A DNA stretch of 64,000 bases from Thiogranum longum (lineage in GTDB: Bacteria > Pseudomonadota > Gammaproteobacteria > DSM-19610). The notes beneath the pieces are model-generated. The model did no database searches, was not told where the DNA came from, and saw only the letters and a list, made by a program, of their open reading frames with translations. The translations under genes and the position numbers were made by a program. The DNA is taken from assembly GCF_004339085.1 (NCBI RefSeq), contig NZ_SMFX01000001.1:1558242-1622241 (forward strand). The letters are read 5' to 3'. This document shows positions 1 to 64,000 of this stretch, piece after piece; the first letter of the stretch is position 1; each line of letters opens with the position of its first letter.

Positions 1-1
1 C

Positions 2-538
2 CGTGGTTCGGCGCCTGACGCCGCCCTGTACTGGCTGGCGCGTATGATCGATGGCGGCTGTGATCCCCTGTACGTGGCAAGACGGGTAGTGCGCATGGCC
101 TCGGAAGATATCGGTAATGCCGACCCCCGTGCACTTGCCCTGGCGCTCGACGCCTGGGAGACCCAGGAACGGCTCGGCAGCCCTGAAGGGGAGTTGGCCA
201 TCGCCCAGGCCGTGACCTACCTCGCCTGTGCTGCCAAGAGCAATGCCGTCTACATGGCGTGGAAGGCCGCCATGAAAGATGCCCGCGAACAGGGCTCGCT
301 GGATGTCCCCCTGCACTTGCGCAATGCACCGACCCGGCTGATGAAAGAACTCGGCTACGGCAAGACTTATCGTTATGCCCACGATGAGCCTGATGCCTAC
401 GCAGCCAATGAAAACTACTTCCCCGAGGAACTGGCGGGAACACGTTACTACCGGCCTGTCGAGCGTGGCCTGGAAATAAAAATTGCCGAAAAGCTGGCCC
501 GCTTGCGCGAACGTGATCGCCTTGAGGGCGACAAATGA
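2..538 (+). CDS. rarA: Replication-associated recombination protein A, C-terminal part (5' end outside window)
   Basis: The reading frame is open from base 2, so the N-terminal AAA+ ATPase part lies upstream of the window. The visible 178 residues match the C-terminal helical/tetramerisation region of the RarA/MgsA/WRNIP1 family, with the typical stretches [19 protein letters not shown] and ALAVAQA-like [12 protein letters not shown], and a conserved tail around YKYPH-like [22 protein letters not shown]. RarA acts at stalled replication forks as a clamp-loader-like ATPase. It is followed by crcB, a gene order common in gammaproteobacteria. Identity is sure at family level; the catalytic part cannot be seen. 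Confidence 0.93.
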
Positions 539-575
539 ATGCGCACCGGCATGCCTTCCGGTATCCTTCGCGCAC

Positions 576-946
576 ATGAGTCAGGTACTTGCCATTGCCG
601 GAGGCGGCGCACTCGGTGCTGTATTACGATACTGGGTGTCTACCGGGGTTTACGCTATGGCGGGGCGCGGCTTCCCCTATGGCACACTGGCCGTGAATAT
701 TCTGGGCAGCCTGTTAATGGGATTCCTGTACATCTGGTTGCTGGAGCGTTCGCTGGAAAGCGCCGGCATGCGTGCCTTCCTGTTGATCGGCTTGCTGGGC
801 GCCTTTACCACTTTCTCGACCTTTTCCATCGAGACACTGATACTCATGGAAGGCGGGCAATATGTCCGCGCCCTGGTCAACACCCTGGCCAGTGTGGTGC
901 TGTGCGTGGCAGCCGCCGCACTTGGCGTTATGTTAGCGAGGCAGCT

Positions 947-950
<4 letters not shown>
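576..950 (+). CDS. crcB: Fluoride ion channel CrcB (Fluc)
   Basis: A 124-residue protein with four hydrophobic segments, the size and shape of the dimeric Fluc fluoride channel that exports F- across the inner membrane. Family marks visible are GALGAVLRY near the N-terminus, GTLAVNILGS in the second segment and GLLGAFTTFSTF in the third, which carries the pore phenylalanines and the Na+ site. The ATG at 576 gives the usual start (MSQVLAIAGGGALGA); the frame is open further upstream, but that stretch lies inside rarA in another phase. The stop overlaps the start of the next gene (ATGA), so they are probably translated together. No fluoride riboswitch is visible upstream. Confidence 0.95.
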
Positions 951-2552
<1,602 letters not shown>

Positions 2553-2553
2553 T

Positions 2554-2570
2554 CGGGTAAACGTAACCCG
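2554..2570 (+). terminator. Weak stem-loop between convergent serS and pycB
   Basis: A five-base-pair stem (CGGGT at 2554-2558 with ACCCG at 2566-2570) lies just after serS. No good T run follows on either strand, so it is at best a weak terminator. Confidence 0.25.
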
Positions 2571-2614
2571 TCTCAATTGTAAACGCTTGTTGAAGAAATA
2601 AACGAAATAAACCT

Positions 2615-4426
2615 TCAGGCGCTGATCTCAATCAGTGCTTCATCCGGGTTTACGCTGTCGCCTTTGGCAACCAGAACCTTGTTTACAGTGCCTGAAACAG
2701 GAGCCTGGATTTCTGTCTCCATTTTCATTGCTTCGGTTATCAATACCGGGTCGCCGGCTGAAACCTTGTCGCCAACATTCACCAGGACATCGATTACGGT
2801 TCCGGGCATGGATGTGGCAACGTCTCCCGGGTTGGTGGCAGGGCGGCGCCTGCTGCCCTTGATGGATGTGGTGTCGGTATCCTGGGTTTCCAGCTCGGAA
2901 AGTGTTTCGACCAGTACCTCCTCGGGTACACCGTCTACCGTCATGTAGAATGGCCGATCCTGCTGTCCGGGGTGCCCTGTTCCGGTGATCTGTATATGGT
3001 AGGTTTCGCCGTGCAGGGTAACGTTGAACTCGGTAGGTTTTGGTTGTGATCCCTGGCCATTGCCGATCGGTTCAAGTGGTTCCGGTACCAGGATATCGGC
3101 ATTGCGTTCTGTGAGGAACTCGCGGCCGATATCGGGGAACATGGCGTAGGTCAGAACATCTTCCTCACTGTGCGTGATGTCGTTGGTTTCTTCACGCAGT
3201 TCATCCATTTCATCGTCAAGCAGATCAGCGGGGCGTATATCAATAACATCCTCGTTGCCAATGGCCTGCTGCCGAACCATTGAATTGACTTTCCCGGGTG
3301 CACGGCCATAGCGTCCCTGAAGGTAAAGTTTTACTTCATTGCTGATGGTTTTGTAGCGCTCGCCGGTCAATACATTCAATACGGCCTGCGCGCCAACGAT
3401 TTGTGAGGTTGGCGTGACAAGTGGCGGATAGCCAAGATCCTTCCGCACGCGGGGTATTTCCTGCAGTACCTCTTCAATGCGATTCAGTGAACCCTGTTCA
3501 CGTAATTGTGTGTGCAGGTTGGAGATCATGCCGCCCGGTACCTGGTAAACCTGAACACGTGTATCCAGACCGGTCATTTCACTCTCGAACTGGTGGTATT
3601 TTTTGCGTACCTCACGAAAATAGAAACCAATCTCCTGCAGAGCTTTAAGGTCCAGCCCTGTCTCCCATTGGCTATCGCTCAATGCGGCAACCATGCTTTC
3701 AGTGGGTGGGTGTGACGCGCCACCGGAGAAGGCGGATATAGCGGTATCGATGTGGCGACAACCATTTTCAATGGCTTTCAGGTGACACATTTCTGCAACG
3801 CCTGCTGTGGCGTGCATGTGCAGGTGCACCGGCAGGGAAACGGTAGAGGTTAATGCGCCAAACAGTTCCGCCGTCGTCATTGGCGTGAGCAGACCGGCCA
3901 TATCCTTGACGACAATGCTGTTACACCCCAGCTCTTCGAGTTGCCGGGCCTGGGTGACAAACTGCTCAATGCCGTGTACCGGGCTGGTGGTATAGCAGAT
4001 AGCGCCCTGCGCATGCTTTTCCGCGGCACGTACTGCAGAAATCGACGTTTCCATGTTACGTATATCATTCAGTGCATCAAAAATACGGAAGACATCGATG
4101 CCATTGTCTGCTGCGCGCTCAATAAATGCGCGTACGACATCATCGGAATAGTGGCGGTAACCAAGCAGGTTCTGGCCACGAAGCAACATTTGCAGTTGTG
4201 TTCTTGGCAGTGCACCACGTAACTTTCGCAGGCGTTCCCAGGGGTCTTCCTTCAGGTAGCGGATACAGGCATCAAAAGTGGCTCCGCCCCAGACTTCCAG
4301 CGACCAGTAACCAATGCGGTCCAGCCGTTCACACACCGGCAGCATGTCTTCGGTGCGCATGCGGGTGGCGATCAGTGACTGGTGGGCATCACGCAGAATG
4401 ACATCGGTGATATTGACTTTGCTCAT
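2615..4426 (-). CDS. pycB: Pyruvate carboxylase subunit B (carboxyltransferase and biotin carrier; oxaloacetate decarboxylase alpha-like)
   Basis: A 603-residue protein with an N-terminal carboxyltransferase TIM barrel (VILRDAHQSLIATRMRTEDM, the catalytic-lysine segment NSIVVKDMAGLL, and HLHMHATAG), a linker and a C-terminal biotinyl domain with the biotinylation site EAMKMETEI about 35 residues from the end. It transfers CO2 from carboxybiotin to pyruvate to give oxaloacetate. The partner biotin carboxylase is encoded directly upstream, the two-subunit PycAB layout of pseudomonads. The same fold serves in Na+-pumping oxaloacetate decarboxylase, but no oadB/oadG is present, so anaplerotic pyruvate carboxylase is preferred. 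The ATG at 4426 gives the family start MSKVNITDV. Confidence 0.9.
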   Translation of the reverse strand: MSKVNITDVILRDAHQSLIATRMRTEDMLPVCERLDRIGYWSLEVWGGATFDACIRYLKEDPWERLRKLRGALPRTQLQMLLRGQNLLGYRHYSDDVVRAFIERAADNGIDVFRIFDALNDIRNMETSISAVRAAEKHAQGAICYTTSPVHGIEQFVTQARQLEELGCNSIVVKDMAGLLTPMTTAELFGALTSTVSLPVHLHMHATAGVAEMCHLKAIENGCRHIDTAISAFSGGASHPPTESMVAALSDSQWETGLDLKALQEIGFYFREVRKKYHQFESEMTGLDTRVQVYQVPGGMISNLHTQLREQGSLNRIEEVLQEIPRVRKDLGYPPLVTPTSQIVGAQAVLNVLTGERYKTISNEVKLYLQGRYGRAPGKVNSMVRQQAIGNEDVIDIRPADLLDDEMDELREETNDITHSEEDVLTYAMFPDIGREFLTERNADILVPEPLEPIGNGQGSQPKPTEFNVTLHGETYHIQITGTGHPGQQDRPFYMTVDGVPEEVLVETLSELETQDTDTTSIKGSRRRPATNPGDVATSMPGTVIDVLVNVGDKVSAGDPVLITEAMKMETEIQAPVSGTVNKVLVAKGDSVNPDEALIEISA

Positions 4427-4433
4427 GGTGTTA

Positions 4434-5852
4434 TCAGTATCCTGCGTTGTTGGCGATGGTCGCGGCAATCACGGCGGCCAGTTCACGGGTCGGGCGACTG
4501 GCCTTGTAGTTGACCAGTTCCGGGTGATCTTCGACAAAGCTGGTATTGAAACAGGCCGCGCGGAATTCCTCCGCATCCAGTACGGCAAGATAGTAGGGGA
4601 TGGTAGTCTTTACACCGTACACACCGGTATCGTGCAGGGCGCGTCGGGCACGGTTAATGAGTTCATCCCACTCCAGCGCCCACACGGTGATCTTGGCACA
4701 CATGGAGTCGTAGTAGGGCGGGATAGTATAGCCACTGTACATGGCAGCATCGGTGCGCACGCCCGGCCCGCCCGGCGCAAAGTAACGGGTGATGCGCCCG
4801 AAGCTGGGCAGGAAATCGTTCTTTGGATCTTCCGCGTTGATACGGAACTGCATGGCATACCCGCGTCGCTGGATTTCCGACTGGGCAAAACGTAGCGGCT
4901 GGCCATCGGCAATACGGATCTGTTCACCGACGATATCCACGCCGGTAATACTCTCGGTCACGGTATGTTCGACCTGCAGCCGGGTGTTCATCTCCATGAA
5001 ATAGAAATCCCCGTCTTCGGTCATCAGGAATTCAACAGTGCCGGCATTCACATAGCCGGCCGCTTCGGCTGCCTTGATAGCCCACTGTCCCAGTTTTTCG
5101 CGCTGTTCATCATCAAGCTGGGGTGAGGGTGCGATTTCGATCAGTTTCTGGTGGCGACGCTGAATGGAGCAGTCACGTTCGAAAAGGTGAATGGTATTGC
5201 CATGGTTGTCAGCCAGTATCTGAACTTCGATATGGCGTGGTCGGTCGACACACTTTTCCAGAAAAATATCAGCACTACCGAAGGCCTTGGTGGCTTCCGA
5301 GAGTACGCGATCGTAATTCTTGCGCAGCTCGGCTTCATGGTTACAGCGGCGGATACCTCGCCCGCCACCGCCCGAGGTGGCCTTGAGCATGACGGGGTAA
5401 CCCATCTTGCTGGCCAGTGTGATGGCTTCATCGATGCCTGTCAGGTTTTCCTCGCTGCCTGGCACCACCGGCACGCCGGCTGATTGCATCAGGCGCCTTG
5501 CCTCGATCTTGTTGCCCATGCGACGGATTACTTCGGCCGGGGGTCCGATGAAGCGGATGCCGCGGCGTTCACAGATGTGTGCCAGCTGAGGATTCTCGGA
5601 CAGAAAACCGTAACCCGGGTGCAAGGCGTCACAGCCGGTCGAGACCGCGAGATTGACGATACGATGGGCATTCAGGTAACCGGCCAACGGGTCCTGGCCG
5701 ACAGAATAGGCCTCGGCGGCTTTTTTAACGTGCAGGGCGTGACGGTCCGGTTCAGCATAAATCGCCACCGATTCGATATTCGCTTCCTGGCACGCACGCA
5801 CGATACGGACGGCGATTTCACCCCGGTTGGCGATAAGGATTTTCCTGATCAA
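4434..5852 (-). CDS. pycA: Pyruvate carboxylase subunit A (biotin carboxylase, AccC-like)
   Basis: Biotin carboxylase of about 472 residues: ATP-dependent carboxylation of biotin on the partner subunit. Visible are the N-terminal KILIANRGEIAVRI, the ATP-grasp glycine loop TSGGGGRGIRRC, HIEVQILAD and the catalytic block NTRLQVEHTVTE. The family normally starts two to three residues before KILIANRGE. That points to a TTG at 5852 preceded by a GGGGGA stretch; ATG codons at 5900 and 5918 would add 16-22 atypical residues. The stop lies 7 bases from the pycB start, so the two are one operon. It diverges from yceD. Confidence 0.88.
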   Translation of the reverse strand: MIRKILIANRGEIAVRIVRACQEANIESVAIYAEPDRHALHVKKAAEAYSVGQDPLAGYLNAHRIVNLAVSTGCDALHPGYGFLSENPQLAHICERRGIRFIGPPAEVIRRMGNKIEARRLMQSAGVPVVPGSEENLTGIDEAITLASKMGYPVMLKATSGGGGRGIRRCNHEAELRKNYDRVLSEATKAFGSADIFLEKCVDRPRHIEVQILADNHGNTIHLFERDCSIQRRHQKLIEIAPSPQLDDEQREKLGQWAIKAAEAAGYVNAGTVEFLMTEDGDFYFMEMNTRLQVEHTVTESITGVDIVGEQIRIADGQPLRFAQSEIQRRGYAMQFRINAEDPKNDFLPSFGRITRYFAPGGPGVRTDAAMYSGYTIPPYYDSMCAKITVWALEWDELINRARRALHDTGVYGVKTTIPYYLAVLDAEEFRAACFNTSFVEDHPELVNYKASRPTRELAAVIAATIANNAGY

Positions 5853-6071
5853 GCGTCCCCCGTTTTCTCTGCGCGCGTTGACCTGCGCTTCCCTGAGCAT
5901 AGCGGCATTTCCGGCCAATGATGATGAAATGCGCCAAAGAGCTTGTTTTTCTACGTAAAACCGGTGTCTGTGTCAACTATACCGGCAACAGTCCCGGCTT
6001 GCCTAACATGTCGGTTTTTCAATCATTTACCTTTGACACTGGCGCCACCCAGCGAGTATCATTGCGCGCTT

Positions 6072-6575
6072 ATGTTGGATCGTCTTCCGGAGCAAATTGA
6101 GCCCATGGGGCTTGCCGATGTAGGGCGCTCCTTTCGCGGTGTTGTGCCAGTGGATCAATTGAATCGGCTGGCGCCACTACTGGCATCGAAGCAAGGTGAG
6201 CTTGACGTTGAACTGGAGTTCAATATCGACGAACGGCGCATCCGGACTTTGAAGGGCAGGATCAAGGGTGAGGTCAGCCTGGTTTGCCAGCGCTGTCTTG
6301 ATACGCTGAGCTTCCCGCTGGATCTTGGCTTCAGACTCGGCATTATTAATAGTGACGACGAGACTGTTCAATTGCCGGAAGGTTACGAGCCGATGCTGGT
6401 GACCGGTAATCCGCTGAGAACCTTTGATGTGATCGAAGACGAGGTATTACTGGCTATACCGTCCATCCCGATACACGAAGGGCTGGAGCAATGCCAGGCA
6501 CAGACAGACCACGTGAACAAGCCGGTGCCGGAAAAGGATAATCCTTTTGCGATACTGGAAAAACTGAAACGCTGA
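6072..6575 (+). CDS. yceD: YceD/DUF177 family protein
   Basis: A 167-residue member of the YceD (DUF177) family, encoded next to rpmF in most bacteria. The family pattern is visible: an N-terminal RSFRG...VPVDQLNRL block, the paired cysteines in VCQRCLD in the middle, and a C-terminal acidic segment followed by KDNPFAILEKLK. The family has been linked to 23S rRNA accumulation/ribosome biogenesis; no catalytic role is visible. The frame is open to 5943, but the ATG at 6072 gives the usual N-terminus (MLDRLPEQIEP). The ribosome-binding site is weak. Confidence 0.9.
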   Translation: MLDRLPEQIEPMGLADVGRSFRGVVPVDQLNRLAPLLASKQGELDVELEFNIDERRIRTLKGRIKGEVSLVCQRCLDTLSFPLDLGFRLGIINSDDETVQLPEGYEPMLVTGNPLRTFDVIEDEVLLAIPSIPIHEGLEQCQAQTDHVNKPVPEKDNPFAILEKLKR

Positions 6576-6605
6576 AAGACGCTTTAGCAAGCAGGAGATA
6601 GACCC

Positions 6606-6785
6606 ATGGCAGTACAAAAGAGCCGCAAGACCCCTTCCCGGCGTGGCATGCGCCGTTCGCACGACAGCCTGAAGGGCGCGGCGCTGTCTGTCGAGCAGAC
6701 TACGGGCGAAACCCATCTGCGCCATCACGTCAGTCCCGACGGTTATTACCGCGGTCGCAAGGTTGTTAATAAAGACCTTGACTGA
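6606..6785 (+). CDS. rpmF: 50S ribosomal protein L32
   Basis: A 59-residue basic protein starting [20 protein letters not shown] and ending VVNKDLD, which is L32 of the large ribosomal subunit. It lacks the zinc-binding cysteines found in some L32 versions. AGGAG sits 9 bases before the ATG. It follows yceD by 30 bases and is followed by a strong terminator before plsX. The yceD-rpmF-plsX-fab order is a classic bacterial cluster that ties ribosome and membrane-lipid genes together. Confidence 0.97.
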
Positions 6786-6825
6786 TCCGCGTTGCGGGTC
6801 ACCGGGTATTCGTTACTACTACAGG

Positions 6826-6866
6826 ACACGCTGCTTCCCGCCCAACGGGGGCAGCGTGTGTTTTTT
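6826..6866 (+). terminator. Rho-independent terminator between rpmF and plsX
   Basis: ACACGCTGC (6826-6834) pairs perfectly with GCAGCGTGT (6851-6859); an inner CCCG (6837-6840) can pair with CGGG (6846-6849). Six T follow at 6861-6866. It ends yceD-rpmF transcription at least partly, just 6 bases before the plsX start. plsX must therefore be read either by read-through or from a promoter inside this region or rpmF. Confidence 0.85.
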
Positions 6867-6871
6867 AGTGC

Positions 6872-7900
6872 ATGACTGAAAAAATTACTATCGCGCTGGA
6901 TGTTATGGGTGGGGACCACGGTGTTGATGTCGTGTTGCCGGCCGCGAAGTCCGTGCTGGAAAAGCGTAACGACATCGAATTGCTGCTGGTCGGTGACGAA
7001 GCTGTCATCAAGCATTCGCTTGCAGGTCTGGGACTGACAGAACATCCAGGTCTGAAAATTCGTCACGCCTCACAACACGTCGAAATGGATGAACTGGCTT
7101 CCCATGCCCTGCGTTTCAAGAAAGACTCTTCCATGCGCGTTGCAATCAACATGGTCAAGGAAGGACATGCACAGGCCTGTGTCAGTGCCGGCAACACCGG
7201 CGCCCTGATGGCGACGGCGCGCTACGTCCTGAAAACCTTGCCGGGTATCGATCGTCCTGCAATTTGCACTTCATTGCCGTCCATGCACGGTCACACCTGG
7301 ATGCTGGACCTGGGTGCCAATATCGACAGTACCCCTGAACAGCTGTTCCAGTTTGCCCTGATGGGTTCTGTGCTGGCCAGTGCACTGGACCATACTGAAA
7401 CACCACGCGTTGGCCTGCTCAATGTCGGTGAGGAAGAAATGAAGGGCAATGAAACCGTCAAGGAAGCTGCCAACCTGCTGTCTTCCGGTGACTTGAACTA
7501 TGTCGGTTTTGTCGAAGGAACAGATGTGTACTGTGGGGATGTGGATGTGGTGGTGTGCGATGGTTTCGTTGGCAACATCGCGCTGAAGACCAGTGAAGGT
7601 GTCGCAAAAATGATCGCCCACTTCATCAAGAAAGAATTTACCCGTAATATACTCACGCGCATTGCTGCCCTGTTTGCCTTGCCGGTACTGAAAGCCTTTC
7701 GTCGGCAGATCGATCCACGGCGTTATAATGGGGCCAGCCTGCTTGGCTTGCGCGGTTCAGTCATCAAGAGCCATGGCGGGGCGGATATACTGGCCTTCAG
7801 CAATGCTATCAATGTCGCGGCCGAAGTTGTCGAGCAAAACGTGCCGGAGCGCATCAAATCCCGGCTTCAGATTATTTTATCCAACAGGCAGGCGGGCTGA
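6872..7900 (+). CDS. plsX: Phosphate acyltransferase PlsX
   Basis: A 342-residue soluble enzyme that makes acyl-phosphate from acyl-ACP, the first step of the PlsX/PlsY route to phosphatidic acid. Family motifs are [10 protein letters not shown] at residues 8-17, [35 protein letters not shown] and [17 protein letters not shown]. Length is normal. The start follows the rpmF terminator by 6 bases, and the stop shares a base with the fabH start, so plsX and fabH are translationally coupled. Confidence 0.97.
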
Positions 7901-8865
7901 TGTACGCACGGATTACAGGAACGGGTGGTTATCTTCCTGACAAGGTACTGACCAACAAGGACCTTGAAAAAATCGTTGATACCACCGACCAGTGGATACG
8001 CGAACGAACCGGCATCAGCAAGCGCCACGTCGCCGTCGAGGGTCAGAATACCGTTGATCTCGCCGAGCATGCGGCACGGCGCGCACTTGAAGCCGCAGGA
8101 CGCGATGCCCAGGATATCGACCTGATTATTGTCGCAACCACCACTGCAGATCGCGTGTTTCCAAGTACGGCCTGCCTGCTGCAGAAGCGACTGGACCGAC
8201 ATGGTTGCGCTGCTTTTGATATCCAGGCGGTATGCACAGGGTTTGTCTACGCACTGGGTGTGGCGGACAAGTTTATTCGAACCGGTGCGGCCAAATGCGC
8301 ACTGATAGTCGGTGCTGAAACGCTTTCCCGTGTACTGGACTGGACTGATCGCAGTACCTGTGTGCTGTTTGGTGATGGTGCAGGCGCCGTGATTCTGGAA
8401 GCCAGTGAAGAGCCCGGCATCCTTTCGACACACCTTCATGCTGATGGTGCCTATGAGCATCTGCTGACCGTGCCCGGCGGGGTCAGCCAGGGTTATGACA
8501 GCCTCAAGGACGGTAATGGCTATGTAACCATGAAGGGTAACGAAGTCTTCAAGGTTGCTGTGAATACACTTGGGCGTATTGTTGACGAGACGCTGGAAGC
8601 CAATAACCTGGAGAAATCAGACATCGACTGGCTGATCCCCCACCAGGCAAATATCCGCATTATCCAGGCAACAGCAAAGAAACTCGGCATGTCCATGGAT
8701 CACGTGGTCGTTACTGTTGATGAACACGGTAACACCTCAAGTGCTTCGGTACCGCTTGCGCTCGACGTGGCGGTACGCGACGGCCGTATCAAGCCCGGTG
8801 AAACCTTGCTGATGGAAGCTTTCGGCGGCGGTTTCACCTGGGGTTCAATCCTCCTCAAATTCTGA
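7900..8865 (+). CDS. fabH: 3-oxoacyl-ACP synthase III (FabH)
   Basis: A 321-residue condensing enzyme that starts fatty-acid synthesis by joining acetyl-CoA to malonyl-ACP. The Cys-His-Asn triad is visible: cysteine in [10 protein letters not shown], histidine in IPHQANIRI and asparagine in [11 protein letters not shown]. The C-terminus [16 protein letters not shown] is typical. The ATG overlaps the plsX TGA. First of four fab genes encoded in order (fabH, fabD, fabG, acpP, then fabF). Confidence 0.97.
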
Positions 8866-8878
8866 TTTTTTTCGAACC

Positions 8879-9832
8879 ATGCCTCATTCAAATACACGCT
8901 CAACGCTTGCCATGGTATTCCCGGGGCAGGGTTCACAATCGGTTGGCATGCTTTCCGCGCTGGCAGAGGTTTACCCGCAGGTGGGCGATACTTTTGCCGA
9001 GGCTTCAACAGTGCTCGGCTACGATCTCTGGGAACGGGTTCAGAACGGGCCGGCGGAAGCCTTGAACCAGACAGCCTGTACGCAGCCGGCGATGTTGACA
9101 GCCGGTGTCGCAACCTGGCGCTGCTGGCAGGCAAAAACCGATGCACTTCCCGCGCAGATGGCGGGGCATAGCCTGGGGGAATACACCGCGCTGGTATGCG
9201 CCGGCGCAATGGCGTTCAGTGATGCGGTTTCGCTGGTCGAAAAGCGTGGCGAATACATGCAGAACGCTGTGCCGGCCGGTGTCGGAGCGATGGCGGCAAT
9301 TCTTGGTCTTGAGGATGCGCAGGTCGAGGCCGTATGTGCCGAAGCTGCACAAGGCGAGGTCGTCAGTGCAGTGAATTATAATTCCCCGGGACAGGTGGTG
9401 ATTGCCGGCAACGCAAGTGCCGTTGAACGCGCCATGGCGCTTGCCAAAGCTGCCGGCGCCAAGCGTGCATTGCCATTGCCTGTATCGGTTCCGTCCCATT
9501 GCAGTCTCATGCAGCCCGCTGCCGGACAACTTGCGTTGCAGCTGTCTGCCATTGATATACAGTCGCCATCGATACCCGTAATTCATAACGTTGATGCGGC
9601 ATCACACGCTGATCCGGCCACCATCCGGGACGCTCTTGCGGCACAACTGTACCGGCCGGTGCGCTGGGTTGATTGTGTGCGCGGCATGCAGGCAAAAGGC
9701 GCCGACACGCTGGTGGAAGCCGGTCCTGGCAAGGTACTGGCCGGGCTGACCAAACGTATTGAAAAAACACTGACTGCGATACCGGTCCAGGATGCAGATG
9801 ATCTGGACAAGGCGATCGCCTCAATCAGCTGA
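8879..9832 (+). CDS. fabD: Malonyl-CoA:ACP transacylase (FabD)
   Basis: A 317-residue transacylase that loads malonyl groups onto ACP. Visible are the N-terminal FPGQGSQSVGM, the nucleophile elbow GHSLGEYTAL with the active serine, the substrate arginine region VEKRGEYMQNA and the catalytic histidine in VPSHCSLM. The gene sits 13 bases after fabH and 18 before fabG, consistent with one transcript. Confidence 0.97.
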   Translation: MPHSNTRSTLAMVFPGQGSQSVGMLSALAEVYPQVGDTFAEASTVLGYDLWERVQNGPAEALNQTACTQPAMLTAGVATWRCWQAKTDALPAQMAGHSLGEYTALVCAGAMAFSDAVSLVEKRGEYMQNAVPAGVGAMAAILGLEDAQVEAVCAEAAQGEVVSAVNYNSPGQVVIAGNASAVERAMALAKAAGAKRALPLPVSVPSHCSLMQPAAGQLALQLSAIDIQSPSIPVIHNVDAASHADPATIRDALAAQLYRPVRWVDCVRGMQAKGADTLVEAGPGKVLAGLTKRIEKTLTAIPVQDADDLDKAIASIS

Positions 9833-9850
9833 TTACGAGGGAGCAGAAGT

Positions 9851-10597
9851 ATGTCGTTTCAAGAACAGATTGCGCTGGTCACCGGTGCAAGCCGCGGGAT
9901 AGGTCAGGCGATTGCACGTACACTCGGCAAGCAGGGTGCAAGGATTGTCGGTACCGCAACTACGGATAAAGGCGCGGCTGCCATTCAGGCGGACTTCGAT
10001 GAACAGGGTGTTAGCGGCCTGGGTCTTGCGCTGAACGTTACCGATGCCGGGTCAATTAATGCAGTCATGGCCGCTATCAAGGAGAAATTCGGTAGTACAC
10101 CGACCATCCTGGTGAACAATGCCGGCATCACTCGTGACAACCTGCTCATGCGGATGAAAGATGAAGAATGGGACGATGTTATCAACACCAACCTGACTTC
10201 GGTTTTTCGTCTCAGCAAGGCCGTTTTACGCGGCATGATGAAGGCAAAGCATGGGCGGATCATTAATATCGCATCTGTCGTAGGTTCAACGGGTAACCCG
10301 GGGCAGGCCAACTATTCAGCGGCAAAGGCCGGCATACTCGGCTTCACCAAGTCACTCGCTCGTGAGGTCGGGTCGCGCGCGATTACCGTCAATGCCGTTG
10401 CGCCGGGCTTTATCGATACTGACATGACGCGTGCGCTTCCCGAAGAACAACGCAAGATGCTGATCGGCCAGATACCCCTGGCGCGCCTCGGTGATGTCGA
10501 GGATATTGCCTCCACAGTGGCGTTCCTGGCGTCATCGCAGGCCGGCTATATCACCGGAGAAACCCTGCACGTCAACGGCGGGATGTATATGCCTTGA
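9851..10597 (+). CDS. fabG: 3-oxoacyl-ACP reductase (FabG)
   Basis: A 248-residue short-chain dehydrogenase that reduces 3-ketoacyl-ACP with NADPH. Motifs are TGASRGIGQAIA (cofactor loop), NNAGITRD, a catalytic serine before the YSAAKAG Tyr-Lys pair, and GETLHVNGGMYMP at the end. GGGAGCAG lies before the ATG. A short weak stem (10592-10607) overlaps the stop; after it comes the 200-base acpP leader. Confidence 0.97.
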   Translation: MSFQEQIALVTGASRGIGQAIARTLGKQGARIVGTATTDKGAAAIQADFDEQGVSGLGLALNVTDAGSINAVMAAIKEKFGSTPTILVNNAGITRDNLLMRMKDEEWDDVINTNLTSVFRLSKAVLRGMMKAKHGRIINIASVVGSTGNPGQANYSAAKAGILGFTKSLAREVGSRAITVNAVAPGFIDTDMTRALPEEQRKMLIGQIPLARLGDVEDIASTVAFLASSQAGYITGETLHVNGGMYMP

Positions 10598-10619
10598 TAA
10601 GACAAGGTTTAGATATATA

Positions 10620-10649
10620 TTGTAACTATCTGTAAAACATGATTATTAT
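10620..10649 (+). promoter_or_regulatory. Candidate sigma-70 promoter for acpP
   Basis: TTGTAA (10620-10625) and TATTAT (10644-10649) are separated by 18 bases in an AT-rich stretch about 150 bases before acpP. A separate promoter for acpP is expected, since ACP is needed in far larger amounts than the Fab enzymes. This is a pattern match only. Confidence 0.4.
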
Positions 10650-10656
10650 TATTCAT

Positions 10657-10705
10657 AATTTATCGCTCGAAAGTTTCCGGAACAAGCAACTTTCAGCGAT
10701 AAATT
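10657..10705 (+). promoter_or_regulatory. Long inverted repeat in the acpP leader
   Basis: AATTTATCGCT (10657-10667) and AAAGTT (10670-10675) pair with AACTTT (10688-10693) and AGCGATAAATT (10695-10705) around a 12-base loop: 17 base pairs with small internal defects. No T run follows, so it is not a standard terminator. The 3' arm AACTTTCAGCGAT recurs exactly at 10789-10801, across the acpP ribosome-binding/start region, so the 5' arm has two possible partners. Confidence 0.7.
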
Positions 10706-10799
10706 AATGATTACTGGATGACTGGCGTGACTATGACCTTTTCACTAAAATACGCGCGCAGTCAGGACTGATTATAAATTAACTGAGGAACTTTCAGCG

Positions 10800-11036
10800 A
10801 TGAGTAATGTTGAAGAACGCGTCAAAAAGATAGTCGTCGAGCAATTGGATGTCAGCGAGGATTCTGTCACCAATGAAGCGTCATTTGTAGATGACCTGGG
10901 CGCGGATTCCCTTGATACCGTGGAACTGGTTATGGCGCTTGAAGAAGAGTTCGAGTGTGAAATCCCTGATGACGAGGCAGAGAAGATCGGCACTGTTCAG
11001 CAAGCGATTGATTACGTCAGCGCCCACCTCGGTTAA
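10800..11036 (+). CDS. acpP: Acyl carrier protein
   Basis: A 78-residue very acidic protein that carries acyl chains on a phosphopantetheine arm during fatty-acid synthesis. The attachment serine is residue 37 in [24 protein letters not shown] at 10785-10790 is the ribosome-binding site, 9 bases before the ATG. The 202-base leader holds a likely promoter and a long inverted repeat, and an attenuator-like hairpin follows the gene; both probably set its high expression relative to fabG and fabF. Confidence 0.98.
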
Positions 11037-11055
11037 TCACAGCCGTTTTCATGTA

Positions 11056-11100
11056 CAGAACGCTGGTCATCCGCAAGGGTGCCGGCGTTCTGGTCATTTT
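11056..11100 (+). terminator. Hairpin with T-rich tail between acpP and fabF
   Basis: CAGAACGC (11056-11063) pairs perfectly with GCGTTCTG (11085-11092), with further partial pairing inside, and GTCATTTT follows. It lies in the 101-base acpP-fabF gap and probably acts as a partial terminator that lowers fabF relative to acpP. Confidence 0.6.
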
Positions 11101-11137
11101 GACACCGTATTTTTTCAATGGACTGGGGTAACGCACA

Positions 11138-12379
11138 GTGTCTGAACGCCGTGTAGTGGTTACAGGTCTGGGTGCTGTCACGCCTGTCGGTTCAACCGTC
11201 TCGGATACCTGGGAAAACATCATCTCGGGCAAAAGCGGGATTCGCCCGATAACGTCCTTTGATGTATCCGCATTCCCGGTGCGTTTCGGCGGCAGTGTCC
11301 AGAACTTCGATATCACGGAATACGTGTCGAAGAAAGATGCCCGCAAGATGGACACCTTTATTCATTACGGTGTGGCAGCGGGGATTCAGGCAATACGGGA
11401 CTCAGGGCTGGAAGTGACCGAGGCCAATACGGAACGTGTCGGTGTCTCGATGGGCTCCGGTATCGGTGGTCTTCCCGGTATTGAAAAAAACTACGACGCC
11501 TATCTGGCCGGCGGCCCGCGCAAAATATCACCGTTTTTCGTGTCATCGAACATCATCAATATGATCTCAGGCAACCTTTCAATCCATCTGAACCTGAAAG
11601 GACCAAACATTGCCATGGTGACGGCATGCTCGACCGGAACACACAGTATTGGTGAGGCGGCGCGCATTATCGCCTACGGAGACGCCGACGCCATGCTGGC
11701 GGGAGGCGCTGAAATGGCCACTACGCATACCGGTCTGGGCGGGTTCGCAGCAGCCAAGGCATTATCGACGCGTAATGATGACCCTCAGGCCGCCAGCCGC
11801 CCCTGGGACCGCGACCGCGACGGCTTCGTGCTTGGCGATGGCGCAGGCGTACTGATGCTGGAAGAGTACGAGCATGCCCGCGCGCGTGGTGCGAACATTT
11901 ATGCCGAGGTCGTGGGTTACGGAATGAGTGGCGACGCCTACCACATGACCCAGCCATCACCGAACGGAGAAGGCGCCTCACGCTGTATGCGTAACGCGAT
12001 GCGTGATGCAGGACTCAACCCTGAGGCCGTTGATTACATCAACGCACACGGAACATCCACGCCGGCTGGTGATGTAGCCGAAGTCAGCGCAATCAAGCTG
12101 GCGTTTGGTGACCATGCCAGGCACGTAGCAGTCAGCTCAACAAAATCCATGACAGGACATCTGCTGGGTGCGGCAGGTGGTATCGAGGCCGTATTTTCCG
12201 TGCTTGCGATACGTGACCAGATTGCCCCTCCTACCATTAACCAGTTCACGCCAGATCCGGAATGCGATCTCGATTTTGTTCCTAACGAAGCCCGTGAAAT
12301 GAAAATCGATGTCGCCATTTCCAACTCGTTCGGGTTTGGTGGCACCAACGGAACACTGGCTTTCGCGAAATTGCAGTGA
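11138..12379 (+). CDS. fabF: 3-oxoacyl-ACP synthase II (FabF)
   Basis: A 413-residue elongating condensing enzyme (KAS II). The Cys-His-His triad is visible: [11 protein letters not shown] (cysteine), [11 protein letters not shown] and [12 protein letters not shown] (histidines). The start at 11138 is GTG ([17 protein letters not shown]). It condenses malonyl-ACP with growing acyl-ACP, including the cis-vaccenate step in gammaproteobacteria. No fabA or fabB is in this window, so unsaturated-acid synthesis must be encoded elsewhere. Confidence 0.97.
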
Positions 12380-12397
12380 ACCGGTTGACGGTTTTTC

Positions 12398-13774
12398 ATG
12401 CCGATGAAACCTGACAACGCTCATCCTGTGGATGAACTCGCTGCTGATATCCATTGTCGCACTCTGAGCCACAACCCGGATTTACTCGCATTACACGAAG
12501 CTTTCCCCGAACGTTACCCACACCTGCTGGAGAGTGCGGCATCTGGTCAGCGGGAGCGCTATGATATTTTGTTTGCCTTTCCCGGAGAATCCATCGAACT
12601 TCGTGAGCCTGACGATTTTGATTTTCTCGCAGCACTGGATACCGCATGGCAAAAAGAGCGGGTAGCCGGTAAAGGTGGACAGGCTATGGAGTTGCCATTC
12701 CATGGTGGCTGGTTCCTGTATCTGGCTTATGAGCTCGCAGGACAGATTGAGCCGCGACTCCAGCTTCCACGCGATGACAGCGAGTTGCCTGTTGCATGTG
12801 CAACACGTTTTCCTGCCGCCATTATCTTTGATCATGCCAGTAATCAGTCAGTACTGGTCTCCGAACAATACCCGCTGCTGGCTACGATGCTTGCTGATCT
12901 GGACCAGGTACCATCCCGGGCAGTCCGGAACGGATATCCAGTTGTCAAATTGTACGAAGATCCGGATGAACACTATCTTGAGGCAGTCGAGCGTGTGCTG
13001 GACTATATCCGTGAAGGAGATGTTTTCCAGGTCAACCTGTCGCGGGCCTGGAAGGGTGAATGGCCTCCACACACCGAAACAGCACAACTGTACCGTCGCC
13101 TGCGTACAGCAAACCCGGGGCCATTTAACGGACTTGCCACATTCGGCGCTAACGCTGTAATGAGTTCTTCGCCTGAGCGACTGGTCGAAGTGCATGATGG
13201 CCAGGTACAGACCCGACCCATTGCCGGTACGCGCCCGCGTGCCGGTGATGAACAACGGGATGCAGCACTGTCACGAGAACTGATGGCCCACCCCAAGGAG
13301 CGTGCCGAGCACATTATGCTGATCGACCTGGAACGAAACGATCTTGGTCGCATCGCAATACCCGGCAGTGTCGAGGTCAGTGAACTGATGGTACTGGAGT
13401 CCTATGCGAGCGTTCATCACATTGTGTCCAATGTGCAGGCAGAGGTTCGCCCGGACACTACGCCGGGAGATGTGATTCGGGCCGTTTTCCCCGGTGGTAC
13501 CATTACCGGCTGCCCCAAGGTGCACTGTATGGAAATTATCGCTGCACTGGAAGATACAGGGCGCGGCGCCTATACCGGCTCGATGGGCTACCTGAACCGT
13601 GATGGCAGCCTTGATCTCAATATTCTGATTCGTACGCTGGTGCGCAGCGGGGGAGAACTCACGTTCCGGGCGGGTGCCGGAATCGTTGCCGACTCTGACC
13701 CTCATCATGAGCTGCAGGAAACGCGTGCCAAGGCACGTGCCATCATGCATGCGCTGGAACAAGGCCAGGCATAA
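12398..13774 (+). CDS. pabB: Aminodeoxychorismate synthase component I (PabB)
   Basis: A 458-residue chorismate-utilising enzyme of the TrpE/PabB family that, with an amidotransferase subunit encoded elsewhere, aminates chorismate for folate synthesis. The catalytic half shows FQVNLSRAW, SSSPERLVEV, TRPIAGTRPR, HIMLIDLERNDLGRI and FPGGTITGCPKV. The following gene is aminodeoxychorismate lyase, with the two overlapping at ATG/TAA, which favours PabB over anthranilate synthase TrpE. It starts 18 bases after fabF. Confidence 0.92.
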   Translation: MPMKPDNAHPVDELAADIHCRTLSHNPDLLALHEAFPERYPHLLESAASGQRERYDILFAFPGESIELREPDDFDFLAALDTAWQKERVAGKGGQAMELPFHGGWFLYLAYELAGQIEPRLQLPRDDSELPVACATRFPAAIIFDHASNQSVLVSEQYPLLATMLADLDQVPSRAVRNGYPVVKLYEDPDEHYLEAVERVLDYIREGDVFQVNLSRAWKGEWPPHTETAQLYRRLRTANPGPFNGLATFGANAVMSSSPERLVEVHDGQVQTRPIAGTRPRAGDEQRDAALSRELMAHPKERAEHIMLIDLERNDLGRIAIPGSVEVSELMVLESYASVHHIVSNVQAEVRPDTTPGDVIRAVFPGGTITGCPKVHCMEIIAALEDTGRGAYTGSMGYLNRDGSLDLNILIRTLVRSGGELTFRAGAGIVADSDPHHELQETRAKARAIMHALEQGQA

Positions 13775-14612
13775 TGCGCTGTCTTGTCGATGGTGAACCG
13801 ACAAGCTCGATCCCGGTCTCTGACCGTGGACTGCAGTATGGAGACGGTTTGTTTGAAACCTTTGCCGTGCGCGATGGAGGCATTCAGTTCCCGGAGCGCC
13901 ATTTCACACGACTGGCGGCCGGTTGTGAACGACTGGGGTTCCCGGCGGTCGACTGGTCTGCGCTGCGCAGTGAAGTCATTGCCTTCACTGCAGACAAGCC
14001 GGCGGGCGTGCTGAAACTCATGCTGACACGCGGCTCAGGCCAGCGCGGATATGCGGCTGATAAACCTGCTGTGCGGCGTATATTATGTCTTTCGGACCTC
14101 CCGGAATGGCGTGGAGTACCTGGTGAGCAGGGAATACGGGTCCGGCTTTGCCGGATGCAGCTCGCAATCCAGCCGCACCTGGCCGGGTTAAAGCATCTGA
14201 ACCGTCTCGAGCAGGTACTGGCGCGCAGGGAGTGGCAGGATGACGACATTCGCGAGGGGCTGCTGTGCGATACCGGGGGGCACATTATCGAAGGCACCAT
14301 GAGTAACCTGTTCGTCGTCAGTAACGGTGTGTTGTATACGCCGCAACTGGATAACTGCGGTGTGGCCGGGGTGATGCGGTCTGTCATCATTGATGTTGCA
14401 GCACAGGCCTCACGGCCACTTGAAATCTGCGCACTTTCACGACAGGATGTACAACAGGCCAGCGAACTGTTTGTCTGCAACAGCCTGATCGGCATCTGGC
14501 CCGTGACAGCGATAGACGGCCTTGGTGAATATCCCGTCGGCCCGGTGACATGCAACCTGCAAACGCTTGTGCAAAATCACACTGATCACAATAACAACAC
14601 CTGGTACGCGAA

Positions 14613-14616
<4 letters not shown>
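13774..14616 (+). CDS. pabC: Aminodeoxychorismate lyase (PabC)
   Basis: A 280-residue PLP enzyme of the class IV (branched-chain) aminotransferase fold that splits 4-amino-4-deoxychorismate into p-aminobenzoate and pyruvate. Visible are DRGLQYGDGLFET at the N-terminus, the lysine segment LKHLNRLEQVLARREW, and the PLP-phosphate region EGTMSNLFVV. It overlaps pabB by one base and mltG by four, so the three are coupled. Confidence 0.93.
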
Positions 14617-17330
<2,714 letters not shown>

Positions 17331-17333
17331 ATT

Positions 17334-17693
17334 ATGGCAATGAATCCCGGTGGCGGAGCCCGACAGGGCATCCTCTCCCTGACAATCAAGGACAAGAGCG
17401 CGCTTTATGCCGCCTACATGCCTTTCGTCAAGAACGGGGGTCTGTTCATTCCTACGAATAAAACCTATCAGCTCGGCGACGAGGTGTTTATGTTGCTGAC
17501 ACTCATGGATGAGCCGGAAAAGATACCCGTGGCAGGCAAGATCATATGGATTACGCCTAAAGGCGCACAGGGAGCCCGTGCAGCCGGTATAGGGGTCCAG
17601 TTCAGTGATAACGATGATGGTTCTGCCCAGAAGAAAATCGAAACCTACCTGGCTGGCGCACTGACGGCTGATCGTCCCACGCATACCATGTAA
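17334..17693 (+). CDS. pilZ: Type IV pilus-type PilZ domain protein
   Basis: A 119-residue single PilZ domain between holB and tatD, the position of the original pilZ gene of pseudomonads. It lacks the arginine-rich RxxxR c-di-GMP motif at the N-terminus, as PilZ itself does; such proteins act in type IV pilus assembly through protein contacts. Visible marks are FVKNGGLFIPTNKTYQLGDEV and the GIGVQFSD strand. It starts three bases after holB. Confidence 0.88.
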   Translation: MAMNPGGGARQGILSLTIKDKSALYAAYMPFVKNGGLFIPTNKTYQLGDEVFMLLTLMDEPEKIPVAGKIIWITPKGAQGARAAGIGVQFSDNDDGSAQKKIETYLAGALTADRPTHTM

Positions 17694-17743
17694 CATGAAG
17701 CAGCCGGTTCCGGCTGTATTCCCGATTTACCAGGACCACCGAC

Positions 17744-18511
17744 ATGCTGGTTGATTCTCACTGCCACCTCGATTTACTGCAACTGGAAGACGAAACGCTC
17801 GATAACGTGCTTGCAGAAGCACGCGATGCCGATGTGCAACAAATGCTGTGCGTGTCGGTCAGCCTGGAACGTTTTCCCGCAATGATGGAACTGATTGCGC
17901 CGCATCCACAGATTCTGGCATCGGTCGGCGTACACCCGGATGGCGAGGAGGGTGAGGACCCCGATGAGAACCGGCTGGTTGCACTTGCCGATAACGCGCG
18001 CATTGTCGCCATTGGCGAAACCGGTCTCGATTATTATCGTATCGAGGGTGATACGGGCTGGCAACGCGAACGTTTCCGCCGCCATATTCGTGCGGCGCGT
18101 GCTGTCAACAAGCCACTTATCGTGCATACCCGCGCGGCAAAGAAAGATACCTTGCGTATACTCAAAGAAGAGAATGCACAGGAAACCGGTGGTGTACTGC
18201 ATTGCTTTACCGAAGACTGGGAAATGGCCAGGGCCGCTATGAATCTGAATTTCCATATCTCGTTTTCAGGCATCGTTACTTTCAAAAATGCCATCGAACT
18301 TAAAGCGGTGGCGAAACAGGTTCCAGCTGATCGAATGCTGGTGGAGACAGATGCCCCTTACCTGGCACCGGTGCCGAAACGCGGAAAAAGTAACCGCCCG
18401 GCCTATGTTCGGTACGTGGCCGAATATCTCGCCGAGCTAAGGGGCGAATCATTTGATGATCTGGCGCAGACTACGACCCGAAATTTTGAAAACCTGTTTA
18501 TAAACAGATAA
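17744..18511 (+). CDS. TatD family metal-dependent hydrolase (YcfH-like)
   Basis: A 255-residue TIM-barrel hydrolase of the TatD/YcfH family. Metal ligands are visible in DSHCHLDLL at the N-terminus, GETGLDYY, PLIVHTRAA, HCFTED and ETDAPYLAP. Family members have 3'-5' exonuclease or D-aminoacyl hydrolase-like activity. It is the last gene of the long plsX-to-tatD cluster; a 266-base gap follows. Confidence 0.92.
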   Translation: MLVDSHCHLDLLQLEDETLDNVLAEARDADVQQMLCVSVSLERFPAMMELIAPHPQILASVGVHPDGEEGEDPDENRLVALADNARIVAIGETGLDYYRIEGDTGWQRERFRRHIRAARAVNKPLIVHTRAAKKDTLRILKEENAQETGGVLHCFTEDWEMARAAMNLNFHISFSGIVTFKNAIELKAVAKQVPADRMLVETDAPYLAPVPKRGKSNRPAYVRYVAEYLAELRGESFDDLAQTTTRNFENLFINR

Positions 18512-18777
18512 AACAAAAAGATAATTAATGTATCTATAAATCACATTAAGATAACCTGATGTTGTGACCTGAGTGCTCGGTCACAAAATGTAAAGCTCCG
18601 GCAGTGTTGGTCGTTATTACAAGAACCAGGACACAGAATTCTGAGTAGTAGCGCTTTCTGCACGGGCCCGGACGCCCGGTTTTAATACAAAAAATTCAAA
18701 GACAAGGGCGCCAGGACGGTGCAGGGAAGGGGTGCGGAGTCTTACCCCTGATGTTGTAACATGTCCGGGGTGCCGCC
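18512..18777 (+). other. Gap after tatD with three small hairpins
   Basis: No gene is visible. TTGTGACC (18562-18569) pairs with GGTCACAA (18579-18586). CGGGC (18663-18667) pairs with GCCCG (18674-18678) and is followed by GTTTT, a possible terminator. AGGGGT (18728-18733) pairs with ACCCCT (18744-18749) about 30 bases before the next start. I looked for a c-di-GMP riboswitch, because a PilZ gene follows, and did not recognise one. Confidence 0.5.
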
Positions 18778-19173
18778 GTGGAAAGAAGAAAAGCGAAGCG
18801 CGACCAGATACTGGTCGATATCGATATTGCCCATCCGGGCGCCGGCTATTGCCATGGCCACGTAGAAAATATCAGCAAGGGCGGGGTATCAGTTCATGTT
18901 GACGAGGGCGAACTTCCCGCTGCCCAGCGTTCGGTGATCCTCAACATGCGGGTATGGACAGGAAATGAAATCCTGTACCGCAAGATGTATTGCCGCGTTG
19001 TTCGCCACAATAGTTCCAGGCTGGCGATGGAATTTGCTGAAAACGACATCGTTACCGAGGCAATTATCCAGGACCTGATGTTTTACCAGAAACGCGGGCA
19101 AAGACACGAACAGGAAAAGCAGGTGGCGACGGGCAGCTTTGCAAACGCCTTACCTGAACCTGCAGGTTCCTGA
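18778..19173 (+). CDS. PilZ domain protein (probable c-di-GMP binder)
   Basis: A 131-residue protein starting at GTG with ERRKAKRDQ, a basic stretch like the RxxxR part of c-di-GMP-binding PilZ domains, then VENISKGGVSVHV, the (D/N)xSxxG part. One PilZ domain fills residues 2-100; the charged tail has no domain I recognise. Unlike the pilZ gene upstream, it keeps the ligand motifs. It stands alone and converges with the acyl-CoA synthetase gene; a perfect GC-rich palindrome (19156-19169) covers its last codons. Confidence 0.8.
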   Translation: MERRKAKRDQILVDIDIAHPGAGYCHGHVENISKGGVSVHVDEGELPAAQRSVILNMRVWTGNEILYRKMYCRVVRHNSSRLAMEFAENDIVTEAIIQDLMFYQKRGQRHEQEKQVATGSFANALPEPAGS

Positions 19174-19184
19174 AAAACTCCTGT

Positions 19185-20996
19185 TCAGTGGTGCCCCTTG
19201 TACATCGCTTCGATCTGTTGTGCGTAGGTCTCGCAGACCTTGTCACGTTTCAGCTTGAGTGTAGGCGTAATCAGACCATCCTCGATAGTCCAGGGCTCCA
19301 GCTGGCAGTGAACGCTGTGAATTTTGGCGTAGCCGGGGAAAGCGCTGATCTGTTTTGCCACACGTTCGAGAATCGCTGCCGAAACCCGCGAGCTGTTACA
19401 ACCATCCACACTGTCAGGATCGACGCCAAGTTGCCCTGCAAACACCTTCCACTGTTCAGGGTCAAGTACAAGTAACGCGGTGAGGTAAGGACGGTTATCA
19501 CCGATGACCATGGCCTGCTCAAACAGAGGGTCGGCGACAATAGCCATTTCCATGTCAGCCGGGGGAACTTTCTCACCATTGGCAAGGACGATAATCTCCT
19601 TGAGTCGACCGGTAATATACAACTGACCATTTTCCAGCCTGGCTTTATCACCGGTATGAAGCCAGCCGTCATCATCGATTACTTCACGCGTCGCCTTTTC
19701 GTTGGCCCAGTAGCCAAGCATAAGACCGGGGCTTCGGATCAACAGTTCATCCTTTTCGCCGATGCGGGCCTCGACGTCTTCCAGCAGGCAGCCGACGCTG
19801 CGGGGATCATTATTCTCTATCGGGTTTACGCTGATGACAGGACTGGTCTCAGTCAGCCCATAGCCCTGAATCATGGGTAACCCAAGGCCAATGAATAACC
19901 GCGCAACGTCAAACGGTAGTGGCGCACCTCCCACGACGGCAAGTCGCATCCGTCCGCCGAGCTTTTCCATGACCTTGCTTGCAACCAGCTTGTTCAGCAA
20001 TGGCCATAACAAAAGTCCGGGCGTCCAGCCGGCACGCCCTTGCCGGAATTCGAACCGCCGCCACCCGACGTTGACCGCCATACGGAAAAGCGCACGCGCG
20101 ATCGGAGATTTTTCCTCCAGACCCGCATGGATCTTGTTGTAGACACGCTCGAAGATACGCGGTACGGAAATCAACAGGGTTGGTCGAACGGCCAGCAGGT
20201 CCTCACCAAGCTGGGGGATAGAGCGGTTATATGCTACAGCGGCGCCCAGCATCATCGGCAGGTAATAGCCCGCCGTGCGTTCGAGCGTGTGGGACAGGGG
20301 AAGAAAGGACAGGAACAGTTCATCAGGGGTTCTTTTCACCACCTGAAGGCTGCGATAGGCATTCCAGAGAATATTATAGTGGCTGAGCATTACCCCCTTG
20401 GGCCGCCCGGTAGTGCCCGAGGTATAAACGATTGTTGCCAGCGCGTCCTTGTCCCAGTTAACGCGCACCAGCTCGGCCTCGTCAGGTAGCCATTCCCCGG
20501 CTGTGAGTAGCCGCATATCGGGGTGGCCGCTGGTATCGATGTGTTCAAGACTGATGATGCGGTTCAGAAAACCCAGCTGGTCCCAGACCGGCTGTAACGC
20601 GTCCCAGTGCTCCTGATGCCCGATCAGGAGCACTTTTACGCCCGCATTTTGCAATATGTAGGCTACATTTTCGGCCCGGTCCTGGGTGTACAGGGGTACG
20701 ATGACCAGTCCATTGGCAAGTGCAGCCTGGTCGTACATGACCCATTGCGGGCAGTTTTGCATGAGCACTGCAACACGATCTCCGGGCTGCAGATCTTCCG
20801 AAGCAAGTGCCGCCTGCCAGCGTGCTGCTTCCTGACCGGCTTCGGACCAGCTGATGTCCTTCCATTCTTCGCATTCCTGATCGAAGTAACGATACGCCAG
20901 CGCGTCAGGGGTTCGTTTGACGCGTTCAAAAAACAGGCCCGAAAGTGTTCCCGCCTGTTCAGGTGTTACCAGGTGACTTTCATTGTTCTTGTTCAT
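19185..20996 (-). CDS. Long-chain acyl-CoA synthetase (AMP-forming)
   Basis: A 603-residue ANL-superfamily ligase that activates fatty acids to acyl-CoA through an acyl-AMP. Visible are the phosphate loop IVYTSGTTGRPKGVMLSH, the adenine motif QGYGLTETSPV, the hinge/ATP block WLHTGDKARLENGQLYITGRLKE and the GEKVPP segment. The sequence is closer to the FadD15/long-chain type of about 600 residues than to E. coli FadD (about 560). It is last in the beta-oxidation operon, 2 bases after the hydratase/dehydrogenase gene, and supplies its substrate. Confidence 0.9.
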   Translation of the reverse strand: MNKNNESHLVTPEQAGTLSGLFFERVKRTPDALAYRYFDQECEEWKDISWSEAGQEAARWQAALASEDLQPGDRVAVLMQNCPQWVMYDQAALANGLVIVPLYTQDRAENVAYILQNAGVKVLLIGHQEHWDALQPVWDQLGFLNRIISLEHIDTSGHPDMRLLTAGEWLPDEAELVRVNWDKDALATIVYTSGTTGRPKGVMLSHYNILWNAYRSLQVVKRTPDELFLSFLPLSHTLERTAGYYLPMMLGAAVAYNRSIPQLGEDLLAVRPTLLISVPRIFERVYNKIHAGLEEKSPIARALFRMAVNVGWRRFEFRQGRAGWTPGLLLWPLLNKLVASKVMEKLGGRMRLAVVGGAPLPFDVARLFIGLGLPMIQGYGLTETSPVISVNPIENNDPRSVGCLLEDVEARIGEKDELLIRSPGLMLGYWANEKATREVIDDDGWLHTGDKARLENGQLYITGRLKEIIVLANGEKVPPADMEMAIVADPLFEQAMVIGDNRPYLTALLVLDPEQWKVFAGQLGVDPDSVDGCNSSRVSAAILERVAKQISAFPGYAKIHSVHCQLEPWTIEDGLITPTLKLKRDKVCETYAQQIEAMYKGHH

Positions 20997-20998
20997 TG

Positions 20999-23062
20999 TT
21001 ATTCACTCGCCATATTGTCACTTAATGAAAAACCTGCCACGTCTTTCCACCCGGAATCCGGTTTGAAACGGATACCGAACTTTTGCTCAAGACTGTTCAG
21101 TCGCTGGTAAAGTATGTCGGCTCCTGTACTCTCGATATAATGCAGGGGGCCACCGCGGAACGGCGCAAAGCCGGTACCGTATACCATGCCGCCGTCAAGA
21201 TGATCCGCTTTCTCGACGACCTTCTCACGCAGGCAGGCAACAACTTCATTGAGCATACGCAGTATCATGCGGTCGATTACCTCTTCACCTGCATGATGCA
21301 CCCTTGGCCAAACCGGCTTGACAGGCTTGCCTTTCTTGTACTGGTAGAAACCCCTGCCACTTTTACGCCCCAGGTTCCCCTGGCTTACCAGATCACGCAA
21401 TCGTTGTGGTAACTCGACGTTGAAGTGTTCTCCGAGGTTCTCGGCAACATGCAGGCATATATCGAGTCCTACCGTGTCTGCAAGCTCAACAGGCCCCATC
21501 GGCATCCCGAATGCAACGGCCTGACGATCAATTTCAATAGCAGGTACCCCTTCACTCTCCAGTTGTACGGCTTCGAGCAGGTAGGGCATGAGAATACGAT
21601 TGACAAGAAAGCCCGGTGTGCTGGTCACCGGCAGCGGAAGCCGGTCGATGCGGCGCGCAAAGGTTGTTGCCCTGAGCACGACATCTGCATCGGTAACCTC
21701 GTCACGTACGATTTCCACCAGCTGCATTTTCGCCACGGGGTTGAAAAAGTGCAGCCCGACCAGTCGTTGGGGTTGTTTCAGAACAGTACGCAGTTCCCCC
21801 AGTGGAATACTGGATGTATTGGTGGCGAGAATGGCATCAGCTCGCATGCGTGGTTCCAGTTGTGCGTACAGTTGCCGCTTGGCGTCAGCATCTTCGAATA
21901 TTGCTTCGATCACGACATCAGCACGCTCTACGCCAAGCCCCCTGTGATCCGGCATCAGGCGATCCATGGCTTCCTGTACCGGGCGTGGCCGCCGCAAACG
22001 GCGTTTGAACAGCTGGTGAGCGCGTTTGATTGCCGGTGCTATACGTTCGGGTGACTGATCCTGCAGGGTTACCTGCATACCCCTGAAGGCACACCAGGCT
22101 GCGATATCGCCCCCCATGATGCCTGCCCCGACAACATGTACCCGCTGCGGGTGATAGTCAGAATGATTGCCCAGGGCCTTCAACTGTTCCTGCAACAGGA
22201 AAACTCGAATGAGATTCTGCGCTGTGGAACCGACAATAAGTCTTGCGACCGATTCTGCTTCTGCATGCAGCATGTCACGCTCGGCATCAGCAAAGTTACG
22301 CCAGATATCGATAAGCGCCCAGGGTGCCGGGTAGTGTTCCTTACGGGCTTTTTTACCCACCTGGTATTCAAAAACTTTTGCCAGCACCGGGCGCACCCAG
22401 GCGTGATTGGTCAGGGCCTGCAGGCGTGCAGGCTTATGTGGCGGAGGAGGATCGAGTATCAGTGCGCGCGCGGCGGTTTTCAGGTGACGTTCCGGCAAGG
22501 CGTAGTCAACGATGCCCATGCGTTTTGCCGTACGGCCATCGACGGTACGCCCGCTGAGCATAAGATCCATGGCGTGCAATGCACCGACCAGCGGTGTAAG
22601 CCTTGCCGAGCCGCCAAAACCCGGGTGTATGCCGAGCCGGACTTCCGGCAACCCCAGCCGTGTGCCCTTGTCATCACGGGCAATACGGTATCGACAGGCC
22701 AGCGACAGTTCAAGACCACCTCCCAGGCAGAAACCATGAATCAACGCGACGGTCGGGAAGGGTAGCGCGGCCAGTCGGTCAAACACGGCCTGCCCTCGCT
22801 GGATGGCGTCCAGCGCCTGGTCGTAATTTTCGAGCTGCGTAAATTCGCGTACGTCTGCACCGGCGATAAAGCCGTTGGGCTTGTCTGACAGGATAACCAG
22901 GCCGCGTGGTTTACACTCTACAAGCTCCAGCAGTGTCTCGTAAAAGCCTTCCAGCACAGAAGCGGACAGAACATTGGTGCCGGAGTCCTGTTTGTCAAAA
23001 TGCAGCCAGGCAATGTTGTCTTCATCAATGTGTGTATTCAGGTCAGGCCTGTTTTCCATCAT
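20999..23062 (-). CDS. fadJ: Enoyl-CoA hydratase / 3-hydroxyacyl-CoA dehydrogenase (FadJ/FadB-type)
   Basis: A 687-residue two-domain enzyme for the second and third beta-oxidation steps. The N-terminal crotonase part has GFIAGADVREF, HGFCLGGGLELSLACRYR and a glutamate-bearing GLPEVRLGIHPGFGG. The C-terminal NAD part has VHVVGAGIMGGDIAAWCA, NTSSIPLGEL, GLHFFNPVAKMQLVEIV and FAPFRGGPLHYI. The ATG at 23062 overlaps the thiolase TGA; the frame runs a further 16 codons upstream inside the thiolase gene. The FadJ label is chosen because the thiolase is FadI-like; FadB is the alternative. Confidence 0.9.
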   Translation of the reverse strand: MMENRPDLNTHIDEDNIAWLHFDKQDSGTNVLSASVLEGFYETLLELVECKPRGLVILSDKPNGFIAGADVREFTQLENYDQALDAIQRGQAVFDRLAALPFPTVALIHGFCLGGGLELSLACRYRIARDDKGTRLGLPEVRLGIHPGFGGSARLTPLVGALHAMDLMLSGRTVDGRTAKRMGIVDYALPERHLKTAARALILDPPPPHKPARLQALTNHAWVRPVLAKVFEYQVGKKARKEHYPAPWALIDIWRNFADAERDMLHAEAESVARLIVGSTAQNLIRVFLLQEQLKALGNHSDYHPQRVHVVGAGIMGGDIAAWCAFRGMQVTLQDQSPERIAPAIKRAHQLFKRRLRRPRPVQEAMDRLMPDHRGLGVERADVVIEAIFEDADAKRQLYAQLEPRMRADAILATNTSSIPLGELRTVLKQPQRLVGLHFFNPVAKMQLVEIVRDEVTDADVVLRATTFARRIDRLPLPVTSTPGFLVNRILMPYLLEAVQLESEGVPAIEIDRQAVAFGMPMGPVELADTVGLDICLHVAENLGEHFNVELPQRLRDLVSQGNLGRKSGRGFYQYKKGKPVKPVWPRVHHAGEEVIDRMILRMLNEVVACLREKVVEKADHLDGGMVYGTGFAPFRGGPLHYIESTGADILYQRLNSLEQKFGIRFKPDSGWKDVAGFSLSDNMASE

Positions 23063-24369
23063 ACGATCCTCTCTACCAGCATGGCGCCACCCTGGCCACC
23101 ACCGATGCACAGGCTCGCCATCCCACGTTGTGCACCCTCACGTTGCAGGGTTTTCAGCAGGTGCAGCACAATGCGTGCACCACTGGCACCGACCGGGTGT
23201 CCGAGAGAAACACCGCCACCATCCACATTCAGGCGTTCCTCATCGATCGGTGTGAACGCGTGCATAAGTCCAAGCTCGTCCTTGCAAAAGTCTTCACTTT
23301 GCCAGGCGCGCAGGCAGGACTGCACCTGTGCGGCAAATGCTTCGTTGATTTCCCAGTAGTCAATATCGGCAGAGTCGAATCCGTGACGTTCAAGAATCGG
23401 TGCCATGGCATGTACCGGCCCCAGGCCCATCTGGCTGGGGTCGAGTCCTGCCCACTGACTGTCACGTATCTGACCGATTACCGGGAGCTTGTATTTCTCC
23501 ACGGCCTCTTCAGAAGCAAGAATCAACAGGGCGGCACCGTCGGTTATTTGCGCACTGTTACCGGCAGTAATTTTACCGAAGGGGCGTTCAAAGGCCGGCC
23601 GCAGTTTTGCCAGCTTCTCAACACTGCTGTCCGGGCGGCAGCCGTCATCATGATCATGGTATTTTCCGGCTTCATCATAGACAGTTTCAATTTCGTCGAG
23701 GCGCCCCTGCTCTGTAGCACTGGCCAGTCGCTGATGGCTGCGCACAGCGAAAGCATCCATCTCTTCACGACTGACACTGAAACGGTGTGCGAGAATTTCT
23801 GCTGTCTGCCCCATGTTGAGACCGACAATCGGGTCGGTCAGCCCGCACAGCAGACCGATGACCGGTTTGAGGAAGGCGGGCCGGAACGCTACCGCGGCCT
23901 TTAGTTTGTCGACTGGTGTGCGGGCCGAACTGAAGGTGCCCAGCCAGGCAGCCATGGCAGTACCAAACAGTAACGGTGCATGGCTCATGGCCTCTGTGCC
24001 GCCTGCCAGTACCAGTTCGGAGCGCCCGCTGGCGATATCCTGGGCGGCACAGTCGAGAGCCTGCATACCGGACGCACAATTTCGCTGCACGGTCCAGGCA
24101 GGGACTTTTTCCCCGCAGCCGAGGCGCAGTGAAACGACACGGGCAATATTGATCTCGTGCGGGGCGGGCATAACGCAGCCAAGAATAACCTGGTCGAAAG
24201 CCTCGGCACTGAACGGTTGACGATAGAGCAGGGCGCGCCCTGCCTGAAACGCCAGATCAGATGCGTGAAACGGACCAGGCTTGTTCCTCGCGCGCAAAAA
24301 CGGTGAGCGCGCTCCGTCTACGACGTAGACTGGTCGGCCTGTGGCGAGAGGGTTTGGTTGCGCTGCCAT
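23059..24369 (-). CDS. fadI: 3-ketoacyl-CoA thiolase (FadI-type)
   Basis: A 436-residue thiolase that releases acetyl-CoA in the last beta-oxidation step. Visible are RSPFLRARN, the nucleophile cysteine in VQRNCASGMQALDCAA, GGTEAMSHAPLL, the NEAFAAQ segment, GGGVSLGHPVGASGAR with the catalytic histidine, and the second cysteine in ASLCIGGGQGGAML. Length fits FadI. The start lies inside the end of fadE (52-base overlap) and the stop overlaps fadJ, so the genes are tightly coupled. Confidence 0.93.
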   Translation of the reverse strand: MAAQPNPLATGRPVYVVDGARSPFLRARNKPGPFHASDLAFQAGRALLYRQPFSAEAFDQVILGCVMPAPHEINIARVVSLRLGCGEKVPAWTVQRNCASGMQALDCAAQDIASGRSELVLAGGTEAMSHAPLLFGTAMAAWLGTFSSARTPVDKLKAAVAFRPAFLKPVIGLLCGLTDPIVGLNMGQTAEILAHRFSVSREEMDAFAVRSHQRLASATEQGRLDEIETVYDEAGKYHDHDDGCRPDSSVEKLAKLRPAFERPFGKITAGNSAQITDGAALLILASEEAVEKYKLPVIGQIRDSQWAGLDPSQMGLGPVHAMAPILERHGFDSADIDYWEINEAFAAQVQSCLRAWQSEDFCKDELGLMHAFTPIDEERLNVDGGGVSLGHPVGASGARIVLHLLKTLQREGAQRGMASLCIGGGQGGAMLVERIV

Positions 24370-26795
24370 GAGCTGTTCTTCTCCTTCCAGTAGTCCCTGG
24401 GAAATTCATCGACTCCGATGACCTGTTGCCTTGCAGTGATGGCGGCACGCACCTGGGCCGCTTCGCGTTCGTCGATTATGCCGGCTGAAACCGCTTCGTC
24501 CAGATACAGTTCGGGATCGCCGGACTCAAGTTGACCACTGCGCATGGCGTTTCGCAAGTTCGACAGCACGGGTTGTGCAGCCGTTGCACGTTCCAGCGCA
24601 ATCTCAAGCTGGTGGACAGGATCATCTTCATCGTCTGATATGAACAAGCCTTCGGTAAGGCGTTCACGACCTGTTCCCCAACGCAGAACAACGTTCGCAG
24701 CGCGCTGAAGCAAGACATCATCCGGGGCGCGGTAACTTGCATTGTATGGAAACAGTATCCATTTCAATATACGGCCCAGTGTGCGGTGAGGCAGGTTATC
24801 GTATACCTCGAACAGCCTTTGCTGTGCCTGGTATAGCGCATCGCGCACTGTCCACTCCAGTAATGGCCGGTCTGTGGTCTGGCGTCCTTCATCCTCGAAT
24901 CGCTTGAGAGCGGCCGAAGCAATATACATCAGGCTCAGGACATCACCGAGACGACCGGAAATCGATTCTTTTCTTTTCAGCGCACCACCCAGGGTCAGCA
25001 ATGCGGCTTCTGCGGTAACGGCAAATGCTGCACTAAGACGCGTCAGTTGTCGGTAATATCGGGCTTCTTCCCGGTCAGTCGGCGCTTGTGCAAAGCGTGC
25101 ACGTGTCAGTCCATGGAACGTGGCACGTGCCAGATTGCCGGTCAGCAGTTTGATGTGCCCGAACAATGCGTGGTCAAAGGCTGTGACATCCTTTTTCCGG
25201 GCGGCTTCCATTTCTTTCAGTAGCCAGGGGTGGCAGCGGATCGCACCCTGGCCGAAGATGATCAGGCTACGGGTCAGAATATTTGCGCCCTCCACCGTGA
25301 TGGATATCGGAATGGCCTGGTATACGCGTGCCAGGTAGTTACGCGGTCCCATACAGATTCCACGACCACCGTGTATGTCCATGGCATCATCGATGACGCG
25401 ACGCATGCGTTCTGTCAGGTGATACTTGACGATAGCCGAGGCAACCGAAGGTTTTTCACCTGCATCAACTGCCAGCGTAGTAAGGCCACGCGCTGCGTCC
25501 ATGGCATAGGCATTACCGGCAATACGCCCGAGCACCTCAGAGATACCTTCAAACTTGCCAATCGGCGTCTTGAACTGTTTGCGTACGGCCGCATAGGCGC
25601 CACAGGTACGCGCGGACAGCTTGCCGGCACCCGTGCTGAGCGCCGGCAGGGAAATAGAACGGCCATCAGCCAGGCTTTCCATGAGCATGCGCCAGCCTTC
25701 ACCGATACGCGCCTGACCGCCGATGATCCAGTCCATGGGGATAAAAACATCTTTGCCCCGGTTGGGACCATTCATAAATGCCTGATTGAGCGGGAAATGG
25801 CGGCTACCGATATCGATGCCGGGTGTGTCGGTCGGGATCAACGCCAGTGTGATGCCGCGTTCTTCCTCATCACCGATCAGATGGTCCGGATCGTATAACT
25901 TGAAAGCCAGCCCCAACACTGTCGCGACCGGTCCCAGTGTGATGTAGCGCTTCTCCCAGTTGAGCCGGATGCCGAGTGTTTCCTCGCCGTTGAATGGCTG
26001 CCGGCAAACCACACCACGATCCGGCATGGCGGCGGCATCACTGCCGGCCTCCGGGCCGGTGAGGGCAAAACAGGGAATTTCTTCGCCACTGGCAAGACGG
26101 GGAAGGTAGTGATCCTTCTGGTCTTCGGTGCCGTAGTGCAGCAACAGTTGCGCCGGTCCAAGCGAATTGGGAACCATTGTAGTGACTGCAGCCGTGATGC
26201 TGCGACTGGCAATTTTCATGACCACACTGGAGTGACCATGCGCTGTAAATTCCAGTCCGCCATACTGCTTCGGGATAATCATGCCGAAAAAACGCTGTTG
26301 TTTGAGAAATTGCCAGACAGGCAAGGGAAGGTCGTGCAGGTCTTCGGTGATTTTCCAGTCATCGATCATGCGGCACAGTTCATCAACGGGGCCATCGATG
26401 AAAGCCTGTTCCTCGGCATTCAGGGCGGGTTTGTCATAAGCCAGCAACTTGCGCCAGTCCGGCTTCCCACTGAACAGGTCAGCTTCCCACCAGGTGCTTC
26501 CTGCCTCCAGTGCTTCACGCTCAGTGTCTGAAATCGATGGCATTAATTTCCTGAACAATTGCAGTACAGGGTCACTGACAACCTTGCACCGCAGGGAAGG
26601 TAAGCCCAGTACCGCGGCAGCAGGAATAAACACCAGCCATGCCGGTACCAGTAGCCATGCGCTGGCGGTATGGAAGGAAGGCCATATCAGCAGGCAGGCG
26701 CCAATGAATGCAATCCATGCCCAGGCCGGCGCGCCTCTTGCTGCCAGCGTCCAGCAGGCGGCGAGAACAAGGACGATTTCCAGTAGTGTCACCAT
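24318..26795 (-). CDS. fadE: Acyl-CoA dehydrogenase FadE
   Basis: An 825-residue FadE-type dehydrogenase for the first beta-oxidation step. The first 60 residues hold two hydrophobic segments, as in E. coli FadE, anchoring it to the membrane. The dehydrogenase core shows PKQYGGLEFTAHGHS, FALTGPEAGSDAAAMPD, and HGGRGICMGPRNYLARVYQ near the FAD/CoA sites; a long C-terminal DUF1974-type region follows. AGGAG lies 7 bases before the ATG at 26795 and only 2 before the ATG at 26801, so 26795 is preferred. Confidence 0.92.
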   Translation of the reverse strand: MVTLLEIVLVLAACWTLAARGAPAWAWIAFIGACLLIWPSFHTASAWLLVPAWLVFIPAAAVLGLPSLRCKVVSDPVLQLFRKLMPSISDTEREALEAGSTWWEADLFSGKPDWRKLLAYDKPALNAEEQAFIDGPVDELCRMIDDWKITEDLHDLPLPVWQFLKQQRFFGMIIPKQYGGLEFTAHGHSSVVMKIASRSITAAVTTMVPNSLGPAQLLLHYGTEDQKDHYLPRLASGEEIPCFALTGPEAGSDAAAMPDRGVVCRQPFNGEETLGIRLNWEKRYITLGPVATVLGLAFKLYDPDHLIGDEEERGITLALIPTDTPGIDIGSRHFPLNQAFMNGPNRGKDVFIPMDWIIGGQARIGEGWRMLMESLADGRSISLPALSTGAGKLSARTCGAYAAVRKQFKTPIGKFEGISEVLGRIAGNAYAMDAARGLTTLAVDAGEKPSVASAIVKYHLTERMRRVIDDAMDIHGGRGICMGPRNYLARVYQAIPISITVEGANILTRSLIIFGQGAIRCHPWLLKEMEAARKKDVTAFDHALFGHIKLLTGNLARATFHGLTRARFAQAPTDREEARYYRQLTRLSAAFAVTAEAALLTLGGALKRKESISGRLGDVLSLMYIASAALKRFEDEGRQTTDRPLLEWTVRDALYQAQQRLFEVYDNLPHRTLGRILKWILFPYNASYRAPDDVLLQRAANVVLRWGTGRERLTEGLFISDDEDDPVHQLEIALERATAAQPVLSNLRNAMRSGQLESGDPELYLDEAVSAGIIDEREAAQVRAAITARQQVIGVDEFPRDYWKEKNSSWQRNQTLSPQADQSTS

Positions 26796-26813
26796 GATCA
26801 TTCTCCTGAATCG

Positions 26814-27776
26814 TCAGCTGGTTTTTTCAGTACCGGAAGGTTCATTTTCATCCGTACCTTGCGCATCTGGCCCGGAAACAGCAGCGTTGCCTGTCGCTGA
26901 TTCTATATCGGTTGTCTGCACGGTATCCTTGTCACCTGCTACATCCGGTTGCATGGTAGGGACAAAACACTCGCCGTGATCATTGCAGATTCTTCCTTTT
27001 TTATCCCACGGAAGCCCGTGGTAGGAGTGCGACTTGCCAAAATCCAGGTGCGGACATTTAATGATTTCAAAGTAGGGTGAGTAATCAAAATCACGTGGTG
27101 TAAACAGGCGTGTATTACGCGGAATCATACGCAGTGAGCCATCAAGTTTTTCTTCCAGAACCGGTAGCACCGGAAACTTGACCGATGCGAAGGCTGCCGC
27201 AATCATGGACGAGCAAACCGATCGGGTCGGCAAACCGGCGTTATGTTCAAACAGACTGGAGCGCCAGCGGCGCGGAATAACACTGTAGGGCAGCAGGAAG
27301 CGGGCAAGGTCGAGCAGTTGGCGAAGATCGTAATCAAACCCCAGGTGTTGTAACGAGAATTCCAGGACATACTGGGCATCTTGCCGCGTGAGTCCGGTAG
27401 GGCGGCATATACGTAATGAGGCGTTTCGGTATTTGCTCAACGGGTTGACTACCATACCCTCACCAAGCCAGGCCTCAATCACCAGCTGCTCGTTGGGGTC
27501 CCCGTCATAGAAGCTCAGTATCTTGCCACGCAGTACCGGGTCATCGATATCGTGAACCCGGCCAATATACAATGCAGAATGTGACCAGGGACTTTGAGTG
27601 ATGGTACGGATAATTTCGGACACACGGCTACGCCCTTCGACGAGAATAACGTCGCAGGGACGAACTTCGTAACGAATACGATCAAAATCGCAAAGTGGCG
27701 GGGAGCTTTGCTGGTGCTCTATCGTGAGCCAGCGAACAATCTTCCTCCCCAGCCAGGCTGCTGGATTAAACACCAT
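26814..27776 (-). CDS. Permuted papain-like amidase / YiiX-YebB family protein
   Basis: A 320-residue protein of the permuted papain fold (YiiX/NlpC-P60-related, poxvirus G6R-like). The histidine is in SPWSHSALYIGR (about residue 72) and the cysteine in RSVCSSMIAAAF (about residue 200), in the permuted order of the family; RPCDVILVEGRSRVSEII matches the N-terminal strand. The last 40 residues are acidic, low complexity and probably disordered. No signal peptide is evident. Substrate is unknown; relatives act on amide or thioester bonds of lipids or peptides. It is the first gene of the beta-oxidation operon, 18 bases before fadE, so a link to fatty-acid turnover is suggested by position only. 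Confidence 0.78.
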   Translation of the reverse strand: MVFNPAAWLGRKIVRWLTIEHQQSSPPLCDFDRIRYEVRPCDVILVEGRSRVSEIIRTITQSPWSHSALYIGRVHDIDDPVLRGKILSFYDGDPNEQLVIEAWLGEGMVVNPLSKYRNASLRICRPTGLTRQDAQYVLEFSLQHLGFDYDLRQLLDLARFLLPYSVIPRRWRSSLFEHNAGLPTRSVCSSMIAAAFASVKFPVLPVLEEKLDGSLRMIPRNTRLFTPRDFDYSPYFEIIKCPHLDFGKSHSYHGLPWDKKGRICNDHGECFVPTMQPDVAGDKDTVQTTDIESATGNAAVSGPDAQGTDENEPSGTEKTS

Positions 27777-27805
27777 ACAACCTCCGCTTTCGGTGCCTGT
27801 GTACA

Positions 27806-27836
27806 GTTTGGACAGTCAAACTCACGATCTGTTTGA
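27806..27836 (-). promoter_or_regulatory. Candidate operator of the beta-oxidation operon
   Basis: Three GTTTG/CAAAC half-sites stand in a row 30-60 bases upstream of the amidase start: GTTTG (27806-27810), TCAAAC (27816-27821) and GTTTGA (27831-27836). GTTTG-N6-CAAAC and TCAAAC-N9-GTTTGA are each perfect inverted repeats. Fatty-acid-sensing TetR regulators such as PsrA bind CAAAC/GTTTG-type palindromes, but the spacers here are longer than the usual 2-4 bases, so the assignment is tentative. Confidence 0.45.
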
Positions 27837-27924
27837 GCCTTCATTCTGCGGGTTATATTCCAATAATAGCGGCAACCGGACGTTATTGATTAAAAAATAC
27901 TTTACGGTTATAGAGATGAGGAAT

Positions 27925-29073
27925 TCAAAGTGGTTGACAGGCAAGTTCCAGCGCTCTGTCCAGAACTGCCTGAGGGGTATAGAAATGAGGTGAAAAGCGG
28001 ATTCCACCCCCTCTCAGTGCACAGATAACCCCTTGTTTCTGCAAGTACTGGTATCGCTTGCCTGTATCCTCGTCGGGGAATCGGAAGGTGACAATGCCTG
28101 CGCGCTGCCCGGGGCGTGTTTCTGAGAGAATTATAGCGCCTTTATTTATTAGGTTATCAATAAGATATGATACTTTAACAGAAATCAGATTAGATATTTT
28201 TTCCATTCCGGTTTCGAGCAGCAAACCAATACTGGCGTGCAGTGCATGTATGCCCAGCATATTCGGGCTACCGCATTCGAAACGGCGGGCGGTCTGTGCC
28301 GGTTCCCAGTCAACACGGTCGTAGTCCCCCATTGCCTCGACCATGTGCCAGCCGAACTGTCGCAGCGTCAGCCGCTCCAGCCATGCCTGCCGGCAATAGA
28401 ACAGGGCAAGCCCCTCCGGGCCAAGCATCCACTTGTGTCCGTCGGCCATCACGAAGTCGGCATGGCAAGCCTGAACATCGAAGGGCAGGGCGCCAATACT
28501 CTGAATCGCATCTACGCAGAAGACGATATCGCGCTCCCGACAGGCACGCCCGATGGTTGCCAGATCCAGTGCAAGGCCTGTTGCATACTGGACAGAGCTG
28601 ACCGACACCAGGCGCGTCTGTTCCGACATGGCATCGACCAGCTGTTGGGCGGGGCTTGTGTTTGCGACATCTGTTTCGATCTGGCGGACAGTTACGCCCA
28701 GAGGTTTCAGGGACTCCCACACGATACGATTGGAAGGAAACTCCTGTGTACTGATAAGGACTTCGTCACCCGGCTTCCAGTCCAGTCCCCAGGCGACAAC
28801 AGAGAGCGCTTCCGAAGTGCTTTTCAGCAGGGCAATCTCATCGCTACTCTGTGCGTTGATTAATTGTGCCAGCCTGTCACGGAGTTGTTGCTCGATGTTC
28901 AGCCATTGTGCATAGCGCTGTGAACCTGTGGCCGCGTTTTCTTCACAGAACGCGGTTACGGCCTGTACTGTACGTAGGGGCCAGGGCGCTACAGCAGCAT
29001 GGTTAAGGTGACAAATCCCGGGGTCAAGATTGAATTCCTTCTCGGGTGCGGTGCTGATAGCGGCCTTATCCAT
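27925..29073 (-). CDS. Aminotransferase class V-fold PLP enzyme
   Basis: A 382-residue fold-type I PLP enzyme of the NifS/isopenicillin-N-epimerase-like class V family. The PLP lysine is in DGHKWMLGPEG; the preceding DAIQSIGALPFDVQ aspartate pairs with the pyridine nitrogen; HLNHAAVAPWP is the typical N-terminus. I see no conserved loop cysteine of a true cysteine desulfurase (the segment near residue 320 is ALRGGGIRFSPH), so the reaction is unknown. An ATG at 29073 is preferred over GTG at 29079. It follows gltA by 25 bases. The RGGGIRFSPHFYNT-like C-terminus occurs in kynureninase-like members. Confidence 0.8.
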   Translation of the reverse strand: MDKAAISTAPEKEFNLDPGICHLNHAAVAPWPLRTVQAVTAFCEENAATGSQRYAQWLNIEQQLRDRLAQLINAQSSDEIALLKSTSEALSVVAWGLDWKPGDEVLISTQEFPSNRIVWESLKPLGVTVRQIETDVANTSPAQQLVDAMSEQTRLVSVSSVQYATGLALDLATIGRACRERDIVFCVDAIQSIGALPFDVQACHADFVMADGHKWMLGPEGLALFYCRQAWLERLTLRQFGWHMVEAMGDYDRVDWEPAQTARRFECGSPNMLGIHALHASIGLLLETGMEKISNLISVKVSYLIDNLINKGAIILSETRPGQRAGIVTFRFPDEDTGKRYQYLQKQGVICALRGGGIRFSPHFYTPQAVLDRALELACQPL

Positions 29074-29098
29074 AGTCACAGTATGCAGAAAAACATTG

Positions 29099-30403
29099 TC
29101 AGCGTGTACCGCGCTTGTCTATCGGAACGTAATTGCGCTCCTTTTCGCCAACATATAGCTGGCGCGGGCGGCCTATGCGCTGATTGTCTTCACTGATCAT
29201 TTCCATCCACTGGGATACCCAGCCGACTGTACGGGCGATGGCAAACATGACAGTAAACATATTGGTCGGTATGCCCAGCGCACGGTAGATCAGTCCCGAA
29301 TAAAAATCCACGTTGGGATACAGTTTCCGTTTAACAAAATATTCGTCGTTAAGCGCAATTTCTTCCAGTTTCAGTGCCAGCTCAAAACGCGGGTCATTGG
29401 CATCGCCCAGTTTTTCCAGCACTTCATGACACATCTCGCGGATGATTCGTGCACGCGGGTCATAGTTCTTGTAGACCCGGTGCCCGAACCCCATTAACCT
29501 GAACGGGTCATTCTTGTCCTTTGCACGCGCCAGGTACTTTGGCACATTGGCAATATCGCCGATTTCATCGAGCATGTTCAGGACAGCCTCATTGGCCCCG
29601 CCATGTGCAGGTCCCCACAGGGCTGCAATTCCCGAGGCAATGCAGGCAAACGGGTTGGCTCCTGAGCTGCCGGCCAGACGTACGGTCGAAGTGCTGGCGT
29701 TCTGCTCGTGGTCAATGTGCAGGATAAAAATCAGATCAAGGGCTTTTTCCGCTACCGGGTTAAGCACGAAAGGTTCGCAGGGTACTGCGAACATCATGTT
29801 CAACAGGTTCCCTGTGTAGCTGAGGCTGTTGTCCGGGTATACCTGCGGTTCACCGACCGAGTGTTTGTAACTGGCCGCTGCAATACTCGGCATCTTGGCA
29901 ATCATCCGGTGCGCGGCTATCTCCCGGTGGCGGGGGTTATTGATATCAGTAGAATCGTGGTAGAAAGCAGAGAGCGACCCCACCACGCCAACCATGATCG
30001 CCATCGGGTGTGCATCATGATAGAAACCACGGAAGAAACTTTTCAGGGACTCATTCAGCATGGTGTGGTGAATGATAATCCTGCGAAACTCCTCCAGCTG
30101 CTGTTGTTGCGGCAGTTCGCCATACAGCATAAGGTAGGCCACTTCGAGAAAATTACTTTTCTCTGCCAGCTGTTCGATCGGGTATCCCCGGTACATCAGC
30201 TTGCCATTTTTACCGTCCAGGTAGGTCAGTTGACTATGGCAGCTTGCGGTAGACAGGAAGCCGGGGTCGTAAGTGAAATACCCGGTTTCCCGGTAGAAGC
30301 TGCCGATATCGACTGCGTCGGGTCCCTGTGTCGCCTTGCGTATGGGAAGCTCGATACGCTTGCCGGTCCGGTTGTCAATAACGGTAACGGTATCTTCACT
30401 CAC
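29099..30403 (-). CDS. gltA: Citrate synthase (type I)
   Basis: A 434-residue hexameric-type citrate synthase joining acetyl-CoA and oxaloacetate. Catalytic residues lie in [16 protein letters not shown] (histidine), [14 protein letters not shown] (histidine) and NVDFYSG (aspartate). The N-terminal strand domain of the Gram-negative, NADH-regulated class is present ([15 protein letters not shown]). Start is GTG at 30403. It lies 29 bases after malate dehydrogenase, so two successive TCA-cycle enzymes share a transcript. Confidence 0.96.
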
Positions 30404-30432
30404 TGGTGCTCTCTCCTGTGCAGTGTCAAGAA

Positions 30433-31356
30433 TTATGGAAGTAGTCTTATATCGGCCCTGACCATATCGGCAGAACGATCAAAGTCTTTTTGTTCCGATG
30501 CGTTCAGTTTTAATTCGACGATCTTAACCAGGCCATTCTCGTCGAGCACAGCCGGAACGCCCATGGCAATGCCTTGCTGGCCGTATTCACCCTCGAGAAT
30601 ACTCACACAGGGGAGAATACGCTTGCGATTATGCTGTATGGCGTCCACCATCGAGGCTATTGCTGCAGCCGGTGAATCGTAGGCGCTGCTGTGTTTTTTC
30701 AGTGCGAGAATCTCGCCTCCCCCCTGACGGGTTCGCTCGGCAATCTGCTCGATGGTAGCTGTACCGAGAAAATGTTCTATGGGTATACCGGAAATATCGG
30801 TGAAACGGGGCAGGGGGACCATCGCATCACCGTGACCACCGAGCACCAGGGCAGAGATATCCTTGATTGAGTAACCGGTCTCAAGCGCAATAAAACTGAT
30901 CATGCGCGCCGTATCCAGTGCACCGGACTGTCCAAATACACGGTTGCGTGACCAGCCGGAGCGTTGCCAGGCTCTCCATGTCAACACATCGACAGGATTG
31001 GTGACCATCATGATCATCGCATCAGGTGCGAATTTCACCGCATGGTCAACCAGTCCGTCAATAATGGACAGGTTGGCCTCGAGCACGTCGGAACGTGACA
31101 TCCCCGGCTTGCGCGGGAAGCCGGCCGTTATGATGACCATGTCCGAGTCAGCCATGATGGCCGGATCGGTATCACCGGTAACGCGCGTATCAAAACGCAG
31201 CAGGGAGGCGGACTGCTGTATATCCAGTGCAATGCCCTGTGGAACACCTTCGTGAATATCCAGCAGCGCCACTTCACGACACAATTCTTCCTTGGCGATA
31301 ATCTGGGCAGTCGATTCACCAACACGACCTGCACCAACAATACAGATTTTGTGCAT
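30433..31356 (-). CDS. mdh: Malate dehydrogenase (LDH-like type)
   Basis: A 307-residue NAD-dependent dehydrogenase of the LDH-like MDH group. The dinucleotide loop is [23 protein letters not shown] carries the two substrate arginines with the malate-type [14 protein letters not shown] and the catalytic histidine in [14 protein letters not shown] are present. GGGAGG precedes the ATG. It is not the E. coli-type Mdh (no VGAAGGIGQ start). The gene lies between a cardiolipin synthase gene and gltA on the same strand. Confidence 0.93.
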
Positions 31357-31393
31357 TTATACCTCCCTGCCAAAATGTGGCCTGACTTGCTAA

Positions 31394-32494
31394 CTATAGC
31401 CAGCGCCGGGCCATCCATCCAATCAGTTCGAGCAACCTGTCTCCCCAGAAGCGTCGCTTCCAGTGTACCGCACTGATCTCCCTGGATGAATCAAGATCTT
31501 CAATGAATTGAGTTTCGAGCTGGTGACAAAGTTCCTCATCCTGCGTAAAGAGATTCAGTTCGTAGTTAAGAAAGAAGCTCCGGTAGTCAATGTTTGATGT
31601 TCCGATAATTGTAAAATGCCTGTCAACGACAATGGCTTTGGCGTGCAACAGTCTGGGCAGGTACTCATGGATTTGTACACCGGCATCCAGCAGTGGCGCG
31701 TAGACGGCCTGCGCGGCCCACCGGGTGAGCGGGATATCGGTCTTCCCCGGCACAAGGAGCTTTACTTTTATACCCTGCCTGGCGGCCCGGGTTAACAGCT
31801 TTTGCGTAAGGCTGTCTGGAATGAAGTAGGGGGTTGTTACATGAATACTTTGCTGCGCATCGGCCATCGTTTGACGGAACAACATGTTCATATAACGACG
31901 GCTGCCGCGCGTGTAATTCGATACCAGGAGCGTATTGTTCACAGAGGTGAGTGGGAAGTGTGAGCGCTTCTTCCCGCGCCAGAAATCATCGAACAGTATT
32001 CTTGCCTGTGCAGCAAGGTTACCGCCGAAACGTACATGCATATCACGCCAGCGTGCTGGGCCATATACTGAAATAGAATTTTCACGGTGAATATTGAAAC
32101 CGCCCACCCAGGCTGTGTTGCCGTCAACGACCAGGAGTTTACGATGATTACGCTGGTTATAGCGCCATGGCCGACGCCAGTCCCAGCGGTGAAACCAGCG
32201 CACCTGAACCCCGTGCGATATCATCCCGTCTGTCAGCTTGTGGGATGACCAGAAAAACGAACCGGCGGCATCGAGGTGGATCCTGACCCGGACGCCCGCC
32301 TGCGCCTGGTTTGAAAGCAGCTGTGCAAAGCGCTGACCAATCTCGTCATCGGCAAAAATATAGCTTTCCAGGAGTACTTCCGTGCGGGCTGCAGCAATCT
32401 GTGTCAGCATATCCTCGTAGAGGAGGTCGCCTTCTGTAAAAAGAACGAAGCCTTTTTCTGTGCTGCCGTGGTCCGGCGGTCGCTCGTCAGACAC
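31394..32494 (-). CDS. Cardiolipin synthase-like phospholipase D protein (ClsB type)
   Basis: A 366-residue protein with two phospholipase-D HKD motifs: NHRKLLVVDGNTAWVGG (about residue 118) and LHAKAIVVDRHFTIIGTSN (about residue 297). It lacks the N-terminal membrane segments of ClsA and so resembles ClsB, which makes cardiolipin or phosphatidylglycerol from phosphatidylethanolamine or other donors. Start is GTG at 32494 with a poor ribosome-binding site, 11 bases after the GGDEF-EAL stop. Other PLD activities cannot be excluded. Confidence 0.87.
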   Translation of the reverse strand: MSDERPPDHGSTEKGFVLFTEGDLLYEDMLTQIAAARTEVLLESYIFADDEIGQRFAQLLSNQAQAGVRVRIHLDAAGSFFWSSHKLTDGMISHGVQVRWFHRWDWRRPWRYNQRNHRKLLVVDGNTAWVGGFNIHRENSISVYGPARWRDMHVRFGGNLAAQARILFDDFWRGKKRSHFPLTSVNNTLLVSNYTRGSRRYMNMLFRQTMADAQQSIHVTTPYFIPDSLTQKLLTRAARQGIKVKLLVPGKTDIPLTRWAAQAVYAPLLDAGVQIHEYLPRLLHAKAIVVDRHFTIIGTSNIDYRSFFLNYELNLFTQDEELCHQLETQFIEDLDSSREISAVHWKRRFWGDRLLELIGWMARRWL

Positions 32495-32505
32495 GCGATT
32501 TGGCG

Positions 32506-34995
32506 TTAACGATTGAAGTGAAGGATTTCTGCATCCTGTTGCCGGGGCCCGGCAAATTCATCAAGAGGTATCGGGTGACCAATGTGGAATCCCTGGACAA
32601 AGTCGACACCGGTTTCGCGAAGCACCTGCAGTGATTCTTCCGATTCAACATATTCCGCAGTGGTTTTCATATTCATCATGCGTGCTATCTCGCAGATCGA
32701 CTTGACCATCATTCGGTCAACTTCACTGTTGGCTATATTACGGATAAACGCGCCATCAATCTTGACGATATCAACGGGAAGGTCTTTAAGGTAGGCAAGT
32801 GATGACAGCCCGCTGCCGAAATCGTCCAGTGCGAAAAGACACCCCTGGTTTCGTAGTGCAAGCATGAACTGCGTGGCCTGGGAGATATTCGATATAGCCG
32901 CTGTTTCAGTCACTTCGAAGCACAGTTTCGAGGCCGGAACAAGGGAGCCGTCTATACGTTCCAGCGCATAGTTTCTGAATGCATCATCACAAAGCGAAAG
33001 CGCTGAAAGGTTTATCGAGCAAACCTCCAGTTCGGCAAGTGCGTCAGGGTGATTTTCAAACCATGTCATGGCCTGGTCAAGCACCCATTGGTCAAGTTTT
33101 CCGGACAGGTTATAGCGTTCAGCAACCGGCATGAATGCGCCGGGGTTCACCATGACCTCATTGTCGCGCAGACGAAGGAGTATCTCGATATGCTGTCCGC
33201 CTTTTGTCCCGCAACAGGGCGTAATTTCCTGGGCGAAGAGACTGAACGCATCATTATCCAGTGCCTCGGTAATACGGCTTGCCCAGCGCCCATCACCGAC
33301 CTTGCCGATAATGGCCCGGTCACCAGGGCGGAACACATGTACACGGTTTCTGCCCAGCTGTTTGGCTTCGTAGCAGGCTGAATCTGCAAGACTGAGAACA
33401 TCCTCTACAGAACCCGAATGTTGGACAGGCACAACGCCTATACTGGCGCCAATACTGAAACGCCGGGCTTTCCACTGGAAACGGAAGTCCTCGATCATTT
33501 CCCGTATACGGTTGGCAAGAATTTCTGCCTGCTCAAGTGGGCAGTGTTCCATTAATATCGCGAATTCATCCCCACCCAGTCGCGCCAGCGTGTCTCGCGA
33601 GCGGATCTGACGTGACAAAAGGGATGCCACCTGGCGCAACAGTTCATCCCCGGCACTGTGCCCGCAGGTGTCGTTGATGACCTTGAACTGATCCAGATCC
33701 AGGTAGCAAAGCACGTGGTGGTCACTGGTGTTCATTGATGCAGCAAGCATGCGACGCAAACGTGCATCGAACTCCCGCCGATTGATTAACTGGGTAAGTT
33801 CGTCATGCGTTGCCTGGTAGGACAGCTGCTTGCGCAGTTCGTGTTGTTCGGAGATATCACGACAAAGCACCAGCATACGCGGTTGACTGGTATCGGGGTC
33901 AAGGCTCACCCGTTGGTGCACCCAAAGTACAGATCCGTCTTTCCTTACCTTGCGGTATTCGAGTCCGTTTTTCTCAACCGGATCCGCGAAGCGCTCAGTG
34001 ATATAGGCAATTACACGCTCGCAATCCTCAGGATGAATAACCATGGTTGCCGGCTGCCCAACGAGTTCATCAACCTCGTAGCCAAGCATCTCTGCACCGG
34101 TACGATTAATCGATTCAAATTCTCCACGGGCATTGACGATGGAATAGATGTCCGGGGCATTTTCATACAGGGTCTGGTAGCGCGCCTCACTGACTTTTCT
34201 CGCTTGTTCCGATTTAACAGTATCGGAAACATTCCTGAATATTCCCCGGGTCGATACAGCTTCGCCCCCTTTGAATATACTTCCGCAGTCACCTTCAAGA
34301 TGAACGATCTCACCTGTTTTCGTCACATATTTAAAATCGATACGTTCAAATGATTCACCTTTTTTCAGGCGTGAGAAGCGGTCATGGCAACACGCCAGAC
34401 TGTCAGCGTGCAAAACATCGGCCAGTAACAGGTGGCTGATCTCTTCCACACTGTAGCCCATGGTTTCCCGCCAGGCCCGGTTGGTGTAGAGAAAACTTCC
34501 ATCCTTTGACAAACACTGAATAAGGTCACTGGTGTTGTCAAAAATATCGAGATAGCGCTCACGACTTTCCTGCAATTCTTCCGCCAGCGCCTGTTGACGC
34601 GCTTTCTCTTCTGCCTGTCGCACAACATAGGGGACCAGCGCACACAGTCTGGCCAGTGAGGCGGGTGTATTGACGACCAGCTGCTCAATACCGTTATCCA
34701 GGCAACGGATGGCTTCCGGTTCCGAACCGGTTCCGGCGACAAGAATAACAGGCAGGTTTTCACAGCCGTGCTGTTGTAGCAAACGGGGCAGGTCCTGTGC
34801 AGAAAAATCTTCCAGTACAGGCTCGCAGATAATGACGTCAGGGAGTTGGTCGCTTGTTAACGCGCCACTGACAGAATTGTGCTGAAAAATATTGAGAAGG
34901 TTAAAAGCAAAGTCAGCATCTTTCAGCGCATCCTGAACTGCATCGCAGGATGTGGTACTGCCAACCATCAGTATATTGACGCTTCGTTTACTCAT
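32506..34995 (-). CDS. PAS/GGDEF/EAL c-di-GMP protein with degenerate receiver domain
   Basis: An 829-residue cytoplasmic signalling protein. Residues 1-125 look like a response-regulator receiver, but the usual phospho-acceptor aspartate position reads IICEPVLED, with glutamate. Two PAS domains follow (about 140-260 and 265-385), then GGDEF (intact LGGDEFAILME, about 470) and EAL (signature reads EILLRL, with FEVTETAAI and DDFGSGLSSLAYLKDLP intact). It may both make and break c-di-GMP. The ATG at 34995 is preferred over TTG at 35004. It is first of a run with cls, mdh and gltA; PilZ targets are encoded at 17334 and 18778. Confidence 0.9.
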   Translation of the reverse strand: MSKRSVNILMVGSTTSCDAVQDALKDADFAFNLLNIFQHNSVSGALTSDQLPDVIICEPVLEDFSAQDLPRLLQQHGCENLPVILVAGTGSEPEAIRCLDNGIEQLVVNTPASLARLCALVPYVVRQAEEKARQQALAEELQESRERYLDIFDNTSDLIQCLSKDGSFLYTNRAWRETMGYSVEEISHLLLADVLHADSLACCHDRFSRLKKGESFERIDFKYVTKTGEIVHLEGDCGSIFKGGEAVSTRGIFRNVSDTVKSEQARKVSEARYQTLYENAPDIYSIVNARGEFESINRTGAEMLGYEVDELVGQPATMVIHPEDCERVIAYITERFADPVEKNGLEYRKVRKDGSVLWVHQRVSLDPDTSQPRMLVLCRDISEQHELRKQLSYQATHDELTQLINRREFDARLRRMLAASMNTSDHHVLCYLDLDQFKVINDTCGHSAGDELLRQVASLLSRQIRSRDTLARLGGDEFAILMEHCPLEQAEILANRIREMIEDFRFQWKARRFSIGASIGVVPVQHSGSVEDVLSLADSACYEAKQLGRNRVHVFRPGDRAIIGKVGDGRWASRITEALDNDAFSLFAQEITPCCGTKGGQHIEILLRLRDNEVMVNPGAFMPVAERYNLSGKLDQWVLDQAMTWFENHPDALAELEVCSINLSALSLCDDAFRNYALERIDGSLVPASKLCFEVTETAAISNISQATQFMLALRNQGCLFALDDFGSGLSSLAYLKDLPVDIVKIDGAFIRNIANSEVDRMMVKSICEIARMMNMKTTAEYVESEESLQVLRETGVDFVQGFHIGHPIPLDEFAGPRQQDAEILHFNR

Positions 34996-35194
34996 TAAGC
35001 CCAACCACGTATTCTGTTTTCCACGAGTTTAATAAATCTGTGGGATGTGTGTCGCGACATATTTGTCATATTTGCCCAAAATCAGACAGTTGTTACTTCG
35101 GCATAGCGATGTAAATCTTCACACATACATTTATAATCAATATATTACATTATTTATCTAATGTTTACACTTAAGAGCGGGTCACGGCAAGGCT
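34996..35194. other. Divergent intergenic region
   Basis: A 199-base AT-rich stretch between the divergent GGDEF/EAL gene and the glycosyltransferase gene. It must hold both promoters. The stretch 35140-35175 is especially AT-rich, but no confident boxes or operator were recognised. Confidence 0.4.
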
Positions 35195-35863
35195 ATGAAA
35201 CTGAGCATTATTATCCCTGTTCTTGACGAAGCGAAAACGATGGGTACTCTTTTGAATGCCTTGCAATCGTTCCGTGAGCGTGGACACGAAGTGATCGTCA
35301 TCGATGGAGGTAGCGGCGACAACAGCGTAGCGATCGCCAGCCCACGCTGTGATCTCTGCCAGGTAACCCCGGCAGGCCGCGCAATTCAGATGCAGGCCGG
35401 TGCTGACGTGGCGAACGGTGATGTCCTGTGGTTTCTACATGCGGACTCCCGGGTTCCGGCGGGTGCGGATGAAATGATCTCGCAGGTTCTGGACCATGCA
35501 GGCTGGGGCGGTTTTCCGGTACGTCTCTCTGGCAGCCAGCGATTGTTGAGAATCGTAGAACGGCTGATGAATATCCGCTCGAGACTGACGGGTATTTTGA
35601 CCGGTGACCAGGGTATCTTTATTGAGCGGCAGATATTCGATCAGGTTGGTGGCTTTCAAGCGATCCCGCTCATGGAAGATATTGATCTCAGCACACGCCT
35701 GAAGCGGGTGACAAGGCCGGCATTTGCTGGCGGCGTACTGGAGACCTCCAGCCGTCGTTGGGAAAGCCATGGCACGGTGCGGACGATTGTCCGAATGTGG
35801 CTATTACGACTGGCTTTTTCTGTTGGCGTCCCCGCGCATTATCTCGCTAATCACTATGTCTAG
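35195..35863 (+). CDS. Family 2 glycosyltransferase (TIGR04283-like)
   Basis: A 222-residue GT-A fold enzyme. It shows SIIIPVLDEAKTM, VIDGGSGDNSV, WFLHADSRVPAGA (metal-binding DxD-like part), GDQGIFI and MEDIDLSTRLK. It resembles the TIGR04283 group, which is often encoded next to a TIGR04282/DUF2064 gene, as here. Acceptor and sugar are unknown. It overlaps the next gene by 8 bases and ends close to ArsM, so an arsenosugar role is possible but not proven. Confidence 0.82.
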   Translation: MKLSIIIPVLDEAKTMGTLLNALQSFRERGHEVIVIDGGSGDNSVAIASPRCDLCQVTPAGRAIQMQAGADVANGDVLWFLHADSRVPAGADEMISQVLDHAGWGGFPVRLSGSQRLLRIVERLMNIRSRLTGILTGDQGIFIERQIFDQVGGFQAIPLMEDIDLSTRLKRVTRPAFAGGVLETSSRRWESHGTVRTIVRMWLLRLAFSVGVPAHYLANHYV

Positions 35864-36509
35864 TGTCAGCGAGTTCAGGTTTCCGGATGCCTGTATTGTT
35901 ATCATGGCGAGGTCACCGGAGTACGGCCAGGTAAAAACACGCCTGGCTGCCGGTATTGGTGATGACGCAGCCCTTGCAGTTTATCGGCAATTGCTTGAAA
36001 TAACGCTTCACACCGCAGCCGACAGCAGGCTTGCGCCGGTTGAACTGCATATCGACGGCGACCTCACACACCCGTTTGTACAAGCGCTCGTCATCACCAC
36101 GGGTGTAAATCTGGTTGCCCAGCAAGGCGGTGACCTTGGGGAGCGGATGTATCTTGCGCTTCGCCAGGTGCTGGACCATCACAACAGTGCACTCATTATT
36201 GGTAGCGACTGCCCGGCTATGGGAACGGCCTATCTCGAAAATGCACTGCAACGACTGGCCAACGGGACAGAGGTGGTTATCGGACCCAGTGAGGATGGGG
36301 GATATGTTCTCATCGGCGGGAAAAGGGCAGATGAACGATGGTTTCATGCGATAGACTGGGGTAGCGACAGCGTCATGCAGCAGACCCGCACAGCGCTGCA
36401 GAATGCCGGCATGCATTACACGGAACTCGATATGCTCTGGGATGTCGATTACCCGGAAGACTACAAACGCTGGCAGGATGTCTGTCAGGTAACCGTAAAC
36501 CAGCCATGA
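35856..36509 (+). CDS. TIGR04282/DUF2064 family glycosyltransferase-like protein
   Basis: A 217-residue protein of the DUF2064 family with nucleotidyl/glycosyl-transferase fold. Visible are IVIMARSPEYGQVKTRLAAG at the N-terminus, LIIGSDCPAMGTAYLENAL and VVIGPSEDGGYVLIGGK. The family is annotated with arsenosugar biosynthesis in some genomes because of its linkage to arsM/arsS. The ATG at 35856 gives the family start; the longer open frame overlaps the previous gene. ArsM follows after 16 bases. Confidence 0.83.
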   Translation: MSSVSEFRFPDACIVIMARSPEYGQVKTRLAAGIGDDAALAVYRQLLEITLHTAADSRLAPVELHIDGDLTHPFVQALVITTGVNLVAQQGGDLGERMYLALRQVLDHHNSALIIGSDCPAMGTAYLENALQRLANGTEVVIGPSEDGGYVLIGGKRADERWFHAIDWGSDSVMQQTRTALQNAGMHYTELDMLWDVDYPEDYKRWQDVCQVTVNQP

Positions 36510-36525
36510 ATGCAGGAAAGTCATT

Positions 36526-37341
36526 ATGAGTCAGTCACAATCAGACGGCGTTCGCCAGAATGTTCGCCAGGCCTACAGTGAAGTTGCCGAGGCCAGTGAC
36601 GAAGGAGCGTGCTGTGGCGAGGCGACATCCTGTTGCGGTGTTTCCGAAGACGAGCAGATCAATACACTGATATCGACACGCCTGGGATATTCACAGCAAG
36701 ATCTCGACAGCGTGCCGGAGGGTGCCGACATGGGGCTTGGCTGTGGTAACCCGCGCGCGATTGCCAGCCTCGAAGCCGGTGAAGTTGTACTTGATCTCGG
36801 CAGTGGTGGCGGTTTCGATGCCTTTCTGGCCGCACAGGAAGTCGGTGAAAGCGGACGTGTCATTGGTATCGATATGACGCCAGCCATGCTCAGCAAGGCG
36901 CGCGCAAACGCAGAAAAAGGCGGTTTCAGCCAGGTTGAGTTTCGTCTGGGTGAAATCGAATATCTGCCGGTCGCGGATGCCGGCATCGACGTTATTATTT
37001 CCAACTGCGTGGTCAACCTGTCACCTGACAAGGCCCAGGTATTCCGGGAAGCCTGGCGTGTCCTGAAGCCTGGCGGGCGGCTGGCGATATCCGATGTTGT
37101 TGCCAGTGCTGAATTGCCGGATTCCATCCGTAATGACCCCTACCTGCATTCCGCCTGTGTGGCCGGTGCATCGCTGATCAGTGAGCTGGAAGGCTGGCTG
37201 CAAGCCGCAGGCTTCGTCGATATTACGATCCAGCCAAAGGATGAGTCGCTTGAGTTCATCAAGGACTGGGCACCGGGACGGGGGGTTGAGGAATATGTGG
37301 TTTCCGCGACCATTGAAGCGGTGAAACCGACCTCAGTCTGA
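36526..37341 (+). CDS. arsM: Arsenite S-adenosylmethionine methyltransferase ArsM
   Basis: A 271-residue SAM-dependent methyltransferase that methylates As(III). The SAM motif is LDLGSGGGFDAF. The three conserved arsenic-binding cysteines are visible: C73 in GLGCGNP, C161 in ISNCVVNL and C211 in HSACVAGA; a further cysteine-rich patch lies at residues 29-37 (two CC pairs). Starts 16 bases after the DUF2064 gene. Methylated arsenic may be volatilised or passed on to sugars by the neighbours. The end overlaps the convergent merR end by 9 bases. Confidence 0.93.
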   Translation: MSQSQSDGVRQNVRQAYSEVAEASDEGACCGEATSCCGVSEDEQINTLISTRLGYSQQDLDSVPEGADMGLGCGNPRAIASLEAGEVVLDLGSGGGFDAFLAAQEVGESGRVIGIDMTPAMLSKARANAEKGGFSQVEFRLGEIEYLPVADAGIDVIISNCVVNLSPDKAQVFREAWRVLKPGGRLAISDVVASAELPDSIRNDPYLHSACVAGASLISELEGWLQAAGFVDITIQPKDESLEFIKDWAPGRGVEEYVVSATIEAVKPTSV

Positions 37342-37758
37342 AGGTCTGTCCGGGTTCCTTGTCAGGGTATCGATGAGTGCACAACATGCACCATTTGCTT
37401 CGCTCTGCCGGCAAGCATCAATCATGCTGCTTAGCGTGTCGTACAGACGTTTCAGGTCGTTGAGCCGGGTGTTTACCAGCTCACGTTTCTGTTCGGCCAT
37501 GTGGCGCGCAGCACTGCAATTTCCGTCGTTCAGTTGCAGGAGCCCGGCAATTTCTTTCAGTGAAAACCCCAGTTCCTGGGCTCGTTTGATGAAGTGCACA
37601 CGGGACACCTCCTGTTGTGGATAACGCCGGTAACCCTGTGCAGGTTTGGGGGGTTCAAATAACAGGCCGATGCGCTGGTAGTAGCGTATGGTTTCGACGT
37701 TAACACCAGCCTGTCTGGCCAGTGCGCCAATTGTCAGGCCCTGTCCTTTCGTATGCAT
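37333..37758 (-). CDS. merR: MerR-type mercury-responsive regulator (orphan)
   Basis: A 141-residue MerR-family activator/repressor. The HTH reads IGALARQAGVNVETIRYYQRIGLL with YRRY in the wing. The three Hg(II)-binding cysteines of Tn501/Tn21 MerR (C82, C117, C126) have exact counterparts at C81, C116 and C125, with identical spacing (35 and 9), in the contexts NCSAA, DACRQ and ACCALI. That pattern is specific for mercury sensors rather than CueR or ZntR. No mer gene is adjacent; the merC-merA unit with a MerR-type promoter starts at 53951. It overlaps the arsM end convergently. Confidence 0.85.
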   Translation of the reverse strand: MHTKGQGLTIGALARQAGVNVETIRYYQRIGLLFEPPKPAQGYRRYPQQEVSRVHFIKRAQELGFSLKEIAGLLQLNDGNCSAARHMAEQKRELVNTRLNDLKRLYDTLSSMIDACRQSEANGACCALIDTLTRNPDRPSD

Positions 37759-37762
37759 GCCT

Positions 37763-37776
37763 GCGAGTGTACTCGC
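37763..37776 (-). promoter_or_regulatory. Dyad just upstream of merR
   Basis: GCGAGT (37763-37768) and ACTCGC (37771-37776) form a perfect 6-2-6 dyad 4 bases before the merR start codon. It could be part of an autoregulatory site or leader, but it does not match the CCGTAC-N4-GTACGG mer operator, so its role is unknown. Confidence 0.3.
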
Positions 37777-37830
37777 GCAAGCCTAATGAACCAAGCTGCC
37801 TGAGTATGATGGCATTCCTGGAAATACAAC

Positions 37831-37856
37831 CGGTGCCGGGGCAAGTCCCGGCACCG
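37831..37856 (-). terminator. Perfect 10-bp stem-loop after the cytochrome c gene
   Basis: CGGTGCCGGG (37831-37840) pairs perfectly with CCCGGCACCG (37847-37856) around a 6-base loop, 15 bases after the cytochrome stop on the minus strand. The T run beyond it is short. It probably ends the porin-cytochrome transcript before merR. Confidence 0.65.
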
Positions 37857-37871
37857 CTGTACGCCGTTCTG

Positions 37872-38474
37872 TTATGAACCAAACTCACTGTGCAGGTATT
37901 TGATTACCTTCTGCAGGTCTCCACCCGTGAGCGCACTGTTACCGCCACGTGGAGGCATGGCCATAGGCGATCCGGGGCTCTGAAAACCATTCTGTACATT
38001 CTTCAACAACTCCTCGTCGCTTTTACTCAAGCGCCCCTGCGGGTCCGTGAAATCAGGTACTCCGGCAAAAGCGCCCTTGCCATCAGCACCATGACAGGCG
38101 ATACAGGTTTGCTGGTAGATCTCCTTGCCGGATAGTGTGCTGGCCGGTGCGTCATCAGGTCTGACCGGTTCCTGTACAAGCGCCACATTGGACGTTTGCA
38201 GGAATGTCAGGATATCCCTGGCCTCCTGGCCAGTAAGACCGGCCCGGACACGCATATGAAATACCGTGGTCAGCCATTGATCGTCACGTAGTTCGTTGGC
38301 AGGTCTGATATTGTGGCAACGTGCACAATTTTCCGCCCAGGCTTTTGAACCGCTGGCAAAATCACCAGGTTCCGGAAAGTCGAATGCAGCAGCCGGTAAC
38401 GGAAGCAAAACTGACGCCCCGATGGAGATGGCGGCCACGGTTGTTTTAAGCTGTTTTGTCAAACGTGTTTTCAT
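37872..38474 (-). CDS. Periplasmic diheme cytochrome c
   Basis: About 200 residues with a Sec signal peptide (basic start, hydrophobic segment, cleavage near PLPAAAF). Two heme-c sites are present: CARCH at about residue 50 and CIACH at about residue 124. A C-terminal MAMPPRGGNSALTGG segment could supply the distal methionine. It is a soluble electron carrier; partners are unknown. AGGAG lies 8 bases before the ATG at 38474 and only 2 before an ATG at 38480. It follows the porin gene by 3-12 bases, so the two are one unit. Confidence 0.85.
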   Translation of the reverse strand: MKTRLTKQLKTTVAAISIGASVLLPLPAAAFDFPEPGDFASGSKAWAENCARCHNIRPANELRDDQWLTTVFHMRVRAGLTGQEARDILTFLQTSNVALVQEPVRPDDAPASTLSGKEIYQQTCIACHGADGKGAFAGVPDFTDPQGRLSKSDEELLKNVQNGFQSPGSPMAMPPRGGNSALTGGDLQKVIKYLHSEFGS

Positions 38475-38486
38475 CGTCATCACTCC

Positions 38487-39749
38487 TTAGAAGCCGTAAG
38501 CCAGTTGCGTCAGGAAGCGGTTGTCATCGACAGGGCTTCCATTCTCACCATCATTCAACTCATAGGTGAACTTGGCCATGAAATTACTGGTGAACAGGTA
38601 GTTCACGCCAAATGCCCATTGTTGTACGTCCTGCGCATCGACAGCGGAGTCAAAGTCAGTGTAACGTACGACACCTTCCCATTTTGTCGGGAGGAACTTG
38701 TAGGCTGCCTGGGTGTACCAGGACTCCCACGTTGCCGATCCCGAAGCCGTAATACCGGTATTTGCAGAGCCTACACGTGTCTTGACATACTCGCCGCGCA
38801 CACCCAGTGAACGGTACGAGAAGTTGAAGTCGGCACCGTACACGCGGTAGTCACGCTTTTCCTCGTCCAGTACAAGTTCGGGCAGTCCCGACTCGTCCTC
38901 CAGTTCGGTTACGGTTGCCTTGCCGGTTACCCCGGAAACACCAATTTCAAGACTAGGTATGGGTAAAAGTCCAAAGCGTCCACCGTATACCAGCTCTTCA
39001 TCGGCATCAGTACCAAAACCCTCCGCACGTACACCTTCGAGTTCGAACTCGACCTGGTCCTCGGTTTCGGAATTCAGTTCGGGGCCGTTGCCGGCATACA
39101 CGGCAAAGTTGGTCCGCATTCCGCCAAGCGGGAAACCACCGCGCAACTGTGCACCAAGTTCTGAAGTTGGTGCTGCACCGTCATGGCCGAAGCCGGGCGG
39201 GGCCGAAACAATCTTGTTGATCCACGAGGGGTGCAGGTTCTGGCGGAACTGACCGATCGGGCTGAGGAATTTGCCTGCCACAAGCGTGACGTAGTCATTC
39301 AGGAAAAAGTCGATGGTCAGGTACTCAAGCGCAACCGATGTTTCTCCATCATCTTCCACCTCGAACTCCAGTTCGGATTCCAGCATGACCAGATCGCGGT
39401 ACTGGAAGTGGAAAATCGGTGAAAAACCACCCACCCCGAAACTTCCATCTTCACCCTCTGTTTTTGCGTAGCCGACATCGGCATAACCGGCCATGTGGAC
39501 CAGGGTGTTCGGTGATTTCCATTCATTCGCTGAAGCGGCCTCTTTTCTGACCTCTTCCAGATCGGCACGGGTTACCGTGGCTTTATCCTGTTCATCGAGC
39601 TGTTTCTGAACCTGTTCCAGTTGTTTTTTCAGTGTTTCGACGGTGTTCCGCAGTGAATCGAGATTATCTGCAGAGTAGGCCGGTAAAGGCAGTGAGGCGA
39701 CGCACAGGGCGAGCGCCAGTGGTTTCAGTTTCATGAGAGTCTGTTTCAT
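38487..39749 (-). CDS. Outer-membrane porin with N-terminal coiled coil
   Basis: A 420-residue protein with a signal peptide (residues 1-26, ending AYSA), a coiled-coil segment (about 27-65, NTVETLKKQLEQVQKQLDE) and a beta-strand-rich barrel ending in an aromatic residue (AYGF), the usual mark for outer-membrane insertion. The coiled coil plus barrel resembles phosphate-selective OprP/OprO-type and related porins. Substrate is unknown. It sits directly upstream of the diheme cytochrome gene. The ATG at 39749 is supported by the signal peptide; the frame extends 16 codons upstream. Confidence 0.8.
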   Translation of the reverse strand: MKQTLMKLKPLALALCVASLPLPAYSADNLDSLRNTVETLKKQLEQVQKQLDEQDKATVTRADLEEVRKEAASANEWKSPNTLVHMAGYADVGYAKTEGEDGSFGVGGFSPIFHFQYRDLVMLESELEFEVEDDGETSVALEYLTIDFFLNDYVTLVAGKFLSPIGQFRQNLHPSWINKIVSAPPGFGHDGAAPTSELGAQLRGGFPLGGMRTNFAVYAGNGPELNSETEDQVEFELEGVRAEGFGTDADEELVYGGRFGLLPIPSLEIGVSGVTGKATVTELEDESGLPELVLDEEKRDYRVYGADFNFSYRSLGVRGEYVKTRVGSANTGITASGSATWESWYTQAAYKFLPTKWEGVVRYTDFDSAVDAQDVQQWAFGVNYLFTSNFMAKFTYELNDGENGSPVDDNRFLTQLAYGF

Positions 39750-39884
39750 CGGTCTGTCTCCCGGTATGTACCCCGGTATTTCGAATATACGGGGCAAAAA
39801 ATAGGCGTTATAACTCTTGTGTAGCTCCCATCATTCAGATGAAGCGGCGCTACACTAGCGTAGCAGAGTGTGGAAACCCTGCTG

Positions 39885-40277
39885 TCAGGCGAAGTATCGG
39901 GGAGGATGAAGCAGTGGTAGTGGCTTTAGACCGATGAGTCCATGGCCAATATGAAGATCGTATGTTTGAACAAATAATTCCGGAAAAACAGCAAGGCTAT
40001 TAACCGGTACGGCAGGTATGCTGTGAGCAAACGTGCAGTTACCGGTGCAGTTTTTATCAATAGTCTTATCATCGCAACAGCAATCATGCTTGACTGAAAC
40101 AGTAGCTGCCTGATGCAGGACAGTATGATTGTTGCAAGGGGTTGCTGTTGAATCGTGACTGGCATGATCGCAATCAGAAGCAAATACAGGATTGACGGCG
40201 AGCAGTGGCGCAGTCGCCATAACCAGCATCAATAGCCAGCTCAAAATCCCCTGCATTGTGCTGTCATTCCTTGTCAT
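39885..40277 (-). CDS. Secreted Cys/His-rich small protein (CopL/DUF2946-like)
   Basis: About 130 residues: signal peptide, then a mature part rich in cysteine and histidine (DCDHASHD, HDCCCDDKTIDKNCTGNC) and a C-terminal LLHPPRYF. The layout resembles small periplasmic copper-linked proteins of the DUF2946/CopL type. It is probably a metal-binding periplasmic protein. Start is uncertain: ATG at 40277 or ATG at 40256, the latter with AAGGA 11 bases upstream. It lies downstream of the Cus operon, and an exact FNR box sits about 70 bases upstream. A second such protein is at 47156-47536. Confidence 0.65.
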   Translation of the reverse strand: MTRNDSTMQGILSWLLMLVMATAPLLAVNPVFASDCDHASHDSTATPCNNHTVLHQAATVSVKHDCCCDDKTIDKNCTGNCTFAHSIPAVPVNSLAVFPELFVQTYDLHIGHGLIGLKPLPLLHPPRYFA

Positions 40278-40347
40278 CACTGCTCAGCCTGAAAACCCTT
40301 GTTCCTTGTACCGTGATTCAGGCTAAACAGCCACCCGTTCAGCTGCA

Positions 40348-40361
40348 TTGATCTGAATCAA
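40348..40361 (-). promoter_or_regulatory. Exact FNR/Anr-type binding site
   Basis: TTGAT-CTGA-ATCAA matches the FNR/Anr consensus TTGAT-N4-ATCAA in all ten fixed positions and is extended by outer TGCA/TGCA symmetry. Its centre lies about 78 bases before the 40277 start. A weak -10-like TAGCCT at 40325-40320 sits at the spacing of a class II FNR-activated promoter. The likely target is the Cys/His-rich gene and perhaps the porin-cytochrome pair beyond. Confidence 0.6.
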
Positions 40362-40377
40362 TAATGCAGTACTGCAG

Positions 40378-41079
40378 TCAGCACCAGCTCGCATAGCCCT
40401 GTGTCGGACTATCCAGAAGCTCGCTGATATTGGCATCGATGATACGGTAGCCGACGTTACCGTACAGGCGCTGGCGACCTTCATTGAATATCAATGTCGG
40501 GCTGCCCGGGATCTGGTAGCGGTCACGGGCCTCTGTATCCAGGTGAAAAGCAGCGTGTGCGCTGCCATTATCGATCAGCGCATGCACACGCTCAACAGGC
40601 AACCCGAGTTCCGCAGCAATTTGATCCAGCACATCCATACGGGAAATATTCCGGGCCTGTTCGAAAAAGGCGCAGCGAACCCGCCACAGGAACTCCTCGA
40701 AGCGCGTGCGATCATTGTATTCACTGACAGGCGTGACCGGGAAGATACCGTCCTGTTCCAGTTCCTGCAGGGCTTTCAGGTACAGGTGTGCCACGCTCGA
40801 TGACCTGGGCGGGTCATTGAGCCATACATCGGGATGCAGCTTGATATGGTCCCACTGACTGGCAACCTCGTGCAGGTTGCGGTTGAAACCCTCGTACAAT
40901 CCCCGGTCTTTCCAGCCATCCTGAATACGCTCATGGGCCGCGGCAAAAACCGGGACGAACCGGTAGTTCAACGTAACCCTGTCACCATAGTCAGCCTTTA
41001 GCTGATCAATTCGCGGCTGTGCGCCATAGGCCCAGATGCATAACACATCGGAGAACAATTCAACTGTCAGTTCCTGCAA
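40378..41079 (-). CDS. DsbA-family (FrnE/HCCA isomerase-like) thioredoxin-fold protein
   Basis: A 233-residue protein of the DSBA-like family (PF01323 type) with no signal peptide. The redox position reads DVLCIWAYG, i.e. CxxA in place of CxxC, so it cannot form the usual disulfide; C14 and the very last residue (C233) remain. The C-terminal cis-proline part is IPGSPTLIFNEG. It may be a glutathione-dependent isomerase or metal/thiol handling protein. It lies 32 bases after cusA on the same strand, so is probably part of the efflux operon. Confidence 0.75.
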   Translation of the reverse strand: MQELTVELFSDVLCIWAYGAQPRIDQLKADYGDRVTLNYRFVPVFAAAHERIQDGWKDRGLYEGFNRNLHEVASQWDHIKLHPDVWLNDPPRSSSVAHLYLKALQELEQDGIFPVTPVSEYNDRTRFEEFLWRVRCAFFEQARNISRMDVLDQIAAELGLPVERVHALIDNGSAHAAFHLDTEARDRYQIPGSPTLIFNEGRQRLYGNVGYRIIDANISELLDSPTQGYASWC

Positions 41080-41111
41080 CCCATGTACCCCGTGTGTCCA
41101 GCAGCAATATA

Positions 41112-44100
41112 TCAGTCACGGGAAATACGCCCTGACCGGATCTGGTAACCGCGCCAGATCATGAAAGCGGCCGGTATCACCAGCAGCGTCAGCACGGTCG
41201 CGCTGATCATACCACCGACCATGGGCGCTGCAATACGGCGCATCACTTCCGATCCGGTACCGGTGCCCAGCATGATCGGTAACAGACCGGCGATGATCGC
41301 GGCAACGGTCATCATAATGGGCCTTACACGCATCAGCGCACCCTCGATGACCGCTTCACGTAATTCCTTCATGTCAACAGTGCGTTGTTCACGCCACGCC
41401 ACTTCCTGGTGTCGACGGTAGGCCTGGTTGAGGTATACCAGCATGATGACACCAATCTCAACCGATACACCGGCAAGGGCAATGAAACCCACACCCACGG
41501 CCACCGAGATATCATAGTTCAGCCAGTACAGCAGCCAGATACCACCAACCAGTGCCAGCGGCAGGGTACCGAGGATGATCAGCACCTCGGTGAAACGCTG
41601 GAAATTGAGGTACAGCAGCAACACGATGATCCCCAGCGTGACCGGTACCACAGTGGCCAGTTTCTGCTTGGCGCGCTCCATGAACTCGTACTGGCCGGAC
41701 CAGTTGAGCGAGTAGCCAGCGGGCAGGTCGAGCTGCTCGGCAACGACCTGCTTGGCTTCCTTGACGTAGGAACCCAGGTCACGGTCCTGGATATCGATGT
41801 AAATCCAGCCATTGAGACGCGCATTCTCACTCTTGATAACGCCAGGCCCGCTAACGATTTTGACTTCGGCAACGTCACCCAGCGTGATCTGGGCGCCCCC
41901 GGGTGTGCGAATAGGTAATTCTGCCAGTTTGACCTCGGAGTCACGTACCGAACGGGGATAACGCACATTAACCGGGTAGCGCTCGAGGCCCTCTATACTT
42001 TCAGTCACATTCATACCACCGACAGCAGTACTGACAATCTGCTGCACGTCGGCAATATTCAGACCGTAACGTGAAGCGGCCGTACGGTTGATATCCACAA
42101 GTACATAGCGTCCACCGACCACGCGTTCGGAAAATACGGACACGGTACCTTTAACCGGCGTCAGAATGCGTTCGATATCCTTGCCAATGTCCTGAATGAC
42201 CGCAAGATCTGGGCCGGCCACCTTGATGCCGACCGGTGTCTTGATGCCGGTTGCCAGCATATCGATACGGTTTTTGATCGGCATCACCCAGGCATTACTC
42301 ATGCCGGGCACCTTGACCAGTGCATCGAGTTCACGACGCAACTTGTCCATGGTCATTCCCTCACGCCATTCATCCAGCGGCTTGAGCTGGATAGTGGTTT
42401 CGATCATGGTCAAGGGTGCCGGATCTGTTGCTGACTCGGCACGGCCGATCTTACCGAACACACGCTTGACCTCCGGAACCGTCATAATGAGTTTATTGGT
42501 CTGCTGGATGATTTCCTGTGCCTTGCCTATCGACACGGCCGGGAAGGTGCTCGGCATGTACAGCAGATCACCTTCGTTGAGGTCGGGCATGAACTCGGAA
42601 CCCAGCCCGTCATCAAGCGGCCAGAGGCCTGTCAAAGGCCAGAGCATGGAAGCTGCCGCCAGAGTCGAAACCAGTACGATGGTTTTCGGCATTGCAAGTA
42701 CACTATCGATGACCGGCCGGTAACCGGCGATCAGGAACCGGTTGACCGGGTTCCTTTCCTCCGCAACAATCTTGCCGCGAATAAAATAGCCCATCAGGAC
42801 AGGCACCAGTGTGATCGACAGGCCGGCTGCTGCTGCCATGGCATACGTCTTGGTGAACGCCAGTGGGGAGAACATACGACCCTCCTGCGCTTCCAGCGTA
42901 AATACCGGCAGGAAGCTCAGGGTGATGATCAGCAGTGAGAAAAACAGCGCGGGACCAACCTCGGCCGCCGCCTTGGCGACAATATCCCAACGGTTCTCCT
43001 CTGTAATCGTTTCGTGCTCCATGTGTTTGTGCATATTTTCGATCATGACGATTGCCGCATCCACCATCGCACCAATCGCAATCGCAATACCGCCCAGCGA
43101 CATGATATTGGCATTGATGCCCTGCATGTGCATGACGATAAAGGCCGCAAGGATGCCGACCGGCAGACTGAGCAGAACCACAAGCGCTGAACGAATATGG
43201 AAAAGAAACACCGCGCATACCAGCGTCACGACAATGAATTCCTCGACCAGCTTTTCCTTCAGCGTGTCGATTGCACGGTCGATCAGACCGGAACGGTCGT
43301 AGGTCGGGACAATTTCAACGCCGTCGGGCAGACTTGCCTGCAGGGTTTTCAGTTTCTCCTTTACCCCTTCGATGGTCGTTAATGCATTTTCACCCCAGCG
43401 CATGATGATGACGCCGCCGACCACTTCACCTTCACCGTCCAGCTCGGCGATACCACGGCGCATTTGCGGGCCAAGGCGAATATCGGCAATATCTTCCAGC
43501 AACACCGGCGTCCCGTTGGCATTCATGCCCAGCGGGATCTCCCTGAGCTGTTCAATCCCCTGGATATAGCCGGTGGCACGTACCATGTACTCGGCTTCGG
43601 CCATTTCGATGACCGAACCGCCGACTTCCTGGTTTCCGCGCTGAATGGCGCGTTTGACCTTGTCGAGTGAAATGCCATAGGCGCGCAGGCGGTCGGGGTC
43701 AACAACGACCTGGTACTGTTTGACCATACCGCCAATGGTTGCAACTTCCGACACACCGGGGACGGTCTGCAGTTCATATTTCAGAAACCAGTCCTGGATA
43801 CTGCGCAACTGCGACAGATCATGTTGACCGGTACGGTCGACCAGTGCGTACTCGTATACCCAGCCGACACCGGTAGCGTCCGGCCCAAGCGCTGTTGTCG
43901 CGTTGGCGGGCAGGCGGCTTTGCACCTGGCTGAGGTACTCCAGCACACGTGAACGCGCCCAGTACAGGTCGGTACCATCCTCGAAAAGAATATAGACGAA
44001 GGAATCCCCGAAAAAGGAATAGCCACGTACCGTGGTCGCCTTGGGCACTGACAGCATGGTGGTTGTCAACGGGTAGGTAACCTGGTCTTCCACGACCTGC

Positions 44101-44273
44101 GGGGCCTGGCCCGGGAAGCTGGTTTTGATGATGACCTGGACATCGGACAGATCGGGCAGGGCATCCAGTGGTGTATTCTTTAACGAATAACTGCCCCAGG
44201 TAATCAGTCCGATCGTCATCAGCAATACCAGGAAACGGTTCCTGACTGACCAGTGAATGATGTTTGCAATCAT
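41112..44273 (-). CDS. cusA: Cu(I)/Ag(I) efflux RND pump CusA
   Basis: A 1053-residue heavy-metal RND transporter (HME family) with 12 membrane segments and two large periplasmic loops. It exports monovalent copper/silver using the proton gradient, together with CusB and CusC. Visible are [20 protein letters not shown] near the N-terminus and [17 protein letters not shown] in TM4, the proton-relay region typical of HME pumps. A methionine-bearing [10 protein letters not shown] segment fits the Cus rather than Czc group, as does the CusF-like domain of its partner. It follows cusB by 42 bases. Confidence 0.92.
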
Positions 44274-44315
44274 GAGCTAATTCTCTTGAGTGATGGTTTC
44301 GTCGTGACGCTCTGT

Positions 44316-45752
44316 TTATTCAACGACACTGATCGAATCTACGGTGTAGTTCCCCTGATCATCTTTCACCAGCATAAAGTGCACCTTGGCACCGGGTGTA
44401 ATACCCTCCAGGCTGGCATTCTCGTCCAGATTGAAATCCATCGTCATTGCGGGCCACCCGAGCGCCTCGATCGGCTCATGGGAAATGTTCACACGCCGCT
44501 CGCCAGCAAAGATCTCGTTTACGACCCCCATGCCCATCACGGGGGCATCAATCGCAGTGCCTTCTACCGGGTTGTCATCAGACCCCATACGGCTGAAACT
44601 GGCGCGCAGGCTGGCTTCCGAATCAATCAGGAACTGGGCAGATGTCACCACCTTGTCACCCTCGTTCAGGCCCTCCAGGATTTCCACATATTCACCACTT
44701 TCCATACCTGCCACGACCGGCACAGCACGGAAGCGACCTTCACCCAGGGAAAGCACCACACGCTGGGAATCGCTGTCCTTGATCAGGGCCTCACGCGGAA
44801 TACTCAGCACGTTTTCTTTTGGTCCTGCGTAGATACGTACATCGGCATACATATCCGGTTTGAGTGTTTCGTCGGGATTGTCGAATTGCAAACGCGCCTG
44901 CAGGGTGCGCGTTTTCGGATCTATGGTCGGGTATACGAACTCGACGTTACCTTCCCATTCCCGCCCCGGGATATATCCCAGCCTGACTTCGGCCGGCTGT
45001 CCGGCAGCCACCCATGCGGACTGGCGTTCGAACACATCGACCAGCAACCATACCGAGGACAGGTCTGCCAGCGCCAGGACTTCTGTACTGGGTTTGACAT
45101 ACATGCCTTCCCGTACATTGAGATTATTAACAATGCCATCCTGGCTGGCGAGAATGCGTACCTGCTGGAAGGCGCGGCGCTTGCTGGCAACCTCACGGAT
45201 TTGCTGTTTACTCATGCCCAGCGCTTCCAGCCGTTCTTTTGATGCGCGTGTAAGATAATCATTACTGCCGCGCAGCGCCTGAATATATTCTTCCTGGGCA
45301 TTGACCAGTTCACGTGAATACAGCTCCAGTAGTACGTCACCTTTTTTGACACGCTCACCGTTGGACTTGACCGTGAGTTTCTCGATCCAGCCATCCGTTC
45401 GCAGGTGCAGGTGGCTGAGCTTGCGCTCATCAAATGCCACATAACCAACAGCCTCGATCATGCGCCAGAGCTTTCCGCGCTCGACCTTTGCGGTACGAAC
45501 CCCCAGGTTCTGCACCATGACCGGGTTAATTTTGACAATATCGCCTTCATTTTCTGCGTCGGCATAGACCGGAACCAGGTCCATTCCCATCGGCGACTTA
45601 CCGGGTTTTTCTCGACGATAGCCGGGATCCATCGGGGCGACCCAGTAGAGAATTTCCTTGTCTTCGGCAGCAGACGCCGGTGTTGATTTCAAGGCAGACA
45701 TACCACTTGCCATAATCACGGCAAGACAGAGTGAGGTGACAGACAGTTTCAT
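44316..45752 (-). CDS. cusB: CusB membrane-fusion protein with C-terminal CusF-like domain
   Basis: A 478-residue periplasmic adaptor. After a signal peptide (about 1-28) comes a heavy-metal-binding segment (residues 36-63, APMDPGYRREKPGKSPMGMD), then barrel-sandwich, hairpin and beta-barrel domains of CusB. Residues 405-478 form a CusF-type OB domain with the copper-binding set H425, W433, M436 and M438 (ISHEPI, GWPAMTMDF). In E. coli CusF is separate; here the chaperone is fused. The start overlaps the cusC stop (ATGA). Confidence 0.92.
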   Translation of the reverse strand: MKLSVTSLCLAVIMASGMSALKSTPASAAEDKEILYWVAPMDPGYRREKPGKSPMGMDLVPVYADAENEGDIVKINPVMVQNLGVRTAKVERGKLWRMIEAVGYVAFDERKLSHLHLRTDGWIEKLTVKSNGERVKKGDVLLELYSRELVNAQEEYIQALRGSNDYLTRASKERLEALGMSKQQIREVASKRRAFQQVRILASQDGIVNNLNVREGMYVKPSTEVLALADLSSVWLLVDVFERQSAWVAAGQPAEVRLGYIPGREWEGNVEFVYPTIDPKTRTLQARLQFDNPDETLKPDMYADVRIYAGPKENVLSIPREALIKDSDSQRVVLSLGEGRFRAVPVVAGMESGEYVEILEGLNEGDKVVTSAQFLIDSEASLRASFSRMGSDDNPVEGTAIDAPVMGMGVVNEIFAGERRVNISHEPIEALGWPAMTMDFNLDENASLEGITPGAKVHFMLVKDDQGNYTVDSISVVE

Positions 45753-47080
45753 GGGTTATCTCCCGGGTTATTCTGGGCGTCAGGCAATTCGGCAGCCAGG
45801 AACAGCAGAGCAGCCGCAGCTTTTGCGCGATCGACGCGGATGCGGATGTCCTGCAGGCTTACTTCCAGTTCCATCAGCCGTGCCCGCATCAGGGATGTGA
45901 ATTCATTGATCCCGTTCTGGTAGGACGACAGCGCGGCATCGGCATTCGCGTGTGCCTCACGCAGCAAATTATCGCGGTAAAGGGTTTCCTGTTCACCCAG
46001 TCGTTCCCAGCGTGCGTAGTCTGCGTCCAGCATGCGTCGCAGTTCGCGCAAACGTTGTTCGCGCGCCTGTATCGCGGCACCGGCCAATGACTGGCTTGCG
46101 GACAATTGCCTGTCTTGCCGTTTGTCAGTAAACAGGGGCAGGTCGAGTGTCACCATGGCTGCCATCATATCGGTGCGGGAACTACCATCAGGGTTATCGC
46201 CAAAACGCTTGCGGTATTCCACACCGACATTGAACCCGGGCTTGTACTGTTCACGTGCAGCCTTGACCAGTTGTTGCCTGGACTCAACCCGTGCACTGGC
46301 CGCCTCGATTGCCGGGTGTGAGAGCAGGCCGGTGCGCAGTTGATCCCGCTCAGGTAAAGCAGGCAGTTCAGGGAAAGTTTCATCGATCGGTGCCCAGGCG
46401 CGCTCGCCCAGCCAGCGGCTTAGTCTGGCACGCTGGATATCGGCCTGCTTGCTGATGCGGGTAGCGCGGTCATCCAGGCGTGACAGTTCCAGTTGTGCCT
46501 GCAGCACATCCTGCTGGCTGACACGCCCACTGGCGAAATGTGAACGGGTGATCTCGACCAGTTGCTGGAACAGGTTGCGTGACTGCTGCACGATCCCGGC
46601 AGCCCGTTGCTGGTAAAACAGTTCAAGCCATGCCTGTCTGACATCACGTTGTATTTCAAGTCGTGTCGTGCGCGTCCTGGAGGCTTCTGCCTTACCCATC
46701 CATTCCGTACTGCGCTGCCGGTATTCCAGTGAGTTGCCACGCGGGAAAGCCTGGCGTATACCGGTACGCAGCTGGGTGGTTGGTTCACGACTGATGCTGA
46801 AATCATCAACCGGTACGTTCCACATCCCCAGCAAAAGCTTTGGATCCGGTAACTGGCCGGCGGCAACAGACTGCTCTCGTAGCGCCTCGGCTCTTGCCCG
46901 ACTGGCGATAATGGCCGGGTCTTCTGTCTGCGCCAGTTGCTCGGCCTCTTCCAGTGTCAACATGGATGCGGCCTGACTGATGCCCGGGCCAAGGCCCATT
47001 GCCAGCACTGACAGTGCTCCAACCAGCATTGAAAAGGCGGTATTACGCCTGAAATAAGTATTAATACGACACTCAGACAT
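45749..47080 (-). CDS. cusC: TolC-family outer-membrane channel CusC
   Basis: A 443-residue outer-membrane efflux protein of the TolC family: signal peptide, then two long helical repeats (residues about 45-230 and 240-430), the TolC pattern LTLEEAEQLAQTEDPAI near the start. No lipobox cysteine is seen, so unlike E. coli CusC it may not be a lipoprotein. The ATG at 47080 has GGAG 8 bases upstream and is preferred over TTG at 47095. First gene of cusCBA, 75 bases after the small Cys/His-rich gene. Confidence 0.88.
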   Translation of the reverse strand: MSECRINTYFRRNTAFSMLVGALSVLAMGLGPGISQAASMLTLEEAEQLAQTEDPAIIASRARAEALREQSVAAGQLPDPKLLLGMWNVPVDDFSISREPTTQLRTGIRQAFPRGNSLEYRQRSTEWMGKAEASRTRTTRLEIQRDVRQAWLELFYQQRAAGIVQQSRNLFQQLVEITRSHFASGRVSQQDVLQAQLELSRLDDRATRISKQADIQRARLSRWLGERAWAPIDETFPELPALPERDQLRTGLLSHPAIEAASARVESRQQLVKAAREQYKPGFNVGVEYRKRFGDNPDGSSRTDMMAAMVTLDLPLFTDKRQDRQLSASQSLAGAAIQAREQRLRELRRMLDADYARWERLGEQETLYRDNLLREAHANADAALSSYQNGINEFTSLMRARLMELEVSLQDIRIRVDRAKAAAALLFLAAELPDAQNNPGDNP

Positions 47081-47155
47081 GTCGGTAGCTCCCAAATTGA
47101 GTCACAACAACACACGGCACAACGGCGCGTGCGTCAGATTACGATCAAGGAGGTA

Positions 47156-47536
47156 CTATACAGGTGGACGAAGCAGGGGCGGCGCACTGTGTGACAGCAG
47201 ACCGTTTATCAGGCAGGCGCTATAGCTTACGGTGTTGTGGTCCAGTGCAGCCAGGCCGGGGGATTGAATCAAAGACAGGTTATGGCCCGCAGAGCAACCG
47301 TGACTGGCGCAGTTGTGGTCATCGCAGCTGTCATCCTTGCAATGCAGGCAGTCCGGTGTCATTTGTCCGTCTGCGCTTTGGGCTGACAGATCAGAGCCCG
47401 CAGGGGTGTTGTGATTCATGTCCATCATCATGCAATCTCCCTTGCCCGCAATGGCAGCAGCCGCATCCAGCGCCGCCATTGGCGACAGCGTCAGCAGCAA
47501 GGAAATGATCAAAGACAAGATGTTACGACTCAACAT
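47156..47536 (-). CDS. Secreted Cys/His/Met-rich small protein
   Basis: A 126-residue protein with a signal peptide and a mature part carrying DCMMMDMNHNTP, CLHCKDDSCDDHNCASHGC and a PLLRPP end. The cysteine, histidine and methionine clusters suggest Cu(I) binding in the periplasm; the plan resembles the 39885-40277 protein and CopL/DUF2946-type proteins. It is encoded directly upstream of cusCBA on the same strand and is probably the first gene of that transcript. A TTGCGT-N16-TATACT promoter-like pair (47572-47545) lies so close to the ATG that a leaderless mRNA would result. Confidence 0.7.
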   Translation of the reverse strand: MLSRNILSLIISLLLTLSPMAALDAAAAIAGKGDCMMMDMNHNTPAGSDLSAQSADGQMTPDCLHCKDDSCDDHNCASHGCSAGHNLSLIQSPGLAALDHNTVSYSACLINGLLSHSAPPLLRPPV

Positions 47537-47659
47537 GAGTTCACAGTATAAATGATGTCAGGACACACGCAAGCTGTGACCTGTCAGAGACCAGTAAGTT
47601 CATGGCAACCGGATCGGCCGATTCCGGAAAATATGTATTCAGGTCTGCTGAAGATCGCA

Positions 47660-48517
47660 TCATCCGGCTCCACCCATATCGGGCTGGAGCCGCTCCAGCA
47701 ATTGATCTATCAATGACCGGTGCTCGCCATGAATAGGAAATACCGCGTAACTTTTGAGCAGGATTTCCGGCGCATCCGGTACCCGCCATAATTTACCCAT
47801 AGCGATATCCGCTTCCACCAGTGTGGCAGGAAGATAGGCTGCCCCTCCACAATTCTCGATAAGGCCAAGCGCAATACTGCCAACATTGGCACGTACAGCC
47901 GCAATCGGACGTTGTGGAAAATGGCTTTCATGCAGGCTGGTAAATGAAGTGCCCCAGTCGACGCGAACATAACCTTCCGCCAGTGCACGATCGACCGGAA
48001 TATCCTGTTCGGTTGAGACCATGATCATGGAAACGTCCCTGACTTCCTGCACAACCATGTCACGTAAGCGCGGTGGCTCGAACAGAAACCCAAGGTCGAT
48101 AATCCCTTGTTCGAGCTTCTGAACGATACGTTTCGAAGTCCCGGCCTCGGCGCGCAGCCCGATAAGGGGAGCGCTGCAATGAATACCGTTGAGCCAGCCC
48201 TGCAAGTAGATTTCCCAAAGGCTGGACAGTCCGCCGATGACCAGGCGCTTGTCGACCTGGTCACTGAGTGCGACTTCTTCATGCGCCCGTTCCCAGGCGC
48301 CTACAATAAACCGGGCGTGGCGTTCGAAACGTTCGCCCGCCGGTGTCAGGCTGACTTTCTGTCGATCGCGTCGAAACAACGACAATCCCAGCGTGTCTTC
48401 CAGCTGGCGAACGCGTGCGCTAACCGCTGACGGGGAAATAAACAGGTTCTCGGCGGCTTTGCGAAAATTTCGCATGCGGTCGACTTCCAGAAAGGTCTTG
48501 AGTTGCTCGATATCCAT
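47660..48517 (-). CDS. LysR-family transcriptional regulator
   Basis: A 285-residue LysR-type regulator: N-terminal winged HTH (FLEVDRMRNFRKAAENLF, SPSAVSARVRQLEDTLG, LFRR) and a C-terminal substrate-binding-like domain. It resembles HdfR-like members. It is divergent from the SLC13 permease gene across a 147-base gap with two perfect dyads, the usual arrangement for a LysR regulator and its target, so it most probably controls the permease and perhaps nhaD. The inducer is unknown. Confidence 0.85.
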   Translation of the reverse strand: MDIEQLKTFLEVDRMRNFRKAAENLFISPSAVSARVRQLEDTLGLSLFRRDRQKVSLTPAGERFERHARFIVGAWERAHEEVALSDQVDKRLVIGGLSSLWEIYLQGWLNGIHCSAPLIGLRAEAGTSKRIVQKLEQGIIDLGFLFEPPRLRDMVVQEVRDVSMIMVSTEQDIPVDRALAEGYVRVDWGTSFTSLHESHFPQRPIAAVRANVGSIALGLIENCGGAAYLPATLVEADIAMGKLWRVPDAPEILLKSYAVFPIHGEHRSLIDQLLERLQPDMGGAG

Positions 48518-48540
48518 GACACGTGTGCTAAAATCTTGTT

Positions 48541-48587
48541 CAAATTGGCCTGTTTAATTTGCTTCTCAGTATACAGACAGTTGTATA
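48541..48587. promoter_or_regulatory. Two dyads in the lysR/permease divergent region
   Basis: CAAATT (48541-48546) and AATTTG (48556-48561) form an inverted repeat with a 9-base spacer. TATACA (48570-48575) and TGTATA (48582-48587) form one with a 6-base spacer. Both are perfect; the first has the T-N11-A geometry often bound by LysR-type proteins. They are candidate operators for the adjacent regulator. Confidence 0.5.
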
Positions 48588-48664
48588 ACATCCGCGCGTC
48601 GTTTTACGGACTTCACAAAATATTCACTATATGCCGCATTAAAATAATCCGGTAAGAGATTGTT

Positions 48665-50623
48665 ATGAATATAAATGTTTCATCATCCGCACTGCGTCAG
48701 ATTCTCGCGGGGCTGGTATTTCTGGTGGTAGCACTGGCGCTTGCCACCGTAACACCCAATATCGAAATTGCCTGGGTGTCCGGCATATTGATGCTCACGA
48801 TCTATTTATTTGTATTCGAAATCGTCGGCGTTGATGTCGCTGCCGTGAGTATCATGGTGTTGCTGGGGCTGACTTCACTGTTTGCCCCCCTTATGGGGCT
48901 GGAGCAGGGGCTGGTCGATAACCAGAAACTGTTCAATGGCTTTGCCAGTAATGCAGTGATGTCCATTATTGCGGTTATGATCATCGGCGCGGGTCTTGAT
49001 CGTACCGGCCTGATGAGCAAGGTGGCGACCTTTATATTAAAGGTAGGCGGCACGACCGAGACACGCATTATCCCGATTATCTCCGGCACTGTGGCTATCA
49101 TCTCTTCCTTTATGCAAAACGTCGGCGCCGCAGCACTGTTTCTCCCGGTCGTCAGTCGTATCTCGGCCCGCTCAGGCTTGCCGCTGTCGCGCCTGCTGAT
49201 GCCGATGGGTTTCTGCGCCATTCTTGGCGGTACAGTTACCATGGTCGGTTCGTCACCGCTGATTCTGTTGAATGACCTGATTCTCACCTCCAACGAGGCC
49301 TTGCCGGCTGACCAGCAAATGCATACCTGGTCACTGTTTTCAGTGACACCGGTTGGCCTGGCCCTGGTCGTTACGGGAATTATCTATTTTGTGATTGCAG
49401 GGCGCTTCGTATTACCGACAAGCCAGAGTGAAAACAGCACCACCGGTGCAAGCACCATGGACTATTTCAAGGATGTCTATGGCATTAACTACGAGTTGTT
49501 TGAAATCGTGGTGCCCGATGACAGCCCGCTGGTAGGGAAGCAACTTGATGATGTGGAATCGGATTACCGGATCCGTATCATTGCCAGCAAACGTTCCGGC
49601 CAGGAAAGCCTGGTGGGCCCGAACGGTCTTGCGCGTGACACCAAGATTGAAGCCGGTATGGTGCTTGGAGTGGTAGCTGCCGAAAAGAATATCCAGAATT
49701 TTGTCTCAAAGTACGGGCTGAGACTGCGTGGCGAGTTACGCAGTTTTACTGACTCCTTGTCATCGGCCAAGGCGGGTATTGCGGAAATTGTAATTCCACC
49801 CGGTTCCCAGTTGATCGGCAAGAGTGCCCGCGACGTATGGATGCGCAAAACCTATGGTATGGCGCTGATCGCCTTGCACCGTAATGGCAAGACCTTGCGT
49901 GAAGGGGACAACATTCGTGAGCTGCCGTTTGAAGCAGGTGACACGCTGGTGGTACACACGGCCTGGGATGCACTGGCACGACTTGAGAAGGACCGCAATT
50001 TTGTGGTGGTCACTACCGAGTACCCGCACGAAGAATCACGTCCTCACAAGGTTGCCTGGGCAGGCCTGTTCTTCACAATTGCCCTGACCATGGTGCTTTT
50101 CACTGACCTTCGTCTGTCTGTGGCGTTGCTCACCGGCGCCATCGGCATGATTTTGTCAGGCGTGATCAAGATAGAAGAAGCGTACGAGGCGGTATCCTGG
50201 AAGACCGTCTTCCTGCTGGCGAGCCTGATACCGCTCGGCCTTGCAGTGGAAACCTCAGGTACCGCAAAGTGGATAGCGGAACAAACACTGTCTGTCGTTG
50301 GTGACATGCCAATATGGGTTATTCAGGCCGCTGTTGCAGCACTGGCGACCTTCTTTACGCTGGTTATGTCGAATGTTGGCGCAACAGTACTGCTGGTTCC
50401 GTTGGCCGTTAACATTGCGATTGGCGTTGGGGCCGACCCGGCGCTGTTCGCACTGACGGTGGCCATTGCCACATCCAACTCCTTCCTGATCCCGACCCAC
50501 CAGGTGAATGCACTTATTATGGGTCCAGGTGGATACCGGGTGCCGGACTTTATCCGTGCGGGTGGCGTCATGACAATTTTGTTCCTGATTGTCTCCATGG
50601 TCATGATGAATATTGTTTTCTAG
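48665..50623 (+). CDS. SLC13/DASS-type anion permease with two TrkA-C (RCK_C) domains
   Basis: A 652-residue membrane protein: an N-terminal half with about six helices (residues 8-250), two RCK_C/TrkA-C-like cytosolic domains (about 275-345 and 365-450) and a second membrane half. This plan belongs to the SLC13-like ArsB/NhaD-superfamily permeases for sulfate, dicarboxylates or other anions. The substrate is not readable. SSFMQNVGAAALFLPV and TLVMSNVGATVLLVPL are the paired substrate/Na+ loop motifs. It is 19 bases upstream of nhaD on the same strand. Confidence 0.87.
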   Translation: MNINVSSSALRQILAGLVFLVVALALATVTPNIEIAWVSGILMLTIYLFVFEIVGVDVAAVSIMVLLGLTSLFAPLMGLEQGLVDNQKLFNGFASNAVMSIIAVMIIGAGLDRTGLMSKVATFILKVGGTTETRIIPIISGTVAIISSFMQNVGAAALFLPVVSRISARSGLPLSRLLMPMGFCAILGGTVTMVGSSPLILLNDLILTSNEALPADQQMHTWSLFSVTPVGLALVVTGIIYFVIAGRFVLPTSQSENSTTGASTMDYFKDVYGINYELFEIVVPDDSPLVGKQLDDVESDYRIRIIASKRSGQESLVGPNGLARDTKIEAGMVLGVVAAEKNIQNFVSKYGLRLRGELRSFTDSLSSAKAGIAEIVIPPGSQLIGKSARDVWMRKTYGMALIALHRNGKTLREGDNIRELPFEAGDTLVVHTAWDALARLEKDRNFVVVTTEYPHEESRPHKVAWAGLFFTIALTMVLFTDLRLSVALLTGAIGMILSGVIKIEEAYEAVSWKTVFLLASLIPLGLAVETSGTAKWIAEQTLSVVGDMPIWVIQAAVAALATFFTLVMSNVGATVLLVPLAVNIAIGVGADPALFALTVAIATSNSFLIPTHQVNALIMGPGGYRVPDFIRAGGVMTILFLIVSMVMMNIVF

Positions 50624-50642
50624 CGTTTTTCAAGGAAGAAGT

Positions 50643-53951
<3,309 letters not shown>

Positions 53952-53983
53952 TTCAGGAGCTCCTTATCAACAGATATGAGCCA

Positions 53984-54015
53984 ATACTAATGTCCGTACC
54001 ATGGTACAGAGTCAA
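53984..54015 (-). promoter_or_regulatory. MerR-type promoter/operator of merCA
   Basis: On the minus strand TTGACT (54015-54010) and TAGTAT (53989-53984) are 20 bases apart; TTAGTA gives 19. The over-long spacer contains the dyad CTGTAC-CATG-GTACGG, almost the CCGTAC-N4-GTACGG operator of Tn21/Tn501 mer. Such a spacer is not read well by RNA polymerase alone and needs MerR to untwist it. The only visible MerR gene is at 37333-37758. Confidence 0.88.
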
Positions 54016-54124
54016 GTCCGGTATATGCGCATAATGTATATTATGTTAAATAGTGTATTTTCGAGGCTTTTACAAAACCCCCTGTTATGATCTTTGCATG
54101 TTCACAGTCAATAACAGTAACGGT

Positions 54125-54988
54125 ATGACAAACAACAGCCCCGGAAAGATATTTGTACGCGCTATAGCTATTACAGTACTTTTGTTGGTTTCTGCGCAGG
54201 CGTCAGCCGACACACCACAACAACGACCAGCCTATCTTACTTTCGGTTTCCTGCCGATTGTCAGTCCGGAACGCCTGGTAAAACGCTTCGCACCATTGGT
54301 GGATTATCTGTCGCGTGAAACCGGTATCGAAATACGCATGGTGACAGCACCGGATTTCCTGACCTTTGTTCATCGCACACAGGATGAGCAACGTTACGAC
54401 CTGTTATTCACCGCACCTCACCTTTATTACCTCGCACACGCGAGACGTGGTTATCACGTCATTGCAAGGGTCGATCGTCCAGGTATGCAAGCGGTCATCG
54501 TCGCACCGCATCGAAGCAGGATATATAAACTACAGGACTTGCGCAGCAAGCGACTGGCTACAACCGACCCGCTTGCACTGACGACCGTACTGGTCAGGGA
54601 ACACCTTGAGGCAAACGGGATTGATCCTGACAATGACCTCACTCTGGTCGCCACTCCCAGCCACAATGCCTCATTACTATCGGCCTACCAGGGAGCCACC
54701 GATGCTGCAGCGCTCATATTACCGCTATTTCGGCGTGCCAACCCGCAAGTGCGCGAGTCTATGCGCATTATTGATACAACACGTATGGTGCCTCACATGC
54801 CGATTGCCGTTGCACCATGGATTGACCCTGCACTCGGAGAGAGGATTGCCAGTGCGCTGGTCTCACTGAACGAATCACCGGATGGCCGCACCCTGCTCTC
54901 CCACCTTGACTGGCCTGGCTTCGTTACTGCCAACGAAGAAGAATACGCGTCTCTTGAAGGGATTGTACGTGCACTGAAGGTGCCATAG
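54125..54988 (+). CDS. PhnD-like periplasmic substrate-binding protein
   Basis: About 287 residues: signal peptide (cleavage near SAQASA) and a PhnD/PtxB-like type II periplasmic-binding fold (LTFGFLPIVSPERLVKRFAPLVDYL, VTAPDFLTFVHR, YDLLFTAPHLYYLAHARRG, LATTDPLALTTVLVREHL). Such proteins bind phosphate, phosphite, phosphonate, arsenite (AioX) or other oxyanions. No ABC permease or ATPase is nearby; a sensor kinase follows after 2 bases, so a sensory role is likely. An upstream ATG at 54098 is possible. Confidence 0.85.
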   Translation: MTNNSPGKIFVRAIAITVLLLVSAQASADTPQQRPAYLTFGFLPIVSPERLVKRFAPLVDYLSRETGIEIRMVTAPDFLTFVHRTQDEQRYDLLFTAPHLYYLAHARRGYHVIARVDRPGMQAVIVAPHRSRIYKLQDLRSKRLATTDPLALTTVLVREHLEANGIDPDNDLTLVATPSHNASLLSAYQGATDAAALILPLFRRANPQVRESMRIIDTTRMVPHMPIAVAPWIDPALGERIASALVSLNESPDGRTLLSHLDWPGFVTANEEEYASLEGIVRALKVP

Positions 54989-54990
54989 TT

Positions 54991-56718
54991 ATGCTGGTAT
55001 CACCGTTTCGGTCGCTGCGTGTGCGCCTGATTGTCGGCGTCGTCATGATTGAGATTGTCATGCTTTCCCTGCTTGTGTGGAGCAACCTTGCTGTTATTCG
55101 ACAGGCTCACGGCGACCGTCTGCGGGATACGGCCAACAGTATTCTCGAACAAATTACCACAACCACGGGCAGCTATCTTGTCGAGGTCGATTATGCGGCA
55201 CTGGAAGAATACCTGCACAATATCGCCAAACAGGATGAACTCACCTACCTGGCAGTACTTGACCGGGACCAACGCCCCGTCGTTTCACTCGGGACACTGC
55301 CGGATAAACCATGGCCGAAAACGGAAACTGACCCACTGGCTGTAGAGGATGGCACCTTTGACGTAGCCGGTGATATTTTTATCGGTGGAAAACCCATGGG
55401 GCATGTCAGGCTGGGGTTCTCGCTTGACCGGATGGAGCAGTCCATCGAGCAGGCGAAAATACGCAGTGTCATTATTGCCGGTACCGAAATTACACTTACC
55501 ATCATACTGACGGTTTTCTTCGGTATTCGTCTGACCCGGAGAATCGGCAAGCTGGCCAGTGCTGCTCAACGCGTAGGGGCCGGAGACTACAGTGTCAAAC
55601 TGGATACCGGCCAGGCCGATGAAGTCGGTATGACCGCGCGGGCCTTCAATCGTATGGTCACCGAGATCTCCCGTCGTACCCGCCGTTTGCAGGAGACGCT
55701 GGCGCGTGAACGTGTCATCGAGGAAACCGCCATCGATGGCATGATTACCTATGACTCGCAGTGTTGTATTCTTTCCGCCAACCCGGCGATGACAACGTTG
55801 TTCGGGTATCCGGAAGCCACGCTGGTTGGTCATTTGACGACCGTGTTACTTGAGCATGCAGACCAGGCCGAATGGAAGAATGCAACCGGTTCGCGTCGTG
55901 AAGCTGGCGGACGTCGCAAGGACGGCAGCTGTTTTCCGCTTGAGTGGTATGTCGGCAAGGTCGATATTAACGGGGAACCTCTTTTTGCGGCCACCCTGCA
56001 CGACATAACCGAACGTAAACAGGCAGAACAGGAATGTATGACCCTGCTGGAGGGAAATCGCTTCCTGATTCATAAATCACTCGCGGTGCAGGAGGAAGAA
56101 CGCCGCAACCTCGCGCGTGAACTTCACGATGAACTGGGCCAGTGCACCACAGCCATACAGGCCGATGCGGAAATCATTCATGAGTTGTCCCGGCAGCGTG
56201 ACAGCAAGATCGAAACCAGCGCAGCGGCCATCCTGAATGTTTCCGCCCGCATCTATGATGTCGTACATTCCATGATGCAACGCTTGCGACCCAGTGTACT
56301 GGATGATCTTGGACTGGTTGCTGCACTGGAGGAAGAAGTCGAAGCCTGGCGTAACCGGCATGCTGACGTTAATTGCCGGTTTATCACCAGTGGTGATCTT
56401 TCCTCACTGGGTGAAGCCATTAACATAACGGTATACCGCATTGTCCAGGAGAGTCTTACCAATGTAGCCCGACACGCTGAAGCCAGTGAGGTGGTCATAC
56501 GTTTGACTTGCGTAATGGATACGGCCCCCCCTCATCTCCTGCTTTCCATAAGCGATAACGGCAAAGGGACAGGCCCGGACACACGGGGTCGCGGTCTGGG
56601 GCTGATTGGCATGCGCGAACGTGTTGAAGCACTGGATGGATGCCTTACTATACACTCTGGGCCCGGTGAAGGAATGACCATCGAGGCAAGTATTCCCGTA
56701 TCGGAAACGGTTACATAA
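54991..56718 (+). CDS. Sensor histidine kinase with HAMP and PAS domains (NarX/UhpB group)
   Basis: A 575-residue membrane kinase: TM1 about 10-32, a 130-residue periplasmic sensor, TM2 about 160-185, HAMP about 186-238, PAS about 250-355, HisKA_3 with the phospho-histidine H379 (ARELHDELGQ) and a HATPase domain ending in GLGLIGMRERVEALDG. The periplasmic part could contact the PhnD-like protein encoded 2 bases upstream. The cognate regulator gene starts 2 bases downstream. Confidence 0.92.
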   Translation: MLVSPFRSLRVRLIVGVVMIEIVMLSLLVWSNLAVIRQAHGDRLRDTANSILEQITTTTGSYLVEVDYAALEEYLHNIAKQDELTYLAVLDRDQRPVVSLGTLPDKPWPKTETDPLAVEDGTFDVAGDIFIGGKPMGHVRLGFSLDRMEQSIEQAKIRSVIIAGTEITLTIILTVFFGIRLTRRIGKLASAAQRVGAGDYSVKLDTGQADEVGMTARAFNRMVTEISRRTRRLQETLARERVIEETAIDGMITYDSQCCILSANPAMTTLFGYPEATLVGHLTTVLLEHADQAEWKNATGSRREAGGRRKDGSCFPLEWYVGKVDINGEPLFAATLHDITERKQAEQECMTLLEGNRFLIHKSLAVQEEERRNLARELHDELGQCTTAIQADAEIIHELSRQRDSKIETSAAAILNVSARIYDVVHSMMQRLRPSVLDDLGLVAALEEEVEAWRNRHADVNCRFITSGDLSSLGEAINITVYRIVQESLTNVARHAEASEVVIRLTCVMDTAPPHLLLSISDNGKGTGPDTRGRGLGLIGMRERVEALDGCLTIHSGPGEGMTIEASIPVSETVT

Positions 56719-56720
56719 CG

Positions 56721-57359
56721 ATGAGCAAAGTAAGTGTACTGCTGGCGGACGATCATGAAGTTGTGCGCGCAGGCTATCGCCGCCTGTTCGAAAACACCGG
56801 GGACATAGATGTCGTGGCCGAGGCCACTGACGGTGAACAGGCCTACCAGTTATATATGGAGTATAAGCCGGGTGTGGTGGTCATGGACCTCACCATGCCG
56901 GGCATCGGTGGCCTGGATGCATGCCGCCGTATTCTCGCGCGTGACCGTAATGCACGTATCCTGGTGTTCAGCGTGCATGAAAACGAAATCTTCCTGAACC
57001 GGGCACTGGACCAGGGTGTACTCGGCTATATCTCCAAACGCAATGCATCACGGGTCATGATAGAGGCAGTTCGCTGTGTCGCGCGCGGTGAGTTGTTTAT
57101 TGGTCAGGAGATGATGCCATTCCTGGTCAAGCGCAAGGCCTCGCAGGATAGCCAGCAGATGGCAGGCCTGTCGCCACGCGAATTCGAGATCTTTCGTTTG
57201 CGTGCAGACGGCAAGAGTGTGAATGAAATTGCCGATCTGCTCAGCCTCAGCCCCAAGACCGTTGGACACCACAACACCAGCGTGAAGCAGAAGCTGGGCA
57301 TTGCCAACGAGGCCGAACTGACACGGCTGGCCATTCGCCTCGGGGTTATCGACGCATAA
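56721..57359 (+). CDS. LuxR/NarL-type response regulator
   Basis: A 212-residue response regulator. The receiver domain shows ADDHEVVRAGYRRL, phospho-acceptor D56 in VVMDLTMPG and the KRNAS lysine; a LuxR HTH follows (LSPREFEIFRLRADGKSVNEIADLL, SPKTVGHHNTSVKQKL). It pairs with the kinase directly upstream. The secreted metallophosphatase gene 290 bases downstream is the nearest candidate target. Confidence 0.93.
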   Translation: MSKVSVLLADDHEVVRAGYRRLFENTGDIDVVAEATDGEQAYQLYMEYKPGVVVMDLTMPGIGGLDACRRILARDRNARILVFSVHENEIFLNRALDQGVLGYISKRNASRVMIEAVRCVARGELFIGQEMMPFLVKRKASQDSQQMAGLSPREFEIFRLRADGKSVNEIADLLSLSPKTVGHHNTSVKQKLGIANEAELTRLAIRLGVIDA

Positions 57360-57367
57360 CCTCATCC

Positions 57368-57448
57368 CGTCATTGCGAGCGCAGCGCGGCAATCTTTTTC
57401 AGTCTGCTGCCAGTAGTTGGAGATTGCTTCGCTGCGCTCGCAATGACG
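57368..57448. repeat. REP/MITE-like palindromic element
   Basis: CGTCATTGCGAGCGCAGCG (57368-57386) pairs perfectly with CGCTGCGCTCGCAATGACG (57430-57448); with the inner GCAATC/GATTGC the stem is 27 bp with two mismatches, around a loop of about 27 bases. Repeats starting CGTCATTGCGAG are scattered through many bacterial genomes as small palindromic elements. It lies 8 bases after the response-regulator stop, so it can also act as a terminator. I noticed no second copy in the window. Confidence 0.8.
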
Positions 57449-57597
57449 ATAATACTATAATTATCATATAGGTATTGATAGTTCTTAAAGTACACTATTA
57501 CCCTGGATCAGGTTATCTTGTACGCTTTTTAAGGATTTTCCCTATTACCTGAAAACCTCCTCCCACTTAGGGTACCAACTGCTAAAAAGCAGAAGAA

Positions 57598-57627
57598 CGG
57601 TATTGATGCAAACAGACAGCAATACCG
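57598..57627 (+). promoter_or_regulatory. Hairpin in the 5' leader of the metallophosphatase gene
   Basis: CGGTATTG (57598-57605) pairs perfectly with CAATACCG (57620-57627) around a 14-base loop, ending about 10 bases before GAGGAGG. It may affect mRNA stability or translation. Confidence 0.4.
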
Positions 57628-57649
57628 AAATCATCCTGAGGAGGAGAAA

Positions 57650-59863
57650 ATGAAGTCACTTAATCTACCCCGTGCGGTGCACAGGGCATTATTGCCCATG
57701 GCCCTTGCAATGGGTGCACTTTCATCACAAGTACACGCTGGCGATTCCATTACGCTCATCGAGATGGGCGACCTTCACGGGACACTGGTTCCGCACGCCG
57801 CAGTACTTAAAAACCCTGATGGCAGCGAGCGCGAAGTTGCCAGTTCCGGCGGCCTTGCAAGACTTAAAACCGTTGTCGATAGCATCCGTGCCGATAATCC
57901 CGAAGCCGTCCTTCTTTCTACCGGCGATCTCACTCACGGCAGTGCTGAAACAATGTTTACCGTGGGTGACGCGATGATGGTCCCCATGAATGCCTTTGGT
58001 ATCGATGTCTATACACCTGGCAACTGGGATTTTGGCTACGGTGCAGCCGTGTTCCGCAATCGTTTCGCCAGCAAACCGCCTTTCCCCACCATTCCGGGGA
58101 ATATTCGTGTTATGGCGCGTAATGTTGGCTGTAATGACATACCTGTTATCGAGGGGCTCACCGATGGCACCTACGTATGCAGTGAGAACACGGCCAATAC
58201 AGCACCTTTCCCGACACCGGAAGGCGACAGTGTAATCCGTGCCAGTTTCCCGGCTGTTGCAGTCAACCTGTACAACGCTGCCCCGCTACCAACACCTCTG
58301 CATGGAAAACGGGTGCTGGATGCCTACAAAATTCTTGATCGCAACGGTGTAAAGATTGCGGTCATCGGGCTTACAGCAGCGATCGTTCCCCAGCAGGCAG
58401 ACACGTTTAACATTGGACTGAGATTCACCCAGGGTGTTGAAGAGCTTCCGGGCATTATCGATGAAGTCAAGGCGCAGGGTGCCGAGCTGATCGTGGTTCA
58501 GTCAGAACTTGGTTTGTCGCAAAATATTAAAATTGCACAAAGCTTCAGCGACATTGACGTCATGTATTCAGCGCATACACATGAAGTAACTCTGGGTGCA
58601 CTGCTGGCCCGGAAAGACAAAGTACTGCGCACTACGCCTGGAAAAAAACTGAGCCGAAAAGAACGCAGGCAGCTGCGACGGGGCGCCGCGATAGTGGTAG
58701 AGACAAATCGTGACATGTATGTTGGTCGTCTCGATCTGGAAGTTGAGTCCGGGCAAGTTGTAGATTTTGACTGGGAAGCTATCCCGGTTGATGAGTCCGT
58801 CCCTGAAGACCCGGATATGGCCGCACTGGTTGCTGCCATGGAAGAGGACTTTGTCTCCGGTGAAGATGGCGAAGTTGCACGTCACACCTTCATGCCCGGT
58901 GGTTTCGGCGGCAACCCTTCCCTGCGCGGTCTGCAGTTGACCGATGACCTGGATACAGTTGTCGGTTATACCGATACCCTGTTACTCAGGCACCATGTGC
59001 TGGAGGACACGCTGAATAACTTTATCGCAGACGGAATTCTTGCGGTTTCGGACAGTGTTGCAGATGTGCGTAATGTGCCGGGCTGGGAGAACGGTGTGGA
59101 TATCTCCATGGCAAACGGCTTCCGCTTCGGTAATGCCGTGCTGCCGGGTCAGCCGATTACCCTGCGCGATCTCTATACCTGGTTCCCGATTGCACCGGCG
59201 GTAAACATTGCCGATTTCTCCGGTCAGTCCATCCAGAACAGTCTCGATGTTATCCTGAACGCTGTGTTTAACCGCAACACCTTCCTGCAACGCGGTGGCT
59301 GGTATCTGGGCCTGGCAAATATGGAGCAGAAGATCGATCTCAAGAACCGCCCCTTCAGCAGCTCGAGTGGTCGCATTGTCGAAACGAAGATTGGTGGTCA
59401 GCCACTTGATCTCGGCAAGCGTTATGTGTTCGCCTCCTGCTACGGTCATGGTAATCCGCTGGACGATGTTTGTCGTACCGGTGGTGGCGCCAACCACAAG
59501 TTTTTCCAGCTTGCGGATCCTGATGATTACACCAGCGCAATCAGTCTGGCCGAGCCAGTCAACAAGATCGGGGTCATAGTGGGACCAACCGTGCAACAGG
59601 TGGCACCGGATAACTTCCTGCACCCTGTTCATGCCCTGCGCCGCTATCTCGACGCTCTGCCGGATAACACGGTGACAGAAGCCGAGTTTGGTGCCAATCG
59701 CGGGCGTATTGTCACTGTTGACTCAAAGAACCCCGGAAATCTTCCGCAGGATCCCGAGTTGCAGATCGGACAGCCGGATAACACGCCAGACCCTACCTAT
59801 GTCCAGCCTCCGTTTGGCGCCGGTCCGGCTTTCTTTAGCGGTCGCATTGGGGAAGACAACTAA
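57650..59863 (+). CDS. Secreted metallophosphatase of the 5'-nucleotidase/SoxB-like family
   Basis: A 737-residue protein: Sec signal peptide (about 1-30), calcineurin-like phosphoesterase domain (about 34-390) and a 5'-nucleotidase C-terminal domain (about 440-650). Metal-site motifs are EMGDLHGT, STGDLTHGS, PGNWDFGYG and SAHTHEV. In ordinary 5'-nucleotidases the third motif is GNHEFDYG; here tryptophan replaces the histidine, as in SoxB (GHWEFTYG). True SoxB is about 560 residues and belongs with soxAXYZ, absent here. A basic insertion (KKLSRKERRQLRRG) lies near residue 325. The likely substrate is a nucleotide or other phosphate/sulfur ester in the periplasm. Confidence 0.82.
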   Translation: MKSLNLPRAVHRALLPMALAMGALSSQVHAGDSITLIEMGDLHGTLVPHAAVLKNPDGSEREVASSGGLARLKTVVDSIRADNPEAVLLSTGDLTHGSAETMFTVGDAMMVPMNAFGIDVYTPGNWDFGYGAAVFRNRFASKPPFPTIPGNIRVMARNVGCNDIPVIEGLTDGTYVCSENTANTAPFPTPEGDSVIRASFPAVAVNLYNAAPLPTPLHGKRVLDAYKILDRNGVKIAVIGLTAAIVPQQADTFNIGLRFTQGVEELPGIIDEVKAQGAELIVVQSELGLSQNIKIAQSFSDIDVMYSAHTHEVTLGALLARKDKVLRTTPGKKLSRKERRQLRRGAAIVVETNRDMYVGRLDLEVESGQVVDFDWEAIPVDESVPEDPDMAALVAAMEEDFVSGEDGEVARHTFMPGGFGGNPSLRGLQLTDDLDTVVGYTDTLLLRHHVLEDTLNNFIADGILAVSDSVADVRNVPGWENGVDISMANGFRFGNAVLPGQPITLRDLYTWFPIAPAVNIADFSGQSIQNSLDVILNAVFNRNTFLQRGGWYLGLANMEQKIDLKNRPFSSSSGRIVETKIGGQPLDLGKRYVFASCYGHGNPLDDVCRTGGGANHKFFQLADPDDYTSAISLAEPVNKIGVIVGPTVQQVAPDNFLHPVHALRRYLDALPDNTVTEAEFGANRGRIVTVDSKNPGNLPQDPELQIGQPDNTPDPTYVQPPFGAGPAFFSGRIGEDN

Positions 59864-59893
59864 AAAACAGATAGAACAACAGAAACAACTTTC

Positions 59894-59919
59894 AGGGCGG
59901 CTATATGCCGCCCTTTTTT
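59894..59919 (+). terminator. Rho-independent terminator
   Basis: AGGGCGGC (59894-59901) and GCCGCCCT (59907-59914) form a perfect 8-bp stem with a 5-base loop, followed by six T. It ends the metallophosphatase transcript; the next gene is on the other strand. Confidence 0.93.
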
Positions 59920-59967
59920 CTTGTTATCCGGACTGACCACAAATAGTGGCTATATATCATGAGACGT

Positions 59968-60342
59968 TCAAAGCAACGCCTGAACGCAGGCCAACAGCTC
60001 TTCCTCCGGTATCGGGAAGGTAAATGTGCGGTGGAAGCTGCACACATTGAGCAAGCGTTCGAACTGGTGCGCATATTCTTTTTCGTAAAACACCACTACT
60101 TTGGTATCAGGCAATCGCTCGACGACCGACATCATCGACTCCAGTGAGCTGGTGCGATCACGAAAGTCGGACTGAAAGTTAAACTCTGCCACGATTACCC
60201 GGGGCGTTTTTTTTCTGATCGTGGCCATTGCCTTGCGCATTCGCGTCTCGGTCAACACGTTGTAACCGGCTTTCTCATACAACGGCCGAAAATCAGGGTA
60301 GCCACCCAGCTCGATAACGCTCAACAATGTTGGTCTGGACAT
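59968..60342 (-). CDS. Small receiver-like protein lacking the phospho-acceptor aspartate
   Basis: A 124-residue protein with an alternating alpha/beta pattern like a CheY receiver (LLSVIELGGYPDF, RVIVAEFNFQ, KVVVFYEKEY, TFPIPEEELLACVQALL). The usual Asp at the end of beta 3 appears as glutamate (VAEFN), and the acidic beta-1 pair is missing. I do not recognise a named family. It stands alone, between the metallophosphatase and a membrane metalloprotease gene, on the opposite strand to both. Confidence 0.6.
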   Translation of the reverse strand: MSRPTLLSVIELGGYPDFRPLYEKAGYNVLTETRMRKAMATIRKKTPRVIVAEFNFQSDFRDRTSSLESMMSVVERLPDTKVVVFYEKEYAHQFERLLNVCSFHRTFTFPIPEEELLACVQALL

Positions 60343-60426
60343 AGCCTCGCATTCTAGCGAAAACTCAAGTTTTTCGTTCAGATTCCCCTATATAAGACAT
60401 AATTACCTCATGGACGGGAGCCATTG

Positions 60427-61209
60427 ATGGCGTCGGGCGGTTTCTTCAGGAAATTTCGAATAACCCTGCTTTTGCTGGTGCTTTTCTTTGTCGGCATGAA
60501 CAGTTGGCTGACAAAGCTACGCACTACAGACTGGGATGAACCACTATGGGTGGTGATCTATCCGGTTAATGGTGACGGAGGATCCGCAACCTCGCGCTAC
60601 ATCAATAGCCTTGGTGCCGATGATTTCAGTGATGTTGAGGGCTTCTTCGCCCGTGAAGCAGGTCGCTATGACGTGCAGATCACCGAACCGGTGACGGTCA
60701 AACTTGCCCCGCTGGTTACTGAACGTCCTCCCCTGCCGCCAGCCAACGCCAGCACCCTGTCTATTATGCTGTGGAGTCTAAAGCTGCGTTACTGGGCGGC
60801 CACACACGACACCTTCAATGGCCCCGAACCCGATGTGCAGATGTTCGTTGTCTACTACGACCCGAAAACACACCAGCGGCTGAGGCACTCTCTGGGATTA
60901 CAAAAGGGTCTGATCGGCGTCGTCAACGCATTTGCCGGCCCTGCGCAGTCGAAACGTAACAACGTCGTTATAGCCCATGAATTTCTGCATACCGTAGGCG
61001 CCAGCGACAAGTACGACCCACAGAACAACCAGCCCCTCTATCCGGAAGGTTTCGCAGAACCGGACCTGGACCCGGTTTACCCACAAAAGTATGCCGAAAT
61101 CATGGCTGGCCGCATTCCGGTTGCCAGTCACGATGCTGTCATGCCAACTTCGTTATCCAGTTGCGTGGTTGGCCCAAAGACTGCCAACGAAATCCACTGG
61201 ACAGATTAA
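60427..61209 (+). CDS. Membrane-anchored putative metalloprotease
   Basis: About 260 residues: one N-terminal hydrophobic anchor (about 8-25) and a periplasmic part with a zinc-protease signature, HEFLHTVGASDKYDP (HExxH plus a downstream D/Y segment). The last 40 residues include IMAGRIPVAS and a conserved-looking MPTSLSSCVVGP. No closer family is recognised; a substrate cannot be inferred. ATG at 60427 is chosen over TTG at 60424. It ends 37 bases before the next gene on the same strand. Confidence 0.65.
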   Translation: MASGGFFRKFRITLLLLVLFFVGMNSWLTKLRTTDWDEPLWVVIYPVNGDGGSATSRYINSLGADDFSDVEGFFAREAGRYDVQITEPVTVKLAPLVTERPPLPPANASTLSIMLWSLKLRYWAATHDTFNGPEPDVQMFVVYYDPKTHQRLRHSLGLQKGLIGVVNAFAGPAQSKRNNVVIAHEFLHTVGASDKYDPQNNQPLYPEGFAEPDLDPVYPQKYAEIMAGRIPVASHDAVMPTSLSSCVVGPKTANEIHWTD

Positions 61210-61246
61210 TGTCTATACTTTTGTCCACCATGACAGGGAGATCAAC

Positions 61247-62974
61247 ATGAGCAAAGCACAGGCAAGGACGAAAACCGCCGCGATTAAAACAACCAAAAAA
61301 AAGAAGCCGGTTGCCAGTAAAGCCTCCGATACTTTTGTGAAATGTCTGGAATCTGAAGGCGTGACTCATATATTCGGTGTGCCCGGAGAAGAAAATGCGG
61401 ACTTGATGATGTCGCTGCTCGACAGCAACATTGATTTTGTTCTGTGCCGTCACGAACAGGCTGCAGCATTTATTGCAGATGTGTACGGCCGACTTACCGG
61501 TAAGGCCGGCGTGTGCCTCGCAACACTCGGGCCAGGCGCAACCAACCTTGTGACCGGACTGGCCGATGCCAATATGGACAGGGCACCGGTAGTTGCGATC
61601 ATTGGCCAGGGTTCTACCAAGCGTCTGCACAAGGAAAGCCACCAGAATATGGATGCCATCGCTATGATGCGGCCCATCAGCAAATGGGCGCACTCAGTGG
61701 TGGACGGCGGAACCATTCCGGAAGTGCTACGCAAGGCTTTCAAACTGGCCGAGGCAGAAAAACCCGGTGTGACTGTCATCGAACTGCCGGAAGATGTTGC
61801 CAAGGAACCGGTGTTATCACAGCCCATGCCGGTATTGAAAACCCGTCGTCCGGCTGCAGACCACAAGGCCGTCAGTGAGGCCGTAGACGCCATCGTGGCT
61901 GCCAAACGCCCCGTTATCCTTGCCGGCAACGGTGCTATCCGTAAACGTGCAGCTTCACAATTACGTCGCCTCTCCGAGAAAACAGGTATCCCGGTCGTCA
62001 ACACCTTTATGGGTAAAGGCGCAATGCCCATGGACAACAAGCACTGCCTGTTTACCATGGGTTTACAGGGTAAGGACCACATCAATCACGCCATGGACCA
62101 GGTAGACCTGGTGATTACCGTCGGTTATGACCTGGTGGAATACAGTCCGAGCTTCTGGAATGCAAACATGGACAAGAAAGTCGTTCATATTGACTTCCTG
62201 CCAGCAGAAATCGACTACCACTATACTGTCAGCGTAGACGTGGTTGGCGATATCGCCGATGCACTCTGGCAGGTCAATATGGAACTGGAACGTAAATATG
62301 CCGGCAAACTTCCCCTGCAGAACATCGATTCCTGGCAAAAACTGCGCAATACCATACTAGCTGATTTCGCGATGGAAAAAGACGATACATCTTTCCCGAT
62401 GAAACCACAGAAAATTCTCTGGGATGTCCGCGAGTTTCTCGGCCCGGATGATTACCTGTTATCGGATGTCGGTGCACACAAAATGTGGATTTCACGTTAC
62501 TACCAGTGCCAGGAAGCCAATACCTGCCTCATCTCCAATGGTTTCTGTTCAATGGGTTTTGCACTCCCCGGCGCAATAGGCGCCAAGATCGCCCAGCCAG
62601 AACACAAAGTGCTCGCCATTTGTGGCGATGCCGGTTTCATGATGAATGTACAGGATCTCGAAACGGCAGTACGTCTTAAGCTGAACGTGGTGTTCATGGT
62701 CTGGGAAGATGGCGAATACGGGCTGATCAAGTGGAAGCAACAGAACCAGTTCGATGGCAAACATTCCAGGCTGGACTTCGGGAACCCGAAATGGGATCAG
62801 CTGGCCCGGTCGTTCGGTATGTGGGGCAAGACACTGACCCGTTCTGAACAGCTGGTGCCCGCACTGGAAGAAGCTTTCAGCCAGGAAGGCCCGGCACTGA
62901 TTGCGGTACCGATCGACTATGCCGAAAATGTCAAGCTGACCAAACGGCTTGGCGAAATCGAGTGCACGATCTGA
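61247..62974 (+). CDS. Acetolactate synthase-like ThDP enzyme (AlsS/IlvB-type large subunit)
   Basis: A 575-residue thiamine-diphosphate enzyme. It shows FGVPGEENADLM, the catalytic glutamate in CRHEQAAAFIADVYGRLTG, LGPGATNLVTG, and the ThDP motif GDAGFMMNVQDLETAVRLKLN. Residues 8-25 form an unusual lysine-rich leader. No small regulatory subunit (ilvN/ilvH) is next to it, which fits a catabolic AlsS-type enzyme making acetolactate for acetoin; other ThDP carboligases are possible. GGGAG lies before the ATG at 61247. Confidence 0.83.
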   Translation: MSKAQARTKTAAIKTTKKKKPVASKASDTFVKCLESEGVTHIFGVPGEENADLMMSLLDSNIDFVLCRHEQAAAFIADVYGRLTGKAGVCLATLGPGATNLVTGLADANMDRAPVVAIIGQGSTKRLHKESHQNMDAIAMMRPISKWAHSVVDGGTIPEVLRKAFKLAEAEKPGVTVIELPEDVAKEPVLSQPMPVLKTRRPAADHKAVSEAVDAIVAAKRPVILAGNGAIRKRAASQLRRLSEKTGIPVVNTFMGKGAMPMDNKHCLFTMGLQGKDHINHAMDQVDLVITVGYDLVEYSPSFWNANMDKKVVHIDFLPAEIDYHYTVSVDVVGDIADALWQVNMELERKYAGKLPLQNIDSWQKLRNTILADFAMEKDDTSFPMKPQKILWDVREFLGPDDYLLSDVGAHKMWISRYYQCQEANTCLISNGFCSMGFALPGAIGAKIAQPEHKVLAICGDAGFMMNVQDLETAVRLKLNVVFMVWEDGEYGLIKWKQQNQFDGKHSRLDFGNPKWDQLARSFGMWGKTLTRSEQLVPALEEAFSQEGPALIAVPIDYAENVKLTKRLGEIECTI

Positions 62975-63055
62975 CCGATGACGTGACCCTGCATACCCCG
63001 CGTTTTTTATCGGCCCGTGTTCAGGTAAGGTAACAGCCTGAACAGGGAGAACAGC

Positions 63056-63748
63056 ATGCGTGCTGAAAGCAGCGAAAAACCGGGCATCCGTGAACAACAT
63101 GCATTGCGTCGACGCAATAATCCGCTTTTTGATGAAACCCGTCGCAACGTGGCAAATGAAGATCTTGCTTCTGCACGACTCGACGACGGCCTTGAACTGG
63201 ATCATTTCATGGAGGAGTTCCAGTTGCTGGTCCAGCGCGCCATCGATCTGAAGCCAAATACCCCCAGTGAAACCGTACTGGAGATAAAGGCCGCACTGGA
63301 CAAGTCCTATCAGCAGGCTTGCGCCCTGCCCGGCGACCAGACACAGGTCAAACAGGCCATCAGTCAACTGGTCAACGCAATTATGCGCGCTATTCGCAAC
63401 GGTATCGACAGTGATGCGCTGGCAGAGCAGGAACTGGAAGACGAGGAAACTGCACGCCGCGCGCACTTCAGCCTTCAGGAACTCCCGCTGGTCTCGGCAC
63501 TCACACACCCGGAATCCCCTATTGGGGAAAACGAGCTCATTCCGTCATTACTCAGCGAGCCTGAACAAACGCTTGCACCCAGCCTGACGATTTTCGACAA
63601 GGGGCAAATGGAAGTACTCTGTGAAGATGCCCGGGCGTTTCTGTCTCAACTCGATCCCGACCGGGCCCTGGATGAGGCATGGCGTAGACTGGAGCTGATG
63701 GAAGAAATCTTTCACCAGTCACATCAACCGCAACGCGGGGACCACTGA
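63056..63748 (+). CDS. Protein of unknown function upstream of fpr
   Basis: A 230-residue acidic, largely helical cytoplasmic protein with no signal peptide or membrane segment. I do not recognise a family. The first part (HALRRRNNPLFDE) is basic; the middle has a helical QLVNAIMRAIRNGIDSDALA; the last third has an acidic DPDRALDEAWRRLELMEEI helix. It ends directly against the ferredoxin-NADP reductase start (no bases between), so the two are probably coupled. Confidence 0.7.
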   Translation: MRAESSEKPGIREQHALRRRNNPLFDETRRNVANEDLASARLDDGLELDHFMEEFQLLVQRAIDLKPNTPSETVLEIKAALDKSYQQACALPGDQTQVKQAISQLVNAIMRAIRNGIDSDALAEQELEDEETARRAHFSLQELPLVSALTHPESPIGENELIPSLLSEPEQTLAPSLTIFDKGQMEVLCEDARAFLSQLDPDRALDEAWRRLELMEEIFHQSHQPQRGDH

Positions 63749-64000
63749 ATGGCAAAGTCTGTCGATCCTGCACGCTGGTGCGAAGGCACAGTCCAGGAGT
63801 TGAAACCCTGGACAGAAAGACTCTATTCAATCCGTATCGATGCGCCGGTAGACCGCTTCACCGCCGGCCAGTTCACCAAGCTGGGCCTGATGATTGACGA
63901 CGAATTCATCAGTCGGCCCTACTCCTATGTCAATGCGCCGGACGAGCGTCCGCTGGAATTTTATTTCATTACGGTACCGGAAGGCCCGCTGACACAGCGG
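63749..64000 (+). CDS. fpr: Ferredoxin-NADP+ reductase, N-terminal part (runs off window)
   Basis: The first 84 residues of an Fpr-type flavoprotein: WCEGTVQELKPWTERLYSI, then FTAGQFTKLGLM and the FAD-binding RPYSYVNAP. It moves electrons between NADPH and ferredoxin/flavodoxin. The rest lies beyond base 64000. Confidence 0.9.
   Translation, partial: MAKSVDPARWCEGTVQELKPWTERLYSIRIDAPVDRFTAGQFTKLGLMIDDEFISRPYSYVNAPDERPLEFYFITVPEGPLTQR

Follow-up and report, generated by a model that had tools for sequence, protein, structure and literature searches.

The window, the whole stretch of 64,000 nucleotides that was analyzed, lies within a complete 2.92 Mb genome whose host is very probably a sulfur-oxidizing gammaproteobacterium. 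Four genes of this stretch (Table 1) encode a PhnD-fold periplasmic binding protein (X), a membrane histidine kinase (S), a NarL/FixJ-type response regulator (R), and a SoxB-like metallohydrolase. The X-S and S-R gaps are 2 bp each, and no ABC permease or ATPase genes adjoin XSR among the locus neighbors checked; domain matches and coordinates agree with the initial annotation, which had described a PhnD-like protein, a HAMP-PAS kinase, and a LuxR-type regulator with 2-base gaps and no ABC genes. Judged from sequence, X and the enzyme have signal-peptide-like N termini, ending in ASA and VHA, respectively. Upstream of X are merC and merA, which are divergent; the metal region of the window (36526-53951) comprises genes for an arsenite methyltransferase, a MerR-type regulator, and a CusA-type efflux pump as well as merC and merA. 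The enzyme gene is followed by a gene for a small receiver-like protein and then by a gene without a Pfam match. A conserved neighbor at 60424-61206 has a HEFLH motif resembling zinc peptidases and no Pfam or NCBIfam match.

Table 1. Features of the XSR-enzyme locus (positions within the window)
Feature	Position	Strand	Evidence
X, secreted PhnD-fold periplasmic binding protein, probable ligand sensor	54125..54988	+	PF12974 2e-50, 172 bits; best PDB sequence match ArrX 2e-18
S, membrane histidine kinase	54991..56718	+	Periplasmic loop, HAMP, PAS, HisKA_3, HATPase_c
R, NarL/FixJ-type response regulator	56721..57359	+	Response_reg receiver and GerE/LuxR HTH; conserved Asp56, Lys106
Dispersed palindromic repeat between R and promoter, not a functional leader of the enzyme gene	57367..57449		Genome copies; missing in relatives; no Rfam match
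Possible degenerate second operator, 22 bp upstream of main operator	57508..57522	+	Partly conserved alignment columns; weak
Operator TAAGGATTTTCCCTAT, inverted repeat TARGG-n5-CCYTA, predicted R site	57530..57545	+	Kept in all XSR+enzyme genomes; only exact copy in genome
Predicted -10 box TAGGGT	57568..57573	+	TA[AG]NNT at offset 22-23 in 14/14 promoter rows
SoxB-like dinuclear metallohydrolase, secreted, 737 aa, predicted target gene	57650..59863	+	Metallophos and 5_nucleotid_C; NCBIfam SoxB 7e-54, below equivalog cut-off

The palindrome between R and the enzyme gene matches the genome 79 times; as the majority of copies score on both strands, this corresponds to about 40 places. It is absent from the R-enzyme interval of relatives in the promoter-region alignment, has no Rfam family match, and precedes both the conserved operator and the -10 box. 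The structured leader that had been seen before the enzyme gene is therefore a real palindrome but a dispersed repeat located 5' of the promoter, and a riboswitch or attenuator was rejected on these grounds.

The best family of the enzyme is NCBIfam SoxB (TIGR04486), but its score of 183 bits is under the 550-bit equivalog cut-off; the true SoxB of the genome, whose gene lies elsewhere in a group with soxA and one for a cytochrome c, reaches 888 bits with the same model. The catalytic motif of 5'-nucleotidases of the UshA/CD73 type, GN-H-E/D-xx-D, is absent from the enzyme, where GNHExxD is represented by GNWDFGY, with loss of the His-Asp dyad and replacement of the catalytic His by Trp. The enzyme motifs GFRFG and QRGG, on the other hand, resemble GFRWG and QQGG of SoxB. 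Structure searches with the enzyme model do not separate SoxB from nucleotidases by Z-score, as the values for SoxB (2wdc: Z 34.1, rmsd 2.5) and CD73 (Z 33.8, rmsd 3.5) are tied. On the evidence of family score, Trp, and motifs, the enzyme is SoxB-like and not a standard nucleotidase. It shares with the SoxB thiosulfohydrolases the fold, the Trp in place of the catalytic His, and the FR(F/W)G and Q(Q/R)GG motifs, but it is longer, is encoded outside a sox cluster, and has Glu in place of a His that binds metal in both SoxB and the nucleotidases. This substitution, which is found throughout the enzyme group, marks a distinct subfamily whose chemistry may differ, and the group is set apart from the 5'-nucleotidases, under which such enzymes are often annotated. 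Two SoxB-like paralogs are found elsewhere (L106:2954-15257), clustered with a SoxA/TsdA-domain cytochrome, DsrE, DUF6691, and a SulP-like permease.

X scores 79 bits against the PhnD equivalog, which has a cut-off of 261, and it resembles the transport binding proteins PhnD, PtxB, and HtxB in fold but differs from them in the absence of ABC genes and in a changed binding pocket. The closest solved structure by sequence is ArrX, which ties with PtxB in a profile search. At the positions of Tyr88, Cys106, Tyr131, Ser161, and Ser163 of AioX, the residues of X are Phe, Ala, Met, Ala, and Thr/Ala/Ser, respectively, and His192 alone is kept; the position of Tyr138 of ArrX is also Met, and both pocket Tyr residues and the Ser-Thr-Ser motif of phosphite and phosphonate binders are lost. 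It should be noted that these pocket comparisons are drawn from sequence alignment only, because the domains in the model of X are badly placed (poor domain orientation, rmsd about 11 over both lobes). With neither the Cys of AioX nor the pocket Tyr and Ser, the aligned residues exclude binding of arsenite by AioX chemistry and make arsenate, phosphite, and phosphonate unlikely ligands; a nucleotide role, which had also been proposed, is unlikely because the nucleotidase motif of the enzyme is lost. Three other proteins of the window genome (L101, L102, and L103) are PhnD-fold binding proteins whose genes are each directly followed by a kinase gene, with no ABC genes seen, and L101 retains the phosphite/phosphonate pocket motif.

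These observations bear on the possibility of phosphorus scavenging, in which X would sense phosphate, phosphite, or phosphonate and R would induce a secreted 5'-nucleotidase or phosphatase. Such a role would suit the membership of X and the enzyme in the PhnD and UshA fold families, but it is unlikely in view of the pocket of X, which lacks residues that another protein of the same genome keeps, the loss of the His-Asp dyad from the enzyme, and the absence of pho and phn genes from the conserved unit.

The initial annotation drew a parallel with the arsenic XSR systems, which is apt, but the closest of these appears to be ArrXSR of Chrysiogenes arsenatis rather than AioXSR. AioXSR and ArxXSR have the same X-S-R gene logic, but their regulators are of the AtoC type, with an AAA+ domain and RpoN promoters (PMC5908839), whereas R is of the NarL/FixJ type; also, the arsenite ligand Cys106 is absent from X. 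ArrXSR has a separate PhnD-fold X, a kinase, and a NarL/FixJ-like regulator, and the published ArrR motif, tcaggtttttccctga (PMC5908839), matches the TCAGGATTTTCCCTAT form of the operator at 13/16 positions. Together with the match of X to ArrX, this indicates an ArrXSR-like module. Its output enzyme is new, a SoxB-like hydrolase and not arsenate reductase, and its binding pocket is altered, the Tyr, Cys, and Ser residues being replaced. As in the arsenic systems, X is encoded with a kinase and a regulator without a transporter, and a regulator site lies upstream of the target gene, although the latter is recognized here by comparison only. The arsenic molybdoenzyme that stands beside XSR in those systems is not found; its place is taken by the SoxB-like hydrolase in all linked loci. 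It is very unlikely that the system is an ArrXSR relative that answers arsenate or arsenite and controls an arsenic-related hydrolase; ArrX as best PDB sequence match, the resemblance of the operator to the ArrR motif, and the presence of arsM 17 kb away in the window genome would fit this explanation, but the AioX Cys106 and ArrX Tyr138 positions are changed in X, and only four genes are common to the loci, with no arsenic gene among the annotated surrounding ORFs of relatives.

X has orthologs in 14 enzyme-bearing genomes (window genome counted), but, because 9 of the 14 belong to one genus, the counts are not independent. The initial annotation had made its proposal depend on linkage of the enzyme gene to the three-component genes in relatives, and linkage of all four is seen in 13 genomes from four families (G000, G001, G003, G005, G011, G014, G015, G016, G017, G140, G174, G155, and G254, window counted). 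The set is unbroken in G003, G005, G014, G017, G174, G140, and G155, the order in G155 being enzyme-X-S-R; it is divided by a contig break in G001, G011, G015, and G016, with both contig ends overlapping, and the enzyme contig of G254 stops within the last part of R. In G009, XSR and the enzyme gene are on separate contigs, and other genes occupy the expected place in each. The flanks of the set vary between loci. The PAS domain is missing from the S orthologs of G003 and G155, suggesting that the essential input of S is probably periplasmic.

The enzymes fall with strong support into two subtypes, and these conflict with the tree of R: the R of G011 clusters with those of G015 and G016, but its enzyme clusters with that of G155, and the enzymes of G015 and G016 cluster with those of G005 and G014. 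Both subtypes sit behind the same operator, and enzyme genes appear, from these trees, to have been swapped between loci while the switch (R and its site) stayed. At L174:9711-12899, the enzyme of G155 is 78-81% identical to that of the window, and X is 43-46% identical; the comparison suggests that the G155 enzyme was acquired by transfer together with its promoter.

A regulatory connection is supported by a 16-base inverted repeat, TMAGGANTTTCCCTAT, that lies ahead of the enzyme gene in 14/14 genomes with XSR and enzyme. It has inverted TARGG-like half-sites with a 5-bp spacer and the consensus T(A/C)AGGA(T/G)TTTCCCTAT, of which 14/16 columns are fixed, while most flanking columns are free to vary, in an alignment of 14 promoter rows that represent 13 genomes, the two G016 rows coming from a single locus whose contig ends overlap, with G254 examined separately. 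A TA(A/G)NNT box follows the operator by 22 or 23 bp in every row, which places the operator centre near -42, the position used by class II activators. The operator is present before the enzyme gene of G009, although XSR is unlinked, and before that of G155, where the enzyme gene is the first of the set. The exact 16-mer occurs once in the window genome; 18 further near matches (<=3 mismatches) are mostly within genes, and a wider regulon of R was rejected on these grounds. With respect to autoregulation, no site (<=4 mismatches) was found just before X in four scanned loci from other families. Sites with <=1 mismatch in 39 relatives are nearly always before the enzyme only.

When 369 genomes sampled across the class were searched for X, the enzyme, and the site, the site was present in 7/7 genomes with XSR and enzyme but in 0/5 that have the enzyme without X, 0/3 whose X relative comes with a kinase that is a hybrid or has a different end, and 3/354 of the remainder (G041, G093, and G095, all without the enzyme), against a chance estimate of roughly 4. 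In G101 and G112, which have no XSR (L194 and L195), the enzyme gene and an ECF sigma factor gene are divergent, and this suggests that the enzyme gene is under different control there; a rhodanese is encoded nearby in G112. The least probable of the alternatives is that XSR and the enzyme are mere neighbors and the 16-mer belongs to another regulator, since, although binding of R to the 16-mer is a prediction, the site is found in all genomes with XSR and enzyme, even when these are unlinked, and is missing from those with the enzyme only. Activation of the enzyme gene by R through the 16-base site is strongly supported by these genome comparisons, and the link from XSR to the enzyme that had been predicted from the window is upheld by conserved linkage and by an operator that marks the enzyme promoter even where unlinked.

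In the mechanism that we propose, X would bind a small ligand in the periplasm, and the loaded protein would be read by S, as suggested by the operon structure and by AioXSR and ArrXSR; S would phosphorylate R, as its domains imply, and dimers of R would bind TMAGGANTTTCCCTAT, centered near -42, at a sigma70-type promoter and so activate the gene of the SoxB-like enzyme, which would be exported to hydrolyze a periplasmic substrate. We consider it probable that XSR is a dedicated three-component sensor-actuator, similar to ArrXSR, that drives the SoxB-like enzyme.

As regards the ligand, PhnD-like domains sense thiosulfate in ThsS and tetrathionate in TtrS (PMC5408782). The system described here would be similar to ThsSR and TtrSR in PhnD-like sensing of sulfur oxyanions, and the operators are of the FixJ-like inverted-repeat type, but the sensor domain is fused to the kinase in those systems and is a free protein in this one. 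SoxB cleaves trithionate (PMC5336275) and is active on tetrathionate (PMC7608252), so that a polythionate-type substrate is a fair guess for the enzyme. SoxB as best family and among the best structures, the SoxB-like Trp and motifs, the paralog beside a SoxA/TsdA cytochrome and DsrE, and the soxB-soxA-cytochrome c group of the genome are counted in favor of sulfur, and we put at about even chances the proposal that the ligand is a reduced sulfur oxyanion (thiosulfate or polythionate) and the enzyme a sulfohydrolase that acts on this ligand or its product. The more extended proposal, which we advance tentatively and hold slightly more doubtful than not, is that X is the first free-standing polythionate/thiosulfate binding-protein sensor in sulfur chemolithotrophs and that the enzyme represents a new class of secreted SoxB-like polythionate hydrolases under a single-target regulon; if this is true, the regulatory module of ArrXSR has been co-opted for sulfur.

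Sulfur oxidizers are responsible for much of the sulfur cycle. Their means of sensing thiosulfate and related compounds are poorly known, as one paper states (PMC10451225). A literature search found no paper that describes an XSR-SoxB-like enzyme system, and, as XSR is apparently dedicated to one SoxB-related enzyme through a conserved site, it would seem to be a switch for sensing sulfur compounds that has not been described before. The switch is compact, consists of a sensor, an operator, a promoter, and one target, all predicted, is kept in four families, and is a possible new biosensor part. TtrS-like fusions of a PhnD domain and a kinase are also encoded at L104:4923-7936, where a FixJ-type regulator follows, and at L090:13760-16748; the former is in the window genome and is separate from XSR, and in G017 a TtrS-like fusion is located ~3 kb from the XSR-enzyme set.
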